Origin: Hyphomonadaceae bacterium
GTDB lineage: Bacteria > Pseudomonadota > Alphaproteobacteria > Caulobacterales > Hyphomonadaceae
Assembly: GCA_024743315.1 (NCBI GenBank)
Contig: JANSWU010000002.1
Span: forward strand, 434,001 to 498,000
Reading direction: 5' to 3'
DNA length: 64,000 bases
Position 1 is the stretch's first letter. Every line of letters starts with the position of its first letter. The translations under genes were made by a program, and so were the position numbers. Positions 1 to 64,000 of this stretch are shown piece by piece. Under the pieces are notes generated by a model. That model ran no database searches, was not told the origin of the DNA, and saw only the letters and a program-made list of their open reading frames with translations.

Positions 1-1266
1 CCGGATGGCTCGACCCGTAACCACCGAGGCGTCGCCGAACTTGGATCGCGCGGCATCGCTGGCGCGTTCTGCCTTGGCCCGCTTCTCAACACTTGGATCG
101 ACTAGGTCGCGGGCATCCCATCGGGCATCCTGGAGGTGAGACAGTCCGACGCCAATCAGACGATACGCCTTGCCGCCAAGTGTCTCTTTCTTGAGCAAGG
201 GTTTGGTCACCCGGAACAGCGCATTGGCGAGATTGGTAGGTGTGGCAAGTGTGATCGAACGGGTGATTGTGCGAAAGTCCTTCGATTTCAGTTTCAAGAT
301 CACCGTCGAGCCTTCAATATTATGACGCTTGGCCCGCAAGGCGGTTTCTTCGCAAACTTGCCAGAGGCGATCTTCGAGCAGGTCGTAGGCTGCAATATCA
401 TCATTGAATGTACGCTCAGCAGAGACTGATTTTCGAACGCCATCAGTGCGGACCGGGCGATTATCGATGCCTTGCGCGCGTTGGTGCAACCAGAGCCCGG
501 TTTCGCCATAGCGGCGTATAAGCTCACGGCTCTCGCTGACCTGTAGGTCGCCGACGAGGCGATAGCCATCGCGTTCAAGCTTTTTTGCGAGCTGTTTGCC
601 GACACCGTGTAGATAACCAACGGGCTTATCGGCAAGGAAACCGACGGCTTCCGATTTCGCGATGACCGCAAAACCGCGGGGCTTGTCCATTTCGCTCGCC
701 GTTTTGGCGAGGAATTTATTCTCAGACAGACCAATCGAGATCGTAATCCCAACATCCCGTTCAACCTCACGGGCGAGTTTGCTCAAGGACATGGCCGGAA
801 AGGCACCGCTGAGCCGGGTCGTGCCGGAAAGATCGAGAAACCCCTCATCGACGCTCAGCATCTGCACTTTTGGCGTCAGTGCTTCGAATTTTTCCCGAAT
901 CTGTCTGGACGCGGCGGAATAGGCCTCGCGACGCGGTTTGACCACGACCGCTTCCGGGCAGGCTTTCAGGGCTTTGAACATCGGCATGGCAGAGCGCACA
1001 CCGTTCAAGCGCGCGAGATAGCAACAGGTCGCGACGACACCGCGTTTGCCGCCGCCCACAATGACGGGCTTGTCTTTCAGCTCCGGATGATCGCGTTTCT
1101 CGATCGCCGCGAAAAAGGCGTCGCAATCAATGTGCGCAATGGACAAGGTTTCCAGTTCTGGATGTGAGACGATGCGATAAGATCCACAGGCAGGGCAGGT
1201 TTCGACCGTTTCGGAGACGTGAACGTCGCAGTCTCGGCACAGAGAGGGCATATCTGTTCCTGCCAT
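1..1266 (-). CDS. dinB: DNA polymerase IV (Y family), 3' end outside the window
   Basis: Error-prone translesion DNA polymerase. The gene runs off the left edge, so only the first 422 codons are seen. A zinc-ribbon-like N-terminus (Cys10, Cys13, Cys24, Cys27) precedes the polymerase; alphaproteobacterial DinB proteins often carry such an extension. The palm begins with HIDCDAFFAAIE near residue 45 and continues with SVDEGFLDLSG, which carry the metal-binding acidic residues. The visible C-terminus RSKFGDASVVTGRAIR fits the little-finger region. The ATG at 1266 is chosen because it keeps the Cys cluster intact; Met6 is possible. The gene is divergent from divK across a 99-base gap, where no clear promoter was seen. 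Confidence 0.93.
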   Translation of the reverse strand, partial: MAGTDMPSLCRDCDVHVSETVETCPACGSYRIVSHPELETLSIAHIDCDAFFAAIEKRDHPELKDKPVIVGGGKRGVVATCCYLARLNGVRSAMPMFKALKACPEAVVVKPRREAYSAASRQIREKFEALTPKVQMLSVDEGFLDLSGTTRLSGAFPAMSLSKLAREVERDVGITISIGLSENKFLAKTASEMDKPRGFAVIAKSEAVGFLADKPVGYLHGVGKQLAKKLERDGYRLVGDLQVSESRELIRRYGETGLWLHQRAQGIDNRPVRTDGVRKSVSAERTFNDDIAAYDLLEDRLWQVCEETALRAKRHNIEGSTVILKLKSKDFRTITRSITLATPTNLANALFRVTKPLLKKETLGGKAYRLIGVGLSHLQDARWDARDLVDPSVEKRAKAERASDAARSKFGDASVVTGRAIR

Positions 1267-1365
1267 GTTCCGCCAAATGAGGCAAATGGAAAAGAATCGT
1301 TAACGAACGTTACGCTAAACAGAATCAGGGCAAACCGAGGCCCGTGATGATTCGGAATCGAACGC

Positions 1366-1758
1366 ATGGCAAAGAAACCGGCTCAGAAGGTTCTTATTGT
1401 CGAGGACAACGCATTAAATATGCGATTGTTCAGCGATCTGCTGGAAGCCAGTGGGTATGAAACCATGCAATGCGTGGACGGGGCGAAAGCCGTCGGCTTG
1501 GCGCTCGAGTCTCAGCCCAATTTGATCATCATGGACATTCAGCTGCCAGAAGTCTCAGGGCTGGATATCACACGCTGGCTCAAGGATGATGAGCGTACGG
1601 CCAAGATCCCGGTTCTGGCAGTGACGGCGTTTGCGATGCGAACTGATGAAATGTTGGTCAGAGAGGCAGGGTGCGAGGGCTATTTGTCCAAGCCCATTCA
1701 GGTTCGATCTTTCCTGCAAACCGTCGATGAACTGATATCGAAAGAGGCGCCCGTATGA
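1366..1758 (+). CDS. divK: Single-domain response regulator DivK
   Basis: A 130-residue protein made only of a receiver domain. The phospho-acceptor is Asp57 in IIMDIQLP, with acidic pocket residue Asp14, switch Thr87 and Lys109 in YLSKPI. In Caulobacter the orthologue shuttles phosphate between DivJ and PleC and controls CtrA activity and cell polarity; that role is inferred here from sequence and context. The stop overlaps the start of pleD by four bases (ATGA), so the two are co-translated, the arrangement known in Caulobacter. The ribosome-binding site before the ATG is weak. Confidence 0.93.
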
Positions 1759-3119
1759 GTGCGCGTATCCTGGTCGTCGATGATATCGAGGCCAATCGCC
1801 GATTGATGCAGGCGAAGCTGGAAGCGCGATATTATTCTGTGGCACTGGTCTCGAATGGAGAGGCGGCGCTGAAGCACGCCACGGCAGAACAGCCCGATAT
1901 CATTCTGCTCGATATCATGATGCCGGGCATGGACGGATTTGAAGTCTGTCGCCGGCTGAAATCGAATCTGGCGACCCGGCACATTCCGGTGGTCATGCTC
2001 ACCGCGCTGACCGATATCGATGACCGGTTGCGCGGCCTGGAAGCCGGCGCTGACGATTTCTTGTCCAAGCCGATTGAAGATTTCGCTTTGTTTGCGCGGC
2101 TCGAAGCCCTGATGCGGTATAATCTGGTTGCGGATGAGTTGCGCAGCCGGGGGGCCTCCACCAATCGACCTGAACATTTCTCAGATTTCGAGCAAGAAGT
2201 GATCAATCGGCCCTCCAACATTCTCGTGATCGATCAGGATGATCAGAATGCAACCCGTATTGTCGGCGCGCTAGAGGCGATCGGCCACACGGCTCAGAAT
2301 TGGAAAGACGCCAACGCGTCCGGGCTCAAGTTCAAGGGCTTGGACCTTGTTTTGTTGGCGCTTTCTGGTCAGAAGCATGATGCACTAAAGCTCTGCGCGC
2401 ATCTCAGGACGCTGCGCGAGTCGAAAGATTTCTCGATCGTCGTCACCTGTGATCCGGAGGATCAGCACTTGGGGGTCGAAGCGCTCAGGATCGGCGCCTA
2501 TGATATTATCTACACCCCGCTCGATATGCTTGAACTGCAAGCGCGCGTGCGAACCCAGACCCGGCGCAAGCGATATATCGACATTCTCAGACGCCGCGTT
2601 GATCGAGGGCTTGAGCTGTCTCTGGTCGATCATCTGACCGGTTTATATAATCGCCGTCATATGCTGGAGCGCTTGCAATTATGGATGCGTCGCTCAGCCA
2701 ATAGCGGCAAACCGGTGTCGATTGCAGCGTTTGATATTGATCACTTCAAGGCGATCAATGATGCGCATGGCCATGAAGCGGGCGATCAGGTGCTGAAAGC
2801 GTTCGCGGAGCGTTTGCGCACCAATATTCGCCCCAAAGACATCGCCTGCCGTCCCGGTGGTGAGGAATTCCTGATCATTATGCCGGAAACCGCCGCGGAT
2901 ATGGCTGCGGTCGGGGCAGAACGTATTCGCCATGCGATCGGGTCCAGGCCGTTCCGACTGGAGCGCTGGGACGTCGAGGTCTCAGTCACGGTCAGCGCGG
3001 GTATTGCCTCGCATTATGGCGAAGACGGCCTGCTCGCTGATTTATTACACCAGGCCGATCTGGCCCTTTATCTTGCCAAGCAGAACGGCCGGAATCGGAT
3101 CGAGCGGCGCGCGGCATAA
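1755..3119 (+). CDS. pleD: Diguanylate cyclase response regulator PleD
   Basis: A 454-residue protein with a phosphorylatable receiver (Asp53 in ILLDIMMPG), a second receiver-like adaptor (about residues 155-275) in which the acceptor Asp is lost (LVLLALSG), and a C-terminal GGDEF domain. The catalytic loop is GGEEF at 368-372 and the product-inhibition site RxxD is intact (RPKD, 359-362). This is the exact PleD architecture: phosphorylation drives dimerisation and c-di-GMP synthesis during the swarmer-to-stalked transition. It is transcribed with divK and ends at a bidirectional hairpin shared with rpmG. Confidence 0.95.
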
Positions 3120-3146
3120 AAAAACCGGGCAGGGCGCCCGGTTCTT
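3117..3146. terminator. Bidirectional hairpin terminator between pleD and rpmG
   Basis: A run of A, the stem CCGGGC paired with GCCCGG around a short loop, then GGTTCTT. It sits between two convergent genes and reads as a terminator in both directions, more convincingly for rpmG because the A run becomes a U run on the minus strand. Confidence 0.7.
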
Positions 3147-3170
3147 CTGATCTTGGATGAAGACGCGATC

Positions 3171-3338
3171 TTACTTGATCTTGCCTTCTTTGAACTCGAC
3201 ATGCTTCTTCGCAATCGGGTCATACTTCCGCTTGACCATTTTCTCGGTCATGTTGCGAGGGTTCTTCTTCGTAACGTAGAAGAAGCCGGTGCCTGCGGTT
3301 GAGTTCAGGCGAATTTTGATCGTTGCCGGTTTGGCCAT
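3171..3338 (-). CDS. rpmG: 50S ribosomal protein L33
   Basis: A 55-residue basic protein starting [20 protein letters not shown] and ending KEGKIK, the full length of bacterial L33. It lacks the CxxC pairs of the zinc-binding paralogue, so it is the C-minus type. It assembles near the E site of the large ribosomal subunit. It lies between the nudix-rnr operon and pleD, as in Caulobacter relatives, and ends at the shared hairpin. Confidence 0.96.
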
Positions 3339-3423
3339 TGCGGTGCACCTTCAATTTGAGGGCTGAAACTCGAAAACGCGTCTAATGATGGGTTGTGGCG
3401 GTTAAGTCAACCAGCGACACGCA

Positions 3424-4149
3424 TCAAATTCTGTCGGCAGAATGCCCTGACCGTGTCCATCTCAGAAATGGCGGGCCTGGATCTTCTCCTTTTGCCAGTC
3501 TTTCCTCGATTTCGCCGAGCATAAAACGCGTGACATTCGGCAAATCCAAGTCCAGCGCATCCTTCAGCGACACCCATTGCAGGTCATGTAGCTCGGCGCC
3601 ATCGAGTGGCGGACGGTCGTCAATCAAGACCTTTTCGGCCTCGGCCATGAAAAACCGCGCATCAAAGCGTTTTGGGCGATAGGGCGGGGTGATGGCACGG
3701 CCGATAAACTGCAAATGTTGAAGACAGGGCGCGATGTCCATGTCGTAGAGCGGCTGCCATCCCGGCGGAGCCTTTGCCGGCATCTCGGCCTCGCGGCCAA
3801 TCAACAGGCCGGTTTCTTCGAACGTCTCCCGGATGGCAGTGAGGGCGAAGGCTTTAGGTAAGCGCCTGGACTGATATTGCAGACGCGCCTTCTGGACCGG
3901 ATCGAGGTCGGTATAGCACACGGCCCGCCCATCTTGCGGATCGACGCGGCCACCCGGGAAAACATATTTGTCCGGCATAAAATCATGACGCCCGGAGCGC
4001 TTGCCCATCAAGACTCTGGGTTTGGCCGCATCGCGCCGCACCAGAATTAAAGTCGCAGCATCTTTTGGCCGCGGGCTCGGCTTATCCTTGAGGATGACCT
4101 CACCCTCATCTTCGCGATCATAAGCGGTGCCGAGATCCGGTTTGCTCAT
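3424..4149 (-). CDS. NUDIX hydrolase
   Basis: A 241-residue NUDIX-fold protein. FPGGRV near residue 68 is followed only after an insertion by the metal-binding helix AIRETFEETGLLIG, so the Nudix box is split as in the CoA/NUDT19-like branch. That branch cleaves CoA or acyl-CoA pyrophosphates; the true substrate cannot be read here. The start codon overlaps the rnr stop by four bases (ATGA), so it is translated with ribonuclease R. The rnr-nudix pairing is common in Alphaproteobacteria. Confidence 0.82.
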   Translation of the reverse strand: MSKPDLGTAYDREDEGEVILKDKPSPRPKDAATLILVRRDAAKPRVLMGKRSGRHDFMPDKYVFPGGRVDPQDGRAVCYTDLDPVQKARLQYQSRRLPKAFALTAIRETFEETGLLIGREAEMPAKAPPGWQPLYDMDIAPCLQHLQFIGRAITPPYRPKRFDARFFMAEAEKVLIDDRPPLDGAELHDLQWVSLKDALDLDLPNVTRFMLGEIEERLAKGEDPGPPFLRWTRSGHSADRI

Positions 4150-6392
4150 CGTCTGCGTTTGCCTTTTCCGCCTGCTTTGCCTTTGCCGCGTTTGACATTG
4201 CCAGAACGTTTGCCGCGATCAAAGCGCTTCCCTCGCGTCCTTGGCTGCAGTTTCTCACCCGGCTTGCGCGGGCGTGGATCTGACAGGATTTCCAGGAGCA
4301 GACCGCCTTCGAGCGGCGTCACTTCCTGCAAGCGCACGGTCACCGGCTGGCCGAGTTCATAGCGTTTACCGGAATTGTCCCCGACCAGAGCCTGCGCGGC
4401 CTCATTGTAGGCCCAGTATTCCTGCGATATCCGCGAGGCCGGGCAGAACCCATCGGCGCCGGTTTCTTCAAGGCGAACGAACAGACCGGAGGCGGTCACC
4501 CCGGTAATCCGACCTTCAAATTCCGCGCCGACGCGATCGGCGAGAAAATGCGCGAGATAGCGATCGGTGGCTTCCCGCTCTGCCGCCATAGAGCGACGTT
4601 CGGTGCGCACCAAATGCTCCGCGATTTCCTCCAACTGCACCGATTGTTTCTCCGTCAGGCCGTCCGGCCCGAATTTCAGAGCGGAAATCAAGGCGCGATG
4701 CACGATCAAATCGCTATAGCGGCGGATCGGGCTGGTAAAATGCGCATACTTTTTCAGATTCAGCCCGAAATGCCCGATATTATCCGGGCTATAAATGGCC
4801 TGGCTTTGCGTGCGCAGCACAATTTCGGACACCGCTTCGGAATTGTCCGTGTCTTCAAAATCGAACAGGAGACGATTGAAGCGATGGGTCTGCGTGCGCT
4901 CACCGAGGGGCCACTTTATGTCCAGGGTCTTCAAGAATTCCGACAAAGCGGCGATCTTGGCATCCGATGGCGCGTCATGGACGCGATAGAGAAGGGGTGT
5001 CTTGTGCTTTTCAAGCTCTTCGGCGGCGCAGACATTGGCCTGGATCATCAGCTCTTCGATCAGCTTATGGGCATCGAACCGTTCCTTGGTCCGGATTCCG
5101 GCGACGGTTCCATCTTTCGCGATTTCGACTTTGCGTTCCGGCAGGTCGAGTTCCAATGGCCCGCGTTTCGCCCGGGCTTTCGAAAGCGCGGCATAGGCCG
5201 CCCAAAGCGGCTTCAATACAGATTCGAGCAACGCCGCTGCACGGTCACTAGGATTGCCGTCAATCGCCTGTTGCGCTTCTTCATACGATAGGGCGCCGGC
5301 AGACCGCATCAGCGCGCGCATGAATTTATGCGACCGTTTGGTGCCGGATTTATCGAACTGGATTTCAACCGCCATGCAATGGCGATCCTGACCTTCTTTC
5401 AAAGAGCAGGCATCAGCGCTGAGCTCGAAGGGCAGCATTGGCACCACTCGGTCTGGGAAATATGTGGAATTGCCGCGTTTCACCGCTTCGCGATCGAGCG
5501 CGCTGTCCGGTGTCACAAAAGCCGCGACATCGGCAATCGCAACAATCACACGAAAGCCATCCTTGGTCTCCTCAGCGAAGACAGCGTCATCGTGATCGCG
5601 TGCATCGGCCGGGTCGATGGTGATCAGCGGCGTTTGGCGCAGATCCGTGCGCGGCACGTTTGCCGGTTTGGCCGATTGCGCCTGGTCGATCACCGATTGC
5701 GGGAATTCAGTCGGGATCTCATACGCGGCAATTGCGAGCAGGGATGCGGCCCGCGGGTCTTCCTGACGACCAAGTACTTCTATGATTTCTGCCCGCACGG
5801 GGCCATATCCGCGCTGGGGCAAAGGCCGGGCGAGGACGAGATCGCCATCTTCGGCGCCATTCTTATCGGCCTCTCGCACATGCAGCTCGTGTTTGACCTT
5901 GCGGCTAGCAGCTTTAACGCGGCCGCCGCGTGCTGTGTTGAGATAAACGCCCGTGACAGGCCGCTCTTCATCTTTGGTCTCAAACAGTTTCATCAGGCGC
6001 GCGGTCCAGACGCCACCGGATTGTTTGACCCGCGCGAGCCCGCGATCACCGATGCCAGGCGCCGGGCCGCGTGATTTGCCGGAATAGCCATCGAAGATCA
6101 GGTCAGGCCCATAAGCACCCTCCTTGCCGAACGCGCGCGCGATTAGTTCGCCGTCCTCGTCGGTGCGCTCAAAGCGAATGACACATGTCGGCGGCGGGAC
6201 ATCGGACTGAGCCCAGGCGCGTTTGCCGGTCTTGGTCAAGGTGCCATCGGCCTCCAGGTCTTTCAGAATGGCGCGCAGCGTCTGACGCTCGCGGCCTTTG
6301 ACTTTCAGGCCGCGAGCAATGTCTTGTTTGGAAGTGGCTTCGGGGTTCTCCCTTAAAAAGGCGAGAACCGTTTCACGATCAGGAAAGCTCAT
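4146..6392 (-). CDS. rnr: Ribonuclease R
   Basis: A 748-residue 3'-5' exoribonuclease of the RNase II/R family that degrades structured RNA. An N-terminal winged-helix and cold-shock-like region precede the RNB catalytic domain, whose acidic motif is DPADARDHDDAVF. An S1 domain follows (EFEGRITGVTASGLFVRLEE), then a Lys/Arg/Gly-rich tail ending GKGKRRR, as expected for RNase R and not RNase II. It heads a translationally coupled pair with the Nudix gene. Confidence 0.95.
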   Translation of the reverse strand: MSFPDRETVLAFLRENPEATSKQDIARGLKVKGRERQTLRAILKDLEADGTLTKTGKRAWAQSDVPPPTCVIRFERTDEDGELIARAFGKEGAYGPDLIFDGYSGKSRGPAPGIGDRGLARVKQSGGVWTARLMKLFETKDEERPVTGVYLNTARGGRVKAASRKVKHELHVREADKNGAEDGDLVLARPLPQRGYGPVRAEIIEVLGRQEDPRAASLLAIAAYEIPTEFPQSVIDQAQSAKPANVPRTDLRQTPLITIDPADARDHDDAVFAEETKDGFRVIVAIADVAAFVTPDSALDREAVKRGNSTYFPDRVVPMLPFELSADACSLKEGQDRHCMAVEIQFDKSGTKRSHKFMRALMRSAGALSYEEAQQAIDGNPSDRAAALLESVLKPLWAAYAALSKARAKRGPLELDLPERKVEIAKDGTVAGIRTKERFDAHKLIEELMIQANVCAAEELEKHKTPLLYRVHDAPSDAKIAALSEFLKTLDIKWPLGERTQTHRFNRLLFDFEDTDNSEAVSEIVLRTQSQAIYSPDNIGHFGLNLKKYAHFTSPIRRYSDLIVHRALISALKFGPDGLTEKQSVQLEEIAEHLVRTERRSMAAEREATDRYLAHFLADRVGAEFEGRITGVTASGLFVRLEETGADGFCPASRISQEYWAYNEAAQALVGDNSGKRYELGQPVTVRLQEVTPLEGGLLLEILSDPRPRKPGEKLQPRTRGKRFDRGKRSGNVKRGKGKAGGKGKRRR

Positions 6393-6437
6393 GGCGCGCG
6401 CCTTACAGCAAGTTGCGGCACTTGGCTCGTATTATTT

Positions 6438-7148
6438 TTAAGGCAGTGCAGCGAACAGGTCGACGGGATCCAAGGCAAAAGAGCCAGCTTGCGCCCCCCA
6501 TTCCCCGGTCAGAACTTCATAATGCAAGTGCCGTGGAATCCGGTAGCTCGCCGTGCTGCCCATGACGCCAATCGTCTTGCCGCTCGTGACAGGCGTGCCT
6601 TCAGCCAGACCGTCGGCAAAGGATTCAAGGTGCGCATAGCGCGTGAAGACCCCAGCGCCGTGATCAATCACCAGCATGTTTCCATAATCATCGCGATAGG
6701 TCTTGCGGCGCACCACCCCATCCGCGGCAGCGAAGACGTCGACGGCACGCGCATTGTGCAAGTCTATGCCCTTATGGACGCGACCGCTGCGTGGGCCAAA
6801 GCCTGACGAGAAACATCCCTTTTCCACCGGGGCGACCGCCAGCTGCACGCCATTGACCATGGTGACTGGCTGATAATCAAGGATTTTCAGATTGTCGGTC
6901 GGTTCTGGCGCATTTGAGACCGAGGTTAGCGGACAGAGATACAAGTTTTGCATGAAAGTGTCGCTGACCGGTGTCGATGCGGGTGGGGTATTGGGCGTTG
7001 AGATCGCCGCATTCGAGCCGGGATCAGATGCCGACTGGTCGGTCGTTTCCGTTGTCGAGCAGGCCGGTACGATAAGCGTCGCGATTGCGATCAGTCCGGT
7101 CCATGCGAAATCGATTTTCACCATTCTTCGTCCCCATAGTCTCCTCAT
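6438..7148 (-). CDS. M23-family metallopeptidase, putative lipoprotein
   Basis: A 236-residue envelope protein with a C-terminal LytM/M23 domain: SSGFGPRSGRVHKGIDLH provides the zinc His and Asp, and RHLHYEV the HxH motif, so the catalytic residues are present. Such enzymes cut peptidoglycan cross-bridges or activate amidases. A hydrophobic N-terminal stretch ends LIVPACST, a weak lipobox, followed by a Thr/Ser/Pro-rich linker. Met9 (7124) is an equally possible start. It lies 45 bases upstream of rnr on the same strand with no visible terminator between. Confidence 0.85.
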   Translation of the reverse strand: MRRLWGRRMVKIDFAWTGLIAIATLIVPACSTTETTDQSASDPGSNAAISTPNTPPASTPVSDTFMQNLYLCPLTSVSNAPEPTDNLKILDYQPVTMVNGVQLAVAPVEKGCFSSGFGPRSGRVHKGIDLHNARAVDVFAAADGVVRRKTYRDDYGNMLVIDHGAGVFTRYAHLESFADGLAEGTPVTSGKTIGVMGSTASYRIPRHLHYEVLTGEWGAQAGSFALDPVDLFAALP

Positions 7149-7181
7149 AGCGGAGACTATGGCGGTTTGGAGCCGGTGTGG

Positions 7182-7658
7182 CTAGCTTTGTTCGTCCAGA
7201 TTGAGGCGCATCTCGAGGATGTAGGGGGCAAACCCGACTTTCTCATATGCGCGTATCGCAGCTTTATTGTCGGGATATACCGTTAAGTGGATCTCCGGCA
7301 GGCCGTGATCACGCGCCCAAGCGAAAAGATGATCCAAAACCAGGCGATTTATCCCGCGACCGCGATAATCGGGCGCGACATAGAGAAAGCCGATATAGGC
7401 GTGATGGTCCGGGCTGACATAATGGCGCGAGCGCTTCTTCTGCGCATACCCGGATCCAATCAAACGATCCGCGTGAACGGCGACGGCCACTTCGGCATCA
7501 GCATCATCAATCATCGCGCCGACGTCATAATAGCTGATCGGATCCGGCTTCAATGTGTGATCGAACGGTCGCTCAGCCAGCACAATCCCTTGTTCGAATT
7601 CCAACAGAGTGGGCAAATCGGAAGGCAAGGCCGAGCGAACATGAAGTGTGTCAGACAT
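7182..7658 (-). CDS. GNAT-family N-acetyltransferase
   Basis: A 158-residue acyl-CoA-dependent acetyltransferase. The acetyl-CoA pyrophosphate loop is VAPDYRGRGINR, followed by the typical HLTVYPDNKAAIRAYEKVGF segment. The open frame extends upstream to 7748, but the ATG at 7658 (MSDTLHVRSALPSDLP) matches the usual N-terminus of the fold. The acceptor substrate cannot be predicted. It lies 33 bases before the M23 gene on the same strand, so co-transcription is possible. Confidence 0.85.
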   Translation of the reverse strand: MSDTLHVRSALPSDLPTLLEFEQGIVLAERPFDHTLKPDPISYYDVGAMIDDADAEVAVAVHADRLIGSGYAQKKRSRHYVSPDHHAYIGFLYVAPDYRGRGINRLVLDHLFAWARDHGLPEIHLTVYPDNKAAIRAYEKVGFAPYILEMRLNLDEQS

Positions 7659-7956
7659 GGCAGTGGCGTACTGTAGGGTCAGACTGAAAGTCCAGACATT
7701 TCGATTTTCGGCAGTCAAGCAATAAAGATTAAGGTGTAATCGATGCAAAACAACTTATAATATAAATATAGATGAAGTAGTTTAAGGTATGATAATAATT
7801 ATCTCATAGTCTCTAAATGTGTTCGCGAAATTCCTGCGAATATTCTCACTGCGTTACAATTAGAAACGGATCGTCGTGTCTTTTGGGGACCGCGATGATG
7901 AAAATCCGTCTGTTCTTCTGATGAGGGGCTGTCACTCACGCATTGGGACCTGAAGC
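7659..7956. other. AT-rich spacer upstream of the LuxR-type gene
   Basis: This gap holds no gene. Bases 7741-7800 contain only 13 G or C of 60, far below the flanking genes. It separates the divergent GNAT and LuxR-type genes and should hold their promoters, but no single -35/-10 pair stands out among the many A/T hexamers. The low G+C suggests acquired DNA or a region bound by an AT-binding silencer. Confidence 0.55.
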
Positions 7957-8814
7957 ATGATTTTGGACGTTGAACTGCTGCAGCTATATCGCTGCAAACA
8001 ATTGGTAGACCTTCTCGGCCGGGTGGGGCGCATATTCGAACTGGAAGGATTTCCTTTTTTGTCCTTGGAGTGGACGCCCGCGCCCTCAAATGCGGCGACC
8101 ATGCTGTCACACGCCTCGCTCGTCTGGGACAATTACGCCAACCGGCTCGGTGATCTTAGCATTTCCTTGAGCCAGAAAATGGCCGGTTCGTTCGCGGTTG
8201 CACTCGAGCGTGACAAGATCAACACGCTTGCCTGTCAGGCCTGGAAGACGGCCCAGACGGATACGTTTTGCGTTCGCGCCTATGCGCCAGAGCCGTTTTA
8301 TCTGACAGAATATCAACGCCGATTGATCGAGGGATTTGACCAACCCGCCTGGACCGAGTTCGTATCCTTTGGGGTCTGCCGGGAACGCGACTGCGTGCTC
8401 TTGCTGACCGCAAAAACACAGCTCCCACTCACTCAAAAAATGCTTGAAACAGCGAAGAAGATCATGGCCGCCTTTGCCAGCGCCTATCGGTATCTACACA
8501 GCCAATCGATCGTTCTTTCAGTGAGCGAGTCAGAAGCCGAACGTCTCGGAGTCTTGTCGCGGCGAGAAGTCGAGTGCCTGCAATGGCTTGCGCTCGGAAA
8601 AACGCTCTCTGAGGCGGCCACGATCCTTGGTATATCGGAACGGACCTTGCGATTTCATATCCAGAACGCGCGGGACCGGCTCGGCGTTTCAACGACCATG
8701 CAAGCGGTCGTATCTGCGGCCTTGCTCTATGGGTTTGATCCCAACGATACGCGGCGCTCGATCTACGCCACCAGTCGCGCCCCAATGGTGGAACAGGCCA
8801 AGCGAACCGGGTGA
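7957..8814 (+). CDS. LuxR-type transcriptional regulator (solo)
   Basis: A 285-residue protein with a C-terminal LuxR/FixJ helix-turn-helix at about 200-261, beginning LSRREVECLQWLALGKTLSEA and including the recognition-helix segment SERTLRFHIQNARDRLGV. The N-terminal ~180 residues have the length of an autoinducer-binding domain, but the W-x3-Y...D-P signature of acyl-homoserine-lactone receptors is not clear: VWDNYANRLGDLS occupies the place. No luxI-type synthase lies in the window, so it is a LuxR solo with an unknown ligand. A lux-box-like dyad 650 bases downstream, between two secreted-protein genes, is a plausible target. Confidence 0.82.
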   Translation: MILDVELLQLYRCKQLVDLLGRVGRIFELEGFPFLSLEWTPAPSNAATMLSHASLVWDNYANRLGDLSISLSQKMAGSFAVALERDKINTLACQAWKTAQTDTFCVRAYAPEPFYLTEYQRRLIEGFDQPAWTEFVSFGVCRERDCVLLLTAKTQLPLTQKMLETAKKIMAAFASAYRYLHSQSIVLSVSESEAERLGVLSRREVECLQWLALGKTLSEAATILGISERTLRFHIQNARDRLGVSTTMQAVVSAALLYGFDPNDTRRSIYATSRAPMVEQAKRTG

Positions 8815-8827
8815 ATCTCGTGCGATC

Positions 8828-9406
8828 TTATTTTTCAGAATAGACGATATTGGCGTGACCCTTGATGTATTTCGCATCCAGGGTCAGGCCCTGCGCCGGG
8901 TCGCTTTTGGTATAATTATTGTGTGACGAGTTTTGCGTGTGCTTGAAGTGATTGGTGCCTTGGCCCTGATGGTGCGTGAATGACCAATTGGAAGAGTAAG
9001 TGGTCAAAGGCTTGCCGGCGGCGACCCCGCAATACTCGAAAAACTCGACACTCGCCTTGTAGTAATTATTACGCTGCTCCTTGCCATTTTCGTCCTTGTA
9101 GAAGGCGTAAACCTTACCCTTGGCCGGAGTGCAGGTGCCGCAGGTCGGTGCACATTTGTCACCATCGGGCTGAATGCCGATCGTTCCCGAGGTCCCCGCT
9201 TTGATCGTGTGCTGGTAAACTTGCTTTTTATTGTAAGTCAGGTCGACATTTTTCGAGTGATCCTCGTTCAGCCGAAAGATCAAATCCGTCTTCGTGTTAT
9301 TTGTAATCCGCAACTCAAAGGTCGAGGTCTCTGCAGCGCAGACAGGCGCGCTCAGAACCGCCAAAATGGTGAGCAGTGGTGCCTTCAATCTATGTCGTAT
9401 TGTCAT
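8828..9406 (-). CDS. Secreted protein of unknown function
   Basis: A 192-residue product I do not recognise. The ATG at 9406 follows AGGAGGAAAGGATCAACG and begins a clear Sec signal peptide (MTIRHRLKAPLLTILAVL, cleavage probably after VCAA). The mature part is rich in Asn, Lys, Thr and Tyr and has four Cys, three in the motif KCAPTCGTC; its C-terminal third is His/Asn-rich (THHQGQGTNHFKH). The gene looks AT-richer than its neighbours: 26 and 27 G/C in the 60-base stretches from 9061 and 9241. It is divergent from another secreted-protein gene, with a lux-box-like dyad between them. Confidence 0.72.
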   Translation of the reverse strand: MTIRHRLKAPLLTILAVLSAPVCAAETSTFELRITNNTKTDLIFRLNEDHSKNVDLTYNKKQVYQHTIKAGTSGTIGIQPDGDKCAPTCGTCTPAKGKVYAFYKDENGKEQRNNYYKASVEFFEYCGVAAGKPLTTYSSNWSFTHHQGQGTNHFKHTQNSSHNNYTKSDPAQGLTLDAKYIKGHANIVYSEK

Positions 9407-9461
9407 CGTTGATCCTTTCCTCCTGAAAGCCGGAACCAAGTCGCAACGAAAATCTCAGGAA

Positions 9462-9479
9462 ACTGTCCGATCTGACAGT
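9462..9479. promoter_or_regulatory. lux-box-like 18-bp dyad in a divergent promoter region
   Basis: ACTGTCCGATCTGACAGT: six-base arms ACTGTC and GACAGT pair perfectly around a GATC-containing core, with only one mismatched pair inside. Length and layout match 18-bp sites of LuxR-family regulators such as tra boxes and phz boxes. It lies 56 bases upstream of the start at 8828-9406 and 68 bases upstream of the start at 9547. A hexamer TAGTCT at 9502-9507 sits roughly where a -10 would fall for activation of the rightward gene. The LuxR-type gene 650 bases away is the obvious candidate binder; this is inference. Confidence 0.5.
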
Positions 9480-9546
9480 CGAACCCGCCAATAGGGCCGG
9501 ATAGTCTCAACTTTAAAGAGCGGGCAGTTCGCATTGAAGGGTCATC

Positions 9547-10101
9547 ATGGACATCAAAATCGCAAAACCAATCGGCGCGATCGCGTCGTCAATCTGTTTC
9601 CTCGCCATCTCCGGATCCGGCGCGGCCAATGCCGCCAGTTCCGAAGAGGCGCGCTACACACATCCTGCCTGCGCCGACAGTTCCAAGGCGATTTGTGGTG
9701 TCATCGTCATGGGCGCTGCCGGGGCCTACACACTCGATTGGGTATCGGTGACCGCGCGTGATAGCCAACCTGACAGCCAGGAAACGCACCCTTCATGTTC
9801 GACCGCGGGCAAGAAGCTCGACCGCAATGTGCCCGCCGGCAATTATGATACGTTCATCATGCCGGCGTCCTGCGCATATACGCTGAAAGTTGGTATCCTG
9901 GCTGGGAACAATAAGGATCAGAATCTGTTCCTCACCCCCGGATGCCAGATCATTGCGCGCGTCGATGGCACCGTGGTCAACAATAGCTGGAAATCGAACA
10001 AGGTCTCGACCCTATCCGAGCAAGTGCCCACCAATAGCTCTGGCAAGCCAATTGATCGCGGCGGCCACAAGTGCGGCAAGCTGAAGAATGCCGGCTTTTA
10101 G
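9547..10101 (+). CDS. Secreted Cys-containing protein of unknown function
   Basis: A 184-residue product I do not recognise. It has a Sec signal peptide (MDIKIAKPIGAIASSICFLA, cleavage probably after AANA), then a mature domain with six Cys (HPAC, AIC, PSC, ASC, PGC, HKC), an even number that suggests disulfide bonds outside the cytoplasm. The segments AAGAYTLDWVSVTARD and ASCAYTLKVGILAG look like beta strands. It is divergent from the other unknown secreted gene and 99 bases upstream of the secretin-like gene on the same strand. Confidence 0.7.
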   Translation: MDIKIAKPIGAIASSICFLAISGSGAANAASSEEARYTHPACADSSKAICGVIVMGAAGAYTLDWVSVTARDSQPDSQETHPSCSTAGKKLDRNVPAGNYDTFIMPASCAYTLKVGILAGNNKDQNLFLTPGCQIIARVDGTVVNNSWKSNKVSTLSEQVPTNSSGKPIDRGGHKCGKLKNAGF

Positions 10102-10200
10102 ATTGTAACGAAAAGGCGGGGACGTCGCCAAATGTAGTCAGAACGGAAATCCAAGCATGCGTCTCAGATGGATCGTGATTGCGCGGACCGCCACGCTTTG

Positions 10201-11649
10201 ATGGCTCACAAGCTCTTCAATTCCTGGCGCGCCTGGGCCATCGCCATCTTAATGGGTTCTCTTGCTGGCTGCATCGCCGATCCGGACTTCTCAACGGAGT
10301 CCGATCGGTCGCGCCTATTGGCGGCATATGAGGCGCAAGCGGCGACCATGTCCGACGCGCAGGCGGCGCGTGAGCGCGCGGAAATTCGACACATCTCTGT
10401 CACCACAGCGCCCGACGCATCGCAAAATAGGGTTTCGGTCGATCTCCTGCGTGCATCGCGGCAAACCGTGCTCTCACGCATCTTGCATCAATCCGGGCTC
10501 GGCCATATTGGCAGCGAAGGACGGGTGCGCGGCCGCGTGACGGCGCGCTTCGTCGAGATGCCGATCATCGACGCCTTGAACCTGATCTTGGAAGAGACAG
10601 GCGTGACCGCGACTTTGCAAGCGGATGTGGTCCATTTTGGCCTTGCACAACCGGTTTCTGACAGCGGTGGAAACCCTGTCTTTGAAAGCCGCGAAATCTT
10701 GCTTCAACACCTCGCCGCCGAGGATGCGGTGGCGCTTTTACAAAACCTATTCCAGTCGGATGAAGGCATTGATGAAGGACGGTTTTCTGTGGCCAGCGTC
10801 ACCGAGCTCAATGCCGTTTTCGTCTCAGGGCCGTCTGACTTGGTGGCGCAAGCGGTGACCGTTATCGCTCGGGCTGATCGTCCTGTCGCGCATGTGATCA
10901 TAGAAGCGCTCGTGGTCGACGTGGATACGTCGAGCGTCGAGTCGATCGCGCTCAGTTTCGCAGATGGTGCTGCAGGCACGTTTGAGGCGATGAGCCTGAT
11001 CCCGGGTCAAACGGGTGGCAGTATCGTGACGTCTTTCTCCGATCTGGCGGCCAATTCTGCACAGGTGACGGCGACCATCGACTTTCTGGCGGCGCAAAAT
11101 GCAGCGCAAATCGTGGCGCGTCCCTATATCGCCACGCGCAGCACGCAACCGGCGAGTATTGAGATCGTCAATGATCAATTTGCCCGCGTCGACACATCTG
11201 GCGACGACTCTTCGATCATCAGCACGGACTCGATTACGGCGGGTATTACGATGCAAATCACCCCGAGCGTGACCGAGGGCAATGCCATCCGCATGGACGT
11301 ATCACTGGAAGAGTCGAGGTTCGGCGCGACCGCCGGGGACATAATCATCAGCAAAGAGCGAAACAGCGCGTCGACGTCTATGGTGGTCGACAGCGGCCAG
11401 ACCATCATGATTGGCGGGCTGAATTCACGGTATCGTATTTCAGAACGCGCCGGCTTGCCCTGGCTTCGACATGTTCCCGTCTTGAGCCTGTTCGCTGGGG
11501 AACAAAGCGCCTTGGAAACGCGGCGGGAACTGGTTGTCTATCTGACGCCATATATCTGGACGCCAGGCCTGTCAGACCCAAGACCTCTGCCAGGCGAACC
11601 CGATCCGATTTTTTCGAAACGGTTGAGCCTTGAAGGTGGACAGGAATAA
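10201..11649 (+). CDS. Secretin-like outer-membrane lipoprotein (orphan)
   Basis: A 482-residue protein resembling type II/IV secretins (GspD/PilQ family), which form ring channels in the outer membrane. The signal sequence ends in the lipobox LAGC (Cys24). A short N-domain (about 90-200) precedes the secretin domain, whose C-terminal signature is visible as LPWLRHVPVLSLFAGEQ followed by ETRRELVVYLTPYIW. No other secretion or pilus subunits lie nearby. The ATG at 10201 is used because it begins the signal peptide directly; an in-frame ATG at 10168 would add 11 polar residues. A 14-codon frame (10157-10201) overlaps this start as TGATG. The gene ends 15 bases before the convergent topA. Confidence 0.8.
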   Translation: MAHKLFNSWRAWAIAILMGSLAGCIADPDFSTESDRSRLLAAYEAQAATMSDAQAARERAEIRHISVTTAPDASQNRVSVDLLRASRQTVLSRILHQSGLGHIGSEGRVRGRVTARFVEMPIIDALNLILEETGVTATLQADVVHFGLAQPVSDSGGNPVFESREILLQHLAAEDAVALLQNLFQSDEGIDEGRFSVASVTELNAVFVSGPSDLVAQAVTVIARADRPVAHVIIEALVVDVDTSSVESIALSFADGAAGTFEAMSLIPGQTGGSIVTSFSDLAANSAQVTATIDFLAAQNAAQIVARPYIATRSTQPASIEIVNDQFARVDTSGDDSSIISTDSITAGITMQITPSVTEGNAIRMDVSLEESRFGATAGDIIISKERNSASTSMVVDSGQTIMIGGLNSRYRISERAGLPWLRHVPVLSLFAGEQSALETRRELVVYLTPYIWTPGLSDPRPLPGEPDPIFSKRLSLEGGQE

Positions 11650-11664
11650 GCGAATACGACGCGC

Positions 11665-14214
11665 TTATTTCTTGGTCGGGGCTTTCTTCTTTTTGGCCGC
11701 GCGTTTCTTCTTACCGCCCTTGGCTTCCTTTTCTGCCAGGATTTCCAGCGCCTGATCGATATTGATCTCGGTTGGCTGCATATCCTTGGGCAGCGTCGCA
11801 TTGGTCTTCTGGTGTTTGATATAGGGCCCATAACGACCATCCAGCACCTGCACCGGGTCGCCGCTCGACGGATGCGCGCCGAGGTCTTTCAGTACCTTTG
11901 GCGCAGCGCGACCGCCGCGACCGCCGCCCGCCCGTTTGTCTGCGATTAGAGATACGGCGCGGTTCAGGCCGATGGTGAACATCTCCTCGACACTCGAAAG
12001 ATTGGCGAAGGTGCGTTGGTGCTGAACATAGGGCCCATAGCGGCCAAGATTGGCGAGGATCGGTTCCTCATCTTCCGGGTGCTTGCCAACTTCGCGGGGC
12101 AGGCTGATCAGCATGATCGCCTTGTCGGCATCAAGCTCCTGCGGCGACCAGCCTTTAGGCAGGCTGGAGCGTTTGGGCTTGTCCTCGCCAATATCCATTT
12201 CGAGATAGGGCCCGAACCGCCCGGATTTGAGCAGGATAGGCTGACCGGTGTCAGGGTGCACCGCAACTTCTTCCCCGTCCGGATTGATCGCATTCTCGGC
12301 TTCTTCCTGGGTCGAGAAGGGACGGGTAAATTTGCATTCCGGATAATTCGAGCAGCCGACAAAGGCACCATGGCGACCGAGTTTAAGGCTCAGTTCACCC
12401 TGATTGCAGAGTGGGCAAAGACGCGGGTTTTCTTTGGTGTTGCCTTTCTCGTCGACCGGCGGAAAGACATGATGTCCGAGAACGTCATTGAGCGTGTCGA
12501 GCACCTCGGTAATCCGTAAGTCCTTGGTCTCATTTATGGAGGCGGTGAACTGCGTCCAGAATTCCCGCAAAAAGGCTTTCCAATCGAGCTTGCCGTCTGA
12601 AATGACATCCAGTTTTTCTTCGAGATTGGCGGTGTAGTCATACTCGACATAGCGCTTGAAGAAATTTTCGAGGAAAGACGTGACGAGGATCCCTTTATCC
12701 TCGGGGATCAATTGCTTCTTGTCGATGCGAACATAGTCGCGATCCACCAGGGTCGAAAGGGTCGAGGCATAGGTCGACGGCCGCCCGATGCCGAGCTCTT
12801 CCAGCTTCTTGACCAATGAGGCTTCGGTATAGCGGGGCGGGGGATTGGTGAAATGCTGCTCGGATTTGGCTTCCAAGAGGTCAGCATGATCGCCTTCGCT
12901 CAGCTTTGGCAAGCGAGCTTCGGCATCCTCGTCCTTATCCGTGTCGTCACGACCTTCAGTATAGAGCTTGATAAAGCCATCAAAGATCAGAACCTGACCG
13001 GTGGCGCGCAAAGCGGCCGTCTTGTCCTTGTTCGGTAAATCGATCGTTGTGCGTTCGAATTTGGCCGGCTCCATCTGAGACGCGACGGCCCGGCGCCAGA
13101 TCAGGGCGTAGAGTTTCCACAGATCGCCGTCCGATTGCTTATAATCATCCGGGCGCAGTCCGAAATTTGTGGGCCGGATCGCTTCGTGAGCTTCCTGGGC
13201 ATTCTTCTGCTTCGAGGAATAGCGGCGCGGCTTTTCTGGCAAGTATTGCGCGCCATAATGGCTTTGAATGTGATCGCGTGCGGCGTGATAGGCCTCCTCG
13301 GCCATATTGACGCCGTCGGTTCGCATATAGGTGATGCGCCCCTCTTCATACAGCTTCTGCGCGGCCTGCATCGTCCGCTTGGCCGAGAAGCCGAGCTTGC
13401 GCGAGGCGTCTTGTTGCAGCGTTGATGTAATAAAAGGTGGCGGTGGATTGCGTTTGACTGGCTTGGCTTCAACGCTAGCGACCGAATAGCCGCCCAGCTT
13501 CACGGCATCGAGCGCTGTCTGGGCCGTAGCGGCATTCGGCAAATCAAACTTTTTCAGAGTCTTGCCATTCAGCGCATGCAGACGGGCTTCGAAGTCCGTA
13601 CCATCCGGGGCACGAAGCTTCGTGCCGATGGTCCAGTATTCTTCAGGTTTGAACTTCTCGATCTCGAGCTCGCGGTCGACAACGATGCGCAGGGCCACAG
13701 ATTGCACCCGTCCGGCCGAACGCGATCCAGGCAGCTTGCGCCAGAGAACCGGCGACAGGTTGAACCCCACCAGATAATCGAGCGCGCGCCGAGCAAGGTA
13801 AGCGTCGACCAGTTCCTGATCGATCTCACGCGGGTTTTCCATCGCGCTGGTCACGGCAGCTTTGGTGATCGCATTGAACACGACCCGCTCAATCTGCGTG
13901 TCTTTCTTGATTGCGCGACGCTTTTTCAATGCATCCAGCAAATGCCAAGAAATCGCTTCTCCCTCGCGATCGGGGTCGGTTGCGAGGATAAGCTTGTCAC
14001 CGGATTTTACCGCTTCCGCGATCTCGCGAATGCGCGCCTGACTTTTCGAGTCAGCCTGCCAGATCATCTCAAAATCATTGTCGGGATCTACAGATCCGTC
14101 TTTGGAGGGCAGGTCTCGAATATGCCCATAAGAGGCGAGGACTTTGTAGTCTTTTCCGAGATACTTGTTGATCGTCTTTGCTTTTGCAGGGGACTCAACA
14201 ACAACAACTTTCAT
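11665..14214 (-). CDS. topA: DNA topoisomerase I
   Basis: A 849-residue type IA topoisomerase that relaxes negative supercoils. The N-terminal Toprim domain has VVVESPAKAKT and the acidic motif ATDPDREGEA. The nucleophile is Tyr296 in GRITYMRTDG. A four-Cys zinc ribbon (CPLC...CSNYPEC) and topo C-terminal repeats (GRYGPYVQHQ, GRYGPYIKHQ) follow, ending in a Lys/Ala-rich tail. It is downstream of lptG on the same strand with a 78-base gap. Many alphaproteobacteria have rnr next to topA; here about 5 kb of other genes intervene. Confidence 0.96.
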   Translation of the reverse strand: MKVVVVESPAKAKTINKYLGKDYKVLASYGHIRDLPSKDGSVDPDNDFEMIWQADSKSQARIREIAEAVKSGDKLILATDPDREGEAISWHLLDALKKRRAIKKDTQIERVVFNAITKAAVTSAMENPREIDQELVDAYLARRALDYLVGFNLSPVLWRKLPGSRSAGRVQSVALRIVVDRELEIEKFKPEEYWTIGTKLRAPDGTDFEARLHALNGKTLKKFDLPNAATAQTALDAVKLGGYSVASVEAKPVKRNPPPPFITSTLQQDASRKLGFSAKRTMQAAQKLYEEGRITYMRTDGVNMAEEAYHAARDHIQSHYGAQYLPEKPRRYSSKQKNAQEAHEAIRPTNFGLRPDDYKQSDGDLWKLYALIWRRAVASQMEPAKFERTTIDLPNKDKTAALRATGQVLIFDGFIKLYTEGRDDTDKDEDAEARLPKLSEGDHADLLEAKSEQHFTNPPPRYTEASLVKKLEELGIGRPSTYASTLSTLVDRDYVRIDKKQLIPEDKGILVTSFLENFFKRYVEYDYTANLEEKLDVISDGKLDWKAFLREFWTQFTASINETKDLRITEVLDTLNDVLGHHVFPPVDEKGNTKENPRLCPLCNQGELSLKLGRHGAFVGCSNYPECKFTRPFSTQEEAENAINPDGEEVAVHPDTGQPILLKSGRFGPYLEMDIGEDKPKRSSLPKGWSPQELDADKAIMLISLPREVGKHPEDEEPILANLGRYGPYVQHQRTFANLSSVEEMFTIGLNRAVSLIADKRAGGGRGGRAAPKVLKDLGAHPSSGDPVQVLDGRYGPYIKHQKTNATLPKDMQPTEINIDQALEILAEKEAKGGKKKRAAKKKKAPTKK

Positions 14215-14292
14215 GGGAGGACGGCTCCTGACCGGGCTTCAAGGCGCCGGAAAGTGGTTGGGGCCGCGGCCTCTGTCAAGGTGCGACTTTGT

Positions 14293-15411
14293 TCAACCGT
14301 CTTCTTGATAGGCGAGAACGGTGAGGGAAATGAACAAGGCACACAAGGCGGGGGACCAAGCCGCAATCACAGCAGGGATTGCGCCTGATGAGCCGAAACT
14401 CGAGGCGATTTGCGTGACGAAGAAAAGCGCAACCGCGGCTCCGGCGCCGACTGCGATTAACCTGCTGGTACCGCCCAAGCGTGACAATCGAAGACACACA
14501 ATGGCGCCGATCAGGGCCATTGCGGTGTAGAGAACTGGCAAGGCCGTGAGGCCAAACCAGCGCATGGAAAAGCGCGAGGTGTCGAGACCGGCGCGGCCAG
14601 TCTGAGCAATGAATTGCGGCAAGCTCCAAAATCCAATCGTGTTTGGCGAAGTGAAGCGAGACAGCAAAGTATTTGGGTCCAGGTCAGTTTCGATGGCGAG
14701 ATTGTCGAGCCGTTGTGGCGGATTGCCAGGCGTGTTCTCGACCAGGTCCGTCAATTGCCAAAAGCCGCCAGAAATCGTCGCTGTCTTGGCATCAATTCGG
14801 CGAATGAACCGAAACCTGGAAGTCGGTCTTGCGCCCTCATAGACCCGGCCTTCTTCCAGGAAACGTACATCCGTGAAGACTTGTCCAGTGCTGTCAACCG
14901 AGGCTGCGTGAATGACGATTTGGCTGTCATCTGTGCCTTGTCGCAACCAGACGTCGGAGCGGGCGCGCTCCGCGACTTGTCCACCTTCCTGCAAGAGATT
15001 GGCGCGGGTGGTTTCAAAGCGTTCTGACAGGTGTGCTCCGAGCGGGTTTAGCACGGCCATAGCAAATATGCCGAGACCTGCCGCCATGACCATGACCGGG
15101 GCAAGGAATTGCCATGCCGATTGACCGGTGGCCCGGATTACAGAGAGCTCAGAGCTCTTGGAGAGCTGATTATAGGCGATCATCGCCGCGACCAGGATCG
15201 CGAATGAAAGGGTTTCGAGCAACAGCCCCGGTAGCTTCATCAATGAAAGCTGCACCGCGGTGAGAGGAGAAAGATCAATATCGCTGCCGACCGTGCGGAG
15301 CTGCTCGACCACGTCGACAAGCATAATGGTGATCGAAAAGATTCCGAGCACCAAGCCGAGCGCGATCAGGCACCGGCCAAATATGTAGCGCTGGATCATC
15401 GAGCCCATCAT
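14293..15411 (-). CDS. lptG: LPS export ABC permease LptG
   Basis: A 373-residue inner-membrane permease of the LptB2FG complex that extracts lipopolysaccharide and passes it to LptC. N- and C-terminal membrane helices flank a periplasmic beta-jellyroll region (about 130-260). The start is the first of two ATGs overlapping the lptF stop as ATGA; the open frame extends about 28 codons further upstream inside lptF, but that part is polar and not membrane-like. Confidence 0.9.
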   Translation of the reverse strand: MMGSMIQRYIFGRCLIALGLVLGIFSITIMLVDVVEQLRTVGSDIDLSPLTAVQLSLMKLPGLLLETLSFAILVAAMIAYNQLSKSSELSVIRATGQSAWQFLAPVMVMAAGLGIFAMAVLNPLGAHLSERFETTRANLLQEGGQVAERARSDVWLRQGTDDSQIVIHAASVDSTGQVFTDVRFLEEGRVYEGARPTSRFRFIRRIDAKTATISGGFWQLTDLVENTPGNPPQRLDNLAIETDLDPNTLLSRFTSPNTIGFWSLPQFIAQTGRAGLDTSRFSMRWFGLTALPVLYTAMALIGAIVCLRLSRLGGTSRLIAVGAGAAVALFFVTQIASSFGSSGAIPAVIAAWSPALCALFISLTVLAYQEDG

Positions 15412-16511
15412 GTCCGCGGCGCGCCTTTGATGCGATTGCCACCATAGAACAGGACGTAAGACAAACCGCCAATGGCCAGGATTGGAACCATCCACTGGCC
15501 AATATTCACTGCCGGATCACTGCCGCTTGCTGATTGCACCGATAATTGGATGATGATCAGGACGAGCGCCCCGGAGGATGCGATAACGATCCTTCTCCCA
15601 TATCCGCGTCGGCTGAAATTCCCACCCATGACAGCCAATATGGCCAACATTGCCATGGCGATGCTGATCAGGGGGGAGGATAATCGCGAATTCGCTTCAG
15701 CAAGGAATTCTGCCTCATTACGCCGTTCATTATAGCTCGACCGGTCAATGAAGAGCAGCTCATGCAGGTATCGGTCTGACGCTTTCAGATTGAGCTTGCC
15801 ATCTTCCTTCATGAACGGTGTCAGATCAAAGGTCGACTGTTCAAAATTCAGGATATTGAGCGCGCCATTCTGATCGAGCTGATGGATTTGGCCATTGAAC
15901 ATGACGATTGCAGGCTGCCCGTCGACTTCAATGAAGCGGCCGCGCTCAGCGAGATAGTCGCGGGCATCCGGTTGACCGATCCGTTCTGCGATCTGGACCC
16001 CAATCAGGTCCTGGCCTTGTTGATCGCGCGCGAACACAGTGAGATTTGCGTCAGGGGTCGTGAACTGTCCAGGACGGACAAGGGACGAGGCGAGATCCGC
16101 GCGCGCTTCGCTAATTGTCGCGCGCATTTCGCGTTGCGCGGTCGGCTGTACCCAGAGATTGACGCCAAGATGTGCCACTGCGCCGATCACAGCCAAACGA
16201 ATAATCGGCGAAGAGACTTGCCAGCGCGTCATGCCAGCGGCCTGGGCAACGACGATCTCACTGTCGCGATGCAGGCGATTGAGCGCCCAGATGCTGGCCA
16301 CGAACATCGCCATTGGCATGAGCAGCGCAACAATTTGCGGAACCCCGAGCGCAACGATCTTGAAGAAAGTCAGTGCCCCTTGGCGATTCTCAACAATGAT
16401 TTCGGTCTGAGACAGCCCCTGCGCCAGGATTGCGAGCAGGGTCAATCCACCAACAATGATCAATACAGATCGCAAAACGCGATTGAAGAGATAGCGCTGA
16501 ACGTGATTCAT
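15408..16511 (-). CDS. lptF: LPS export ABC permease LptF
   Basis: A 367-residue partner of LptG in the lipopolysaccharide exporter. It has a YjgP/YjgQ fold: a long N-terminal helix (MNHVQRYLFNRVLRSVLIIV), helices near 50-110, a soluble periplasmic domain, and three C-terminal helices. It is the first gene of lptF-lptG-topA and is divergent from pepA across 95 bases, the usual alphaproteobacterial arrangement. Confidence 0.9.
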   Translation of the reverse strand: MNHVQRYLFNRVLRSVLIIVGGLTLLAILAQGLSQTEIIVENRQGALTFFKIVALGVPQIVALLMPMAMFVASIWALNRLHRDSEIVVAQAAGMTRWQVSSPIIRLAVIGAVAHLGVNLWVQPTAQREMRATISEARADLASSLVRPGQFTTPDANLTVFARDQQGQDLIGVQIAERIGQPDARDYLAERGRFIEVDGQPAIVMFNGQIHQLDQNGALNILNFEQSTFDLTPFMKEDGKLNLKASDRYLHELLFIDRSSYNERRNEAEFLAEANSRLSSPLISIAMAMLAILAVMGGNFSRRGYGRRIVIASSGALVLIIIQLSVQSASGSDPAVNIGQWMVPILAIGGLSYVLFYGGNRIKGAPRT

Positions 16512-16606
16512 CTATGAAATTGTTTGTTTTCCTGTCTCTTTTTCCTGCCTAGCGAGTTGCGCCCGGCGCGTCGATGCTTACTTTGCGGCTCAAACGGAGT
16601 TGTTGC

Positions 16607-18073
16607 ATGAAAATTACATTCACCGATGCTGCCAAAGCAGACATTATCGGGTTTCTCGTCGATCAGGGCGGAAAACTACCCAAAGCCGCAGAAGCGCTTG
16701 ACCAAGAATCTGGTGGATTGCTGAGTGAAGCGCTGAAGTCTGGCCGCTTTGAAGGGAAGGAGGGACAGCAGGCTTTTGTGGTCCTGCCAAAAGGCAGCGC
16801 CGCCAAACGGGCCCTGTTGGTTGGCGGCGGCAAGGCCAAGGGTCGCAATGAGCGTGCCCTCGAGCGCATCGGGGCGGTGGTGTACAAATCGCAAGCCAAT
16901 AGCGGTTTCAAATCCCTGGCGATGACGGTTGGGGGTGCTGATGATGCAGCGCGCATCGCGCTTGGTGCAAAGCTCGCAGCTTATCGCTTTGATGATTATC
17001 GCACCAAACTGAAGGACGAAGACAAACCAAGTCTGACCTCCATTTCTTTCGTGAGCGAGGACGCAAAGGCTGCGAGAGCCGCCTTTAAACCGCTCGATGC
17101 CGGGGCCGACGGCACTTATCTGGCGCGCGATCTCGTCAATATGCCGCCGAACGATCTGTATCCGGGCAGCTATGCTGAAAAAATCGAGACGCTGGCTGAA
17201 CATGGCCTCGAGATCGAAATTCTCGGCGAAAAGGAGCTCGCCAAACTCGGCATGAATTCCATGCTTGGGGTCGGGCAGGGCAGCGTCAAGGAATCCAAGC
17301 TCGGAATCATGAAATGGATGGGCGGCAAAGCCGGCGATGCGCCGGTCGCCCTGGTCGGTAAAGGGGTTTGCTTTGATACCGGTGGGATCTCGCTGAAACC
17401 CGGTGCCGGTATGGAAGACATGCGCGGCGATATGGGGGGATCGGCGGCTGTCGTTGGCGCCATGCTGGCCTTGGCCAAACGCAAAGCCAAAGCCAATGTC
17501 GTCGGCTTGGTCGGTCTGGTTGAAAACATGCCAGACGGCGACGCCATTCGCCCGGGCGACATATTGCGATCGGCGTCGGGGCAGACCATTGAAGTGCAGA
17601 ACACTGACGCTGAAGGCCGTCTCGTGCTCTGTGATGTGCTCTGGTACACGCAGGAAAAATACAAACCCGCCGCGATCGTCGATCTGGCGACGCTGACCGG
17701 CGCAATCGTGATTGGGCTTGGTCACCACCATGCAGGCATGTTCACCAATAATGACAAGCTGGCCGATCAACTGACCGCCGCTGGCCTGGCCGAAGGGGAG
17801 CGCGTCTGGCGCATGCCGCTGGGACCGGAATATGACAAACAGCTGAAGTCGAAATTCGCCGATATGCGCAATATTGGCGGGCGCGCAGCCGGCTCGATCA
17901 CGGCAGCGCAATTCCTCCAGCGCTTTATCCAGGATGGCCAAACCTGGGCGCACCTGGACATTGCCGGCGTGGCCTGGGTTGAGGGCGAAAAAGCCCCGAC
18001 CGACCCGAGCTGGGCCAGTGGCTTCGGGCCGCGGCTGCTCGATCGCTGGATCGCGGACAATTATGAAAGCTAA
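16607..18073 (+). CDS. pepA: Leucyl aminopeptidase (M17)
   Basis: A 488-residue cytosolic metallo-aminopeptidase that removes N-terminal residues and recycles peptides; some family members also bind DNA. The C-terminal catalytic domain contains GKGVCFDTGGISLKP and the M17 signature NTDAEGRL, which provide the two-metal site. The ATG at 16607 follows GGAG at a suitable distance; the open frame extends 11 codons upstream to 16574. It is followed three bases later by holC. Confidence 0.94.
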   Translation: MKITFTDAAKADIIGFLVDQGGKLPKAAEALDQESGGLLSEALKSGRFEGKEGQQAFVVLPKGSAAKRALLVGGGKAKGRNERALERIGAVVYKSQANSGFKSLAMTVGGADDAARIALGAKLAAYRFDDYRTKLKDEDKPSLTSISFVSEDAKAARAAFKPLDAGADGTYLARDLVNMPPNDLYPGSYAEKIETLAEHGLEIEILGEKELAKLGMNSMLGVGQGSVKESKLGIMKWMGGKAGDAPVALVGKGVCFDTGGISLKPGAGMEDMRGDMGGSAAVVGAMLALAKRKAKANVVGLVGLVENMPDGDAIRPGDILRSASGQTIEVQNTDAEGRLVLCDVLWYTQEKYKPAAIVDLATLTGAIVIGLGHHHAGMFTNNDKLADQLTAAGLAEGERVWRMPLGPEYDKQLKSKFADMRNIGGRAAGSITAAQFLQRFIQDGQTWAHLDIAGVAWVEGEKAPTDPSWASGFGPRLLDRWIADNYES

Positions 18074-18076
18074 TCG

Positions 18077-18547
18077 ATGAGCGAGGCCCAGAAGCCCGAA
18101 TGGTGGTTTTATCACCTGCAGCGGACAACGCTGGAACGGGCGGTCGGGCCTCTGCTCGAAAAGTGCCTTGAGCGCGGTTGGCGGGTATTGGCGATCAGTC
18201 CTGACGCGTCGCGACGGGCGGCTCTGGATGAAGCGCTTTGGACCTATGATGATCAAAGCTTTCTCCCGCATGGGCAGTCTGAGGCTGAAGGACTGGCGGC
18301 TGACGCCCAACCCATTCTGATCGCGGGGACCACGGACAACCAGAATGGCGCCGCGGTCGCGCTGCTCATGGATGGCGTCGAGCTCGCGGTCGATGCACCA
18401 TTCGAGCGGTGTATGGTGATGTTCGATGATGGTGACAGCGCCACCCGCCAAAAGGCGCGTGAGCAGTTCAAGGCGGCCAAAGATGCCGGCTTGTCGGCGC
18501 GCTATTTCCAACAACGCGGACGCGGCTGGAAGGAAGCTGGAAAGTGA
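18077..18547 (+). CDS. holC: DNA polymerase III chi subunit
   Basis: A 156-residue HolC-type protein (EWWFYHLQRTTLERAVGPLL at the start). The chi subunit links the clamp loader to single-strand binding protein. It has the usual length and sits directly after pepA, its conserved neighbour. The stop overlaps the GTG start of the next gene by four bases (GTGA). Confidence 0.9.
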   Translation: MSEAQKPEWWFYHLQRTTLERAVGPLLEKCLERGWRVLAISPDASRRAALDEALWTYDDQSFLPHGQSEAEGLAADAQPILIAGTTDNQNGAAVALLMDGVELAVDAPFERCMVMFDDGDSATRQKAREQFKAAKDAGLSARYFQQRGRGWKEAGK

Positions 18548-19218
18548 CCGAACTGATCCTCGCCAATCTGAACTATTCGTCCTGGTCCATTCGCGCGGCG
18601 CTGGTGTCTCGCGCCAGTGGCCTGAGCATACCGGAACGTGTGGTGCCGATCGGATTTCCCGAAACCAAGGCGCAACTGATCGAAGAAACCGGCCTACACA
18701 CTTTGCCCGTGCTTATACATCATGACCTGATCATCCGTGACAGTTATGCGATCACTGAATGGATCGCAGAGCAGACACGCCCAGGCGCGGTCTGGCCAGA
18801 AGATCCGTCCAAACGCGCTTTGGCGAGATCTGTATGCGCAGAAATGCATTCCGGCTTTATTGGCCTGCGCAGTCAGATGCCGGTGGATATTCGATCAAGC
18901 CTGCCAACGCCCAAGATCGAAGACGATCTGAAGACCAATATCGAACGCGTTTTGCAGCTGTGGGAAAACTGTCGCGCGCAATATGCGTCGGACGGCGACT
19001 TCCTATTTGGCGATTGGAGTGCGGCAGATGCGTTCTATGCGCCTGTGGTTACGCGGTTCCGGACATATGGCTATGCGCTGAGCGGCGCCGCAAGGGCCTA
19101 TTCTGAAGCCGTCTGGAACCATCCGCTGCTGGTTGAGCTCAGGGCGCAAGCCGAAGCAGAGCCCTGGGAAATCGAAATGGGTTTTCTCGGCCCGGCGCGC
19201 GCTTGGGTTCGCGAATAG
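18544..19218 (+). CDS. Glutathione S-transferase family protein
   Basis: A 224-residue protein with a thioredoxin-fold N-domain and an all-helical C-domain. NYSSWSIRAAL near residue 10 carries the Ser/Tyr region that activates glutathione in several GST classes, and LHTLPVL gives the cis-Pro that binds glutathione. It starts with GTG overlapping the holC stop. The substrate cannot be predicted. Confidence 0.82.
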   Translation: MTELILANLNYSSWSIRAALVSRASGLSIPERVVPIGFPETKAQLIEETGLHTLPVLIHHDLIIRDSYAITEWIAEQTRPGAVWPEDPSKRALARSVCAEMHSGFIGLRSQMPVDIRSSLPTPKIEDDLKTNIERVLQLWENCRAQYASDGDFLFGDWSAADAFYAPVVTRFRTYGYALSGAARAYSEAVWNHPLLVELRAQAEAEPWEIEMGFLGPARAWVRE

Positions 19219-19404
19219 TCAGTGTTTCTCGCCCGCCGGCTTGGTGATTAGCGTGATCACGAAGACTATCAATGTTAGAATGCCATAGGTGCCAGCGATT
19301 TTCAGCGTGTGCGGCGGCAAGGTGCCAGTCCATAGGAAATAGATGCCATATCCTGCCGCGATCAGGACCGCGAAAGCCAGCATCATGCGCAAAGTTCCAA
19401 CCAT
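19219..19404 (-). CDS. Small two-helix membrane protein of unknown function
   Basis: A 61-residue protein that I do not recognise. Two hydrophobic helices (LRMMLAFAVLIAAGYGIYFL and KIAGTYGILTLIVFVITLIT) are joined by a short polar loop, with a charged C-terminus. The ATG at 19404 has an ideal GGAGG five bases upstream; the open frame extends upstream to 19449 without such a site. It is convergent with the GST gene, with stops touching. Confidence 0.68.
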   Translation of the reverse strand: MVGTLRMMLAFAVLIAAGYGIYFLWTGTLPPHTLKIAGTYGILTLIVFVITLITKPAGEKH

Positions 19405-19551
19405 ATCAGCCTCCATTTGGGTGCATCTTAGCGGAAAGCGTCTCATCAACCTATGAAGAAATCATGGCAGCCTGTCGCGGGCGGTTGCCGAGCGTCGTCA
19501 GCCCGGCTATAGGCGCGCCAACATTCCAGATAATTATGACAGGAGCCTCCC

Positions 19552-19974
19552 ATGGCGGGCACACGTACCTTCTCAATCATCAAGCCGGACGCAACCGCGC
19601 GCAACCTGACGGGCGCGATCAATAAAGTGATTGAGGAAGGCGGACTTCGCATTGTTGCACAACGCCGCATTCACATGACCCAAGCACAAGCTGAGCGTTT
19701 TTATGACGTCCACAAAGAGCGTCCCTTCTTCGGTGAGCTGGTAGAATTCATGACGTCTGCACCGGTCGTCGTGCAGGTCTTGGAAGGCGAGAACGCCGTC
19801 GCACGATATCGTGAAGTTATGGGGGCAACCAATCCGGCAGAGGCCGCGGACGGCACCATCCGGAAACTGTTCGCCCAGTCGATTGGCGAAAACTCAGCCC
19901 ACGGCTCAGACAGCGACGAAAACGCGGCCATCGAGATCGCTCAATTCTTCAGCGAAGCCGATATTGTCGGCTAA
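19552..19974 (+). CDS. ndk: Nucleoside diphosphate kinase
   Basis: A 140-residue enzyme that transfers the gamma phosphate between nucleoside triphosphates and diphosphates. The phospho-histidine is His117 in NSAHGSD, and FSIIKPDA and [14 protein letters not shown] are the typical nucleotide-binding segments. AGGAG precedes the ATG. A strong terminator follows, so it is probably monocistronic. Confidence 0.97.
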
Positions 19975-19995
19975 GCGCGATAGATCAAAGTTTGA

Positions 19996-20026
19996 GAAAA
20001 GGCCGCCTGTGGGCGGCCTTTTTTCT
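19996..20026 (+). terminator. Rho-independent terminator of ndk
   Basis: GGCCGCC at 20001-20007 pairs with GGCGGCC at 20012-20018 across a TGTG loop and is followed by TTTTTT, preceded by AAAA. It lies 20 bases after the ndk stop. Confidence 0.9.
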
Positions 20027-20097
20027 TGGCCGAAATTCGGTTTGTCTTTTCATATCTTGTCTACGATATTTAAACCAAGCTGCGCTATACCAGAGGC

Positions 20098-20535
20098 ATG
20101 AAGCGGATCATCTATAAGAGTCGGGCCAAGCCGTGGATTAAAGCCTCAGACATAGGGGCGATTCTGCATAAGTCGCGCCTGAACAATTTGCGCTGTGGGC
20201 TGACGGGATTGCTGGTTTATACCAAAGGCAATTTTCTGCAGGTGCTGGAAGGCCTGGATAAATCGGTCGAGTCGACTTTCGCGCGGATTGAGGCCGATCC
20301 GCGACACACGATCTGCGAGATTGTCCAAGAGACCGAGATTTTCGAGCCGGATTTCGGCCAATGGCTGATGGGCTTCTGGACCGATGATATCTCGCACGTT
20401 GATCGAGGCCGTGGCTTGGTTTCGGTGCCGGAGTTGATTCAGGAGTTCGATTCCGAGTGGCTAGAACAAAAATCTGCGCTCAATCAATTGTTGTTGGACG
20501 AAATTCTCAAATTGCGGGTTGAGACCGCTGCATGA
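20098..20535 (+). CDS. Stand-alone BLUF-domain blue-light photoreceptor
   Basis: A 145-residue protein made of one BLUF domain plus a C-terminal cap of about 45 residues, like short BLUF proteins (PixD/BlrB type). The FAD photocycle residues are all present with AppA-like spacing: Tyr6, Asn30, Gln48 (FLQVLEG), Trp89 and Met91 (WLMGF). It should bind FAD and switch hydrogen bonding under blue light. There is no output domain, so it must act through a partner protein. Its 3' end overlaps that of purN by 29 bases on opposite strands. Confidence 0.92.
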   Translation: MKRIIYKSRAKPWIKASDIGAILHKSRLNNLRCGLTGLLVYTKGNFLQVLEGLDKSVESTFARIEADPRHTICEIVQETEIFEPDFGQWLMGFWTDDISHVDRGRGLVSVPELIQEFDSEWLEQKSALNQLLLDEILKLRVETAA

Positions 20536-21109
20536 TTTCCAACGCCGCAAGGCGAACCGCTTTCGGATAGAGTTTGTGTTCTTCGGGCAAGATCCGTTGC
20601 GCGAGCGTTTCTGATGTATCGTCCGGGCGTATTGGAACGCGGGCCTGTGCGATCACACCCCCCTGATCAACCCCTTCAGTAACCCAGTGGACCGAACAGC
20701 CCGCTTCCGCGTCACCCGCGTCGATCGCACGCTGATGCGTATTTAAACCGGGGTATTTCGGCAGCAGCGACGGATGGATATTGATCATGCGTCCGGACCA
20801 TTTTGCCACGAACCAGGGCGTCAATATCCGCATGAAGCCTGCCAGGACGATCATCTCTATTCTGTGTTGCTCCAAGACGACCTGCATGGCGCGTTCAAAC
20901 GCTTCGCGGTCGTTGCCAAAGGGCTTGTGATCAACAGCAGCGGTTGCGATGCCGTGCCGGTCAGCATGCGAGAGACCCTCGGCTTCTGGCCGATTTGACA
21001 GGACCAGCACAGCCTCGGCAGGATAGTCTGTGGCGTTCGCAGCTTCCAGGATCGCACGCATGTTCGAACCGCGGCCTGAAATCAGAATGGCGGTTCGCAG
21101 GCGGTTCAT
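20507..21109 (-). CDS. purN: Phosphoribosylglycinamide formyltransferase
   Basis: A 200-residue enzyme of purine synthesis that transfers a formyl group from 10-formyl-THF to GAR. The catalytic segment is [21 protein letters not shown], with Asn and His of the active site, and [12 protein letters not shown] follows with the Asp. The start overlaps the purM stop (ATGA), giving the usual purM-purN pair. Confidence 0.95.
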
Positions 21110-22134
21110 TTGCCTGTTAGATCGCCCATGATGACCGGCGTTTCGCCAGCCTCTTTCAGGGCAGATATGACCGCATCCACTTGATCCTGAGCGACGGCGA
21201 AGACCATGCCGATGCCCATATTGAACGTGCGATGCATTTCGTCCGTCTCAACCTTACCGACATCCTGCAGCCAATTAAACACGGCTGGGACGTCCCAGGC
21301 GTCGTGATCGATGCGTGGTTGCAAATGATCTGGACACATGCGCGGCGTATTTTCGGTCAGGCCGCCACCCGTGATATGCGCGAGCCCTTTAACCGTTCCC
21401 GCTCGGATCAGTGGTAAAGCTGCCTCCGAATAGAGCCGGGTCGGGGTCAACAAGGCCTGTCCGAGCGCTTCCGCATTCGAGAAGGGTGCGGACTCCTCAT
21501 AGGTCAAACCGGACCGTTCGACGATTTTACGGATCAGGGAATAACCATTCGAATGCGGTCCGCTCGATCCGATACCGATCAGGACATCTCCAACGACCAT
21601 CTGATCCATCTGCGGCAGGATTGCAGACCGCTCGACCGCGCCGACAACAAATCCAGCAAGATCATAATGCCCGGGAGGATACATGCCCGGCATTTCGGCG
21701 GTCTCGCCGCCGATCAAGGCACACCCGGCGCGTTTGCAGCCCTCGGCAATACCTGAAATGACGTGCTCAGCGATCCCGTTTTCGAGCTTTCCTGTGGCAA
21801 AATAATCAAGAAAAAACAATGGCTCAGCGCCTTGCGCGAGGACATCATTGGCGCACATGGCAACCAGATCAATACCGACCGTATCATGCTGGCCGGTTTC
21901 AAAAGCCAGCATCAGCTTGGTGCCGACCCCATCGGTGCCTGACACCAGGACAGGGTCCTGCCAGCCTTCTTTTTTGAGATCGAACAAAGCGCCAAAACCG
22001 CCCAGCCCGCCCATAACGCCGGCCCGACTCGTGGCTTTAGCCAGCGGGCCGATCGCTTTGACCAATTTGTCACCTGCCTCAATGTCGACACCAGCGTCGC
22101 GGTAAGACAGGGAATCAGATGCATTACTTGTCAT
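21106..22134 (-). CDS. purM: Phosphoribosylformylglycinamidine cyclo-ligase
   Basis: AIR synthetase, the ATP-dependent ring closure of purine synthesis, about 342 residues. [16 protein letters not shown] at the N-terminus and [11 protein letters not shown] followed by [20 protein letters not shown] are hallmark motifs. The ATG at 22134 is taken as the start; an in-frame ATG at 22152 would add six residues. It is divergent from the DUF2066-like gene. Confidence 0.94.
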
Positions 22135-22239
22135 GGCTGCGCGCGTTAGCATGTGGACTGCCTGCTGACCAGCGCGCTTCTACGGTTCACGAGCCAGCCG
22201 ACACTTGATAAGAGAAATGTGAGTTGAGAGGCCGAAATC

Positions 22240-23271
22240 ATGATTCGAATATTCCTGCTGGCAATGGCGTTGATCACGTCGATGGCGTTCGGTGCAAATG
22301 CACAGAACAGAGATGTGTATACGGTCAGTGGAATCGCAGTTGATGAGCGTGCTCCGACCGTCGCTGAGGCGCAGCAAAAGGCTTTTGCCAGCGCTAAGCT
22401 GATCGGCGCGCAACGATTGATTGAACGGTTTACGCTTCCAGAAGACCGTCTCGCTGCCACAGATCTGATCCTGGACCAGATAACAGCAGAACGATTGGCT
22501 GCCGCGGTTGACGTTGAGCAAGAGGTGGCCGGGGCAGGGCGGTATCGTGGGCAATTGGCGGTGGTCTATAATCCGGTCCAGGTGCGCAGCCTGCTAAATC
22601 AGGTCGGCCTGCCATTTACAGACAGTCTGGCGCCCGGCGCCGTGCTGTTCACGACCGCTTCGAATGGGATGGATCTCGCCTGGAACCTCGCATGGGAAGA
22701 GGCCCCCAAGAGCAGCCTTGTGCCGCTGATTATCAGCCGGAGTGCTGGCTATAGCGCCGATATGCCTTGGGATGTGCTCCAGGATGAGCTCGCTTTGTAC
22801 GGCGCGCAACGAGCGATTTTTGCGGACTTGCGCGGTGCGGAGGGCGGTTATCGCGTTGATCTGGTTTCTGTCACGCCATCCGGGCCGCGCCGTATCGGTA
22901 CCACGCGTCGTGCTGCGACGCTGTCAGATACACTCGATGCGGTGGCGGTTCGCCTCAATGATGATTGGAAACAAACATCAATCATTCGCGATACGAGCCG
23001 AACTCTGATTGAAGCGACGGTCAAGTACACCTCGCTGGCGGAATGGATCACCTTGCGCCAGGCGCTGGCACAATCGCCATTGGTGTCCAACTTCCAGACG
23101 CGGGCCATCTCGACAGATGGGGCCGTCGTGGCATTCGCTTTTGCCGGTGATGGCCAGCGCCTCACTTCAGACCTGCGAGACCGCGGCGTTGTGATCAATG
23201 CTGAGCCGATCGGCTGGGTGATGACATCAGCGATCAGCGCGGCCCGAGCAGCCCCGGTGGAGAGCCAATAA
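22240..23271 (+). CDS. Exported DUF2066-like protein
   Basis: A 343-residue protein with a Sec signal peptide (cleavage after ANA near residue 21). It resembles DUF2066 proteins, which are often encoded beside purM; assignment is by overall pattern (VSGIAVDERAPTVAEAQQKA at the start of the mature domain, periodic alpha/beta segments), not by a catalytic motif. Function is unknown. It is followed four bases later by hdaA. Confidence 0.6.
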   Translation: MIRIFLLAMALITSMAFGANAQNRDVYTVSGIAVDERAPTVAEAQQKAFASAKLIGAQRLIERFTLPEDRLAATDLILDQITAERLAAAVDVEQEVAGAGRYRGQLAVVYNPVQVRSLLNQVGLPFTDSLAPGAVLFTTASNGMDLAWNLAWEEAPKSSLVPLIISRSAGYSADMPWDVLQDELALYGAQRAIFADLRGAEGGYRVDLVSVTPSGPRRIGTTRRAATLSDTLDAVAVRLNDDWKQTSIIRDTSRTLIEATVKYTSLAEWITLRQALAQSPLVSNFQTRAISTDGAVVAFAFAGDGQRLTSDLRDRGVVINAEPIGWVMTSAISAARAAPVESQ

Positions 23272-23275
23272 ATCA

Positions 23276-23956
23276 ATGGCGCCGTCGCGGCAGATTCCGA
23301 TCAAGTTTCCCGAAAGCGAACTCGGCTTTGAAGACATGGAAATCACGGCCGCAAACCGGGCGATTTGCGCGGCCATTCGTAAACCCGAACGGTGGCCGTA
23401 TCACGCCTTCTGTCTGGTCGGCACCAAAGGCAGCGGCGTGACCACCCTGGCAAAAGCCTGGGCCAGCGAACGGAAAGCGCGATACATTCCATCGACGGCT
23501 CTGGCAAAACTGGATCTGCCGGATATTGAATCGCTAACCGAAACAGATCTCGTTGTTGATGATGTCGACGCATTGGTCGATGTCGAAACGCTTTTACTTC
23601 TATTGAGCGGGATCAAGCGGCACGAAACCCATATTCTGCTCGCCGCGCATAGCGTGCCTGAACTGTGGCGGGTGCAAACACCGGATTTGCGATCACGCTT
23701 GAAGGCGGCGCCTTTGGCAGAGCTTCCGGCTCCTGACGAAGATCTGATGCGTGCGCGGTTGCGCCGGGCCTTTGCCCGCTCATTTCTCGACCTTCCAAAA
23801 TCGGTAGAGGACTATCTTGTCACACGCTTGGGGCTGGACTACTCGCAGATTGAAGAAACAGCGGAGATCCTTGCCGGGGCCACTGGCGATCGACCGCTAA
23901 CCATTCCGCTAACGCGGGAAATCTTGGACGAAGAAAAGGGTCGGGGTGATGGCTGA
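23276..23956 (+). CDS. hdaA: HdaA/DnaA-like AAA+ ATPase (regulatory inactivation of DnaA)
   Basis: A 226-residue DnaA-related ATPase without a DNA-binding domain. The Walker A is GTKGSGVTT (49-57), somewhat divergent, and the Walker B is LVVDDVDAL with Asp95-Asp96. The N-terminal FPESELGFEDMEIT resembles the clamp-binding region of Hda. With DnaN, Hda stimulates ATP hydrolysis by DnaA and limits re-initiation. The position directly before ppk is conserved in Caulobacterales and supports hdaA. Confidence 0.82.
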   Translation: MAPSRQIPIKFPESELGFEDMEITAANRAICAAIRKPERWPYHAFCLVGTKGSGVTTLAKAWASERKARYIPSTALAKLDLPDIESLTETDLVVDDVDALVDVETLLLLLSGIKRHETHILLAAHSVPELWRVQTPDLRSRLKAAPLAELPAPDEDLMRARLRRAFARSFLDLPKSVEDYLVTRLGLDYSQIEETAEILAGATGDRPLTIPLTREILDEEKGRGDG

Positions 23957-23968
23957 CATGACGGAGCA

Positions 23969-26137
23969 ATGACGGCAATTGTAAAAGCGCCCGTCGCAGC
24001 TGCCGATCGCTACATAAATCGCGAACTGTCCTGGCTGAAATTCAATGAACGAGTTTTGGAAGAGGCGCGTAACCCTAATCATCCGCTGCTTGAGCGGCTG
24101 CGGTTTCTATCAATCTCCTCGAACAATCTCGATGAGTTTTTCATGGTGCGCTATGCGGGCCTGCGCGAGCAGGCCCGGGCGGGTATCCAAAAGCTTAGCC
24201 TGGAAGGCCGGACACCGGTCGAGCAGGTGCACGCGATCGAGGCGGCGGTAGAGACCCTGATGCTCGATCAGCAGGCCTGCTGGGGCGAATTGCGCCAGCA
24301 GATGAGCGCTGAAGACATCGAAGTGCTGGCGGTCTCTCAATTGAAGCGCGCCGATATGACCTGGCTCAAGGAGCGCTTCGAAAGCCAGATCTTTCCAATC
24401 CTGACGCCCCAGGCTGTTGATCCGGCGCATCCTTTCCCTTTCATCCCGAACCTCGGCTTCGCTGTCGCCTTCCAGCTCTCGCCAGAGAAGGGAGGTGGGG
24501 AATCAATGGTTGGGTTGGTGCCGATGCCGGCCTTCTCCTCGCGATTTGTGCGCCTGCCCGACAAAAAATCGGGCGTTCTGCGCTTTGTCCGACTGGAAAG
24601 CCTGATCGCGCATTTCCAGAAACTCTTATTCCCGGGGTTCAAGTCGAATGGGCATTGCGTGTTCCGGATTGTCCGCGATAGCGATATCGAGATCGAGGAA
24701 GAAGCCGAAGACTTGATCGCCGAGTTTGAGATTTTGCTCAAACAAAGACGACGTGGCCGCATCGTGCGCATCCATATCGATTCAGATGGCCCGGAGAGCC
24801 TGCGCGAGTTCGTCGCCCGCGAGATTGGCGCAGAAGCGCGTGATATCATGCTGATCGATGGCCTGCTCGGGATGAAGGATCTGTCCGGCCTGATCATGAA
24901 TGATCGGCCGGATTTGCTGTTCAAGCCGTTTGAAGCTCGGTTCCCGGAGCGTATCCGCGAAATGGGCGGCGATTGTTTTGAAGCGATCCGGGCGAAGGAC
25001 ATTCTGGTACATCACCCTTATGAGTCCTTCGACGTCGTGGTGCAATTCATCCGCCAAGCCGCCCGCGATCCAAACGTCATCGCGATCAAGCAAACCCTAT
25101 ATCGAACGACCCTCAACTCCCCCATCGTGACCGCCCTGATCGAGGCGGCGGAGGAAGGAAAGAACGTCACGGCCTTGGTCGAGATCAAAGCCCGGTTTGA
25201 TGAGGAGACCAATCTCCGCCTCGCGCGGGACCTGGAACGCGCCGGTGTGCAAGTGGTGTATGGGTTCCTGGACTACAAAACCCATACCAAAGTCTCTCTA
25301 ATCATTCGGCGTGAAGCCGATGGCTTGCGGACTTATACGCATTTCGGGACCGGTAATTATCACCCGGTGACCGCCAAGATCTATACCGATCTTGCGCTCT
25401 TCACCGCCGACCCGGCCATGGGCCGGGATGCCGGTCGTTTGTTCAATTATATCACTGCGTACCGCGAACCGCCGGCAGACGGACCGGAACTTGAAAAAGT
25501 GGTGATGTCGCCCTTCGCCATGGAAGCCTATCTGATCCAGAGCATTCGCAAGGAAGAGAAAGCGGCCAAAGCCGGCAAGCCAAGCGGCATTTGGGCCAAG
25601 ATGAATTCCTTGGTCGACAAGGACATAATCGATGCGCTGTACAAAGCGAGCCAGGCCGGGGTGCCAATCCGCTTGATCGTGCGCGGGATATGTTGCCTTC
25701 GGCCGGGAGTTCCCGGCCTGTCCGAGACAATCCAAGTCAAGAGCCTGGTCGGACGCTTTTTGGAGCATTCGAGGATTGTCTGCTTTGCCAATGGCGAGAC
25801 GCTGCCGTCTGAAAAGGCGAAAGTCTATATGTCGTCAGCGGATTGGATGGATCGCAATTTGAAACGCCGGGTCGAGGCGCTGGTGCCGATCGAGGTGCCG
25901 ACGGTGCATCGCCAGGTGCTCAACCAAATTATGGTTGCGAATCTGAATGATGACGAACAAAGCTGGGACATGATGCCGGACGGGTCCTATGTGCGAAATC
26001 AGATTAGCAGCGAGGGCGGGTTTAGCGCCCACCGTTACTTTATGGACAATCCAAGCTTGTCTGGACGTGGCAGTGCTCTGGTCGTCAGTGAGCCGCCAAG
26101 GCTGGCGCCGCGCCGGCGTGAGCGCAAAACGAAATGA
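23969..26137 (+). CDS. ppk: Polyphosphate kinase 1
   Basis: A 722-residue reversible enzyme that polymerises the ATP gamma phosphate into polyphosphate. The N-terminus has RELSWLKFNERVLEEA, and the phospholipase-D-like C-terminal domains contain YTHFGTGNYHPVTAKIYTDL, the region of the phosphorylated histidine, and SADWMDRNLKRRVEALVPI. GGAG precedes the ATG. The stop overlaps the ppx start by four bases, so synthesis and degradation enzymes are translationally coupled. Confidence 0.96.
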   Translation: MTAIVKAPVAAADRYINRELSWLKFNERVLEEARNPNHPLLERLRFLSISSNNLDEFFMVRYAGLREQARAGIQKLSLEGRTPVEQVHAIEAAVETLMLDQQACWGELRQQMSAEDIEVLAVSQLKRADMTWLKERFESQIFPILTPQAVDPAHPFPFIPNLGFAVAFQLSPEKGGGESMVGLVPMPAFSSRFVRLPDKKSGVLRFVRLESLIAHFQKLLFPGFKSNGHCVFRIVRDSDIEIEEEAEDLIAEFEILLKQRRRGRIVRIHIDSDGPESLREFVAREIGAEARDIMLIDGLLGMKDLSGLIMNDRPDLLFKPFEARFPERIREMGGDCFEAIRAKDILVHHPYESFDVVVQFIRQAARDPNVIAIKQTLYRTTLNSPIVTALIEAAEEGKNVTALVEIKARFDEETNLRLARDLERAGVQVVYGFLDYKTHTKVSLIIRREADGLRTYTHFGTGNYHPVTAKIYTDLALFTADPAMGRDAGRLFNYITAYREPPADGPELEKVVMSPFAMEAYLIQSIRKEEKAAKAGKPSGIWAKMNSLVDKDIIDALYKASQAGVPIRLIVRGICCLRPGVPGLSETIQVKSLVGRFLEHSRIVCFANGETLPSEKAKVYMSSADWMDRNLKRRVEALVPIEVPTVHRQVLNQIMVANLNDDEQSWDMMPDGSYVRNQISSEGGFSAHRYFMDNPSLSGRGSALVVSEPPRLAPRRRERKTK

Positions 26138-27591
26138 AGACGATCAACAAGATCGCAGTCATCGACATCGGGTCTAATTCCTGTCGAATGGTGATCTATG
26201 AGCAGGCGGGATCGGCCTTGATCCCGCACTTCAATGAAAAAACCATGGCTGGTCTGGGGCGAGACTTGTCGGATACTGGTCGCTTGTCGCCATCTGGTGT
26301 CGAGCTGGCGCTTCGGACGTTTCACCGGTTTCGCGCAATCACCTCCAGCCTGGGCATCTCGGACATTCGCGCGGTTGCAACGGCGGCGGTCAGGGAGGCC
26401 GCGGATGGACCGGATTTTAGAGCTCGGGCCGAAAAAATTCTCGGCGTGAAGATCAAAGTCCTGAGCGGCGATGATGAAGGACGGTTATCCGCGCTCGGGG
26501 TTAAAGCGGGATTCATCGATCCGAGTGGTTTGATAGCGGATCTGGGTGGCACCAGCATGGAATTGCGACCCGTTGCAGACGCATCTGTCGGCGAGACCTT
26601 TCTGCTTGGACCGCTCGCCCGGGCCGGAGATGCCGGACTATCGTACGAAAAACGTCGCAAGACGATGCGAAAAATACTGTCACAGGGCGAGTTGACGGTC
26701 CCATCAGGTAAGAAACGCCTGTTCGCCGTTGGCGGGGCGTGGCGCAACGTGGCCGCTGTGCACATGATGCTGCGTAATTATCCTTTGCGCGTCGCACACG
26801 GGTACAAGATGACGATTGATGATGTCGAAAACGTCATCGAAGCTGCCGATCTCGCCCAATCGGACAAATTAACGAGGGAGCAATTGAATAGCGTCTCAAA
26901 ACGGCGCTTTGAAACCCTGCCACACGCTGCGCTACTGCTCAGCACGCTGATGTCACAATTGAAGATCGACAAAGTGATTGTGTCGGCCTTTGGTCTCCGG
27001 GACGGGGTGGCAGCTGAGGGGCTGCCCATTCACGGCGCGTCGGCCTTGCTGGATGCAGTACCGCTCTTTTTAAAGTCTTCTCCTCAAAATGAGGTCTTTG
27101 GTCGAGAGCTATACAGTTTCATTCACCCGATTTCGGCGCAGTTTAAACAGGATGAGCCGATCCTGCGGGCGATTTGCATGATGGCCGATGCCGGCGCCCG
27201 CATGCATCCTGATCACCGCGCACAATTGGTGTTTGAGCAAGTGCTTCGAGCACCGTTGCCAGCCCTCAACCATGCTGAGCGGCTGTTCGCCGCGTACGCG
27301 GCGGCATCGCGTTACACATTCAAGTTTCGCGAAGATCCGCGCTATGCGCGCCTGCTTGGTATGTCGGCCAAGCGCCGCGCGAAAGTGCTCGGCACGGCAA
27401 TGCGATTGGGCAGTGTTTATTCCGGCCGCTCAGGGCCAATCCTAGCGACGGCGAAACTGCGCGTGAAAGACGACGTGTTGAGCCTCGTGGTCGACAAGCA
27501 TTACAGTGATCTGGTTTCAGAAACCGTCGAGCGGCGCTTGGGCCAACTCGCTGGCCTGATGAAGCTGCATCCAAGACTGGTGGTCGACTAG
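26134..27591 (+). CDS. ppx: Exopolyphosphatase / Ppx-GppA phosphatase
   Basis: A 485-residue ASKHA-fold phosphatase. The phosphate loops IDIGSNSCRMVIY and IADLGGTSMEL and the segment VATAAVREAADG are visible. It releases phosphate from the end of polyphosphate, and family members may also hydrolyse pppGpp. An extended C-terminal region (about 310-485) is present. It is convergent with rnd, with only one base between the stops. Confidence 0.92.
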   Translation: MKTINKIAVIDIGSNSCRMVIYEQAGSALIPHFNEKTMAGLGRDLSDTGRLSPSGVELALRTFHRFRAITSSLGISDIRAVATAAVREAADGPDFRARAEKILGVKIKVLSGDDEGRLSALGVKAGFIDPSGLIADLGGTSMELRPVADASVGETFLLGPLARAGDAGLSYEKRRKTMRKILSQGELTVPSGKKRLFAVGGAWRNVAAVHMMLRNYPLRVAHGYKMTIDDVENVIEAADLAQSDKLTREQLNSVSKRRFETLPHAALLLSTLMSQLKIDKVIVSAFGLRDGVAAEGLPIHGASALLDAVPLFLKSSPQNEVFGRELYSFIHPISAQFKQDEPILRAICMMADAGARMHPDHRAQLVFEQVLRAPLPALNHAERLFAAYAAASRYTFKFREDPRYARLLGMSAKRRAKVLGTAMRLGSVYSGRSGPILATAKLRVKDDVLSLVVDKHYSDLVSETVERRLGQLAGLMKLHPRLVVD

Positions 27592-27592
27592 A

Positions 27593-28759
27593 TTATAATT
27601 CAAACAGCCGGACCTGGTCGTTTTCGAAAGACAACGCCAATTTTCCGGACAGTAAGGCGAGGGCTTTCTTGCCGAAGAGTTCATATCGCCAGCCGGACAA
27701 GGCGGCGATATCGTCGGAGGTCTCACCACGGGCTAGTTTCTCCACGTCCGATGCATTGGCGATCAGGCGCGGTACGACATTGGCTTCATCGCTGACGGCT
27801 TTCAGCAGCACTTTCAGCATTTCCGGCGCGCCCGCCGGCATTTCCGGATTGTGTTGCCGTTTCGGCAGCTCGGGCGCGTGCGCGTCCGGATTGGAAACCG
27901 CGGCATACACCGCGTCCATCAAGCCTTCTGCGTATTTGGATCGAATGAAGCCTTTTGGAACGGCCCGCAAGCGCTCGAAGGCTTTTTCATTTTGTGGTTT
28001 CTGACCGGCAATTTCCTGGATCGCATCGTCTTTAAGGATGCGGCGGCGTGGCTTGTTAATGGTCTGCGCTTTTTCTTCTCGCCAAGCGGCGACAGACGCA
28101 AAGATCGCGGCATATTCCTTATTGGGCTTGCGCATTTTCAAGCGCTTCCAGGCATTTTCCGGCGACGTATCGTAAAGCGCGGGATCAGCCAATTCTTCCA
28201 TTTCGGCCTGCGCCCAGTGCATCCGATCCATTTGAGACAAACGATCCATGATCTTCAGATAGGCGTCGCGCAAATGCGTGACATCGCCCATCGCATAGAC
28301 CAGCTGCTTCTCGGTCAGCGGGCGGCGCTTCCAATCCGTGAACTGGCTTGATTTGTCTATCCGTCGCTTCAACAGGCGCTGGATGAGATTGTCGTAAGAG
28401 ATCGAATCGCCAATGCCGAGCGCCATGGCCGCAATCTGAGTGTCGAAGACCGGACGCGGCGGATGGCCCAGCAGGCGGTTGAAGATCTCGATGTCCTGGC
28501 GCGCCGCGTGGAAGACCTTTGGCCGCGATTCATCAGCGAGCAATTGCAGGAATGGCCCAATGTCCAAGTCCTCTGCCATTGGATCGATAATAACTTCGTA
28601 ACCCTCACATGAAGCCTGGATCAAACACAGTTCAGGCCAATAGGTGGTTTCGCGATGAAACTCGGTGTCCACACACAGAAAACTACCCTCGGCAAGCCGT
28701 TCACAGGCCTCGGCCAGTGCGGATTGATCAGTGATTGGAGTAAGTTGCTCGCGAGTCAT
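27593..28759 (-). CDS. rnd: Ribonuclease D
   Basis: A 388-residue 3'-5' exoribonuclease for tRNA and stable RNA maturation. DEDDy residues sit in CVDTEFHRE, FHAARQDIEIF and YAMGDVTHL, followed by HRDC-type helices (EKAFERLRAVPKGF). It lies 61 bases downstream of the HerA-like gene on the same strand and is convergent with ppx. Confidence 0.94.
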   Translation of the reverse strand: MTREQLTPITDQSALAEACERLAEGSFLCVDTEFHRETTYWPELCLIQASCEGYEVIIDPMAEDLDIGPFLQLLADESRPKVFHAARQDIEIFNRLLGHPPRPVFDTQIAAMALGIGDSISYDNLIQRLLKRRIDKSSQFTDWKRRPLTEKQLVYAMGDVTHLRDAYLKIMDRLSQMDRMHWAQAEMEELADPALYDTSPENAWKRLKMRKPNKEYAAIFASVAAWREEKAQTINKPRRRILKDDAIQEIAGQKPQNEKAFERLRAVPKGFIRSKYAEGLMDAVYAAVSNPDAHAPELPKRQHNPEMPAGAPEMLKVLLKAVSDEANVVPRLIANASDVEKLARGETSDDIAALSGWRYELFGKKALALLSGKLALSFENDQVRLFEL

Positions 28760-28820
28760 GCGAGTGGCCCTAAATTAAGCCGGTCGGAAAGGCGAGTGTG
28801 TATCTGCAAATACGAGTGGA

Positions 28821-30608
28821 TTAGCTGGTTTTCCGCCGCAACAGCGACCGCCGTTTCAGATTGGTTTCATTTGGCAGTTCAACCGCTTCCGGTTCAGGAT
28901 AGTCCTGCGCTATCGGCGCCGTTTCGACGATCCACTCATCGTCGCCATCGGCATCATCATCAGCAGACGTGCCGCGCAAGCCGCACACGATCTCCGACAA
29001 GCTGGTGCGAGCGGCAGCCGCGACACCGCTGCCATCGTCGACATGCTGGCTTGAAGGCCGCGCGCTGGCCGCGAGATTGCGGAAGCGCATCCGCATTGGC
29101 GTCGATACCGCGCTCCCGAACGCGATACATTCGCGGTCCGCAAGGGACGACAGGAAAGCGAGGGTCGAACGGGAGCCGCTCGCAATCGCTTTACGCATCA
29201 CGTTCTGGTCTTCATCATTGCCGAGGCGCAGGGAGAAAATCGTGTTGCACTGAGACAGGATGGTCGGGTCGAGTTCGTTTGGACGCTGGGTAATAATCGC
29301 CAGAGAGACCCCATACTTCCGGCCTTCTTTGGCGATCCGGGCAATCGCCTCGCGCGTCGGCGCAAATGCACTCGTTGAATCAGACGGAATATAGCGGTGG
29401 GCTTCTTCACAAACGACGAGTGTCTTGACCTTGGAGTTGCTGGCCAGCGCGATGTCAAAGGCAAGACGGCAGAGAACAGATGCGACCGAGTTTACAACTT
29501 CCGACGGGATGCCCGACATCTGGAACACGGTGATCGGCTTATTGTCGAGCGGGACACGATAGATATTGCCGAGCACGTCCTCGATCCGGTCCGTGGCATC
29601 GTGCGACCCAAACATAAAGGCGAAGCGCGGATCATTCACCACGGCTTCCAGCCTTGCCTTCAAATGGCGCAAGGTGAGGCGGCGAATGGCCCCATCGAGC
29701 GAACCAATTTCCTCGTCCATGAGCTTCAACAGGTCAGCAAAGCGATACGGGACGGGCGTGTCAGCTGTGAATGACGACCCGCCATTGGCCTTGCGGCGCA
29801 CGGTATTCTGAGCGCCGTATTTGTACAGGGTCTTGGCTTTTGGGATGAATTCCCGAAGCGCATCTATCTCTTCCTGCGAGCCTTCGCGCCCGCGGAACAC
29901 GACTTGCTGGAATTCTTCGAGGTTCAATAACCAGAAGGGCAGATCAAGCGTTTCGGCCGTAATTGTATTCGCCTTCATGCCGAAGGCGCTCGTATATTCA
30001 TTGTGCGGGTCGAGGATCAGAATCCGTTGATTGAGCTTATGCTTGGCAATCAAGTGAAGGATCAGGGTCACCGCCGTCGATTTACCGGTACCCGTGGTTC
30101 CGACAACGGCGAAATGGCGTGACAATAGGGAATCCACCGAAACCACAGCTGGAATGTCCGGCGCCTGGCTGAGATTGCCGATCGTGATCGCCGATGCATC
30201 ACTCGATTTATAGATCGTCACCAGATCCTGTTTGCGAATCTTATGCGCGACCGCCCCAATATAGGGATACTGTGTGATCCCGCCGGAGAAGACAAAGCCA
30301 CGATGATCGTCGGGGCGAACTTCCCCGGACAATTCGACATAGAGCGTGATCGCGTTCTTGCCGTCAGGTGCCCAGTCAGATTCTTCATTCTCCACCTTGT
30401 AGAGCAGGCCGACCACACGGTGCTTTCCAACCTGGATGGAGATGAGCTGCCCCACGGCCCAATAATCATCGGCCGCATCGGTTTTTCCGGCTGTTGTGGC
30501 GATCCGGGCTTCGGTGCCATTACATTCAATTACGATCCCCTCTGCGCGATTGCGCATTTTCGGGGTCAGCTCCGGTGGTTCGATGGACGCAGTAGAAGGA
30601 ATCGACAT
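28821..30608 (-). CDS. HerA-like/DUF87 hexameric ATPase
   Basis: A 595-residue FtsK/HerA-superfamily ATPase. An N-terminal HAS-barrel-like region (about 20-150) precedes a Walker A, GTTGTGKST (170-178), a Walker B-like LVVCEEAHRYIP and an Arg-containing ITQRPNELDPTILSQCN motif. HerA proteins translocate DNA, usually with the NurA nuclease; no nurA is visible here. The neighbours are rnd downstream and aspS divergent. The last ~90 residues are acidic and probably disordered. Confidence 0.85.
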   Translation of the reverse strand: MSIPSTASIEPPELTPKMRNRAEGIVIECNGTEARIATTAGKTDAADDYWAVGQLISIQVGKHRVVGLLYKVENEESDWAPDGKNAITLYVELSGEVRPDDHRGFVFSGGITQYPYIGAVAHKIRKQDLVTIYKSSDASAITIGNLSQAPDIPAVVSVDSLLSRHFAVVGTTGTGKSTAVTLILHLIAKHKLNQRILILDPHNEYTSAFGMKANTITAETLDLPFWLLNLEEFQQVVFRGREGSQEEIDALREFIPKAKTLYKYGAQNTVRRKANGGSSFTADTPVPYRFADLLKLMDEEIGSLDGAIRRLTLRHLKARLEAVVNDPRFAFMFGSHDATDRIEDVLGNIYRVPLDNKPITVFQMSGIPSEVVNSVASVLCRLAFDIALASNSKVKTLVVCEEAHRYIPSDSTSAFAPTREAIARIAKEGRKYGVSLAIITQRPNELDPTILSQCNTIFSLRLGNDEDQNVMRKAIASGSRSTLAFLSSLADRECIAFGSAVSTPMRMRFRNLAASARPSSQHVDDGSGVAAAARTSLSEIVCGLRGTSADDDADGDDEWIVETAPIAQDYPEPEAVELPNETNLKRRSLLRRKTS

Positions 30609-30744
30609 GCCACAACCTAAAGTCTAATGCCTGAAAAACCGGTTAATCGAATTGTCCGCATTGGCAGGTGAGGGCACCTCTTGACTTTCGCTGCCGTCCG
30701 ACGCCAAAAGCCGCCTTTATTTCTCCTCCCAAACGGAGCGCATC

Positions 30745-32580
30745 ATGCACGCCTATCGCAGCCATACTTGCGGCGAACTTCGCAAATCTCATGTCGGTGA
30801 GACGGTCAAACTGTCTGGCTGGTTGCACCGTCGCCGGGATCATGGCGGGGTCATGTTCATCGACCTGCGCGACCATTATGGCCTGACCCAATGTGTCTTC
30901 GATCCCGATTTCCCGGCCTTCGCGGTGGTCGAACGCCTGCGTACCGAAAGCGTGATTACGATTGAGGGCGAGGTCCTGGCGCGCGATGCTGACCTTGTAA
31001 ACCCGAATTTGGCGACCGGGGAAATCGAAATCCGGGTCAAAGAGGCGTCTGTTCAATCAGAAGCTGCTGAGCTTCCGCTGCCGGTCTTTGGTGAACCGGA
31101 TTATCCTGAAGATATCCGCCTAAAGCACCGTTATCTGGATCTGCGCCGCGAGACGCTGCACGCCAACATGATCCTGCGCTCAGAGGTCATCGCCTCAATC
31201 CGCCGGCGCATGGTTGAGCAGGGTTTTACCGAGTATCAGACGCCGATCCTGACCGCCTCATCGCCAGAGGGCGCGCGCGACTTCCTGGTGCCCTCTCGCC
31301 TGCACCCGGGCCAATTCTACGCCCTGCCGCAAGCGCCGCAGCAGTTCAAGCAGTTGCTCATGGTCTCTGGCTTCGACCGCTATTTCCAGATTGCCGCTTG
31401 TTTCCGCGACGAAGATGCCCGCGCGGATCGCTCGCCGGGGGAATTCTATCAGCTCGATGTCGAGATGAGCTTTGTCACCCAGGAAGACGTGTTCCAGGCG
31501 ATCGAACCGGTGATGCGCGGTGTGTTTGAAGAATTCGCCGACTGGCAGGGCAAAGGGCGGACGGTGCCAGACGGCGCTTTCCCGCGCATTCCTTATGCCG
31601 AGGCCATGGCCAAATATGGCTCCGATAAGCCCGACCTGCGCAACCCGATTGAGCTGGTCGATGTCACGGATTTCTTCGCCGATGACAGCAAGACCGGCTT
31701 CTCGATCTTCGCCAAGATCATCAAAGGCGGCGGACGTGTCATCGCCGTACCGGCACCGAAAGCGACCGAAACCCAATCTCGCAAATTCTTCGATGATATG
31801 GACAAGTGGGCGAAGAAAGAAATGCAAGCGCCCGGCCTCGGTTACGCGCGCCTGCGCGCCGGCGAGGATGGCGCTGTGACCAGCCAGGACCCTGTGCTCA
31901 AGAATTTCGATGCGGATCACCTAGAAGCTTTCCTTAAGCATACCGGGCTCGGCGATGGCGATGGCATCTTCTTCTCCGCTGGCAAAAAAGGCGACGCGTA
32001 CAAACTCGCTGGCGCGGCGCGAACGAAGGTGGGCCAGGAACTCGATCTCATCGAAGACGGCGTCTTCCGCCTGTGCTGGATTGTCGATTTCCCGATGTAT
32101 GAGTGGGACGAAGACAATAAGAAAGTCGACTTCTCGCATAACCCGTTCTCGATGCCGCAAGGCGGGCTCGACGCGCTCGAGAACGCCAAGACGGATGACG
32201 ACCTGCTGGCGCTCACGGCCTATCAGTATGACATTGTCTGTAATGGTTATGAGCTGTCCTCTGGGGCGATCCGGAACCACCGCCCGGACATCATGTTGAA
32301 GGCGTTCGAGAAAGCCGGCTACGGCCCGGAAGTTGTCGAGGCCGAGTTTGGCGGCATGCTGAATGCGTTTCGCTATGGCGCGCCGCCACATGGCGGGATT
32401 GCGCCAGGGGTCGACCGGATCGTCATGCTGCTCGCCGATGCCGACAATATTCGCGATGTGACGCTGTTCCCGATGAACCAGCAAGCGCGTGACCTGATGA
32501 TGCAGGCCCCAAGCCCGGTTCGCGACGATCAGTTGCGCGAGCTTCACATTCGCTTGGCTCCGGAGATCAAGGATCAGTAG
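30745..32580 (+). CDS. aspS: Aspartyl-tRNA synthetase
   Basis: A 611-residue class IIb synthetase charging tRNA-Asp (or both Asp and Asn tRNAs in lineages without asnS). An OB-fold anticodon domain comes first ([21 protein letters not shown]), then motif 2 [19 protein letters not shown], the GAD insertion (about 290-420) and motif 3 [17 protein letters not shown] lies just before the ATG. The gene ends before a repeat-rich spacer. Confidence 0.97.
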
Positions 32581-32590
32581 ATCTGAAGAA

Positions 32591-32660
32591 GGCCCTCATC
32601 CTGAGCTTGTCGAAGGACGAGGGCCGTGCCGCACGTCCTTCGACCAGCTCAGGATGAGGC
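32591..32660. repeat. REP-like long inverted repeat
   Basis: Two 25-base arms, 32594-32618 (starting CCTCATCCTGAGC) and 32635-32659 (ending CTCAGGATGAGG), are inverted copies with one mismatch. A smaller palindrome, GGCCCTC/GAGGGCC (32591-32597 and 32619-32625), overlaps the left arm. This resembles dispersed palindromic elements common in alphaproteobacterial intergenic DNA. It could also act as the aspS terminator by folding. Confidence 0.85.
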
Positions 32661-32669
32661 TTACGGGAT

Positions 32670-32686
32670 CCCGGTCTCGATCCGGG
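32670..32686. repeat. Short palindromic element
   Basis: CCCGGTCTCGATCCGGG, with CCCGG and CCGGG arms and a seven-base loop. It lies between two longer repeats and resembles the core of dispersed GGTCTCGATCC-type elements of alphaproteobacteria. Confidence 0.5.
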
Positions 32687-32834
32687 ACTTTCTCATAGAA
32701 TCCAGTAGACCCAAACAATGATCCGTTTTGCCAACGAAAGTTGGCATCCATGGCGGCTGGGTTTTATGGCTCGAAATTGGTCTCAACCGCCAGAGGTCCT
32801 GACTTTCGTCAGGAGGGCGGAACCATCAAAGATA

Positions 32835-32914
32835 GCTCATCCCCGCGCAGGCGGGGATTTGTTTCAGCGATTCCGGTCTTGATGCACGAGATCCCCGCCT
32901 GCGCGGGGATGAGC
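32835..32914. repeat. Perfect 24-base inverted repeat
   Basis: The arms at 32835-32858 (starting GCTCATCCCCGCGCAGGCG) and 32891-32914 are exact inverted copies, separated by 32 bases. Each arm also contains its own smaller dyad, ATCCCCGC/GCGGGGAT. This is a second repeat family, distinct from the one at 32591-32660. Confidence 0.88.
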
Positions 32915-33002
32915 GGTTTCGTGGGAATTCCACATCTCCCCCAGTGGACGAATCCGGCTTAGCGGCTTAGGAGCGACAGCGTCTTACACAAGAGGCGAGC
33001 CC

Positions 33003-34310
33003 ATGTTCGATATCCGCGCCATTCGCGACAATCCCGAAGCCTTCCGTGCCGCCTTTGAGCGCAAGCAAAAGGGGCTCGGTGAGGTCGTCTCGCACATGCT
33101 CGATCATGACGCCGCGGTGCGCCAGGCCGTCTCTGACAAGCAAGAGGCGGAAGCAGTCCGCAATGCGAAGTCGAAAGAGATCGGCAAGGCCAAAGCCAGC
33201 GGCGATGACGCCTTGTTCGAACAGTTGCGCGCCGAGGTGGCCGAGGCCAAGGATGTCATCGAAGCGGCCGGCGAACAGGAAGCCGCCGCCCGCGAAGAAC
33301 TCGACAAGCTGCTCCTCGGCACCCCGAACATCCCGATGCCAGACGTGCCCGAAGGCGAGGATGAAGCCAGCAATGTCGAGCAACACCGCTGGGGCGAGCC
33401 GAATGCGCGGCTGAAAGGGCGGAACCAAGTGCTGGATCATGCCGATTTGGGCGCGAAGCTCGGCATGATGGATTTCGAAACAGCGGCGAAGATGTCTGGC
33501 GCGCGTTTTGTGTTATTGTCCGGGAAGCTCGCACGCCTCGAACGTGCCCTTGCAACTTATATGCTCGACGTTCAGACGGAGCAAAATGGGTACACCGAAT
33601 GCAGCCCACCCTTCATGGTCCGGGCGAACGCATTGGTTGGCACCGGGCAGCTCCCAAAATTTGAAGAGGATCTCTTCAAAACAGATTCCGGGCATTACAC
33701 GATCCCAACTTCGGAAGTGCCGCTGACCAATATTGTTGCCGAAAGTATTCTAGATCAGAGCGAATTGCCGCAACGCTACACCGCCCATACCCCCTGTTTC
33801 CGCTCCGAAGCCGGCAGCGCCGGGCGGGACACCAAGGGCATGATCCGCCTACACCAATTCAACAAAGTCGAAATGGTCTCCATCGTTCGTGATGAGGAAG
33901 AGGGGCTTGCCGAGCTCGAGCGCATGACCAAATGCGCGGAAGGCATTCTGGAGGCGCTTGATCTGCCGTATCGGCGCATGCTGCTCTGCACCGGCGATAT
34001 GGGCTTCGGCGCGCGCAAGACCTATGACTTGGAAGTCTGGTTGCCGAGCCAGGATACTTATCGAGAGATCAGTTCCTGCTCTTATTGCGGCGACTTCCAG
34101 GCCCGTCGGATGAAAGCCCGCTGGCGCCCGGCCCCCAGCGAGGACACGCCCAAGCCGAAGCCGGAATTCGTGCACACGCTGAACGGGTCCGGGCTGGCGG
34201 TTGGGCGCACGCTCGTCGCCGTGCTTGAGAATTACCAGAATGAGGATGGCTCGATCACCGTTCCGGACGTGCTGCGGCCTTATATGGGCGGGCTCGAGGT
34301 CATCGCGTGA
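33003..34310 (+). CDS. serS: Seryl-tRNA synthetase
   Basis: A 435-residue class II synthetase. An N-terminal coiled-coil arm (about 28-110, rich in Glu/Ala/Lys) binds the long variable arm of tRNA-Ser. The catalytic core has motif 2, [20 protein letters not shown], and motif 3 near [18 protein letters not shown]. The stop overlaps the surE GTG start (GTGA), forming serS-surE-pcm. Confidence 0.97.
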
Positions 34311-35068
34311 GAATTTTGCTGACCAATGATGACGGCATCAACGCGCCGGGCCTCGAGGTGCTGGAGCATATCGCGCGGGAATTGTCCGACGATATCTGGA
34401 TCGTTGCGCCGGAGTTGGAGCAATCGGGGAAGGGGCGCGCGATCTCGCTCACTGAATTTGTCCGCGTGCGCGAAACCGGACCGCAGCGCTATGCCGTCAA
34501 TGGTACACCGAGTGATTGTGTCTTGCTGGCGCTGGACGAGCTGATGCCAGAGCGCCCGGACGTGATCCTGTCCGGCGTCAATCATGGTCAGAACATCGCC
34601 GAGGATACGACGTTTTCAGGCACCATCGCCGCCGCCTTGTTCGGGATGCAGCATGGCGTTCCAAGCATTGCGCTCAGCCAGTCGCGTGGCTTCCAGAACC
34701 CGCATTCCTGTCCCTGGGAAACACCGACGGAGTGGGGCGCCAAAGTATTAAAGCCGATCATTGAAAAAGGCTGGCCAGACGACCTGGTCATAAACATCAA
34801 TTTCCCGGATCGCGCGCCAGAAGACGTCAAAGGCGTACGTTTTACCCGCCAGGGCTTCCGGGATGAACGAATCATTCGGACAGAAGCACGAGAAGACCTG
34901 CGCGGGAACGCCTATTACTGGATTGGTTATCGCGGCAAGCTCTCCAACCCGGATGAGGGCACGGATCTGCGCGCGATTTACGATGGTTACATTTCTGTAT
35001 CCCCCTTACATGTCGATTTGACCCATGAGACATTTCTCGCTGAGATGCGAGAGACATGGCCGATCTGA
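34307..35068 (+). CDS. surE: 5'/3'-nucleotidase SurE
   Basis: A 253-residue metal-dependent nucleoside monophosphate phosphatase linked to stationary-phase survival. The active site is at the very N-terminus, [14 protein letters not shown], with the metal-binding Asp pair, and [11 protein letters not shown] and [20 protein letters not shown] complete it. The GTG start overlaps serS. It overlaps pcm by 13 bases; the surE-pcm pair is classical. Confidence 0.96.
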
Positions 35069-35709
35069 TTCCCGACCCTTTACGCGCTGCACGCCTGGTC
35101 CTGTCGCTGCGGCGCCAGGGAATTACCGATGATGGTGTTCTCACAGCGCTGGAAACCGTCGATCGCGGCGCCTTCGTCTCCGAAAATTTGAAAGAGATTG
35201 CGGCCGAGGATAGCGCGCTACCGATTCCCTGTGGGCAGAGCATTCCGCGTCCGGTGGTCACCGCCAAACTGCTGCGCGCGCTGCAGATTGCGCCCGGCAA
35301 GCATGCCCGAATTCTGTTGATTGGGTCAGGGAGCGGTTATACGGCCGCCTTGCTCAGCCAGATCTGCCGTCACGTCTATGGTGTCGAGCGCTATGAACGC
35401 CTGGTCGAGCAATCGCGTGAGCGGCTGAAGACGCTCGGGGTTGAAAACGTCTCCATTCGCCATGGCAACGGCCTGTCCGGGCTGGCGCAACACGGGCCAT
35501 TTGATCGGATTTTGATGATGGGCGCTGTCAAAACCATCCCAGCCGTGTTGATCGAGCAATTGGACAAGGATGGCTTACTTGTGACGCCAATTGAATCGAG
35601 CAAAGGGCCTCAAATTCTGCGGACGGTTAGCAAGACGCGGCAAGTGATCGATGAGCCGATGCCGGACCGTCTGGCGCTTCTGTCAGAAAATAGCGCGCTG
35701 ACGCTTTAA
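35056..35709 (+). CDS. pcm: Protein-L-isoaspartate O-methyltransferase
   Basis: A 217-residue SAM-dependent enzyme that repairs isoaspartyl residues. The SAM-binding segment is ILLIGSGSGYTAALLSQ, slightly different from the usual GxGSGY. IPCGQSIPRPVVTAKLLRAL is the family substrate region. The ATG is internal to the surE 3' end (13-base overlap). The stop directly touches that of the convergent Kazal-type gene. Confidence 0.93.
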   Translation: MADLIPDPLRAARLVLSLRRQGITDDGVLTALETVDRGAFVSENLKEIAAEDSALPIPCGQSIPRPVVTAKLLRALQIAPGKHARILLIGSGSGYTAALLSQICRHVYGVERYERLVEQSRERLKTLGVENVSIRHGNGLSGLAQHGPFDRILMMGAVKTIPAVLIEQLDKDGLLVTPIESSKGPQILRTVSKTRQVIDEPMPDRLALLSENSALTL

Positions 35710-36099
35710 TCAGTTCATATCCGGGCTCGCGCATTCGCCCTCTATCGCAATGCTGGCACCAGCGGCGGCGGCTTCGCAGGCATTACCATAGGTTTGCCCA
35801 TCACATCCACAGACTGGTTGATATTCGCGCGTGCAGATCTCTGGCTTGGGTTGGCAAGTGCCGGCTCCATCCAGGACTTCAAGGCAGGCGCCCGCTTCCT
35901 GCTTGCAATAGAAGCCATCCGGGCACATCACGCCGGCAATCCCGCCGCAAGCTTCACCGGTTGGATCGATCGCAGGGGCCGCGGGCTCTTCGACGACAGC
36001 TTCAATCACTTCGGGCGCTTCTGCTTCGATCTCCGGCGTTTCATCGCCGCCGCAAGCCGCAAGCAATCCCACACATGCTGACAAGATCAGAAAGCGCAT
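35710..36099 (-). CDS. Lipoprotein with Kazal-type inhibitor domain
   Basis: A 129-residue exported protein. MRFLILSACVGLLAAC is a lipoprotein signal with lipobox LAAC, followed by a Glu/Pro/Ala-rich linker (TPEIEAEAPEVIEAVVEEP). The C-terminal domain has the Kazal pattern: CTREYQPVCGCDGQTYGNAC and a final GEC. Kazal domains inhibit serine proteases; two further Cys-rich segments lie before it (CPDGFYC, CLEV). The ATG at 36099 has a GGGGGAG site; the open frame runs slightly further upstream. A role in resisting foreign proteases is inference. Confidence 0.84.
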   Translation of the reverse strand: MRFLILSACVGLLAACGGDETPEIEAEAPEVIEAVVEEPAAPAIDPTGEACGGIAGVMCPDGFYCKQEAGACLEVLDGAGTCQPKPEICTREYQPVCGCDGQTYGNACEAAAAGASIAIEGECASPDMN

Positions 36100-36140
36100 C
36101 GCCGCTCCCCCTTCACACCCTTTAACCATCCCTGTTTAGA

Positions 36141-36178
36141 AAAGAAAAACCGGCGAGGCCATAGGCCGCCGCCGGTTT
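36141..36178 (-). terminator. Rho-independent terminator downstream of the SDR gene
   Basis: On the minus strand, AAACCGGCG pairs with CGCCGGTTT around an inner GGCC-TAT-GGCC hairpin, followed by TTTTTCTTT. It lies 31 bases past the SDR stop. Confidence 0.82.
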
Positions 36179-36208
36179 CCGGGAAAATAATTGTCACATG
36201 CCGTTCGA

Positions 36209-37126
36209 TTAGGCTTTGGCAGCGGCCTCTTGCAGACGCGCGAAGATGTTCGCGCCGTGACCAGAGCCGGAATCAAAATGCGTCTGAACGCTGGTATCCG
36301 TGATCTGGTCCCATTTCGCCGCGACCGCTTCTGCCGTTAGCGCCTCGCCTTGGCCAACAAAAGCACCATTGGTCTCAACGATCTGTGCCATTGAGAACGC
36401 CCCGGCACCGGCTGACAGGATCATGCCGGTCGGCGCATCTTCTTTCACAAGGTTGATCACGCCGGGGGTGACATATTCCGGCTTAAGATTGTCGAGCATG
36501 GCTTGTGGCATCAAGCCTTCGGTCATCCGGGTTGCTGCAATTGGGCAAACGGCGTTGATTTTAATATCGTTTTTCGCGCCCTCAATCTTCAATGTGTTCA
36601 TCATGCCGACGACGCCGAGCTTGCCCGCGCCATAATTGGCCTGGCCGAAATTGCCATACAGACCCGTCGAAGACGTGGTCACCACGATCCGTCCGTAATT
36701 CTGCTCCTTCATAATGTTCCAGGCGGCGTGAACCGGCTTGAAGGTGCCGCGCAAATGGACGTCGAGCACCAGATTGATGTCTTCCGTGGTCATTTTGGCG
36801 AAGGATTTATCGCGCAGGATACCAGCATTGGCGATGATGATATCGATGCGTCCGAAGGCATTCATCGTGTCATCAATCATCTTCTTAACGCCCGTATCAT
36901 CAGCGACCGAAGAGCCATTGGCGATCGCTTCACCGCCCATGGCCTTGATCTCGGCGACCACGGCTTCGGCGGCCTCGGAATTGCCGCCAGATCCATCCAT
37001 GGCCCCGCCAAGATCATTGATCACGACTTTTGCGCCGCGGCGCGCGAGTTCAAGCGCATGTTGCCGGCCGAGGCCGCCGCCCGCGCCAGTTACGATTGCG
37101 ACGCGATCATCGAAACGAATGGACAT
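36209..37126 (-). CDS. SDR dehydrogenase of the 3-hydroxyacyl-CoA (MFE-2) type
   Basis: A 305-residue short-chain dehydrogenase. The cofactor motif is TGAGGGLGRQ (about 14-23), followed by NDLGG and IIIANAGIL, and the catalytic Ser-Tyr-Lys are in TTSSTGLYGNFGQANYGAGK. The NDLGGAMDGSGG insert and the extended C-terminus resemble the dehydrogenase domain of peroxisomal multifunctional enzyme 2, which oxidises (3R)-hydroxyacyl-CoA. A role in fatty-acid or related acyl-CoA breakdown is therefore likely. A palindrome 60 bases upstream may be its operator. Confidence 0.86.
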   Translation of the reverse strand: MSIRFDDRVAIVTGAGGGLGRQHALELARRGAKVVINDLGGAMDGSGGNSEAAEAVVAEIKAMGGEAIANGSSVADDTGVKKMIDDTMNAFGRIDIIIANAGILRDKSFAKMTTEDINLVLDVHLRGTFKPVHAAWNIMKEQNYGRIVVTTSSTGLYGNFGQANYGAGKLGVVGMMNTLKIEGAKNDIKINAVCPIAATRMTEGLMPQAMLDNLKPEYVTPGVINLVKEDAPTGMILSAGAGAFSMAQIVETNGAFVGQGEALTAEAVAAKWDQITDTSVQTHFDSGSGHGANIFARLQEAAAKA

Positions 37127-37184
37127 GAGTGTGTCTCCTAAAACTTATTCGCATTGTGCGAGTGCGAAGGCCTTGCACCATCCG

Positions 37185-37201
37185 CTGACGTAAACGTCAA
37201 G
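37185..37201. promoter_or_regulatory. Operator-like palindrome upstream of the SDR gene
   Basis: CTGACGTAAACGTCAAG: TGACGT and ACGTCA form a perfect dyad around AA. The layout resembles operators of MerR-type LiuR and similar regulators of branched-chain amino acid or fatty-acid catabolism in Proteobacteria; the exact regulator is not certain. It sits 59 bases upstream of the SDR start and 80 bases upstream of the divergent VOC gene, so it may control either. Confidence 0.5.
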
Positions 37202-37280
37202 CGTCGACGCTGCGTTACCTCTTGTCACATCCACATTTGCGTGACCTGATCAGTGAAAATCAGAGCATTAGGAGGACGGC

Positions 37281-37649
37281 ATGCTGGCTTATGTCACGCT
37301 TGGGTCGAATGATACGAAAAAAGCGCTGGAATTTTACGACGCGGTGCTGGGCGAAGTCGGTGCCAAACGCTTTTTCGACAATGGTCGCCTGTATTTTTAC
37401 GGCACTGCGCCCGGACAACCCATGTTGGCGATCGGTGGTCCATATGACGAATCAGAAGCGACTTGCGGAAATGGCGTCATGCCGGCTATCGCGGCGCCGG
37501 ATAATGAAACCGTTGACCGGGTCTATGCCAAGGCGATTGAGCTTGGTGCGCAAAGTGAAGGCGAACCTGGGCAGCGTATGCCAACTTTTTATGGCGCCTA
37601 TTTTCGCGATCCGGATGGTCATAAGATTTGCATTTGCAAACTCGGCTAA
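37281..37649 (+). CDS. VOC-superfamily (glyoxalase-like) protein
   Basis: A 122-residue protein with two beta-alpha-beta-beta-beta halves (YVTLGSNDTKKALEFYDAVL; YGAYFRDPDGHKICICKLG). The family includes glyoxalases, dioxygenases and antibiotic-binding proteins, and no specific member can be named. AGGAGGACGGC precedes the ATG. It is divergent from the SDR gene and followed by a hairpin. Confidence 0.82.
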   Translation: MLAYVTLGSNDTKKALEFYDAVLGEVGAKRFFDNGRLYFYGTAPGQPMLAIGGPYDESEATCGNGVMPAIAAPDNETVDRVYAKAIELGAQSEGEPGQRMPTFYGAYFRDPDGHKICICKLG

Positions 37650-37667
37650 GACGGAACTCACACAAAG

Positions 37668-37704
37668 ACTAGCCCGCTCCGAATGAGCGGGTTAGTCGTG
37701 TTTT
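37668..37704 (+). terminator. Hairpin terminator after the VOC gene
   Basis: ACTAGCCCGCTC (37668-37679) pairs with GAGCGGGTTAGT (37685-37696) with one G-U pair; CGTGTTTT follows. The T run is short and displaced, so termination may be partial. Confidence 0.65.
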
Positions 37705-37732
37705 CGGTGTCTGATTATCCTGGGAGTGGCTG

Positions 37733-39010
37733 ATGGAATGGGGTTGGGACAATGCGCGAGCGTTTCTGGGGATCGCGCTGATCTTTGCGATCGCCTGGGG
37801 CTTGTCGGAGAATAAAAAGGCGTTTCCCTGGAAAATCGTGCTTGGCGCGATTGGGATTCAATTTGCCTTCGCCTTGATCCTGTTCGGCATCCCAATCATT
37901 CGAGAGGCTTTGTTTGCCGCGAATATTGTTGTCGACAGCCTCATCGCGGCCACAGCATATGGTACGCAATTTGTGTTCGGGCCGACATTCGGGACTCAAG
38001 CCGGCTGGGAAGAATTGACCGGCCAACCTGGACCGATTTTTGCCGTCCACTTATTGCCATTGATCATTGTCGTTGCAGCGCTCTCGGCCATGTTGTGGCA
38101 CTGGCACATTCTGCGCTGGGTTACCAAAGGATTTGCCTCAATATTTCGGCGCCTGATGGGGCTGGGCGGGGCGACGTCCCTGGCGGTCTCTGCCAATGTC
38201 TTCATGGGCATGACCGAAGCTCCGGTTCTGGTCAAACCCTACCTGAAAGGCATGACGCGGTCCGAGATATTCATTCTCATGGTCGCCGGATTTGCCACAG
38301 TCGCGGGCAGCGTTCTGGTCCTTTATGGCGTGTTTTTGCAAGACGTTCTGCCGAATGCGCTCGGGCAATTGCTGGCCGCATCTTTGATTGCGGCCCCGGC
38401 TGCAGTCGCGCTGGCGCTGGTGATGATCCCGGAAAGCGTTGATTCGAAGCTCCGCGCGCACGAGCCGGACTTTGAATATGAATCGACCATGGATGCGTTC
38501 GCGACAGGGGCCTCGGACGGCCTGAAGATCCTGGCCAATATCGTTACTATGTTGATCGCCGCATTTGCACTGCTTTTCCTGTTCAACAATGCCCTCAGCG
38601 CGCTTCCGGATGTCGCCGGCGCGCCGCTATCGATTGAACGCGTGCTGGGCTGGGTGTTCGCTCCGATTATGTACATGGTGGGTGTGCCCATGTCGGAAGC
38701 GGCGCAATCGGGCTCCCTGATTGGCATCAAGACCGTACTGACCGAATTCGTTGCCTTCCTGCAATTGGCCGGAGAAGGCGGGGAAGGGCTGTCCGAGCGT
38801 TCGGCGATGATCACAGCGCACGCGATTTGCGGTTTCGCCAATTTCGGTTCTATCGGCATCCTGATCGGGGGCCTATCGATTATTGAGCCGCAGCGTCGCA
38901 CGACCTTCTTGGAATTGGCCTGGAAAACCCTAGTTGCTGGGACATTGGCCACCTGTCTTTCGGGGGCCGTGGTGGGCGCCTTGCCCGCTGCTCTGTTCTT
39001 CGGAAGCTAA
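37733..39010 (+). CDS. Concentrative nucleoside transporter (NupC/CNT family)
   Basis: A 425-residue inner-membrane nucleoside/cation symporter. Multiple hydrophobic helices are present; family motifs include VFGPTFGTQAGWEELTGQPG near 80, VFMGMTEAPVLVKPYL near 160, and MGVPMSEAAQSGSLIG-like YMVGVPMSEAAQSG near 320. It imports nucleosides with H+ or Na+. A TonB-dependent receptor starts nine bases later, suggesting a matched outer-membrane step. Confidence 0.9.
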   Translation: MEWGWDNARAFLGIALIFAIAWGLSENKKAFPWKIVLGAIGIQFAFALILFGIPIIREALFAANIVVDSLIAATAYGTQFVFGPTFGTQAGWEELTGQPGPIFAVHLLPLIIVVAALSAMLWHWHILRWVTKGFASIFRRLMGLGGATSLAVSANVFMGMTEAPVLVKPYLKGMTRSEIFILMVAGFATVAGSVLVLYGVFLQDVLPNALGQLLAASLIAAPAAVALALVMIPESVDSKLRAHEPDFEYESTMDAFATGASDGLKILANIVTMLIAAFALLFLFNNALSALPDVAGAPLSIERVLGWVFAPIMYMVGVPMSEAAQSGSLIGIKTVLTEFVAFLQLAGEGGEGLSERSAMITAHAICGFANFGSIGILIGGLSIIEPQRRTTFLELAWKTLVAGTLATCLSGAVVGALPAALFFGS

Positions 39011-39019
39011 AGGACCCGA

Positions 39020-41146
39020 ATGATGCGATCAGTCCTGTACTCGGCGGCGGCCCTGTGTCTCGTCGGACAAGCCCATGCGCAATTCGCTTATGAAGAAGCT
39101 CAAAAGGAAGTGTCTGCTGCGCAGATCGCCTGCCTCGTCGAACGCGGCCTCGAACCGACCGCTTCCTCACCTTTTTGCCCAGACCGCACCAACCGGGTCC
39201 TCGCCACGATTACGACCTATGGCGATCGCAGTCCGGAAGGGGCGGGTGCCGTGTCGATCCTCGATGCCGAAACGATTGCAACCATCGCTGCCGATCACCC
39301 GGCTGAGCTCCTCAATACGCTTCCAGGTGTCAATATCCATACCAATTCGGGCCAGGAACACCTGATCGCCATTCGCTCACCCGTGCTAACTGGGGGCGCC
39401 GGGCAAGGCAGCTTCCTGATCCTCGAAAACGGCGTACCAACGCGGTCGCCGGCCTTTGGCAATGTGAATAGCCTGCTGGAGCCTCATCATGAGACGGCGA
39501 AAGCGATTGAGGTGGTGCGCGGGCCGGGATCAGCGAAATATGGCTCGAACGCCGTGCATGGGCTGATCAATACGATCCTGACAGATCCGAGCGGTGCGGC
39601 GTTGAAGCAGTTGAATGCCTCATATGGCAGCCTGGGGCGCTATAAAGGCGATCTGATCTATGATCAGGGCTATCTCGGCCGCGCATCCATGTCCGTGCAG
39701 AAAGATACCGGATGGCGAGATAATACGGGTCTGTTTCAGCTGAAAGGATCCGGGGTGGCTGAAACAGTTTTTGCGGGATGGAATGTGACCGCCTGGGCCT
39801 CGGCCTCTTATCTCGAACAGGAAACGGCGGATTTCATCCAAGGCCCGGATGCCTATGAGGATCGCGATCTGGCTAAAGGCAATGATGACCCGCTGGCCTA
39901 TCGCGATGCCTGGTCTGCGCGCGGGGCGATGCGTCTCGAGCGAGAGCTCGCGGAAGGTACGCTGACCCTGACCCCGTTTGCGCGAACCCAGCAAATGGAC
40001 TTTCGCCAGCATTTCTTGCCGTATCGCGGGTTTGAGAAGAATGGGCACACTGGCATTGGCCTGATGAGTCGATTTGAAAAAGAAGAGTCGGATCAGCTGA
40101 CCTGGCGCCTTGGCGCGGATGTTGATTTGGCGACGGGATATTTACGCGAAACCCAGCCTGAACCATTCGGCTTTTTTCCGGGGGACACGCGTTTTCCCGT
40201 TGGCGTCCATTATGACTATACGGTCGATACTCTGGTCGGCGCGCTTTGGGGGGAGCTAGACTTTGAGCTCACTGACAAGCTCACCGTACTTGGCGGCCTG
40301 CGGGCAGAAGCGCATGCCTATGATTATCAGACCGATGCGCCGGTTGGGATCAATGGGCGGTTCAACGTTCCCGCCGATCGCACGGACACGTTTGACTTTG
40401 TGACGCCAAAACTGGGCCTGGTCTTCGCAGCCAGCCAAAGCATCGATCTCTATGCCAATTATGCCCGCGGTAGCCGAGCTCCGCAGGCCAGTGACCTATA
40501 TCGTCTGCAATCCCAGCAAGGGGTTGCGGAGGCGGAAGTCGAGACTTTGGATAGCTTTGAAATAGGGGCGCGCGGAAATATTGGAGGCGGGGATCTTGTG
40601 TTCGATGTTGCGGCTTATTCGGCCGACAAAGACAATTTCTTCTTCCGAGACTCCGACGGCTTGAATGTGACCGACGGCTCGACCCGCCATCAAGGGATCG
40701 AACTCGCCGCTCTTTGGACGATCAGCGATCAGGTGACACTGTCGGGCAACCTCTCCTGGTCGGATCAGGTCTACACGTTCGACCGGATCGTCGGAAACGG
40801 TTCGGAAATCATTCGCGATGGCAACCAAATCGACACGGCCCCCGAATGGTTGGGTGGGGCAACGCTCACTTGGTTGCCAAACGATGCGTTCCGTTTGGAA
40901 ATTTCCGCTGATTATGTTGGCGAATATTTTACCAACCCGGCCAACACGGAAGATTATCCGGGGCATTTTGTGGCCAATGCGCGTGCAGCCTATATCGTCT
41001 CAGATGCGCTCGAAGCCTTTGTTATTGTTCGTAATTTGGCAGACGAGACGTATGCCGATCGGGGAGATTTCGCGTTTGGCAATGAACGATACTTCCCGGG
41101 CGAGCCCTTGAATGTCACGATCGGCATCCGAAAACTGTTCAATTAG
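39020..41146 (+). CDS. TonB-dependent outer-membrane receptor, probably for nucleosides
   Basis: A 708-residue receptor. A signal peptide (cleavage after AHA) is followed by an unusual ~40-residue stretch with two Cys (IACLVERGLEPTASSPFCPD), then the plug domain (SILDAETIATIAADHPAELL, VVRGPGSAKYGSNAVHGLIN) and a 22-strand-type barrel ending in LNVTIGIRKLFN with aromatic C-terminal Phe-Asn. It directly follows the CNT permease, so a nucleoside or nucleoside-containing ligand is inferred. AAAGGA lies before the first of two ATGs. Confidence 0.88.
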   Translation: MMRSVLYSAAALCLVGQAHAQFAYEEAQKEVSAAQIACLVERGLEPTASSPFCPDRTNRVLATITTYGDRSPEGAGAVSILDAETIATIAADHPAELLNTLPGVNIHTNSGQEHLIAIRSPVLTGGAGQGSFLILENGVPTRSPAFGNVNSLLEPHHETAKAIEVVRGPGSAKYGSNAVHGLINTILTDPSGAALKQLNASYGSLGRYKGDLIYDQGYLGRASMSVQKDTGWRDNTGLFQLKGSGVAETVFAGWNVTAWASASYLEQETADFIQGPDAYEDRDLAKGNDDPLAYRDAWSARGAMRLERELAEGTLTLTPFARTQQMDFRQHFLPYRGFEKNGHTGIGLMSRFEKEESDQLTWRLGADVDLATGYLRETQPEPFGFFPGDTRFPVGVHYDYTVDTLVGALWGELDFELTDKLTVLGGLRAEAHAYDYQTDAPVGINGRFNVPADRTDTFDFVTPKLGLVFAASQSIDLYANYARGSRAPQASDLYRLQSQQGVAEAEVETLDSFEIGARGNIGGGDLVFDVAAYSADKDNFFFRDSDGLNVTDGSTRHQGIELAALWTISDQVTLSGNLSWSDQVYTFDRIVGNGSEIIRDGNQIDTAPEWLGGATLTWLPNDAFRLEISADYVGEYFTNPANTEDYPGHFVANARAAYIVSDALEAFVIVRNLADETYADRGDFAFGNERYFPGEPLNVTIGIRKLFN

Positions 41147-41173
41147 ATAAGACACAAAGCTTGGGAGGTCAGC

Positions 41174-41782
41174 TTGCAACTCTATCATGCACCGAAAGCG
41201 GTCAATCCGGAACGTACCTACAATTTCCTGAAAGCCAAAGGCAAGCTCGACGCGGTTGAGATTGTCGAAATCTCGATCATGAAAGGCGAGCATAAACAGC
41301 CAGAGTATCGAAAACTGTCCCCGTTCGCGCAGGTGCCGGTTCTGGTGCTTGATGATGGCACAGCGATCACTGAAAGCCGCGCGATTTGTAGTTATTTCGA
41401 GGCCCTGTTCCCGGAGCCCAACCTAATGGGCGTGGACGCAAAGGAAAAAGGTCTGATCGAAATGTGGGACCGGCGGATCGAGTTCATGATGATGGCGCAA
41501 TTTGCGACCTGGTTCCGAAATGCCCATCCAATCATGGCGCCGCTTGAAAACCCGCAATTGCCCGACGCCGCGGCCAAGGCCGAAAAGAGCGTCAAGAAAT
41601 TCGTATCCCGTCTCGACCAGCATCTTGATGGAAAAGACTGGGTGGCGGCGGACCGATTCTCAATTGCCGATATCACGCTCTTCCTGACCTGCGGGTTTTG
41701 CAGCGTGATGCAATGGAAGCCGCATCGAGAGTTTGAGCATATCTCAAACCATTATGGGCGGGTGAAGGAACACCTAGCTTAA
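41174..41782 (+). CDS. Glutathione S-transferase family protein
   Basis: A 202-residue GST with an N-terminal thioredoxin fold (LSPFAQVPVLVLDDGTAITES gives the cis-Pro and the glutathione-binding Glu-Ser) and a helical C-domain. It starts with TTG at a GGGAGG site 28 bases after the TonB receptor. The last nine bases overlap the 3' end of convergent nnrD. Confidence 0.84.
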   Translation: MQLYHAPKAVNPERTYNFLKAKGKLDAVEIVEISIMKGEHKQPEYRKLSPFAQVPVLVLDDGTAITESRAICSYFEALFPEPNLMGVDAKEKGLIEMWDRRIEFMMMAQFATWFRNAHPIMAPLENPQLPDAAAKAEKSVKKFVSRLDQHLDGKDWVAADRFSIADITLFLTCGFCSVMQWKPHREFEHISNHYGRVKEHLA

Positions 41783-42550
41783 GACGCCGCGCAACAGTGT
41801 CGGCAGGGTCTGGATCAAGTCCTGCGGGATCAGACCGATCCCGATATCTTGACCCGCTTTTCCGTGCAGCCAAACCCCTGCGCAGGCAGCATCGAAAGGC
41901 GGCATGCCTTGTGCGACCAGTCCGGCAATCATGCCCGCCAGGACATCGCCTGTGCCAGCTTTCGCGAGATAAGGCGAAGCGGTAACATTTATCACGGTCT
42001 CCCCGTCCGGAGACGCGATGATGGTTTCTGGTCCTTTGAGGACGACCACGCAATTAAAATCGGCCGCGGCTCGCTGTGCGGCCGCCTTACGGTTTGCTCT
42101 GAGGGGGCCGAAATAGCGCGTGAATTCGCCCTCATGAGGAGTGACGATTGTGTTCGAGCGCGAGGGGACTTCAGCGAGCAATCGGATCGCATCGGCATCA
42201 AGAATGATGGGAACCGACGGATCAGCGCTTTTCAGGGTCTCCGCTTGCGCATCACTGCACCCACCAGGCCCGGCGAGGAGGGCGCTCGGCTGATTGATCG
42301 CGGAGAGACCTTCCTCAGAAACCATTATATCCGCTGGCAAGGTCGACCGATAGGTTGGCGCCTGCTGGTCGCTTAAAACCGTGACGAGACCGCTGCCAAT
42401 CCGCGAGGCGCTCTCCGCTGCAAGCCGGGTCGCGCCGGTAAATCTTTCGGCCCCGAACACGACAAGATGGCCGCGATCATATTTGTGGGCGTTATCTGCA
42501 GGGATTGGGAAAGCGTCACGCCAGAGAGAAGGGGAGTTCTCCAGCGTCAT
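41774..42550 (-). CDS. nnrD: ADP-dependent NAD(P)H-hydrate dehydratase, dehydratase domain only
   Basis: A 258-residue ribokinase-fold enzyme that dehydrates damaged NAD(P)HX. KAGTGDVLAGMIAGL forms the anion hole and VTPHEGEFTRYFG the substrate region. In many bacteria this domain is fused to an N-terminal YjeF_N epimerase; here the protein starts with the dehydratase fold (HKYDRGHLVVFGAERFTGAT) and no epimerase is encoded beside it. It is three bases downstream of trmFO on the same strand. Confidence 0.88.
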   Translation of the reverse strand: MTLENSPSLWRDAFPIPADNAHKYDRGHLVVFGAERFTGATRLAAESASRIGSGLVTVLSDQQAPTYRSTLPADIMVSEEGLSAINQPSALLAGPGGCSDAQAETLKSADPSVPIILDADAIRLLAEVPSRSNTIVTPHEGEFTRYFGPLRANRKAAAQRAAADFNCVVVLKGPETIIASPDGETVINVTASPYLAKAGTGDVLAGMIAGLVAQGMPPFDAACAGVWLHGKAGQDIGIGLIPQDLIQTLPTLLRGVLS

Positions 42551-42553
42551 GTC

Positions 42554-43975
42554 TTATTCCGCTGCAACCGGCTCTAGTGCCTGTGCTTCGAGCCAGGCGC
42601 TGACATCGCGCAGGGCCCGAGAGGCTTGGGCCCGTTTCTTGGCGCGACCCTTATCCTTGCCGCGCAATCGCTTGCCGGTTTCCGGGTCCTTGGTTTGCAC
42701 TTCATCCGGATCAGCCGGCGGGAACAGACCAAAATTGACATTCATTGGCTGGAACGTGGCTTTGCCCTCGAGATGCCCGCCTGTAATATGCTTGACGAGT
42801 GCGCCTAAAGCTGTGGTTTCGGGCGGGTTCGGAAGATCAATCCCCAATCGGTCCGCAGCGGCGAAGCGACCGGCGAGGAGGCCCATCGCAGCGCTTTCGA
42901 CATAGCCTTCAACGCCCGTGACCTGTCCGGCAAACCGCAGCCGCGGCATGGATTTCAGGCGTAGCCTCTGGTCAAGCAGTTTCGGCGAGTTCAGGAATGT
43001 GTTGCGGTGAATGCCGCCCAGCCGTGCGAATTGAGCGTTTTCAAGTCCCGGAATCATGCGGAAAATCTCTGCTTGCGCGCCGTATTTCAGCTTGGTCTGG
43101 AACCCGACCATGTTCCACAGCGTGCCAAGTGCATTGTCCTGGCGGAGTTGCACAATGGCGTGGGCCTTGACCTCGGGATTATGCGGATTGGTCAGGCCAA
43201 CTGGCTTCATTGGTCCATAGCGGAGCGTTTCGCGTCCGCGTTCGGCCATGACTTCAATCGGCAGACAGCCCTCGAAATAGGGCGTGTCTTTTTCCCAGTC
43301 CTTGAACTCCGTTTTCTCGCCCTCGATCAAGGCATCGATGAATGCGTTATATTGCTGCTCATCCATGGCGCAGTTGATGTACGCGGCCGTATCGCCGTGG
43401 GGGCCGGGCTTATCATAGCGTGACTGGCGCCAGGCTTTGTCCATGTCGATGCTATCGAGATAGATGATCGGGGCAATGGCATCGAAAAAGGCGAGGTCGT
43501 CCTCTCCCGTTTCGGCCCGTACTGCTTCGGCGAGGGCAATCGATGTCAGTGGTCCGGTGGCGATGATTACATTTGTCCAGTCAGCCGGCGGCAATCCCGA
43601 GATCTCTTCACGAATAATCGTGATAAGCGGATGCGCCTCGAGCTTTGATGTGACCGCATCGGCAAAGCCTTCGCGATCGACCGCAAGCGCGCTTCCGGCA
43701 GGGACCTGGTGCTGATCAGCGGTCGGAATGATGATCCCATTGGCGCGGCGCATTTCTTCATGCAACACGCCGACCGCATTCAGCTCATGGTCGTCCGAAC
43801 GGAATGAATTTGAGCAAACCAGTTCTGCCAATTTGTCGGTCTGGTGGGCGTCGGTGCCTTTAACGCCGCGCATTTCGTGCAAAATGACGGGGACGCCCAG
43901 ATTGGCAGCTTGCCAGGCGGCTTCCGATCCGGCCATGCCGCCGCCAATGATGTGAATTGGATCAATCGTGCTCAT
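42554..43975 (-). CDS. trmFO: Folate- and FAD-dependent tRNA (uracil-5-)-methyltransferase TrmFO
   Basis: A 473-residue flavoprotein making m5U54 in tRNA with methylene-THF as carbon donor. The FAD site is [15 protein letters not shown] at the N-terminus. The two catalytic Cys are visible in [12 protein letters not shown] and [15 protein letters not shown]. The ATG at 43975 places the Rossmann glycine motif at the usual distance; the open frame extends another 21 codons. A basic C-terminal part ([14 protein letters not shown]) is present. It is divergent from the TldD/PmbA gene. Confidence 0.93.
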
Positions 43976-44057
43976 GTCCGCGATGTGCGTCCGATCCTGC
44001 TTTTGGTCAAGCACAACGTGGCAGACAGGGGTAGGCATGACTGTCGAGCCTCTCTAA

Positions 44058-45413
44058 ATGAGGCGGATGACAAAACATGAGCGCTCACCCGACACCATCC
44101 TCTCCAAATTGATCGACACTTGCCTCAAGGCTGGCGCTAGTGATGCCGACGCGTCCTTCGGCCGATCAGATGGCGTCAGCGTCGAGGTGCGCGACGGCAA
44201 GCTTGAGGGCATTGAGCGCTCAGAATCGCAAGGCGTTTCGTTGCGCTGCTTTTTTGGCCAACGTCAGGCATCCGTATCTGGCTCCGACACGTCAGATGAG
44301 GCCCTGGCCACGCTCGCGGAGCGTTGCGTTGCGATGGCCAAGGTGGTGCCGGAAGACCCATATTGCGGCCTCGCGCCAGAAAGTGACCTGGCCAAATCAC
44401 TGCCCAAGATTGACGTTGCCGGAGACGGCCAAATTTCGATTGAAACGCTTGAAGAAGATGCCCTCAAGGCAGAGGCGGCAGCGTTGGCTGTTTCTGGTGT
44501 GAAACAGGTTTCCGGCTGCGGCAATGGCTGGTCTGTCAGTGAGCGCTGGGTTGCAGCCAGCAACGGATTTTCGGCGCATCGCATCGCAGGGTCGACTGGG
44601 CTGGGGCTGGCGGCTGTGGCGGAACAGGATGGCGCCATGGAGCGTGATTATGAAAGTCGCTCCGTACGCCGCCTCGAGGATCGTCCAAACGCCGAGGAGA
44701 TTGGTCGGATCGCCGGTGAGCGCGCGGTGGCACGCCTTGGACCGAGAAAAATCAAAACCCAAACCGGCGCGGTGATTTATGATCGTCGTGTGGCCGGCAG
44801 CCTAATCGGTGCCTTTTTATCTGCGATCAGTGGCCCCAGTGTTGCGCGGGGTGTATCCTTCCTGAAGGATCAAATGGGCGAGCAAGTCTTTGCACCGGGG
44901 GTGAACCTGGTCGATGATCCGTTTCGGACCCGAGGGATGGGCTCGCGCGCGCATGATGGAGAAGGGCGGGCCGTTTCCCGTGTCAATTTGATTGAGAACG
45001 GGGTTTTGACCCGATGGTTGCTCAACGGCGCCTCCGCGAAACAACTCAATCTGGCGCCAAATGGGCATGCCAGTAGCGGATTTGGCGCCACACCGGGCGT
45101 CGGCGTTTCGAATGCGTTTATCGAAGCGGGGTCACAATCGCCGCAAGACTTGATGCGCTCGGTCGGAAAGGGTTTGCTGGTGAAGGATATGTTTGGTCCG
45201 TCGATCAATCCGAATACGGGCGACTATTCTGTTGGCGTCGCGGGGTTCTGGTTCGAAAACGGCGAAATCCAGCATCCGGTTTCGGAAGTAACCATTGCCG
45301 GGGATCTGCCGAGCATGTTCAAGCGCCTGGTCCCGGCGTCTGATTTGGAGTTCCGCGGAACCCGCGATGCGCCGTCCATCTTGATTGAGGATATGTCGAT
45401 TGCCGGCGAGTGA
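44058..45413 (+). CDS. TldD/PmbA-family metalloprotease subunit
   Basis: A 451-residue protein of the PmbA/TldE type. The TldD-TldE pair removes leader peptides from modified peptides and degrades CcdA. VRDGKLEGIERSESQGVSLR near residue 45 and the C-terminal FWFENGEIQHPVSEVTIAG are characteristic; the HExxxH motif of TldD is not visible, so this is the PmbA/TldE-like subunit. ATG at 44067 is an alternative start with GAGG close upstream. Its 3' end overlaps the next gene. Confidence 0.85.
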   Translation: MRRMTKHERSPDTILSKLIDTCLKAGASDADASFGRSDGVSVEVRDGKLEGIERSESQGVSLRCFFGQRQASVSGSDTSDEALATLAERCVAMAKVVPEDPYCGLAPESDLAKSLPKIDVAGDGQISIETLEEDALKAEAAALAVSGVKQVSGCGNGWSVSERWVAASNGFSAHRIAGSTGLGLAAVAEQDGAMERDYESRSVRRLEDRPNAEEIGRIAGERAVARLGPRKIKTQTGAVIYDRRVAGSLIGAFLSAISGPSVARGVSFLKDQMGEQVFAPGVNLVDDPFRTRGMGSRAHDGEGRAVSRVNLIENGVLTRWLLNGASAKQLNLAPNGHASSGFGATPGVGVSNAFIEAGSQSPQDLMRSVGKGLLVKDMFGPSINPNTGDYSVGVAGFWFENGEIQHPVSEVTIAGDLPSMFKRLVPASDLEFRGTRDAPSILIEDMSIAGE

Positions 45414-46515
45414 CCTTGATCTCGAAGATCTGGCAACCTTAAAAGCCGTTGCGGCTGAAGCCGCCGCGCTCGCGCTTGATTATTTTGAACGCTCCGATGT
45501 TCGCTTTTGGGATAAATCCAAAGGGCATCCGGTCACCGAAGCCGATATTGCCGTCAACAATCTGATCAAGGACCGCCTGATGACGGCGCGCCCGGATTAT
45601 GGCTGGTTGTCCGAAGAAACGGCGCTGAGCAACACCACGCGCACGGCCGAGCGGGTTTGGATTGTCGATCCGATCGATGGCACGCGCGCCTTCATGCGCC
45701 AGCAGCCTTATTGGTGTGTTGGTATGGGGGTGTTGCAGCGTGGCCGCCCTCACGCCGCCGTGGTGCAAGCGCCGGTGCTCGGCGAGACCTATAGTGCGGT
45801 CCTTGGCGGTGGCGCATTCTTGAATGGCCAGCGTTTGAGCGTCACCGGCTGCAGCCAGGAAGATGGCTGCCGGATCATCACCAATAAGGGGATGCTCACA
45901 CATCCCGCTTGGCCGGTGCCGTGGCCGGACATGACACTCGCTGACCCAAAGCCGAATGCGACTCTGATTCGGCTATGCTGGGTCGCCAGTGGGAAATATG
46001 ATGCCGTATTGACCTTGTGGCGTAAATCCGACTGGGATCTCGCCCCAGGTGCACTCATCGTTGAGGAGGCCGGCGGGATCGCCACCACGCATCTTGGTGA
46101 GCCCTATCTGTTCAATCGCGGAGAACCTGCACAAAGAAGTCTTCTCGCGGCTGGAAAGGCCCTGCATTCCCTGTTATCAGCCCGAGTCAAAGGCGTGCGG
46201 CTGCCAGATCCGAATTGGACCGTACGCCCATATGAGAAAACACAGACAACGGAGCGCCGAGCTATGGGCGAGACAACTGAGACCAGACAACTGCTTCACA
46301 TCGTAATCGGTGGGGAACTCAAGGATGTCACGGATGTTGAGTTTGAAGATCTGTCAAAGATCGATTTTGTCGGTGCCTATCCGAGCTACAAAGAAGCGTA
46401 TGATGCCTGGAAAGGCGCGGCGCAGCGCACTGTAGACAATGCCGAGACGCGGTATTTTATTCTCCATGCGCACAAGCTGCTCGACCCAGAAACCGGTGAT
46501 CACCATCACGTCTAA
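45400..46515 (+). CDS. Inositol-monophosphatase-family phosphatase fused to DUF4170
   Basis: A 371-residue continuous frame. The first ~270 residues are an IMPase/CysQ-type phosphatase with metal motifs LSEET, VDPIDGTRAFM and SDWDLAPGALIVEEAGG. The last ~80 residues (LLHIVIGGELKDV...AYDAWKGAAQRTVDNAETRYF) match DUF4170, a small protein usually encoded separately after this gene in Alphaproteobacteria. Met at 46264 could start a separate DUF4170 protein in the same frame. No ATG suits the start; TTG at 45400 lies nine bases after GAGG. 3'-phosphoadenosine phosphate or inositol phosphate are possible substrates. Confidence 0.78.
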   Translation: MPASDLDLEDLATLKAVAAEAAALALDYFERSDVRFWDKSKGHPVTEADIAVNNLIKDRLMTARPDYGWLSEETALSNTTRTAERVWIVDPIDGTRAFMRQQPYWCVGMGVLQRGRPHAAVVQAPVLGETYSAVLGGGAFLNGQRLSVTGCSQEDGCRIITNKGMLTHPAWPVPWPDMTLADPKPNATLIRLCWVASGKYDAVLTLWRKSDWDLAPGALIVEEAGGIATTHLGEPYLFNRGEPAQRSLLAAGKALHSLLSARVKGVRLPDPNWTVRPYEKTQTTERRAMGETTETRQLLHIVIGGELKDVTDVEFEDLSKIDFVGAYPSYKEAYDAWKGAAQRTVDNAETRYFILHAHKLLDPETGDHHHV

Positions 46516-46516
46516 G

Positions 46517-48274
46517 ATGGACGCCACGCCGAAAAAACCTGGCAGCCTGTTTCGGTTGTTTCGCACCTATTTTCGGCCGCATCTGGGATGGTTTCTCGGC
46601 GGAACGCTGTTTGCCGTAACCACAGCGCTGTTCGCCAATGCATACGCAGCGATTCTGGCGTTTGTGGGCAACGGAATTCAAGGCGCGATCGAAAATCCGG
46701 ATGGCAGCACCAATTGGGTTTGGTGGGCGGCCGGCGGGATTGTCGCACTGGCCACGGGCCGGGCGGTGTCGCTCTATTTGATGACCATCCTCAACAATAC
46801 GGGCGTTCAACGCGCTCTGGTCGACATCCAGCAAACGCAATTTGATGAATTGATCGATGGTGATTTCGCGCGTCTGAGTGGCGATGCGTCTGGGGGCTTT
46901 GTTTCGCGCTTTATCAATGATGTGAACGCGATCCGGGATGCCGGTCTTCGTTTCGCTAACAATTTTACCAAGAGCGTTGTCACCGTGCTTGGCGCCTTCG
47001 GCATCATGCTTTGGCTCGACTGGCAGCTGACCCTGATCCTGCTTGTTGTCTATCCGATTGCCTTCTGGCCTGTTATCGCCTTGGGCGAGCGGGTCCGCAA
47101 ACGCGCCAAGCGGGCGCAACGCCAAGTTGGAGATGTCACGGCATTATTGTCGGAAGGATTTCAGTCGCACCGGATTATCAAAGCCTACGGGCTCGAAACC
47201 TATCAAAAGGACCGGGCCAAGCTCGGATTCATCGAACGCTCCCGCCTTTTTTTGAAAGTGCTGACGGATAAGGCTGCCGTCGATCCTATTCTGGAAGTCA
47301 CGGGCGGCGTTGCCTTGGCCGGCATTCTTGGTTTCTCGGCATGGCGGATCGCCAGCGGAGACAGCTCGCTCGGCGCCTTGCTGGGGATAATTGGAGCGAT
47401 CGGGATCGCAGCACCTGAATTGCGTGCCCTCGGCACGCTCAACGCCGTTGCCCAAGAGGGTGGGGCAGCGGCGGACCGCGTGTTTGAAGTCGTTGACGCA
47501 TTACCGGCCGTCGCTGATGCGCCGGATGCGGCCACTCTCGATCACGCAAAAGGCGAGATCAAATTTCGCGATGTGGTGTTCAATTATCCCGATGGGACGC
47601 CGGCTTTGCGCGGACTCGATTTCGCGGTCGCAGCTGGAGAGACGGTGGCCTTTGTCGGTTCGAGCGGGGCCGGCAAGTCGACCATCTTCAATCTCATTCT
47701 GCGCCTTTATGATGTGAGTGCGGGGGAAATCCGCATTGATGGGCACGATGTACAGTCTTTGAATGCCGGATCGTTGCGGCGGGCGAGTGCGATCGTGTCT
47801 CAGGACACAGCGCTGTTTGATGACACGGTGAGAGCAAACATCGCGCTTGGGCGTCTCGATGCGACCGACGCCGACATTGAGCTGGCCGCAAAGGCTGCTA
47901 ACGCGCATGATTTCATTCGCGATCTGCCGGGTGGCTATGCCGCTGAGGCAGGTGAGATGGGACGAAATCTTTCGGGCGGGCAAAGGCAGCGCATCGCGCT
48001 CGCACGGGCGATCTTGCGGGATGCGCCAATTCTAATGCTGGACGAGGCGACCTCAGCCCTCGACGCGGAAAGCGAAGCCAAAGTGCAGGCAGCGCTGGCC
48101 GAATTTTCGCAGGACCGGACAACCCTGATTATCGCCCACCGGCTGTCCACGGTTCGCGCGGCAGATCGGATCATTGTTGTCGATGAGGGCCGCGTCGTTG
48201 AAACGGGCACACATGACGAACTGATAGAAGCAAACGGCGTCTACAAGAAGCTGGTCGAACTGCAGCTGAATTAA
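46517..48274 (+). CDS. ABC exporter with fused ATPase domain (MsbA/lipid type)
   Basis: A 585-residue half-transporter: an N-terminal six-helix membrane domain (about 20-320) and a nucleotide-binding domain with Walker A GSSGAGKST, signature LSGGQRQR and Walker B ILMLDEATSALD. Such dimers flip lipids, lipid A or drugs outward; MsbA is likely but not proven. It starts one base after the phosphatase-DUF4170 stop, so both are probably co-transcribed. The stop overlaps that of the convergent DsbA-like gene by four bases. Confidence 0.88.
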   Translation: MDATPKKPGSLFRLFRTYFRPHLGWFLGGTLFAVTTALFANAYAAILAFVGNGIQGAIENPDGSTNWVWWAAGGIVALATGRAVSLYLMTILNNTGVQRALVDIQQTQFDELIDGDFARLSGDASGGFVSRFINDVNAIRDAGLRFANNFTKSVVTVLGAFGIMLWLDWQLTLILLVVYPIAFWPVIALGERVRKRAKRAQRQVGDVTALLSEGFQSHRIIKAYGLETYQKDRAKLGFIERSRLFLKVLTDKAAVDPILEVTGGVALAGILGFSAWRIASGDSSLGALLGIIGAIGIAAPELRALGTLNAVAQEGGAAADRVFEVVDALPAVADAPDAATLDHAKGEIKFRDVVFNYPDGTPALRGLDFAVAAGETVAFVGSSGAGKSTIFNLILRLYDVSAGEIRIDGHDVQSLNAGSLRRASAIVSQDTALFDDTVRANIALGRLDATDADIELAAKAANAHDFIRDLPGGYAAEAGEMGRNLSGGQRQRIALARAILRDAPILMLDEATSALDAESEAKVQAALAEFSQDRTTLIIAHRLSTVRAADRIIVVDEGRVVETGTHDELIEANGVYKKLVELQLN

Positions 48275-48945
48275 GCGCCGCCCGCAGCCGGTTGCGGGGC
48301 CGGCACATGCTCGGCCGCAGTCTTCAGGAAACGTGCGAGTTTTTCAGAACTTTCGGCACCTTGAACAGCGATCTGACGGTGGGCGATAAATGTTGGAACC
48401 CCGGAAATCCCCATTTGACGGAACAGGTTTTGTTCCTGTCTCGTGGTTTCAACATCGGCTTCGCCGGACAACAGGTCAGAAACAAGATTTGCGTCCAAGC
48501 CGATCTTAGCTGCGAGGGTGACCAGAGTTTCGTGGTCGCCAATGTCTTGGCCCTTGGAAAACACTGCTTCAAACAGAGCTTCTTTCGCCGCCATGCCAAG
48601 ACCCTGTCCTTGGGCCCAGCGCACGACGCGGTGTGCATTGAAACTGTTAGGACGACGGGTGATCCGATCGAAATGGAAGGGGATGCCTTCTTCTTCGCCA
48701 TACTGGATCAGAAGCTCCCGCATCTGATTGGCCCGGTCACGCCCCTGATCGCTGCCAAACCTCTGTTTCATATACTCTTTATAGTCGAAGCCGCCAGCGG
48801 GAACGGTGGGATCAAGCTCAAACGGACGGAATAGGATTTCGATTTCGAGCTCTGGAACCATCTCGATGGCGCCTTTCAGGCGGCGTAGCCCAACCCAGCA
48901 CCAAGGGCAGACAAGGTCTGAGACCATTTCAATATATAGGGTCAT
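48271..48945 (-). CDS. DsbA-family oxidoreductase (FrnE-like)
   Basis: A 224-residue thioredoxin-fold protein with CPWC in SDLVCPWCWVG at the N-terminus, no signal peptide, and a helical insertion. FrnE-type DsbA proteins are cytoplasmic disulfide isomerases. The ATG at 48945 overlaps the upstream stop (ATGA); the open frame extends much further but lies inside the neighbouring gene. It is the last gene of ubiA-desaturase-DUF2237-dsbA. Confidence 0.86.
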   Translation of the reverse strand: MTLYIEMVSDLVCPWCWVGLRRLKGAIEMVPELEIEILFRPFELDPTVPAGGFDYKEYMKQRFGSDQGRDRANQMRELLIQYGEEEGIPFHFDRITRRPNSFNAHRVVRWAQGQGLGMAAKEALFEAVFSKGQDIGDHETLVTLAAKIGLDANLVSDLLSGEADVETTRQEQNLFRQMGISGVPTFIAHRQIAVQGAESSEKLARFLKTAAEHVPAPQPAAGGA

Positions 48946-49325
48946 GCTTGAGGGACCTCCGCGGCATGGGCTTTCAAATGCGCCAGGTCGACGATTGAAA
49001 GCGTCTTTCGATGAGTTGCCCCCAGATATACCGGTGGCGCCACGCCCATTTGGCGTGCTTCCTCCCAGCGCGATGCGCAAAGGCACCATTTGTCACCGGG
49101 TTTCAGGCCCGGAAACCGGAATTCAGGACGCGGCGTGATCAAGTCATTGCCGCGATGAAAGGAATAATTCAGGAATTCGGCTGTGACGCTGACGCAGACC
49201 GTGTGCAGCCCATGATCCATCGGTCCTGTATTGCAGCAGCCATCCCGAAAGAACCCCGTTAACGGATCGTGGCTGCAGGGCTCTAAAGGCTCACCGAGCA
49301 CATTTCGAGCGTCGGACGGGGTCAT
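48942..49325 (-). CDS. DUF2237 family protein
   Basis: A 127-residue Cys-rich protein matching DUF2237: NVLGEPLEPCSHDPLTGFFR, CCNTGPMDHG, FPGLKPGDKWCLCASRWEEA. Function unknown. The ATG at 49325 overlaps the desaturase stop (ATGA). Conserved Cys and His could bind a metal. Confidence 0.84.
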   Translation of the reverse strand: MTPSDARNVLGEPLEPCSHDPLTGFFRDGCCNTGPMDHGLHTVCVSVTAEFLNYSFHRGNDLITPRPEFRFPGLKPGDKWCLCASRWEEARQMGVAPPVYLGATHRKTLSIVDLAHLKAHAAEVPQA

Positions 49326-50278
49326 TCGGCCGGCACCGTCATCGGTTTGCTCGCGGCCGATTTGATAACGCCCCAATAGCCCTCCTGGACTTCCATTTTG
49401 GGCGTAATGCCTTTGGCCTCCAGCAGCGTATGCGCCTCGGCCAAGCGATAGAATGGCAAATGCATGAACATGTGATGTTCACAATGATAGTTCACCCAAT
49501 AGGGAGCGATGAACACGCGCTCGAGCAGACTTGCCCGGGTGGTCCGGGCATGGCGCATCGGGTCGTCATGATCTGGAACCACCGCGTGTTCAGCGATATT
49601 GCGCAGTCGCGTCACCATCATGTTCCAGGTCGCCATGGGCAATAGCCACAAGACAAAGAAGGCCCACCAATATCCCAGGAGGGACAGGAACAGCAGAAGG
49701 ATCCCGTTCGTGATCAGGAACGGCACGGCCGCTTCGCGGGCGGCCTGCATGCGGTTCCCGGCACTTTTTCCAGGCCGGATATTATGGCCGAGCGCATTCG
49801 CAAACTGGTTATAGCGCTGCTTGAAAAAAGTCTGGCCGGTCAGGTCCCGTATGATCTTTCGGCGTAGTGATTCTTGCGTGATCGGGAAGGGCGCAGACAG
49901 AACCAGATCGGGATCTTCGGGCTGCTGCGCAAACTTATGATGTTGAAGATGATAGGGGCGATAGGCTTTCAGGCTGCCGCCAATCGGAGCGCCAGAGAGC
50001 CAATGTCCGAAAAAGTCGTTCAGCCCCTTGTTTCGTGCCAAGCCACCATGCGCCGCTTCATGCATCAGAACCGCGAGCCCAAGTTGGCGGGCGCCAATGA
50101 TCGGTACGGCGAGGATGATCAGCACAGGCTGCCAGATTGCAGCGGCCATCGCGAGACCAATCACTGCCCAGCAATGGATGACCATTCCGAGCCCCATCAG
50201 GTCGGATCGGCGGGAGACATAATCCCATTCTTCCTTGGTGAAGAGATCAAGCGGACGGATTCGTTTCGCAGCGGCCAT
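49322..50278 (-). CDS. Membrane fatty acid desaturase
   Basis: A 318-residue diiron desaturase. Three His boxes are present: HEAAHG, HLQHHKF and YHCEHHMFMH, with hydrophobic helices between them. It introduces a double bond into an acyl chain or a related lipid; regiochemistry is unknown. The ATG at 50278 is preferred over an upstream in-frame TTG at 50314. The stop overlaps the DUF2237 start. Confidence 0.86.
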   Translation of the reverse strand: MAAAKRIRPLDLFTKEEWDYVSRRSDLMGLGMVIHCWAVIGLAMAAAIWQPVLIILAVPIIGARQLGLAVLMHEAAHGGLARNKGLNDFFGHWLSGAPIGGSLKAYRPYHLQHHKFAQQPEDPDLVLSAPFPITQESLRRKIIRDLTGQTFFKQRYNQFANALGHNIRPGKSAGNRMQAAREAAVPFLITNGILLLFLSLLGYWWAFFVLWLLPMATWNMMVTRLRNIAEHAVVPDHDDPMRHARTTRASLLERVFIAPYWVNYHCEHHMFMHLPFYRLAEAHTLLEAKGITPKMEVQEGYWGVIKSAASKPMTVPAE

Positions 50279-50321
50279 ATCTTGCTTATACAGCCCTGTC
50301 GCAAGGGCAGACAAGAATGGC

Positions 50322-51266
50322 CTAGAGGAAAGCAGCGATCACCAGACCAGCGAGAATAATCGCACCGGCCCAGACATTCGATTTGAAAATAGCAAGCGCC
50401 CGCGCTTCGCGTTTGTTCGAGAGCTGCGACACCTGCCAAATCCCGTGGCCGAGAAAAGCCAGCCCGAGCACGGCCCCAATCCGCCCCGCACCCGCGAAAT
50501 AGGCGCCAAGGAAGATCAGCGTTGTTGCGATCATATGGAAGACAAAGACCCCGGTCAGGACCTTGTCACCAAACAGACGCGCCGTGGACTTCACGCCAAG
50601 CATAGCGTCGTCTTCGCGATCCTGCAGGGCGTAAATTGTATCATAGGCGACGGTCCAGCAGACCAGTCCAAGATACAGCACCACCGTTGCGCCCGTCACG
50701 TTCGTCGCCGTTGCCGCGCCGACCAAGGCTCCGAAATTAAACGTAAATCCGAGCCAGGCCTGCGGCCACCAGGTGACGCGTTTCATATAGGGGTAGGCCG
50801 CCACCATGGGCACCGCCAGCAAGGCGACAATCTTGGCGTCGAGCGGCAAGGTCAGCCAAACCAAGAATCCGACCCCGAGCTGCGCTGCGAGGAAGATATA
50901 GGCCTGTTGCAGGGTGACATCACCCGCCGGCAACGGCCGCGCTTCCGTGCGTGTGACTTTGGCATCGATCTCGCGATCCTGGATATCGTTCCAGGTGCAG
51001 CCGGCGCCGCGCATGGCGATGGCGCCAATCGCGAAGAGAATGATCCAGACGAGATCGATCCAATGAAACCCGAGCGGGATCCGCATCTGCGCAAGTCCGA
51101 TCCAGCAGGGCAGCAGAAGCAGCCATATCCCGACAGGGCGATCCCAGCGCGCGAGAGCGGCATAAGGACGGCTCTGTTCAGGCAGCGATTTCAGCCAGTC
51201 CGGCATCGCACTATCAAGCGGCACATTGCTGTTTGCGTCTACATTATGATCTGTCGACTCGGTCAT
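50322..51266 (-). CDS. ubiA: 4-hydroxybenzoate polyprenyltransferase
   Basis: A 314-residue membrane prenyltransferase of ubiquinone synthesis. The two Asp-rich motifs are NDIQDREIDAKVTRT and ALQDREDDAMLG, which bind Mg2+ and the polyprenyl diphosphate; about eight helices surround them. It is divergent from rsmE across 73 bases and heads the four-gene minus-strand group that follows. Confidence 0.92.
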   Translation of the reverse strand: MTESTDHNVDANSNVPLDSAMPDWLKSLPEQSRPYAALARWDRPVGIWLLLLPCWIGLAQMRIPLGFHWIDLVWIILFAIGAIAMRGAGCTWNDIQDREIDAKVTRTEARPLPAGDVTLQQAYIFLAAQLGVGFLVWLTLPLDAKIVALLAVPMVAAYPYMKRVTWWPQAWLGFTFNFGALVGAATATNVTGATVVLYLGLVCWTVAYDTIYALQDREDDAMLGVKSTARLFGDKVLTGVFVFHMIATTLIFLGAYFAGAGRIGAVLGLAFLGHGIWQVSQLSNKREARALAIFKSNVWAGAIILAGLVIAAFL

Positions 51267-51339
51267 GCGCCCTCTATAGCGATTTTTTATTGCTGCGCCA
51301 TGACTTAACCTCTGTCGCAGGCAGCTCTATACGGGCCAT

Positions 51340-52089
51340 ATGAGCCATATTGCCCGCCTTTTTGTTGATGAACCGTTGCTGCGTGATCAGCCCTTGGATT
51401 TGCCAGATGACCAAAGCAAATACCTATTACGTGTCATGCGGCTTTCCGCCGGAGCGATGATTCGAGCGTTCAATGGTGCAGATGGCGAGTGGCGCTGCGA
51501 ACTCATGGTGACCGGGAAGCGCGCGGCGCTGCGCCCGATTGAGCAAACGCGGCAGCAGTCTGCGTCGCCAGACCTCACGCTCTTATTCGCGCCAGTCAAG
51601 AAAGCGCGCACCGACTTCATTGTCGAAAAGGCGGCGGAGCTTGGCGCTCGAAGGATATGCCCCGTGATTACGGAATACACCCAGACCTCCAGGGTGCGCA
51701 CGGATCGCATGCGAAGCCTCGCCATTGAGGCCGCAGAACAGACCGAACGAATGGACTTGCCAGAGATTGAAGAGGCCGCGCCCTTGGCGACGGTCCTGTC
51801 AATCTGGGATCCGGCCAAACCCTTGATCTATTGCGATGAAGGTGGCGATGCTGCACCGATCCAAACCAAGGTTTCAGCGCTTTTGGGTAAGCCTGCCGGC
51901 ATTCTGACCGGGCCTGAAGGCGGCTTCTCACCGAGAGAACGAAACATGCTTCGTGCGTTGGAATATGTTGTGCCGATTACGCTCGGCCCCCGGATCCTGC
52001 GCGCCGAGACAGCCGTGGTGTCAGCCCTGACACTTTGGCAATCACTGGTTGGCGATTGGCAAAACGCACCCTATCTGCCTGAAAGCTAA
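51340..52089 (+). CDS. rsmE: 16S rRNA (uracil1498-N3)-methyltransferase
   Basis: A 249-residue SPOUT methyltransferase. The knot motifs LTGPEGGFSPRERNML and LGPRILRAETAVVSAL bind SAM, after a PUA-like N-domain. It methylates the small-subunit rRNA in the decoding region. It lies 26 bases before gshA. Confidence 0.94.
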   Translation: MSHIARLFVDEPLLRDQPLDLPDDQSKYLLRVMRLSAGAMIRAFNGADGEWRCELMVTGKRAALRPIEQTRQQSASPDLTLLFAPVKKARTDFIVEKAAELGARRICPVITEYTQTSRVRTDRMRSLAIEAAEQTERMDLPEIEEAAPLATVLSIWDPAKPLIYCDEGGDAAPIQTKVSALLGKPAGILTGPEGGFSPRERNMLRALEYVVPITLGPRILRAETAVVSALTLWQSLVGDWQNAPYLPES

Positions 52090-52115
52090 AAAAGAATCGC
52101 CAGGAGGGCAGGGGC

Positions 52116-53495
52116 GTGACGACTCCGACCAAGGATATTGACGAAACCGCACCACGGATCTCCGGCAAGACCGAGCTGGTCGAATGGTTCGAAGCTGGCT
52201 GCAAGCCGAAAACCGACTGGCGGATCGGCACTGAACACGAAAAGTTTGGCTTCACCTGGAAGGATCTAAAACCCCTCCCGTATGATGGCGACGCCTCTAT
52301 CCTGGCCATGCTGGAAGGCCTGCGTGACACTTTTGATTGGGCCCCCATCGAGGAAAACGGCTATCTGATCGGTCTCAAAAAAGGCGGTGCCAGTGTCAGC
52401 CTCGAACCTGGCGGGCAGTTTGAATTGTCAGGCGCACCGCTCGAGCACATCCACGAGACTTGCAATGAGGTGGGCCAGCATCTCGAAGAGGTCCGCCAGA
52501 TCGCAGATCCGCTGGGCATTGGCTTTATCGGCCTCGGGGCGAGCCCGATCTGGTCCATGGAAGAGACACCGATCATGCCCAAAGGGCGCTATAAGATCAT
52601 GCGCGCCTATATGGAAAAAGTCGGTCGCCTCGGGCGGCAAATGATGTTCCGGACCTGCACCGTGCAGAGCAATCTGGATTTCGGCTCGGAAGCTGACATG
52701 GTGAAGAAGTTCAGGGTCTCGCTGGCCCTGCAGCCGCTTGGCACGGCTTTATTTGCCAACTCCCCGTTCCTGGACGGGCGTCCGAATGGCTTCCTCTCTT
52801 ATCGTTCGCAAATCTGGACGGATACGGATCCGGACCGGACGGGCATGCTGCCCTTCGTCTTCGAAGACGGCTTCGGGTTTGAGCGCTATGTCGATTATGC
52901 CCTTGATGTGCCGATGTATTTTGTCCGCCGCGGCGGCACTTATCTGGACGCATCGGGATTAAGCTTCCGCGATTTCATGGACGGCAACTTATCAATTCTG
53001 CCGGGCGAACGCCCGGCAATTGACGATTTCGAAGATCATCTCTCGACCATCTTCCCGGAAGTGCGACTGAAACGCTTCCTGGAAATGCGCGGCAGTGATT
53101 CCGGACCGTGGTCGCGTCTCTGCGCCTTTTCGGCATTCTGGACAGGGCTGCTCTATGATGATGCGGCGCTTGAGGCGGCTTGGGAGCTCGTCAAAGACTG
53201 GACCGAAGGCGAGCGCGAGGCGCTGCGCCAAAGCGTGCGCACGCTCGGTCTTAACGCGCCTGTGCCTGGTGGGCGGACACTACAGGACCTTGGCAAAGAT
53301 GTGCTGGTCATCGCCAGACAGGGCCTGCGCGCGCGCGCCAAGCTGTCAGTTTCGGGCGATGATGAAACCGGGTTTCTGCACGAGCTCGACCAGACCCTGG
53401 CCAGCGGCCTGACGCCTGCCGATGTGCTCTTGAAGAAGTATTCAGAGCTCTGGAATGGAGATCTGACAGAGATCTTCAAGGATCAGGCTTATTAG
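52116..53495 (+). CDS. gshA: Glutamate-cysteine ligase (plant/alphaproteobacterial type)
   Basis: A 459-residue enzyme of glutathione synthesis that joins glutamate and cysteine. RIGTEHEKFGF, SLEPGGQFELSGAPL and TCTVQSNLDFGSE are conserved in the plant-type GCL family used by Alphaproteobacteria. It starts with GTG after GGAGGGCAGGGGC. A bidirectional hairpin follows. Confidence 0.93.
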   Translation: MTTPTKDIDETAPRISGKTELVEWFEAGCKPKTDWRIGTEHEKFGFTWKDLKPLPYDGDASILAMLEGLRDTFDWAPIEENGYLIGLKKGGASVSLEPGGQFELSGAPLEHIHETCNEVGQHLEEVRQIADPLGIGFIGLGASPIWSMEETPIMPKGRYKIMRAYMEKVGRLGRQMMFRTCTVQSNLDFGSEADMVKKFRVSLALQPLGTALFANSPFLDGRPNGFLSYRSQIWTDTDPDRTGMLPFVFEDGFGFERYVDYALDVPMYFVRRGGTYLDASGLSFRDFMDGNLSILPGERPAIDDFEDHLSTIFPEVRLKRFLEMRGSDSGPWSRLCAFSAFWTGLLYDDAALEAAWELVKDWTEGEREALRQSVRTLGLNAPVPGGRTLQDLGKDVLVIARQGLRARAKLSVSGDDETGFLHELDQTLASGLTPADVLLKKYSELWNGDLTEIFKDQAY

Positions 53496-53514
53496 TGTTT
53501 GGTCTCGATGCGAT

Positions 53515-53550
53515 GAAAAAAGTGGCGGATCCGACGGACCCGCCACTTTT
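53515..53550. terminator. Bidirectional terminator between gshA and the TonB receptor
   Basis: AAAAAAGTGGCGG pairs with CCGCCACTTTT around a ten-base loop, with A and T tracts on both sides. It serves convergent gshA and the TonB-dependent receptor. Confidence 0.88.
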
Positions 53551-53571
53551 ATCTTGAAAGCCGAAGCTTGA

Positions 53572-56500
53572 CTAGAAGCTCAGTTTCGCACCGACAAAGA
53601 CGAACCGCCCAGCTGCCTCATAGACGCCTGCGATCGTATTCGCTTCTATGTTCGCCGTTGGGCTCGGTCCAAATGTTGGCACGACCGGCGGATCTTCATC
53701 AAAGACATTGTTCACGCCCGCTCTCAGCTCGACGAAGTCATTGACATCCCAGAATGCCGCAACATCAAAATAGTGTTTGCCATCGAGCACGGATGACACT
53801 GTGTTTGTGCCTGCTTGAGCAAATGTCGTGGTTTCACCGGTTACCGCATCGATCGAACTTATCCGTTCGACCTCAGATAAATAACGCCAAAGGATGCTAC
53901 CTCTCACATTCCAAGGGGAGTCGTAGACCGCTGTCACATTGTGCGAGTATTCAAAAGTCGGGTTGGCACAACTGTCATCATACAAGCCGACGCAATCAAA
54001 GGGTTCAATGCCGTCGCCGACACTGAACTCACTCTCCAGTTGGTAATTGCCGTTATACCGTAGCGCGATTTGACCCCATTCATCGAGATCATAGCCGTAA
54101 CTCACCGCGAGGTCGAAACCGGCCACGTTCAAAAAGCCCGTATTAATCGTACTGGCGTCAATTGCGGCTTGATTTCGAGGCACTTGAGTCAGCGACCCAT
54201 CTGTTCCTCGGTTGATGAGCGAACAGTATTCTTCCGCTCCGGTTTCAAGGCAGTTGGTGAGCGTGAAGGATGCTGGCGTCGCGGCGATCAGATCATTCAC
54301 TTCAATCTGATAATAATCCAATGAAACCAACAGGTCCGGAACAAGACGCGATTCATAAACGAAGCCGAGCGTAATCGTATCGGCTTCTTCGGGATTCAAG
54401 GTTGGATTGCCGCTGGTGATCACGTTCAACTGACCTGAATCTGGCGGAATGGCACCGTACTGAGCCTCGGTTACACCGGTCCGGGCACATTGCTCGAACG
54501 TGGCCGTCGGCGCGTCATCTGTGCCGGCGAACCCCGAACATGGGTCCGATAAGCTGCTCAGATTGGTATTTGTCGGGTTGAACAACTCGAACACGTTTGG
54601 CGCGCGCGCGGCTCGCTGATACTGTGCCCGCAATCGCAATTCATCATTCGGCGACCAGGTCGCTCCCACGGAATAGGTGTTTACCGAGAAATCGCCACCT
54701 TCGACACTGTTCAGAATATCGATCGACTCATAAGTGGAGTTGCGAATGGCGGCAGATAAACCGAGCTCTTTGATATAGGGCATGTCCTGGATCACGGGCA
54801 GCTGGATCTCTCCGAAGACTTCAAAAAGATCGGTTTCGCCGTTGGTCGGAAGAACAGCGCCGCCTGAGCCGACGAGACCGCCGCTTTGGTTTGTGCCGTC
54901 CGCTTGTGCCGTAATGCCGTCACGTCGATATTCGACGCCAATCAAAACGTTCGGCCCTTCTGTAGCCCAGGGGCTGGAAACGCCGTAATTGGTCAGGTCG
55001 GTCTGAGCCGTTGCCCCATAAACGAACTGCTCAATTGACCCTGTCGTCAATGTCGGGGTGTCGACATAGGCGGCCAAACCGGGATCAGTTTCTGCACCAA
55101 CCTGATAAGCTGACAAGAAAGGGATGCAATTGGGATCCGTGCCATTCAGGAAAGACCGGCAGACAAAATTACCGTTGCCATCGTCCACAATGTCGAGCGC
55201 CCGTGTAAGGTTCACCAAGGTCACCTGATTGGTTTGAAGGCGGTCCAGTTCAGTTTGCGCGACTTGGCCAAAGGCATCCCACTCAATGTGATCGAAAACG
55301 GTGCCGCGTAAGCCGCCGACAAATCGGAAATTCGTCAATGTTCTGGTATCTGTCCGACCGCCACCTTCAACGAATCGCCGTCGCACTTCAGCCTGCACAT
55401 AACCATCGCCAGCGACGCCTCCAGTCGTCGTGGCAATGTCTCGCGTGTAGAACCCGGTCGCCGGATCGATCACACCGCATAGCGCTGCAAGTTGTTCCGC
55501 TGTAAATAATGGATTGTCACAATTAACCTGATTGATCGCGCTTCCGAATGCCGCGGAAGGGGCAATGACTTGTGGCGATTTCGATTTGGAAAATCCAAAC
55601 TCGCTATAGGCTTCAATATTCGGGGAAATTTCATAGTGCCCCAAGAATCCTGCATTAAAGCGCTCGGTCGCCCGGCGAATAGGGTTTTGAGGGTTGAAAT
55701 TGAACGCATTATTGAGACCCGAGGAAAGCGTATTGTCACCGTTTAACGAGAAGCCGCCACCGGTGATTGGATTCCCTTCATCATCTGTTCTTACAGAGCC
55801 ATCGGCATTGTAAAGCGGAACCGCATCGGCGAGTGTGCCACCGGTGGGGATCGCCGGGGACAAAACGAAAGACGTGGGAAACGGTCCTTGATTTGATCCC
55901 AAGCAGAACGGATCGCCTCCAAACTCACCCAGCGCGCAACGCGCAAAATCGCGCGCCCCTTGATCGATGCCTTCATTCTCAAAGTATCGGAAATAAACTG
56001 TCGCATTGCCGCGACCATCATCCATGTTGGATCCCATGACGATGGAAAAATCATAGGTATCATTGGCCGTACTGGCACCGGATACTGTGTCTTCACCAAT
56101 GTTGGCGAGCGCTTGCTGCAGCGCGGAATTGTCATTGCTGAATTGATTGAAACCGTACTGGAAGTCTGCTTCGATGCCTTCAAAGTCGGACCGCAAGATA
56201 AAGTTGGCAACGCCTGCAACGGCGTCAGATCCATACACGGCGGATGCGCCGCCTGTGACAATCTCAACCCGCTCGACAAGCGGGGCAGGGATCAAATTGA
56301 CGTCGCTCGCATAGCCGCCAGATAATGGCGAGCCGGGCGGAAGACGTTTTCCATTCGCCAAGGCCAGTGTTCGGACAGACCCAATTCCGCGCAAGTCGAG
56401 CGTCGACGTACCGTTTGCGCCATTTGCGAATGATGAATTCTGGCTGTTCGCTCCGACCGATACTTGCGGCAGGGAATTTACCAAGTCGATCGTATCCACG

Positions 56501-56751
56501 GTGCCACGCAGATCAAACTGATCAGCGCCTATTGATGTCACCGGGCTCGAGGACGAAATGTTCGCATTGATAATTCGTGACCCGGTAACAGTAATGACCT
56601 CTTGAACGGACTCTGTGTCCTCAACAGTGGGGTCACCCGTTGTTTGAGTCTCATCATCTTGCGCTAAACCCGTTTGGGATAAGAGCGGGAGAGCTATTCC
56701 CGCAATAATTGATGTTCGCACCAAATGACGTCGAAAATTCGACTTTGTCAT
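53572..56751 (-). CDS. Large TonB-dependent outer-membrane receptor
   Basis: A 1059-residue receptor. The ATG at 56751 follows GGAGAGAGAA and begins a signal peptide ending around GLAQ. A TonB-box-like EVITVTGSRI is followed by the plug (VDLVNSLPQ, RIGSVRTLALANGKR-like segments, VEIVTGGASAVYGSDAVAGVANFIL) and a long barrel ending GRFVFVGAKLSF with terminal Phe. It is the kind of receptor abundant in Caulobacterales; the ligand is unknown. Its 5' end faces the sox operon's 3' end on the same strand, 277 bases away. Confidence 0.92.
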   Translation of the reverse strand: MTKSNFRRHLVRTSIIAGIALPLLSQTGLAQDDETQTTGDPTVEDTESVQEVITVTGSRIINANISSSSPVTSIGADQFDLRGTVDTIDLVNSLPQVSVGANSQNSSFANGANGTSTLDLRGIGSVRTLALANGKRLPPGSPLSGGYASDVNLIPAPLVERVEIVTGGASAVYGSDAVAGVANFILRSDFEGIEADFQYGFNQFSNDNSALQQALANIGEDTVSGASTANDTYDFSIVMGSNMDDGRGNATVYFRYFENEGIDQGARDFARCALGEFGGDPFCLGSNQGPFPTSFVLSPAIPTGGTLADAVPLYNADGSVRTDDEGNPITGGGFSLNGDNTLSSGLNNAFNFNPQNPIRRATERFNAGFLGHYEISPNIEAYSEFGFSKSKSPQVIAPSAAFGSAINQVNCDNPLFTAEQLAALCGVIDPATGFYTRDIATTTGGVAGDGYVQAEVRRRFVEGGGRTDTRTLTNFRFVGGLRGTVFDHIEWDAFGQVAQTELDRLQTNQVTLVNLTRALDIVDDGNGNFVCRSFLNGTDPNCIPFLSAYQVGAETDPGLAAYVDTPTLTTGSIEQFVYGATAQTDLTNYGVSSPWATEGPNVLIGVEYRRDGITAQADGTNQSGGLVGSGGAVLPTNGETDLFEVFGEIQLPVIQDMPYIKELGLSAAIRNSTYESIDILNSVEGGDFSVNTYSVGATWSPNDELRLRAQYQRAARAPNVFELFNPTNTNLSSLSDPCSGFAGTDDAPTATFEQCARTGVTEAQYGAIPPDSGQLNVITSGNPTLNPEEADTITLGFVYESRLVPDLLVSLDYYQIEVNDLIAATPASFTLTNCLETGAEEYCSLINRGTDGSLTQVPRNQAAIDASTINTGFLNVAGFDLAVSYGYDLDEWGQIALRYNGNYQLESEFSVGDGIEPFDCVGLYDDSCANPTFEYSHNVTAVYDSPWNVRGSILWRYLSEVERISSIDAVTGETTTFAQAGTNTVSSVLDGKHYFDVAAFWDVNDFVELRAGVNNVFDEDPPVVPTFGPSPTANIEANTIAGVYEAAGRFVFVGAKLSF

Positions 56752-56868
56752 TTCTCTCTCTCCTAAAAAACTGCCGCAATCGCGACCTCCATGTCCGCTA
56801 GTACAGGGGTGCAAAAGGAAGCGTGAAGTAACGCCCGTCAATCACTCGGAATGCAGAGAATAGTTGCA

Positions 56869-56897
56869 ATTGAATATTTATTTTAAAACCGCGTCAA
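56869..56897 (-). promoter_or_regulatory. Putative promoter of the TonB-dependent receptor
   Basis: On the minus strand TTGACG (56897-56892) and TTCAAT (56874-56869) are separated by 17 bases of AT-rich sequence. The -35 is near consensus and the -10 is four of six. It lies about 118 bases upstream of the receptor ATG in the 277-base gap after soxA. A weak GC hairpin (56974-56995) precedes it and may end the sox transcript. Confidence 0.4.
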
Positions 56898-57028
56898 TTA
56901 TGCAACGACTTCAGAGACACACAGATAACAAATAGTCCGAGGGTCTCAATATTAGTGTAAAACGGTTCGTGCATGCGCGGCGATAGCCCCGCGCAAGTTT
57001 GGTGTCGGAGCGACTCAATTGGAGTTGT

Positions 57029-57805
57029 TCACCGCCGCACCGCCGGGCTCTCCGCTTCCAATCCTTGCGCTCGGGCGGCCAGGAACAATTCCACGGCGAC
57101 ATAAGTCGGGTCGCCATAGGGCAGGGGTTCGGCGCGTACGCCGGTGTCGCAATCACGCAAACGGCGCTGCAAGGAACCAAGGCTCTGCCATTCCAGGCGA
57201 TAGGCTGGGAATCCATTACCGTGGCCTTGGCTGATTGTATCGCCGCGCAGCTGCTTGCCCCAATTTTCGGTATGGCATTGTTGGCAGGACAGGTTGAATT
57301 GCCCCCGGCGCGTGATGAAATAGTCTAGGCCGAGCTCGTAATAGGGTGCAGCGTCACCGCTGACATCTACCGAGATTGGATCCCCATTTGATTGGTGCGC
57401 GATATAAGCGGTGAGGGATAACAGGTCTTCGCTTTCATAGGCGAGTGGCGGCAGGCCTTGATGACGCGTCCGGCAGGCATTGATGCGGCCTTCCAGGTTG
57501 ATCAGCTCGCCAGTCTCGGGATCCAGTTTCGGAAAGGACGCCGCCACGCCGTCGAGCCCGTTCTCATGGCATGTAAGGCAGCTCGGCTCGGTACTGGCGA
57601 CGGACTGAAACAAGCGTTCGCCGCGATCAACCCAAAGAAAGCCAGGATTTTCGAACGCGTCATCCTGAAGCGCTTGCGTTTCGGCCGTCAAAAACGCGTA
57701 GCCGCTTTGCAATTCATTTTGGGGGATTGAGGTCTCAGGCGCGATTTCGGTCCGGCTGCAGGCCGTCATTGAGATCAGGACGAGGCCCAACCCGACATGC
57801 TTCAT
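57029..57805 (-). CDS. soxA: SoxA, diheme c-type cytochrome of the Sox system
   Basis: A 258-residue cytochrome, likely a lipoprotein (MTAC near residue 15). Two CxxCH heme sites: Cys76-His80 (CLTCH) and Cys174-His178 (CQQCH). The catalytic/ligand Cys219 is in RLRDCDTGVRAE, followed by the family ending GDPTYVAVELFLAARAQGLE. With SoxX it attaches thiosulfate sulfur to SoxY as a thiosulfonate. The ATG at 57805 overlaps the soxZ stop (ATGA). It is the last gene of the operon. Confidence 0.93.
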   Translation of the reverse strand: MKHVGLGLVLISMTACSRTEIAPETSIPQNELQSGYAFLTAETQALQDDAFENPGFLWVDRGERLFQSVASTEPSCLTCHENGLDGVAASFPKLDPETGELINLEGRINACRTRHQGLPPLAYESEDLLSLTAYIAHQSNGDPISVDVSGDAAPYYELGLDYFITRRGQFNLSCQQCHTENWGKQLRGDTISQGHGNGFPAYRLEWQSLGSLQRRLRDCDTGVRAEPLPYGDPTYVAVELFLAARAQGLEAESPAVRR

Positions 57806-58122
57806 GTCACTGTGATGGTTGCGATTTCGCTCCACGCTTCCCCGTTTTGATCGGTCCATTTGAATTCAAGTTCGCCCGTTTCGGTGGCGACGGTATGAAA
57901 GGTCAGGATCGGATTGGCGGCAATGGCGGGTTGAAAATCCGAGGCAAACACCAACGCGCCATTATACCGGCATTCAAACCGTGTGATGATGTTGCGCGGG
58001 ATCACTTCGCCGCGTGATCCGCGACGGAAGCCGCTCTCCATTGGATGCTGGATTAACGCTTTGATTTCAATCACTTCACCGCGCTGCGCCGTGTCTGGGA
58101 CCGCAAGTCGAATAGCCGCCAT
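57802..58122 (-). CDS. soxZ: SoxZ, thiosulfate carrier partner
   Basis: A 106-residue beta-sandwich protein. IKALIQHPMESGFRRGSRGE and FASDFQPAIAANPILTFHT are strongly SoxZ-like. It forms the SoxYZ heterodimer that carries sulfur intermediates in the periplasm; no signal is seen, and export with SoxY by the Tat route is inferred. The ATG at 58122 lies five bases after GGAGG. Confidence 0.93.
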   Translation of the reverse strand: MAAIRLAVPDTAQRGEVIEIKALIQHPMESGFRRGSRGEVIPRNIITRFECRYNGALVFASDFQPAIAANPILTFHTVATETGELEFKWTDQNGEAWSEIATITVT

Positions 58123-58131
58123 CACATCCTC

Positions 58132-58599
58132 CTAAAGCACCACACAGGCGGCCAGCGTGACCACGGTTTCCATGCTGCCGGAATAGAGCGACCCGTCATT
58201 CATTTCAGCGATGGCCTGTATGGCTTGCGTGCCGGACATCCGAATGCGCGTTGACACCAAAGCTTTTCCGGAGCGTGGCGTGAGGTGAAACTGACCAATC
58301 AATGGCAAAGGGTTGCGCGGCGACAGGATGACGATTTGACGAACATAATCGGTCTCGGTCATCGGGCTGTCGACGGCGACGGTCAGCGGCACGGAGTGAC
58401 CATTCTCGGCTATCGGCGGCAGGGTGACGGTCACGCGACCCTCTTGGATTGTGCGGTCCCCGAACAGTTCGGTTCGGGCGCGCAAAAGATCGGCTTCGCT
58501 GGCATGGCTCATCTGCGGCAAAGACGTGATCAGGACCGCGCTGCCACTGCCGGCGAGAAACCGGCGTCTATCGAGCTGAAATGTCTTAGCCATCATCAT
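58132..58599 (-). CDS. soxY: SoxY, sulfur-carrier protein with altered C-terminal arm
   Basis: A 155-residue protein with a Tat signal (LDRRRFLAGSGSAVL). The body matches SoxY (TYVRQI-like DYVRQIVILSPRNPLP, TRIRMSGTQAIQAIAEMNDG). Canonical SoxY ends in GGCGG, a flexible arm whose Cys carries the substrate; here the last residues are TLAACVVL, so the Cys (Cys152) is kept but the flanking glycines are replaced. The reading is clear over 58132-58160. Three ATGs compete as start; 58599 is the first. It overlaps soxX by 14 bases. Confidence 0.9.
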   Translation of the reverse strand: MMMAKTFQLDRRRFLAGSGSAVLITSLPQMSHASEADLLRARTELFGDRTIQEGRVTVTLPPIAENGHSVPLTVAVDSPMTETDYVRQIVILSPRNPLPLIGQFHLTPRSGKALVSTRIRMSGTQAIQAIAEMNDGSLYSGSMETVVTLAACVVL

Positions 58600-59044
58600 C
58601 TTCAATTCTCAGACTGCTCAGATAAGCAACCAGATCCTCAACTTCCTGAGCGCTGAGAACGGGGTCATCCTGAAACGCCTCTGCCACCTGATATAAGTCA
58701 TGATTGCGATAATAGGAGGGCATCAGCGTTCCGGGACGGACAATTTGATAATCGGCAATACGCAAGCGGATCTGACCGGCGCTCAAACGCGCTGCGACAT
58801 CGCTCAAGTCCGGACCGACATTGCCCTGAAATTCTGTCGCTAACCCGGCCACTTGATGACACAGCACACAATGGCCCGTTTCTCGATCAGTGAACACAGA
58901 AAGACCTGCCGGGACGGATCCGGCAGTCTCCGTAAGCGGTGAAGGGATCGCATCACCAACGATTTGAGCCGGGGTCACTAATCGTGATTGCGGCTCAGTG
59001 CAACTGGCCAGCACCAAAGCGCCGATCAGCTGGACCAGCCTCAC
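58586..59044 (-). CDS. soxX: SoxX, monoheme c-type cytochrome of the Sox system
   Basis: A 152-residue lipoprotein cytochrome (lipobox LASC, Cys15). Heme site CVLCH (59-63) and distal Met108 in GTLMPSYY; GPDLSDVAARLSAGQIRLRI is the SoxX family segment. It pairs with SoxA. The GTG start overlaps the fccB stop (GTGA). Confidence 0.91.
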   Translation of the reverse strand: MRLVQLIGALVLASCTEPQSRLVTPAQIVGDAIPSPLTETAGSVPAGLSVFTDRETGHCVLCHQVAGLATEFQGNVGPDLSDVAARLSAGQIRLRIADYQIVRPGTLMPSYYRNHDLYQVAEAFQDDPVLSAQEVEDLVAYLSSLRIEDDDG

Positions 59045-60315
59045 CCAAACGCCTCTGACGTAATCGTTTCGAACCAATGGACAGCTTGCGCCGCCTCTGC
59101 TGCTCGGATGGATTTGTCAGCGCCGAGTGGGCTGACCCCACCGGCTCCGGCGATGCTGCTCAAACTGCTGCCTTCATTGGTGTAAACGCCAGCGATCGAA
59201 ATCGCTTCGTCTGGGGTTGTGTAGGAATAACATGTATTCGCCAATACTGTCGGTTGCGGAGGTAAATCTGACAGCAGGCGTGCCACCGCCACGGCGCAGA
59301 CCTTGGCCTGCAAATTGGCTGAAAAGGCAGATTTGGGCATCGGCGCCGCAATCGTCGCATCTCCAATGACATGAATGTCGGATTGGAGCCGCGATTCAAA
59401 ACTGATCGGATCGATCGGGCACCAGCCAGTGGCGTCAGAGACGCCGGCGCGATCCGCAATCTCACCGGTTTTCTGGGGCGGTATCACATTGATGACAGTG
59501 GCCTGAAGGGTTTCAAAATCTGTCGACACCGTATTTGTGGCAGCATCGACGCGAGACACACGGCCATCATCAATCGCGCCGCGCCATTCGAGATGGTCCG
59601 GATAGTGTTCCGCCCAGGCTTCCTGAAACAAGGTCATTTTGGAAAAGCTGTCCTTGGCATCCAGCACGATCAGTTTTGAGTTTGGTTTCTGGGTCTTCAA
59701 ATAATGCGCGATCATGCTGGCGCGCTCATAAGGGCCAGGCGGACAGCGATATGGCGCCGGGGGAACAGTCATGATCACGGTGTCCCCATCCGGCATGGCC
59801 TGTAATTGTTCGCGCAAAAGCCGCGTTTGCGGGCCCGCTTTCCAGGCATGCGGCAGCAATTCTGCGGCGTCCTGGCTGTATCCTTCTATCGCGCCCCAAC
59901 GCATATCGACGCCTGGTGACAGGATCAGCCGGTCAAAGGGCAGGGTGACCCCGCTAGCGAGCGAGACGGTTTTGTTGGTCACATCGACATCTAGGGCGCG
60001 ATCATACGCGAGCGTGATGCCGCTGCTTTCAAGCCCCGTATAAGAAAACGCCTGAGCGTCTAGCGGGCGCCCTAAACCGATCACGAGATTACTGAACGGA
60101 CAAGCCGTGTACTTGGCATTCTCCTCGACCAGTGTGATCGAGGCCGAAGGCATTAGTTGGCGCAGGAGCCTGGCAGCACTGGCGCCGCCAAAACCGCCTC
60201 CAACGATTACGATGTTCGGTTTTGCCTGGCTAAGGCCGACGCTGGGAAGGCCAACGAGGCCTAGACTGATCGCAGCGCCTTTGATCAGGGTCCGACGATT
60301 GAACCGGGACGTCAT
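59041..60315 (-). CDS. fccB: Flavocytochrome c sulfide dehydrogenase, flavoprotein subunit (FccB/SoxF)
   Basis: A 424-residue flavoprotein exported by Tat (NRRTLIKGAA). The NAD(P)-like FAD motif is IVIVGGGFGGASAARLL. Cys72 in YTACPFSNLVIG is the covalent FAD site, and Cys191 (PYRCPPGPYERA) and Cys362 (NTCYSY) are the redox pair. It oxidises sulfide and passes electrons to a cytochrome c. Start and stop overlap both neighbours by four bases. Confidence 0.92.
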   Translation of the reverse strand: MTSRFNRRTLIKGAAISLGLVGLPSVGLSQAKPNIVIVGGGFGGASAARLLRQLMPSASITLVEENAKYTACPFSNLVIGLGRPLDAQAFSYTGLESSGITLAYDRALDVDVTNKTVSLASGVTLPFDRLILSPGVDMRWGAIEGYSQDAAELLPHAWKAGPQTRLLREQLQAMPDGDTVIMTVPPAPYRCPPGPYERASMIAHYLKTQKPNSKLIVLDAKDSFSKMTLFQEAWAEHYPDHLEWRGAIDDGRVSRVDAATNTVSTDFETLQATVINVIPPQKTGEIADRAGVSDATGWCPIDPISFESRLQSDIHVIGDATIAAPMPKSAFSANLQAKVCAVAVARLLSDLPPQPTVLANTCYSYTTPDEAISIAGVYTNEGSSLSSIAGAGGVSPLGADKSIRAAEAAQAVHWFETITSEAFG

Positions 60316-60659
60316 GGAGCGCTCCCGAGTGGCGCGAGCGCCGCGCTCACTTCGGCGATGTCGTCATCGCTATAGCCGCGCGCGAGCCGGTGCATTACTG
60401 TCGTACCGTCGGCTTCAGACTTGTACTGCAAAAGACGGGTTTCGAGCGCTTCTCGTGTATAGCCGTTGAGTGAAACGATGGCGCCAGACGCGGCGCTGTG
60501 GCAGCCGCTGCAAGCAAGCGCCAGCTGCGCGCCAGAATCCGTGGCGTCGCTAAGACTGAACGCCGGTTGCTGTGTATCTCGATCACTCGCAGATCCACAG
60601 GCGGCTAAGCTGATGACACTTAGCGCGCCCATGAGGATCTGGAGGTTGCGATCAGGCAT
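60312..60659 (-). CDS. Monoheme cytochrome c (FccA-like)
   Basis: A 115-residue lipoprotein cytochrome (signal ending LAAC). One CSGCH heme site and the segment TVMHRLARGYSDDDI resemble the cytochrome subunit of flavocytochrome c. The ATG overlaps the Mo-hydroxylase stop by eight bases, and its stop overlaps the fccB start. It may serve as acceptor for FccB, for the Mo-hydroxylase, or for both. Confidence 0.86.
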   Translation of the reverse strand: MPDRNLQILMGALSVISLAACGSASDRDTQQPAFSLSDATDSGAQLALACSGCHSAASGAIVSLNGYTREALETRLLQYKSEADGTTVMHRLARGYSDDDIAEVSAALAPLGSAP

Positions 60660-62871
60660 CCCGGAGGTTTTGGTCCTTAATTGGTAGATTGCGTACGCGC
60701 TTGCCGGTCGCCGAATAGATGGCATTCAGCACAGCCGGAGCGGCAACCGCGATGGTCGGCTCGCCGACACCACCCCAGAACCCACCAGACGGCATGATGA
60801 TGGTTTCAACCTCCGGCATGGCGGCAATACGCATGGAATTGAACGTATCGAAATTTTGTTCCTGCACCTCGCCGCCTTCGAAGGTAATCTCTCCGTAGAG
60901 CATGGCGGACAGGCCATAGACGAAGGAGCCTTCAACTTGCGCCTCGATCTGTTGTGGGTTCACCGCATGGCCAGGGTCGGTGGCCGCGACGATACGGTCA
61001 ATCTTGAGTTCGCCCGCGTCACTCACGGTGACCTCGGCGCATGCCGCCACGTACGCGCCGAAGCCGTACATTACACAAAGACCCCGCGCCTTGCCATCAT
61101 CCGAGCCCCAGCCCGAACGATCAGCAACCGCTTGCAGAACTGCCGCCGCTTCCGGGCTGTCCTGCAGGTGCGCGAGCCGGAATTCGAGCGGATCCCGGCC
61201 GGCTGCATAAGCCAGCTCGTCCATGAAACACTCCAGATAGATCGCATTCTGGTTCAGGTTCACCCCGCGCCAGAATCCGGGTCGTACAGGCGGATTGCGC
61301 ATAGCGTGGTCGACCAGGAAATTATCAAACGAGTATTTCAGGGTTTGATCTTCCAATCGCGGGTCAACGCCGGATGGTAGCAGGCCTTGGAAGGTCGCAT
61401 AATCGACACCGTCTTGCAGGGCTTGCGGGATCAGCGCGGCCAGGATGGATTGTCCGGAAATCCGCAAATGCAGCCCGGTCAGATTGCCATCAGCGTCCAA
61501 GGCGCCGCGTACGCGCCCTTTGGTCGTGGGATGGAAGAAGCCATGGATCATATCTTCCTCACGGGACCACAGCAATTTGATCGGCGTGCCGGGCATCTCC
61601 ATGGCGAGCATCACGGCTTGTTGGACATAGTCCGGCGCTCCTCGACGCCCGAAGCCGCCGCCAAGATGGATCTTGTAGACCTCGCACTGTTCGATCGGAA
61701 GACCGGAAGCTTCAGAGACCGCCGCAAGCGCGGCCTCCCCATTTTGAGTTGGGCACCAGATTTCACAGCGATCTTCGGTATATAGCGCTGTTGTGTTCAT
61801 CGGTTCCATGCAGGCATGGTTCTGGAAGGGCATGTTGTAAGTTGCTTCCACAACTTGTGCTGCGTTTGCAAAGGCGCCTGCTACATCGCCGCCGCCATTC
61901 CCGACAAAGGCCTCCTCGGCGGTCAGGCCATCATCCAGTTCGGCTTCAAACTCAGCCGTGGAGAAGTCGACGCCGCCTTGCCACTCCACTGGAAGGGCTT
62001 GCAGAGCCTTGTGCGCTTGCCACCAGGTGTCGGCGATGACAGCAACGGCATTGTTACCTTCTCCAAATGGGTTTCGCACGCTGACAACCTTTTGCACGCC
62101 GGGCATGCCTTCGACCGCGGCAGCATCGAAAGAAGCAAGCGTTGCTCCGATTTTCGGTGCCTGTTTGATCGACGCGCTGAGCATGCCATCGAGCTGAATA
62201 TCAGCGCCGTAAACCTGCTTGCCGGTCAGTTTCTCGGCGGTATCCAAGCGCGGCTTCGGTTGTCCGATAATCTTCCATTCGCTTGGATCTTTCACCGTGA
62301 CTTCAAGAGGTGGGGCGAGTTGAGCAGCCGCATTGGCAACCTTGCCATAAGTCGTGGTCTGTCCGCTCGGGCCGTGCGTGATGATACTATTCTCTGACGT
62401 GCATTCAGATGCAGGCACGCCCCATTCATTGGCCGCGGCTTCAATCAGCATCGCTTTTGCCGCAGCGGCGCCCTCGCGCACATAGTCCTGCGACCCACGA
62501 ATGCCCTGGCTGCCGCCGGTTGAGAAATCACGCCAGACGCGTTCGCGCGCCAGGTTTTCGCCAGGCGTTGGATACTCCGTCGTCACTTTATCCCAATCGC
62601 AGTCGAGTTCATCTGCGACGAGCTGCGCGAGGCCGGTGAGCGTCCCTTGGCCCATCTCGGAGCGGGCAATCCGGACCGTGACAGTGTCATCATGGTCAAT
62701 GTGCACCCAGGCATTCACTTCCGGATTTGGCGGAAGGTCGGAATAATCGGGAGCGTCTGCTTCGGTGTCGCCAGTCGGCTGCGAGCAGGCCGACAGGATG
62801 CCGATTGTCAGGCCGGTGGCGCCGGTGGCGACGATGAAATTTCGGCGGGAGAGGTGGATTGTATCAGCCAT
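60652..62871 (-). CDS. Molybdopterin-binding large subunit, xanthine dehydrogenase family (IorB-like)
   Basis: A 739-residue periplasmic Mo-hydroxylase subunit with a Tat signal (SRRNFIVATGATG, LSAC). KVYGADIQLDGMLSASI-like entry, GGGFGRRGAPDYVQQA and the C-terminal GGVGEPTIAVAAPAVLNA with the catalytic Glu are present. The family hydroxylates aldehydes, purines or N-heterocycles; the substrate here is unknown. It works with the upstream [2Fe-2S] subunit (11-base gap). It is not related to SoxC, which belongs to the sulfite-oxidase family. Confidence 0.9.
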   Translation of the reverse strand: MADTIHLSRRNFIVATGATGLTIGILSACSQPTGDTEADAPDYSDLPPNPEVNAWVHIDHDDTVTVRIARSEMGQGTLTGLAQLVADELDCDWDKVTTEYPTPGENLARERVWRDFSTGGSQGIRGSQDYVREGAAAAKAMLIEAAANEWGVPASECTSENSIITHGPSGQTTTYGKVANAAAQLAPPLEVTVKDPSEWKIIGQPKPRLDTAEKLTGKQVYGADIQLDGMLSASIKQAPKIGATLASFDAAAVEGMPGVQKVVSVRNPFGEGNNAVAVIADTWWQAHKALQALPVEWQGGVDFSTAEFEAELDDGLTAEEAFVGNGGGDVAGAFANAAQVVEATYNMPFQNHACMEPMNTTALYTEDRCEIWCPTQNGEAALAAVSEASGLPIEQCEVYKIHLGGGFGRRGAPDYVQQAVMLAMEMPGTPIKLLWSREEDMIHGFFHPTTKGRVRGALDADGNLTGLHLRISGQSILAALIPQALQDGVDYATFQGLLPSGVDPRLEDQTLKYSFDNFLVDHAMRNPPVRPGFWRGVNLNQNAIYLECFMDELAYAAGRDPLEFRLAHLQDSPEAAAVLQAVADRSGWGSDDGKARGLCVMYGFGAYVAACAEVTVSDAGELKIDRIVAATDPGHAVNPQQIEAQVEGSFVYGLSAMLYGEITFEGGEVQEQNFDTFNSMRIAAMPEVETIIMPSGGFWGGVGEPTIAVAAPAVLNAIYSATGKRVRNLPIKDQNLRDA

Positions 62872-62882
62872 GTCTATCTCCC

Positions 62883-63335
62883 TTAGCTCTTCTCAACGGC
62901 GAGCTTGATGCCTTTGCGGACGCGTGCCAGTGTCCCGCAACGACAGATATTCGTAATCTGCGCATCAATGTCTTCGTCAGTTGGGTTTGGGGTGTCATTG
63001 AGCATGCCAGAGACGGCCATGATCATGCCGGGCTGGCAATATCCGCATTGTGGAATATCAAGTTCAGCCCAGGCTTGTTGCACGGGATGGCTGGCATCTT
63101 CAGAAAGGCCTTCAATCGTCGTTATCTCTTCGTCACCCGTCAAAGCGCCAACCGGATAAACACAGGAGCGGACCGGACTGCCATTAATATGGATCGTGCA
63201 AGTTCCGCATTGCGCGATGCCGCAGCCATATTTGGTGCCGGTTAGACCGACTTGTTCTCGGATCACCCAGAGGAGGGGCGTATCATCTTCGACCTCCACT
63301 GTGACCGTTTCACCATTGATCTTGAGTGTCGCCAT
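62883..63335 (-). CDS. [2Fe-2S] small subunit of the Mo-hydroxylase (IorA-like)
   Basis: A 150-residue protein with two [2Fe-2S] clusters: a plant-type set at Cys38, Cys43, Cys46 and Cys58 (YGCGIAQCGTC) and a helical set at Cys97, Cys100, Cys131 and Cys133 (QCGYCQPG, CRCGT). It carries electrons from the molybdenum subunit. The ATG at 63335 follows GGAGG by nine bases; the open frame starts three codons earlier with an ATG abutting that site. It is the first gene of the eight-gene operon. Confidence 0.9.
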   Translation of the reverse strand: MATLKINGETVTVEVEDDTPLLWVIREQVGLTGTKYGCGIAQCGTCTIHINGSPVRSCVYPVGALTGDEEITTIEGLSEDASHPVQQAWAELDIPQCGYCQPGMIMAVSGMLNDTPNPTDEDIDAQITNICRCGTLARVRKGIKLAVEKS

Positions 63336-63497
63336 GCTGGGCATCCTCCGGCACTTTGGCGCGGTTATCCCCCATAGGACAAACCTTCGCGCATTAACCT
63401 AAATAATGATGGAAACATTCAGCGAGTAAAGACCGATTTCAACGATTTCTCGGCTTATCTTTGCAGTCGCGTCTCATTCGCAAGCTGAGGCGAGGGC

Positions 63498-64000
63498 TTA
63501 TGGCAAGCTGCCAATCAGAAGCGCGTCAGTTTGAGCGCCCTGCCTGAGTGCATCCGCATTTGGTTCCCGGCGCAGCAAGGCGTTGCAGGACAGGAAAGGA
63601 TGCAAAAGCGAGCTATCCTGATTGGCGGCGGGCGTAAGTAAGAGTGTGCCGTCCTCGGCAATCGTTGCGGTAGCGCGCATGAAATGCTCTCGAGGCCCAT
63701 TCTTTGGAATGTTCGACTCCAATCGAACGCGGATCAGGCGGTCGGCCCATGGCCGTCCGAGCAGCGGGGCCAGGAAGAGGTGTGCGCAGACCAAAGCCGA
63801 GGCCGGGTTTCCCGGGAGTCCCAAGACGCACGTAGATTTTGACCGGGAGAGCCAAGTTGGTTTGCCGGGCCGAACGGCGATTTTCGAAAAAACCGGCTGA
63901 TACCCTCGAGTACGAAAGGCCGCCTGCATATGATCGTGATCGCCCACAGAAGCACCTCCGATCGGGACAAAGACATCAATATCGATGCTATTATCGAGCG
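63498..64000 (-). CDS. moeA: Molybdopterin molybdenumtransferase MoeA, 5' end outside the window
   Basis: The C-terminal ~167 residues of MoeA, which inserts molybdate into molybdopterin. VPIGGASVGDHDHMQAAF and KIAVRPGKP with CVLGLPGNPASALV are family motifs. The frame stays open to the window edge, so the GTG at 63947 is internal, not a start. It lies 162 bases upstream of the Mo-hydroxylase operon on the same strand, fitting a need for cofactor. Confidence 0.88.
   Translation of the reverse strand, partial: LDNSIDIDVFVPIGGASVGDHDHMQAAFRTRGYQPVFSKIAVRPGKPTWLSRSKSTCVLGLPGNPASALVCAHLFLAPLLGRPWADRLIRVRLESNIPKNGPREHFMRATATIAEDGTLLLTPAANQDSSLLHPFLSCNALLRREPNADALRQGAQTDALLIGSLP

Follow-up and report, generated by a model that had tools for sequence, protein, structure and literature searches.

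This Hyphomonadaceae bacterium carries an operon that joins a molybdenum (Mo) hydroxylase to a flavocytochrome c-type flavoprotein (FccB) and the Sox proteins SoxX, SoxY, SoxZ, and SoxA. It lies in the window, by which we mean the whole 64,000-nucleotide stretch of DNA analyzed. The union of the Mo-hydroxylase with Sox and the independence of this unit from SoxB are well supported. We have moderate confidence that the eight genes form one periplasmic system, a variant of the Sox carrier pathway that does without SoxB and has the Mo-hydroxylase in SoxB's place. Judging from sequence, the conserved set probably oxidizes a sulfur compound other than thiosulfate, and likely an organic one. Gene content and order, co-occurrence, the absence of SoxB, an altered SoxY arm, and conserved catalytic residues are the evidence, from which we infer the substrate, its handover from protein to protein, the order of steps, and the role of FccB.

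All eight open reading frames were recovered on the minus strand between 63344 and 57029 (Table 1), and Pfam and NCBIfam upheld their family assignments. With the likely starts, the junctions in gene order are +11, -8, -4, -4, -8 to -20, +6, and -4 bases, which confirms the closely spaced operon, and its order, proposed in a preliminary description of this DNA. The first in-frame ATG of the [2Fe-2S] subunit gene is at 63344; the second, at 63335, was the end previously chosen. The reading frames of the small cytochrome, SoxX, and SoxA open at 60725, 59077, and 57859, with likely starts at ATG 60659, GTG 59044, and ATG 57805, respectively. A sequence scan of positions 56700-64000 found no excess of promoter-like sites (4, versus a shuffle mean of 3.1) or terminator-like sites (6 versus 6.7). 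Directly upstream on the same strand is a run of Mo-cofactor genes that had been overlooked. Beyond moeA it comprises moaC, moaB, moaE, moaA, an xdhC-mobA fusion, and a LysR-type HTH gene (locus L192, 6599-12475).

Table 1. Genes of the operon and the adjoining Mo-cofactor gene, with positions in the window
Feature	Position	Strand	Domains, scores, and remarks
[2Fe-2S] subunit of Mo-hydroxylase, 153 aa	62883..63344	-	Fer2 + Fer2_2; start ATG 63344 or 63335
Mo-cofactor subunit (MoCo), Ior/aldehyde-dehydrogenase type, 739 aa	60652..62871	-	MoCoBD_1 + MoCoBD_2
Small monoheme c-type cytochrome, probable lipoprotein	60312..60659	-	one CxxCH
FccB-type flavoprotein, sulfide dehydrogenase family, 424 aa	59041..60315	-	FCSD_central E 9.4e-50 + FCSD-flav_bind
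SoxX, monoheme cytochrome c, probable lipoprotein	58586..59044	-	TIGR04485 74 bits (cut-off 61)
SoxY carrier, altered arm, 157 aa	58132..58605	-	PF13501; best NCBIfam match TIGR04487 154.6 bits (cut-off 172)
SoxZ, 107 aa	57802..58125	-	TIGR04490 93.1 bits (cut-off 76)
SoxA, diheme cytochrome c	57029..57805	-	TIGR04484 216 bits (cut-off 110)
moeA, 3' part	63498..64000	-	last gene of a Mo-cofactor synthesis run extending past the window

The linkage extends well beyond this genome. Loci were recruited with the window SoxY or its family model, and the counts that follow describe SoxY relatives rather than all Sox loci. Among 172 SoxY-bearing loci, 49 have a Mo-hydroxylase near SoxYZ, and none of these has SoxB within the reach of a locus, about 10 kb from SoxY or to the contig end. 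Conversely, SoxB is present at 42 loci, none of which has the Mo-hydroxylase (two of the 42, L015 and L137, have identical SoxY sequences on contigs of the same length and are apparently one record; both were counted). Of 105 genomes from the window's own family, 47 have both the SoxY type of the window and the Mo-hydroxylase, and none has just one of the two. The full operon was identified on a Methylobacterium plasmid and a reordered version on a Roseomonas plasmid. The preliminary description had treated Mo-hydroxylase, FccB, and SoxXYZA as one unit, a view that these data sustain, and its concern that the hydroxylase might adjoin sox in this genome alone can be set aside. In one genome (G091), the Mo-hydroxylase and SoxY parts are on different contigs.

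SoxB was not found in the window's own genome (profile search, E<=1e-3), nor in any of the 105 family genomes at E 1e-60, where the model gave no control match; the same model reaches more than 800 bits in seven other genomes. Of 36 genomes carrying Mo-linked loci, 29 have no SoxB over the cut-off (G127 was excluded from this check). Nine of the 36 have only matches of 47-174 bits, versus a cut-off of 550, which we take to be other phosphoesterases; the model also gives sub-cut-off matches in 10 of 14 control genomes. SoxC was not matched in the window's genome (E<=1e-20) and exceeds its cut-off in three of the 105 family genomes, none of which has the operon. In one of the 47 operon genomes (G396), a SoxC-like match scores 193 bits, short of the cut-off of 420.

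A second distinction, also missed previously, involves the carrier arm. The window SoxY ends in AACVVL, with TLAACVVL in place of TIGGCGG, and thus lacks the C-terminal GGCGG arm of the Sox thiosulfate pathway; the cysteine (C154) is conserved. A GGC arm is present at 42 of 42 SoxB loci versus one of 49 Mo loci, where the arm is AAC in 34 cases and GAC in 11, and GGC has been lost in 48. An Entotheonella locus (L026) retains a GGCG arm beside its Mo-hydroxylase. The best-matching NCBI family, TIGR04487, is named "SoxY-related AACIE arm protein", a name silent on partner and function, and the window SoxY falls below its curated cut-off (Table 1). Matches above that cut-off occur in 20 of 385 genomes of the class and in 10 of the 105 from the family, and the name has been given to SoxY of the same operon in Neorhizobium and Methylobacterium plasmid records. 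SoxA and SoxX exceed the TIGR04484 and TIGR04485 cut-offs, and SoxA (matched to 1h31_A, E 3e-49) conserves two CxxCH motifs and C237, the catalytic heme-ligand cysteine.

All trees were built by a quick method, without bootstraps. With the arm left out, Mo-linked and SoxB-linked SoxYZA fall on either side of a single supported branch (SH-aLRT 97). The preliminary description had suggested a transferred fusion of two modules. Because Mo-linked SoxYZA form one separate lineage, a local fusion event is not supported; the unit as a whole has probably moved between lineages and onto plasmids. MoCo co-diverges with each Sox protein (r 0.67-0.82, as high in 0 of 500 shuffles; 12 divergent loci, L026, L136, L143, L180, L182, L183, L187, L188, L196, L200, L202, and L203, were left out), a pattern for which shared descent alone also suffices. 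Neither FccB nor SoxX is general: of the 49 Mo loci, 31 have FccB at a distance of up to 8 kb from SoxY, and SoxX was identified at 41.

The separate large MoCo-binding subunit and small [2Fe-2S] subunit place the enzyme in the xanthine-oxidase family of Mo-hydroxylases. Its closest solved relative is the membrane aldehyde dehydrogenase of Gluconobacter oxydans (8gy3): MoCo matches 8gy3_C with E 4.6e-81 over residues 2-737, and the MoCo model superimposes with a TM score of 0.80 and 28% identity over the structural alignment. As in that enzyme and the isoquinoline 1-oxidoreductase (Ior) type, to which we take MoCo to be similar, there is an FeS and MoCo gene pair, relatedness over the full length, and a catalytic Glu. 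This residue, E704 of the GxGE motif (GVGE in the window protein), is retained along with GGGFGRR. It is invariant in an 11-sequence alignment; of 48 Sox-linked rows, 47 have it and one is unaligned at the site. The Gluconobacter enzyme has a multiheme cytochrome subunit as its partner, whereas here the partner is the Sox carrier system. The MoCo N terminus has a Tat-like SRRNF followed by a lipobox-like LSAC; no signal peptide was seen by eye in the [2Fe-2S] subunit.

FccB (matched to 5n1t_A, E 2.7e-117) has a Tat-like signal and a redox-active cysteine pair, C191 and C362, kept in the 31 Mo-locus copies, as expected of a flavocytochrome c sulfide dehydrogenase and as in FccAB and SoxEF. Unlike in those systems, FccB is not within 8 kb of SoxY at 18 of the 49 Mo loci. 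FccA is the diheme subunit of flavocytochrome c; the small cytochrome of the operon, in contrast, is monoheme, with one CxxCH in all 22 copies found at Mo loci, and no Pfam match was found for it.

The missing SoxB and the rebuilt arm argue against ordinary thiosulfate chemistry, which we reject, and for a substrate that travels on SoxY between SoxXA and the Mo-hydroxylase. We propose that SoxXA, with its hemes and ligand cysteine kept, joins a sulfur compound to the SoxY cysteine by oxidation; this substrate is probably not thiosulfate but an organic thiol or thione. The altered arm, where AAC and then V, I, T, or L replace GGCGG, may then present the bound substrate to the Mo-hydroxylase, which would use water to hydroxylate its carbon part and pass electrons via the [2Fe-2S] subunit to c-type cytochromes. 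Sulfur remaining on SoxY could leave as sulfane or sulfide; where present, FccB and the small cytochrome c would be the likely pair to oxidize it, accepting electrons and perhaps the sulfur as well. More tentatively, we suggest an additional branch of Sox chemistry, in which a Mo-hydroxylase working on a disulfide-held carrier substrate has replaced SoxB for periplasmic oxidation of organic sulfur in widespread heterotrophs.

It is unlikely that the operon merely co-expresses a hydroxylase of aldehydes or heterocycles and a sulfide/SoxYZ system, both donating electrons to the same cytochromes but having no substrate in common. Electron delivery into a shared cytochrome was the main idea of the preliminary description. 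Such sharing would fit relatives in the MoCo clade that lack Sox and have their own cytochrome c gene: on three Rhizobiaceae plasmids (L258, L261, and L262) no Sox genes are nearby, and in L258 and L261 a cytochrome c is annotated beside MoCo. (The MoCo set included the copy of G078 and, among the next-ranked matches, excluded a fragment and a 37% copy of G147; the clade tree excluded fragments L124_14234 and L114_1, and a later tree also the long branches L200_20 and L196.) It would also fit the complete genome G066, which encodes FeS-MoCo-SoxX-SoxA with no SoxY match at E<=0.01, as if SoxXA were a mere electron acceptor; the carrier is thus not always kept. Co-expression alone, however, leaves unexplained why SoxB is absent at every Mo locus, why the arm is changed at all but one, and why a patchily distributed trait co-occurs perfectly with its partner.

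Less likely still, SoxY could carry a carbon group, with an aldehyde forming a thiohemiacetal on the cysteine that the Mo-hydroxylase oxidizes to a thioester for hydrolysis. The aldehyde dehydrogenase relationship of MoCo suits this idea, as do the fused SoxYZ-like carriers described elsewhere, in the available portions of two accounts, with quinoprotein alcohol dehydrogenases and a SoxH-like hydrolase (PMC12997753, PMC11237559). Yet it gives no task to SoxXA and FccB, sulfur-redox proteins whose catalytic cysteines are kept, and the genes immediately flanking the operon include no recurrent hydrolase. We consider it quite improbable that the Mo-hydroxylase acts on sulfur itself, standing in for SoxCD or SoxB while sulfide or thiosulfate is oxidized on SoxY by xanthine-oxidase-type chemistry. 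The enzyme does sit where SoxB is missing (29 of 36 locus-bearing genomes; all 105 family genomes, in the search without a control match), and 102 of the 105 lack SoxC over the cut-off. However, known members of the enzyme family hydroxylate carbon, the residues for that chemistry are kept, and there would be nothing to hydrolyze a sulfonate. The chance that the neighborhood is accidental or an assembly error, for which we found no supporting point, is negligible given seven close junctions and recurrence at 49 of 172 SoxY loci, on complete plasmids, and in 47 of 105 family genomes.

Gene neighbors offered little on the substrate. No conserved neighbor of the 49 Mo loci points to one, and the flanking genes share no common cluster except Mo-cofactor genes in Hyphomonadaceae. 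Hydantoinase-like genes noticed by eye near one locus (L013) hinted at a thio-heterocycle; the cluster to which one of them belongs (c39) is near three of 49 Mo loci and one of 42 SoxB loci, and the hint was therefore dropped. For the idea of an ergothioneine desulfhydrase, fitting literature was not found among the papers listed.

Compared with the Sox thiosulfate pathway, the operon has homologous SoxX, SoxA, SoxY, and SoxZ with catalytic cysteines and hemes kept, but lacks SoxB, SoxCD, and the GGCGG arm, has a Mo-hydroxylase, and places SoxYZA on a separate branch. The earlier statement that such hydroxylases are not a recognized part of Sox holds for the Sox systems in the literature searched. 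The SoxY subfamily already has its NCBI name; a description of the whole system was not found in that literature. The TIGR04557 quinoprotein dehydrogenase-associated SoxYZ-like carriers are likewise beside an alcohol/aldehyde-type periplasmic oxidase, as far as the available portions of two accounts describe them (PMC12997753, PMC11237559). They are SoxY-SoxZ fusions, whereas the operon has separate soxY and soxZ genes with SoxXA and gives partial scores only. In SAR324 draft genomes from hydrothermal plumes, FccB is flanked by soxYZ, with other sox subunits not recovered, and an isoquinoline 1-oxidoreductase is reported; the available part of that account mentions neither a Mo-hydroxylase-soxYZ linkage, nor missing SoxB as a rule, nor the arm (PMC4782131).

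The operon provides a direct way to ask which cargo other than inorganic sulfur SoxY can carry, and whether substrates bound to a protein are open to attack by a Mo-hydroxylase. In genomes and metagenomes, SoxX, SoxY, SoxZ, and SoxA are commonly taken to indicate thiosulfate oxidation, and genomes with this operon are easily scored as thiosulfate oxidizers; should its function be different, those assignments are mistaken. In the Roseomonas record, for example, its SoxY is named "thiosulfate oxidation carrier protein SoxY". A recent survey of 1,631 SoxY sequences, as described in the available part of the paper, removed those without a "GGC" motif as poor quality, and the lineage described here was thereby filtered out (PMC11237559).

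Reading of the open reading frames bears out the preliminary description of eight tightly joined genes, in the order [2Fe-2S] subunit (FeS), MoCo subunit of a Mo-hydroxylase, small cytochrome c, FccB, SoxX, SoxY, SoxZ and SoxA. With likely starts assumed, the seven junctions measure +11, -8, -4, -4, -8 to -20, +6 and -4 bases, the pattern of a putative single, translationally coupled operon. By eye, twin-arginine-like signals were seen in the window sequences of the MoCo subunit, FccB and SoxY, and lipobox-like cysteines in MoCo, cytochrome c, SoxX and SoxA, so the proteins seem to be periplasmic, some of them tethered to the membrane. Across the larger set of loci, where start sites are uncertain, the lipobox-like pattern is found in a minority (MoCo 9/49, SoxX 11/41, SoxA 9/44, cytochromes 10/22).

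Coordinates of the operon, its surroundings and two compared loci
Feature	Coordinates	Strand	Placement
Eight-gene operon	window 63344-57029	minus	
moeA, moaC, MoaB-type MoCF_biosynth, moaE, moaA, xdhC-mobA fusion, LysR-type HTH	L192 (stretch continuing past the window end) 6599-12475, continuing from window 63498-64000	same as operon	just upstream of operon
Large TonB-dependent receptor	window 53572-56841		downstream of operon, adjoining
Alcaligenaceae Mo locus	L013 3901-18914		
FeS-MoCo-SoxX-SoxA locus of G066 (complete genome)	L234 7809-11416		

The genome that carries the operon (3.3 Mb, 99.93% complete) yielded no SoxB at E<=1e-3. Its single SoxY ends in TLAACVVL versus the canonical carrier arm TIGGCGG, and is best matched by TIGR04487, 'SoxY-related AACIE arm protein', at 154.6 bits, under the curated cut-off of 172; an NCBI family for SoxY of the AAC-arm kind thus already exists.

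We surveyed 172 SoxY-bearing loci, comprising the best 80 of 106 named-genome loci (window SoxY as query) and the regions around all 92 places hit when TIGR04487 was run against 385 genomes of the class (match at 1e-20 in 78, above cut-off in 20). A MoCo gene lies within 8 kb in 49 loci, none of which has SoxB, and SoxB is present in 42, none of which has MoCo. The arm reads GGC then G in all 42 SoxB loci. Its cysteine context in the 49 Mo loci is AAC in 34, GAC in 11, and PAC, SAC, SGC and GGC in one each; the sole GGC, in the Entotheonella locus L026, breaks the arm rule. Two further SoxB loci, on plasmids of Methylosinus and Indioceanicola, have GGCGG and lack MoCo, as the SoxB/MoCo rule predicts. 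Among the 81 loci with neither gene, 56 (L027-L082) are mostly methylotroph SoxYZ-like carriers, four (L089, L116, L130, L140) are Mo operons split or cut at contig ends, and the remainder have GGC, GACS or other arms and no SoxB within reach.

The genome-level distribution was also examined. Among 36 genomes that carry a Mo-linked locus or one with the AAC arm, SoxB exceeds its cut-off in 7, and 9 more have only sub-cut-off matches. In six of the seven it adjoins a second, GGCGG-type SoxY (L147, L148, L151, L165, L170, L172), and in the seventh, G361, it lies ~3 Mb off. Within the window's family, TIGR04487 matches at 1e-20 in 47 of 105 genomes, and MoCo at E<=1e-200 is found in the identical 47. 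In 45 of these, SoxY and MoCo share a contig and lie ~2 kb apart; in G398 and G409 they are on separate contigs. The SoxB model, which yields >800 bits in other genomes, had no match at 1e-60 in any of the 105, control genomes being likewise without a match there. SoxC is above its cut-off in 3 of the 105 and in none of the 47, one of which (G396) has a sub-cut-off SoxC-like match. FccB-SoxX-SoxY-SoxZ-SoxA with the AAC arm was recovered in 29/29 family genomes read as short loci. Distribution of the trait is uneven, with 23 of 29 genomes in the window's own genus and 5 of 10 genera carrying it, and one shared ancestor alone therefore does not account for the match.

Named carriers include several Henriciella, among them the cultured H. 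aquimarina LMG 24711 with operon L009, Bradyrhizobium sp. STM 3843, a Spongiibacteraceae MAG, and Burkholderiaceae and Alcaligenaceae MAGs, the beta- and gammaproteobacterial cases depending on MAG binning. The operon also occurs on plasmids: that of the cultured Methylobacterium sp. NMS14P (L259) has all eight genes in identical order, a Neorhizobium galegae plasmid is a carrier, and a Roseomonas marmotae plasmid has the order FeS-MoCo-SoxXYZA-cytochrome-FccB.

In a joined SoxY-SoxZ-SoxA tree with the arm columns removed, one branch (SH-aLRT 97) separates 44 Mo-linked from 36 SoxB-linked rows; label shuffles needed ~27 changes. In a MoCo tree of 70 rows, 44 form a core clade (support 100), and 38 of these 44 are Sox-linked. 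Contig ends cut two other core rows after FccB (L236, L237), and for L235 the AAC-arm SoxXYZA genes of the genome lie on a different contig (L130). MoCo distances in the core set (26 to 37 loci) correlate with those of FeS (r = 0.82), SoxX (0.67), SoxY (0.75), SoxZ (0.75), SoxA (0.82) and FccB (0.67), with 0/500 shuffles equally high. This is as would be expected of a unit travelling together; shared descent alone would also suffice. MoCo of other clades is also Sox-linked (families f88, f79 and f126, and Entotheonella), which means that either the enzyme was exchanged or its pairing with Sox had more than one origin. No Sox genes were found beside twelve of the MoCo relatives that rank next (L242-L253, 39-43% identity), although some of the stretches are short.

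Residues with catalytic roles are retained. At least 97% of copies in the Mo set keep SoxY C154; SoxA C94/C97/H98, C192/C195/H196 and C237; SoxX CxxCH and M119; and FccB C191 and C362. The MoCo GVGE-type glutamate E704 is present in 47 of 48 Sox-linked rows (one row is unaligned there), and G404, G406, G408, R409 and R410 are kept across 11 divergent members. The best solved relative is 8gy3_C, the large subunit of Gluconobacter membrane-bound aldehyde dehydrogenase (E 4.6e-81 by sequence), to which the MoCo model (mean pLDDT 78.5) aligns with a TM-score of 0.80. Given these residues and this likeness, MoCo looks like an intact carbon-hydroxylating type, and residues for sulfur coupling are retained in the Sox proteins.

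In the Sox cycle, SoxXA couples thiosulfate onto SoxY, and the SoxY conjugate is the substrate on which SoxB works at its metal site (PMC5336275). With SoxB missing, thiosulfate could not be processed by that route. The Mo-hydroxylase occurs at loci that lack SoxB and together with the altered arm, which points to handover of a SoxY-bound substrate to this enzyme. Such Mo enzymes hydroxylate aldehydes or C-H adjacent to a heteroatom. The SoxY-bound substrate would therefore probably contain a carbon moiety and be an organic thiol or thione. Released sulfide or persulfide may then be oxidized by FccB with its cytochrome; 31 of the 49 Mo loci have FccB no more than 8 kb from SoxY. Beyond the cited facts, we infer this scheme.

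Alternatively, the hydroxylase and Sox proteins could be two modules that share cytochromes, not substrate. The MoCo core clade has Sox-free members (L258, L261, L262), Rhizobiaceae plasmid rows with FeS-MoCo and no Sox genes nearby. In G066, soxX and soxA have no carrier genes between them, and no SoxY match was found at E<=0.01. Together these suggest that the enzyme can act without SoxYZ, and they favor electron sharing. In Rhizobium sp. 007, R. gallicum and S. meliloti T073, a MoCo (61-62% identity) and, far from it, a SoxY match lie on one plasmid. The three SoxY loci of this kind that were read, from S. meliloti ml47 (L263), Rhizobium sp. 007 (L264) and S. fredii (L265), encode SoxY-SoxZ-cytochrome-FccB with an ATNGC[LR] arm and lack SoxXA and SoxB; the S. 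meliloti record labels this SoxY as a thiosulfate oxidation carrier.

Among the matches listed, no paper on a Mo-hydroxylase with SoxXYZA and without SoxB was evident in the open-access literature. The nearest precedents include SAR324, where soxYZ flank FccB (PMC4782131), and SoxYZ-like carriers adjoining quinoprotein alcohol dehydrogenases (PMC12997753, PMC11237559). Another published route, as sketched in PMC7608252, keeps SoxB and replaces other steps. On this comparison we class the eight-gene system as Sox-type carrier chemistry that uses another processing enzyme. A SoxY survey dropped sequences without GGC (PMC11237559), and soxY2 of Bradyrhizobium diazoefficiens is not essential for thiosulfate oxidation (PMC5748708).

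No substrate-naming gene was found in the neighborhood of the Mo loci. The run upstream of the operon comprises predicted molybdenum-cofactor genes, including an XdhC-type gene, which enzymes of this Mo-hydroxylase family need. Mo-cofactor-type genes also flank the operon, before or after it, in L004, L005, L006, L007, L009 and L133, not in L008; for this check, L003 ends at a contig edge. At L003-L007, five loci of Henriciella or Hyphomonadaceae, relatives of the TonB-dependent receptor occupy the place beside the operon, in either orientation; the ligand of the receptor could hint at the operon substrate. The Alcaligenaceae locus L013 has two FeS-MoCo pairs, SoxXYZA and FccB. Judged by eye rather than from family models, the genes after these include one of dihydropyrimidine-dehydrogenase type and two of hydantoinase type, which would hint at a thio-heterocycle in that lineage.

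In L182, L187, L202 and L203, with a Mo-hydroxylase of another clade, a formylglycine-generating-enzyme-like gene (FGE-sulfatase, PF03781; Pfam-checked in L187, by clustering in the others) adjoins FccB or SoxYZ. Five loci (L189, L191, L194, L198, L199) have SoxXYZA or SoxYZ with a GACS arm, with neither SoxB nor Mo-hydroxylase within reach, and are possibly a further SoxB-less variant; three of them have a divergent cytochrome-FccB pair.
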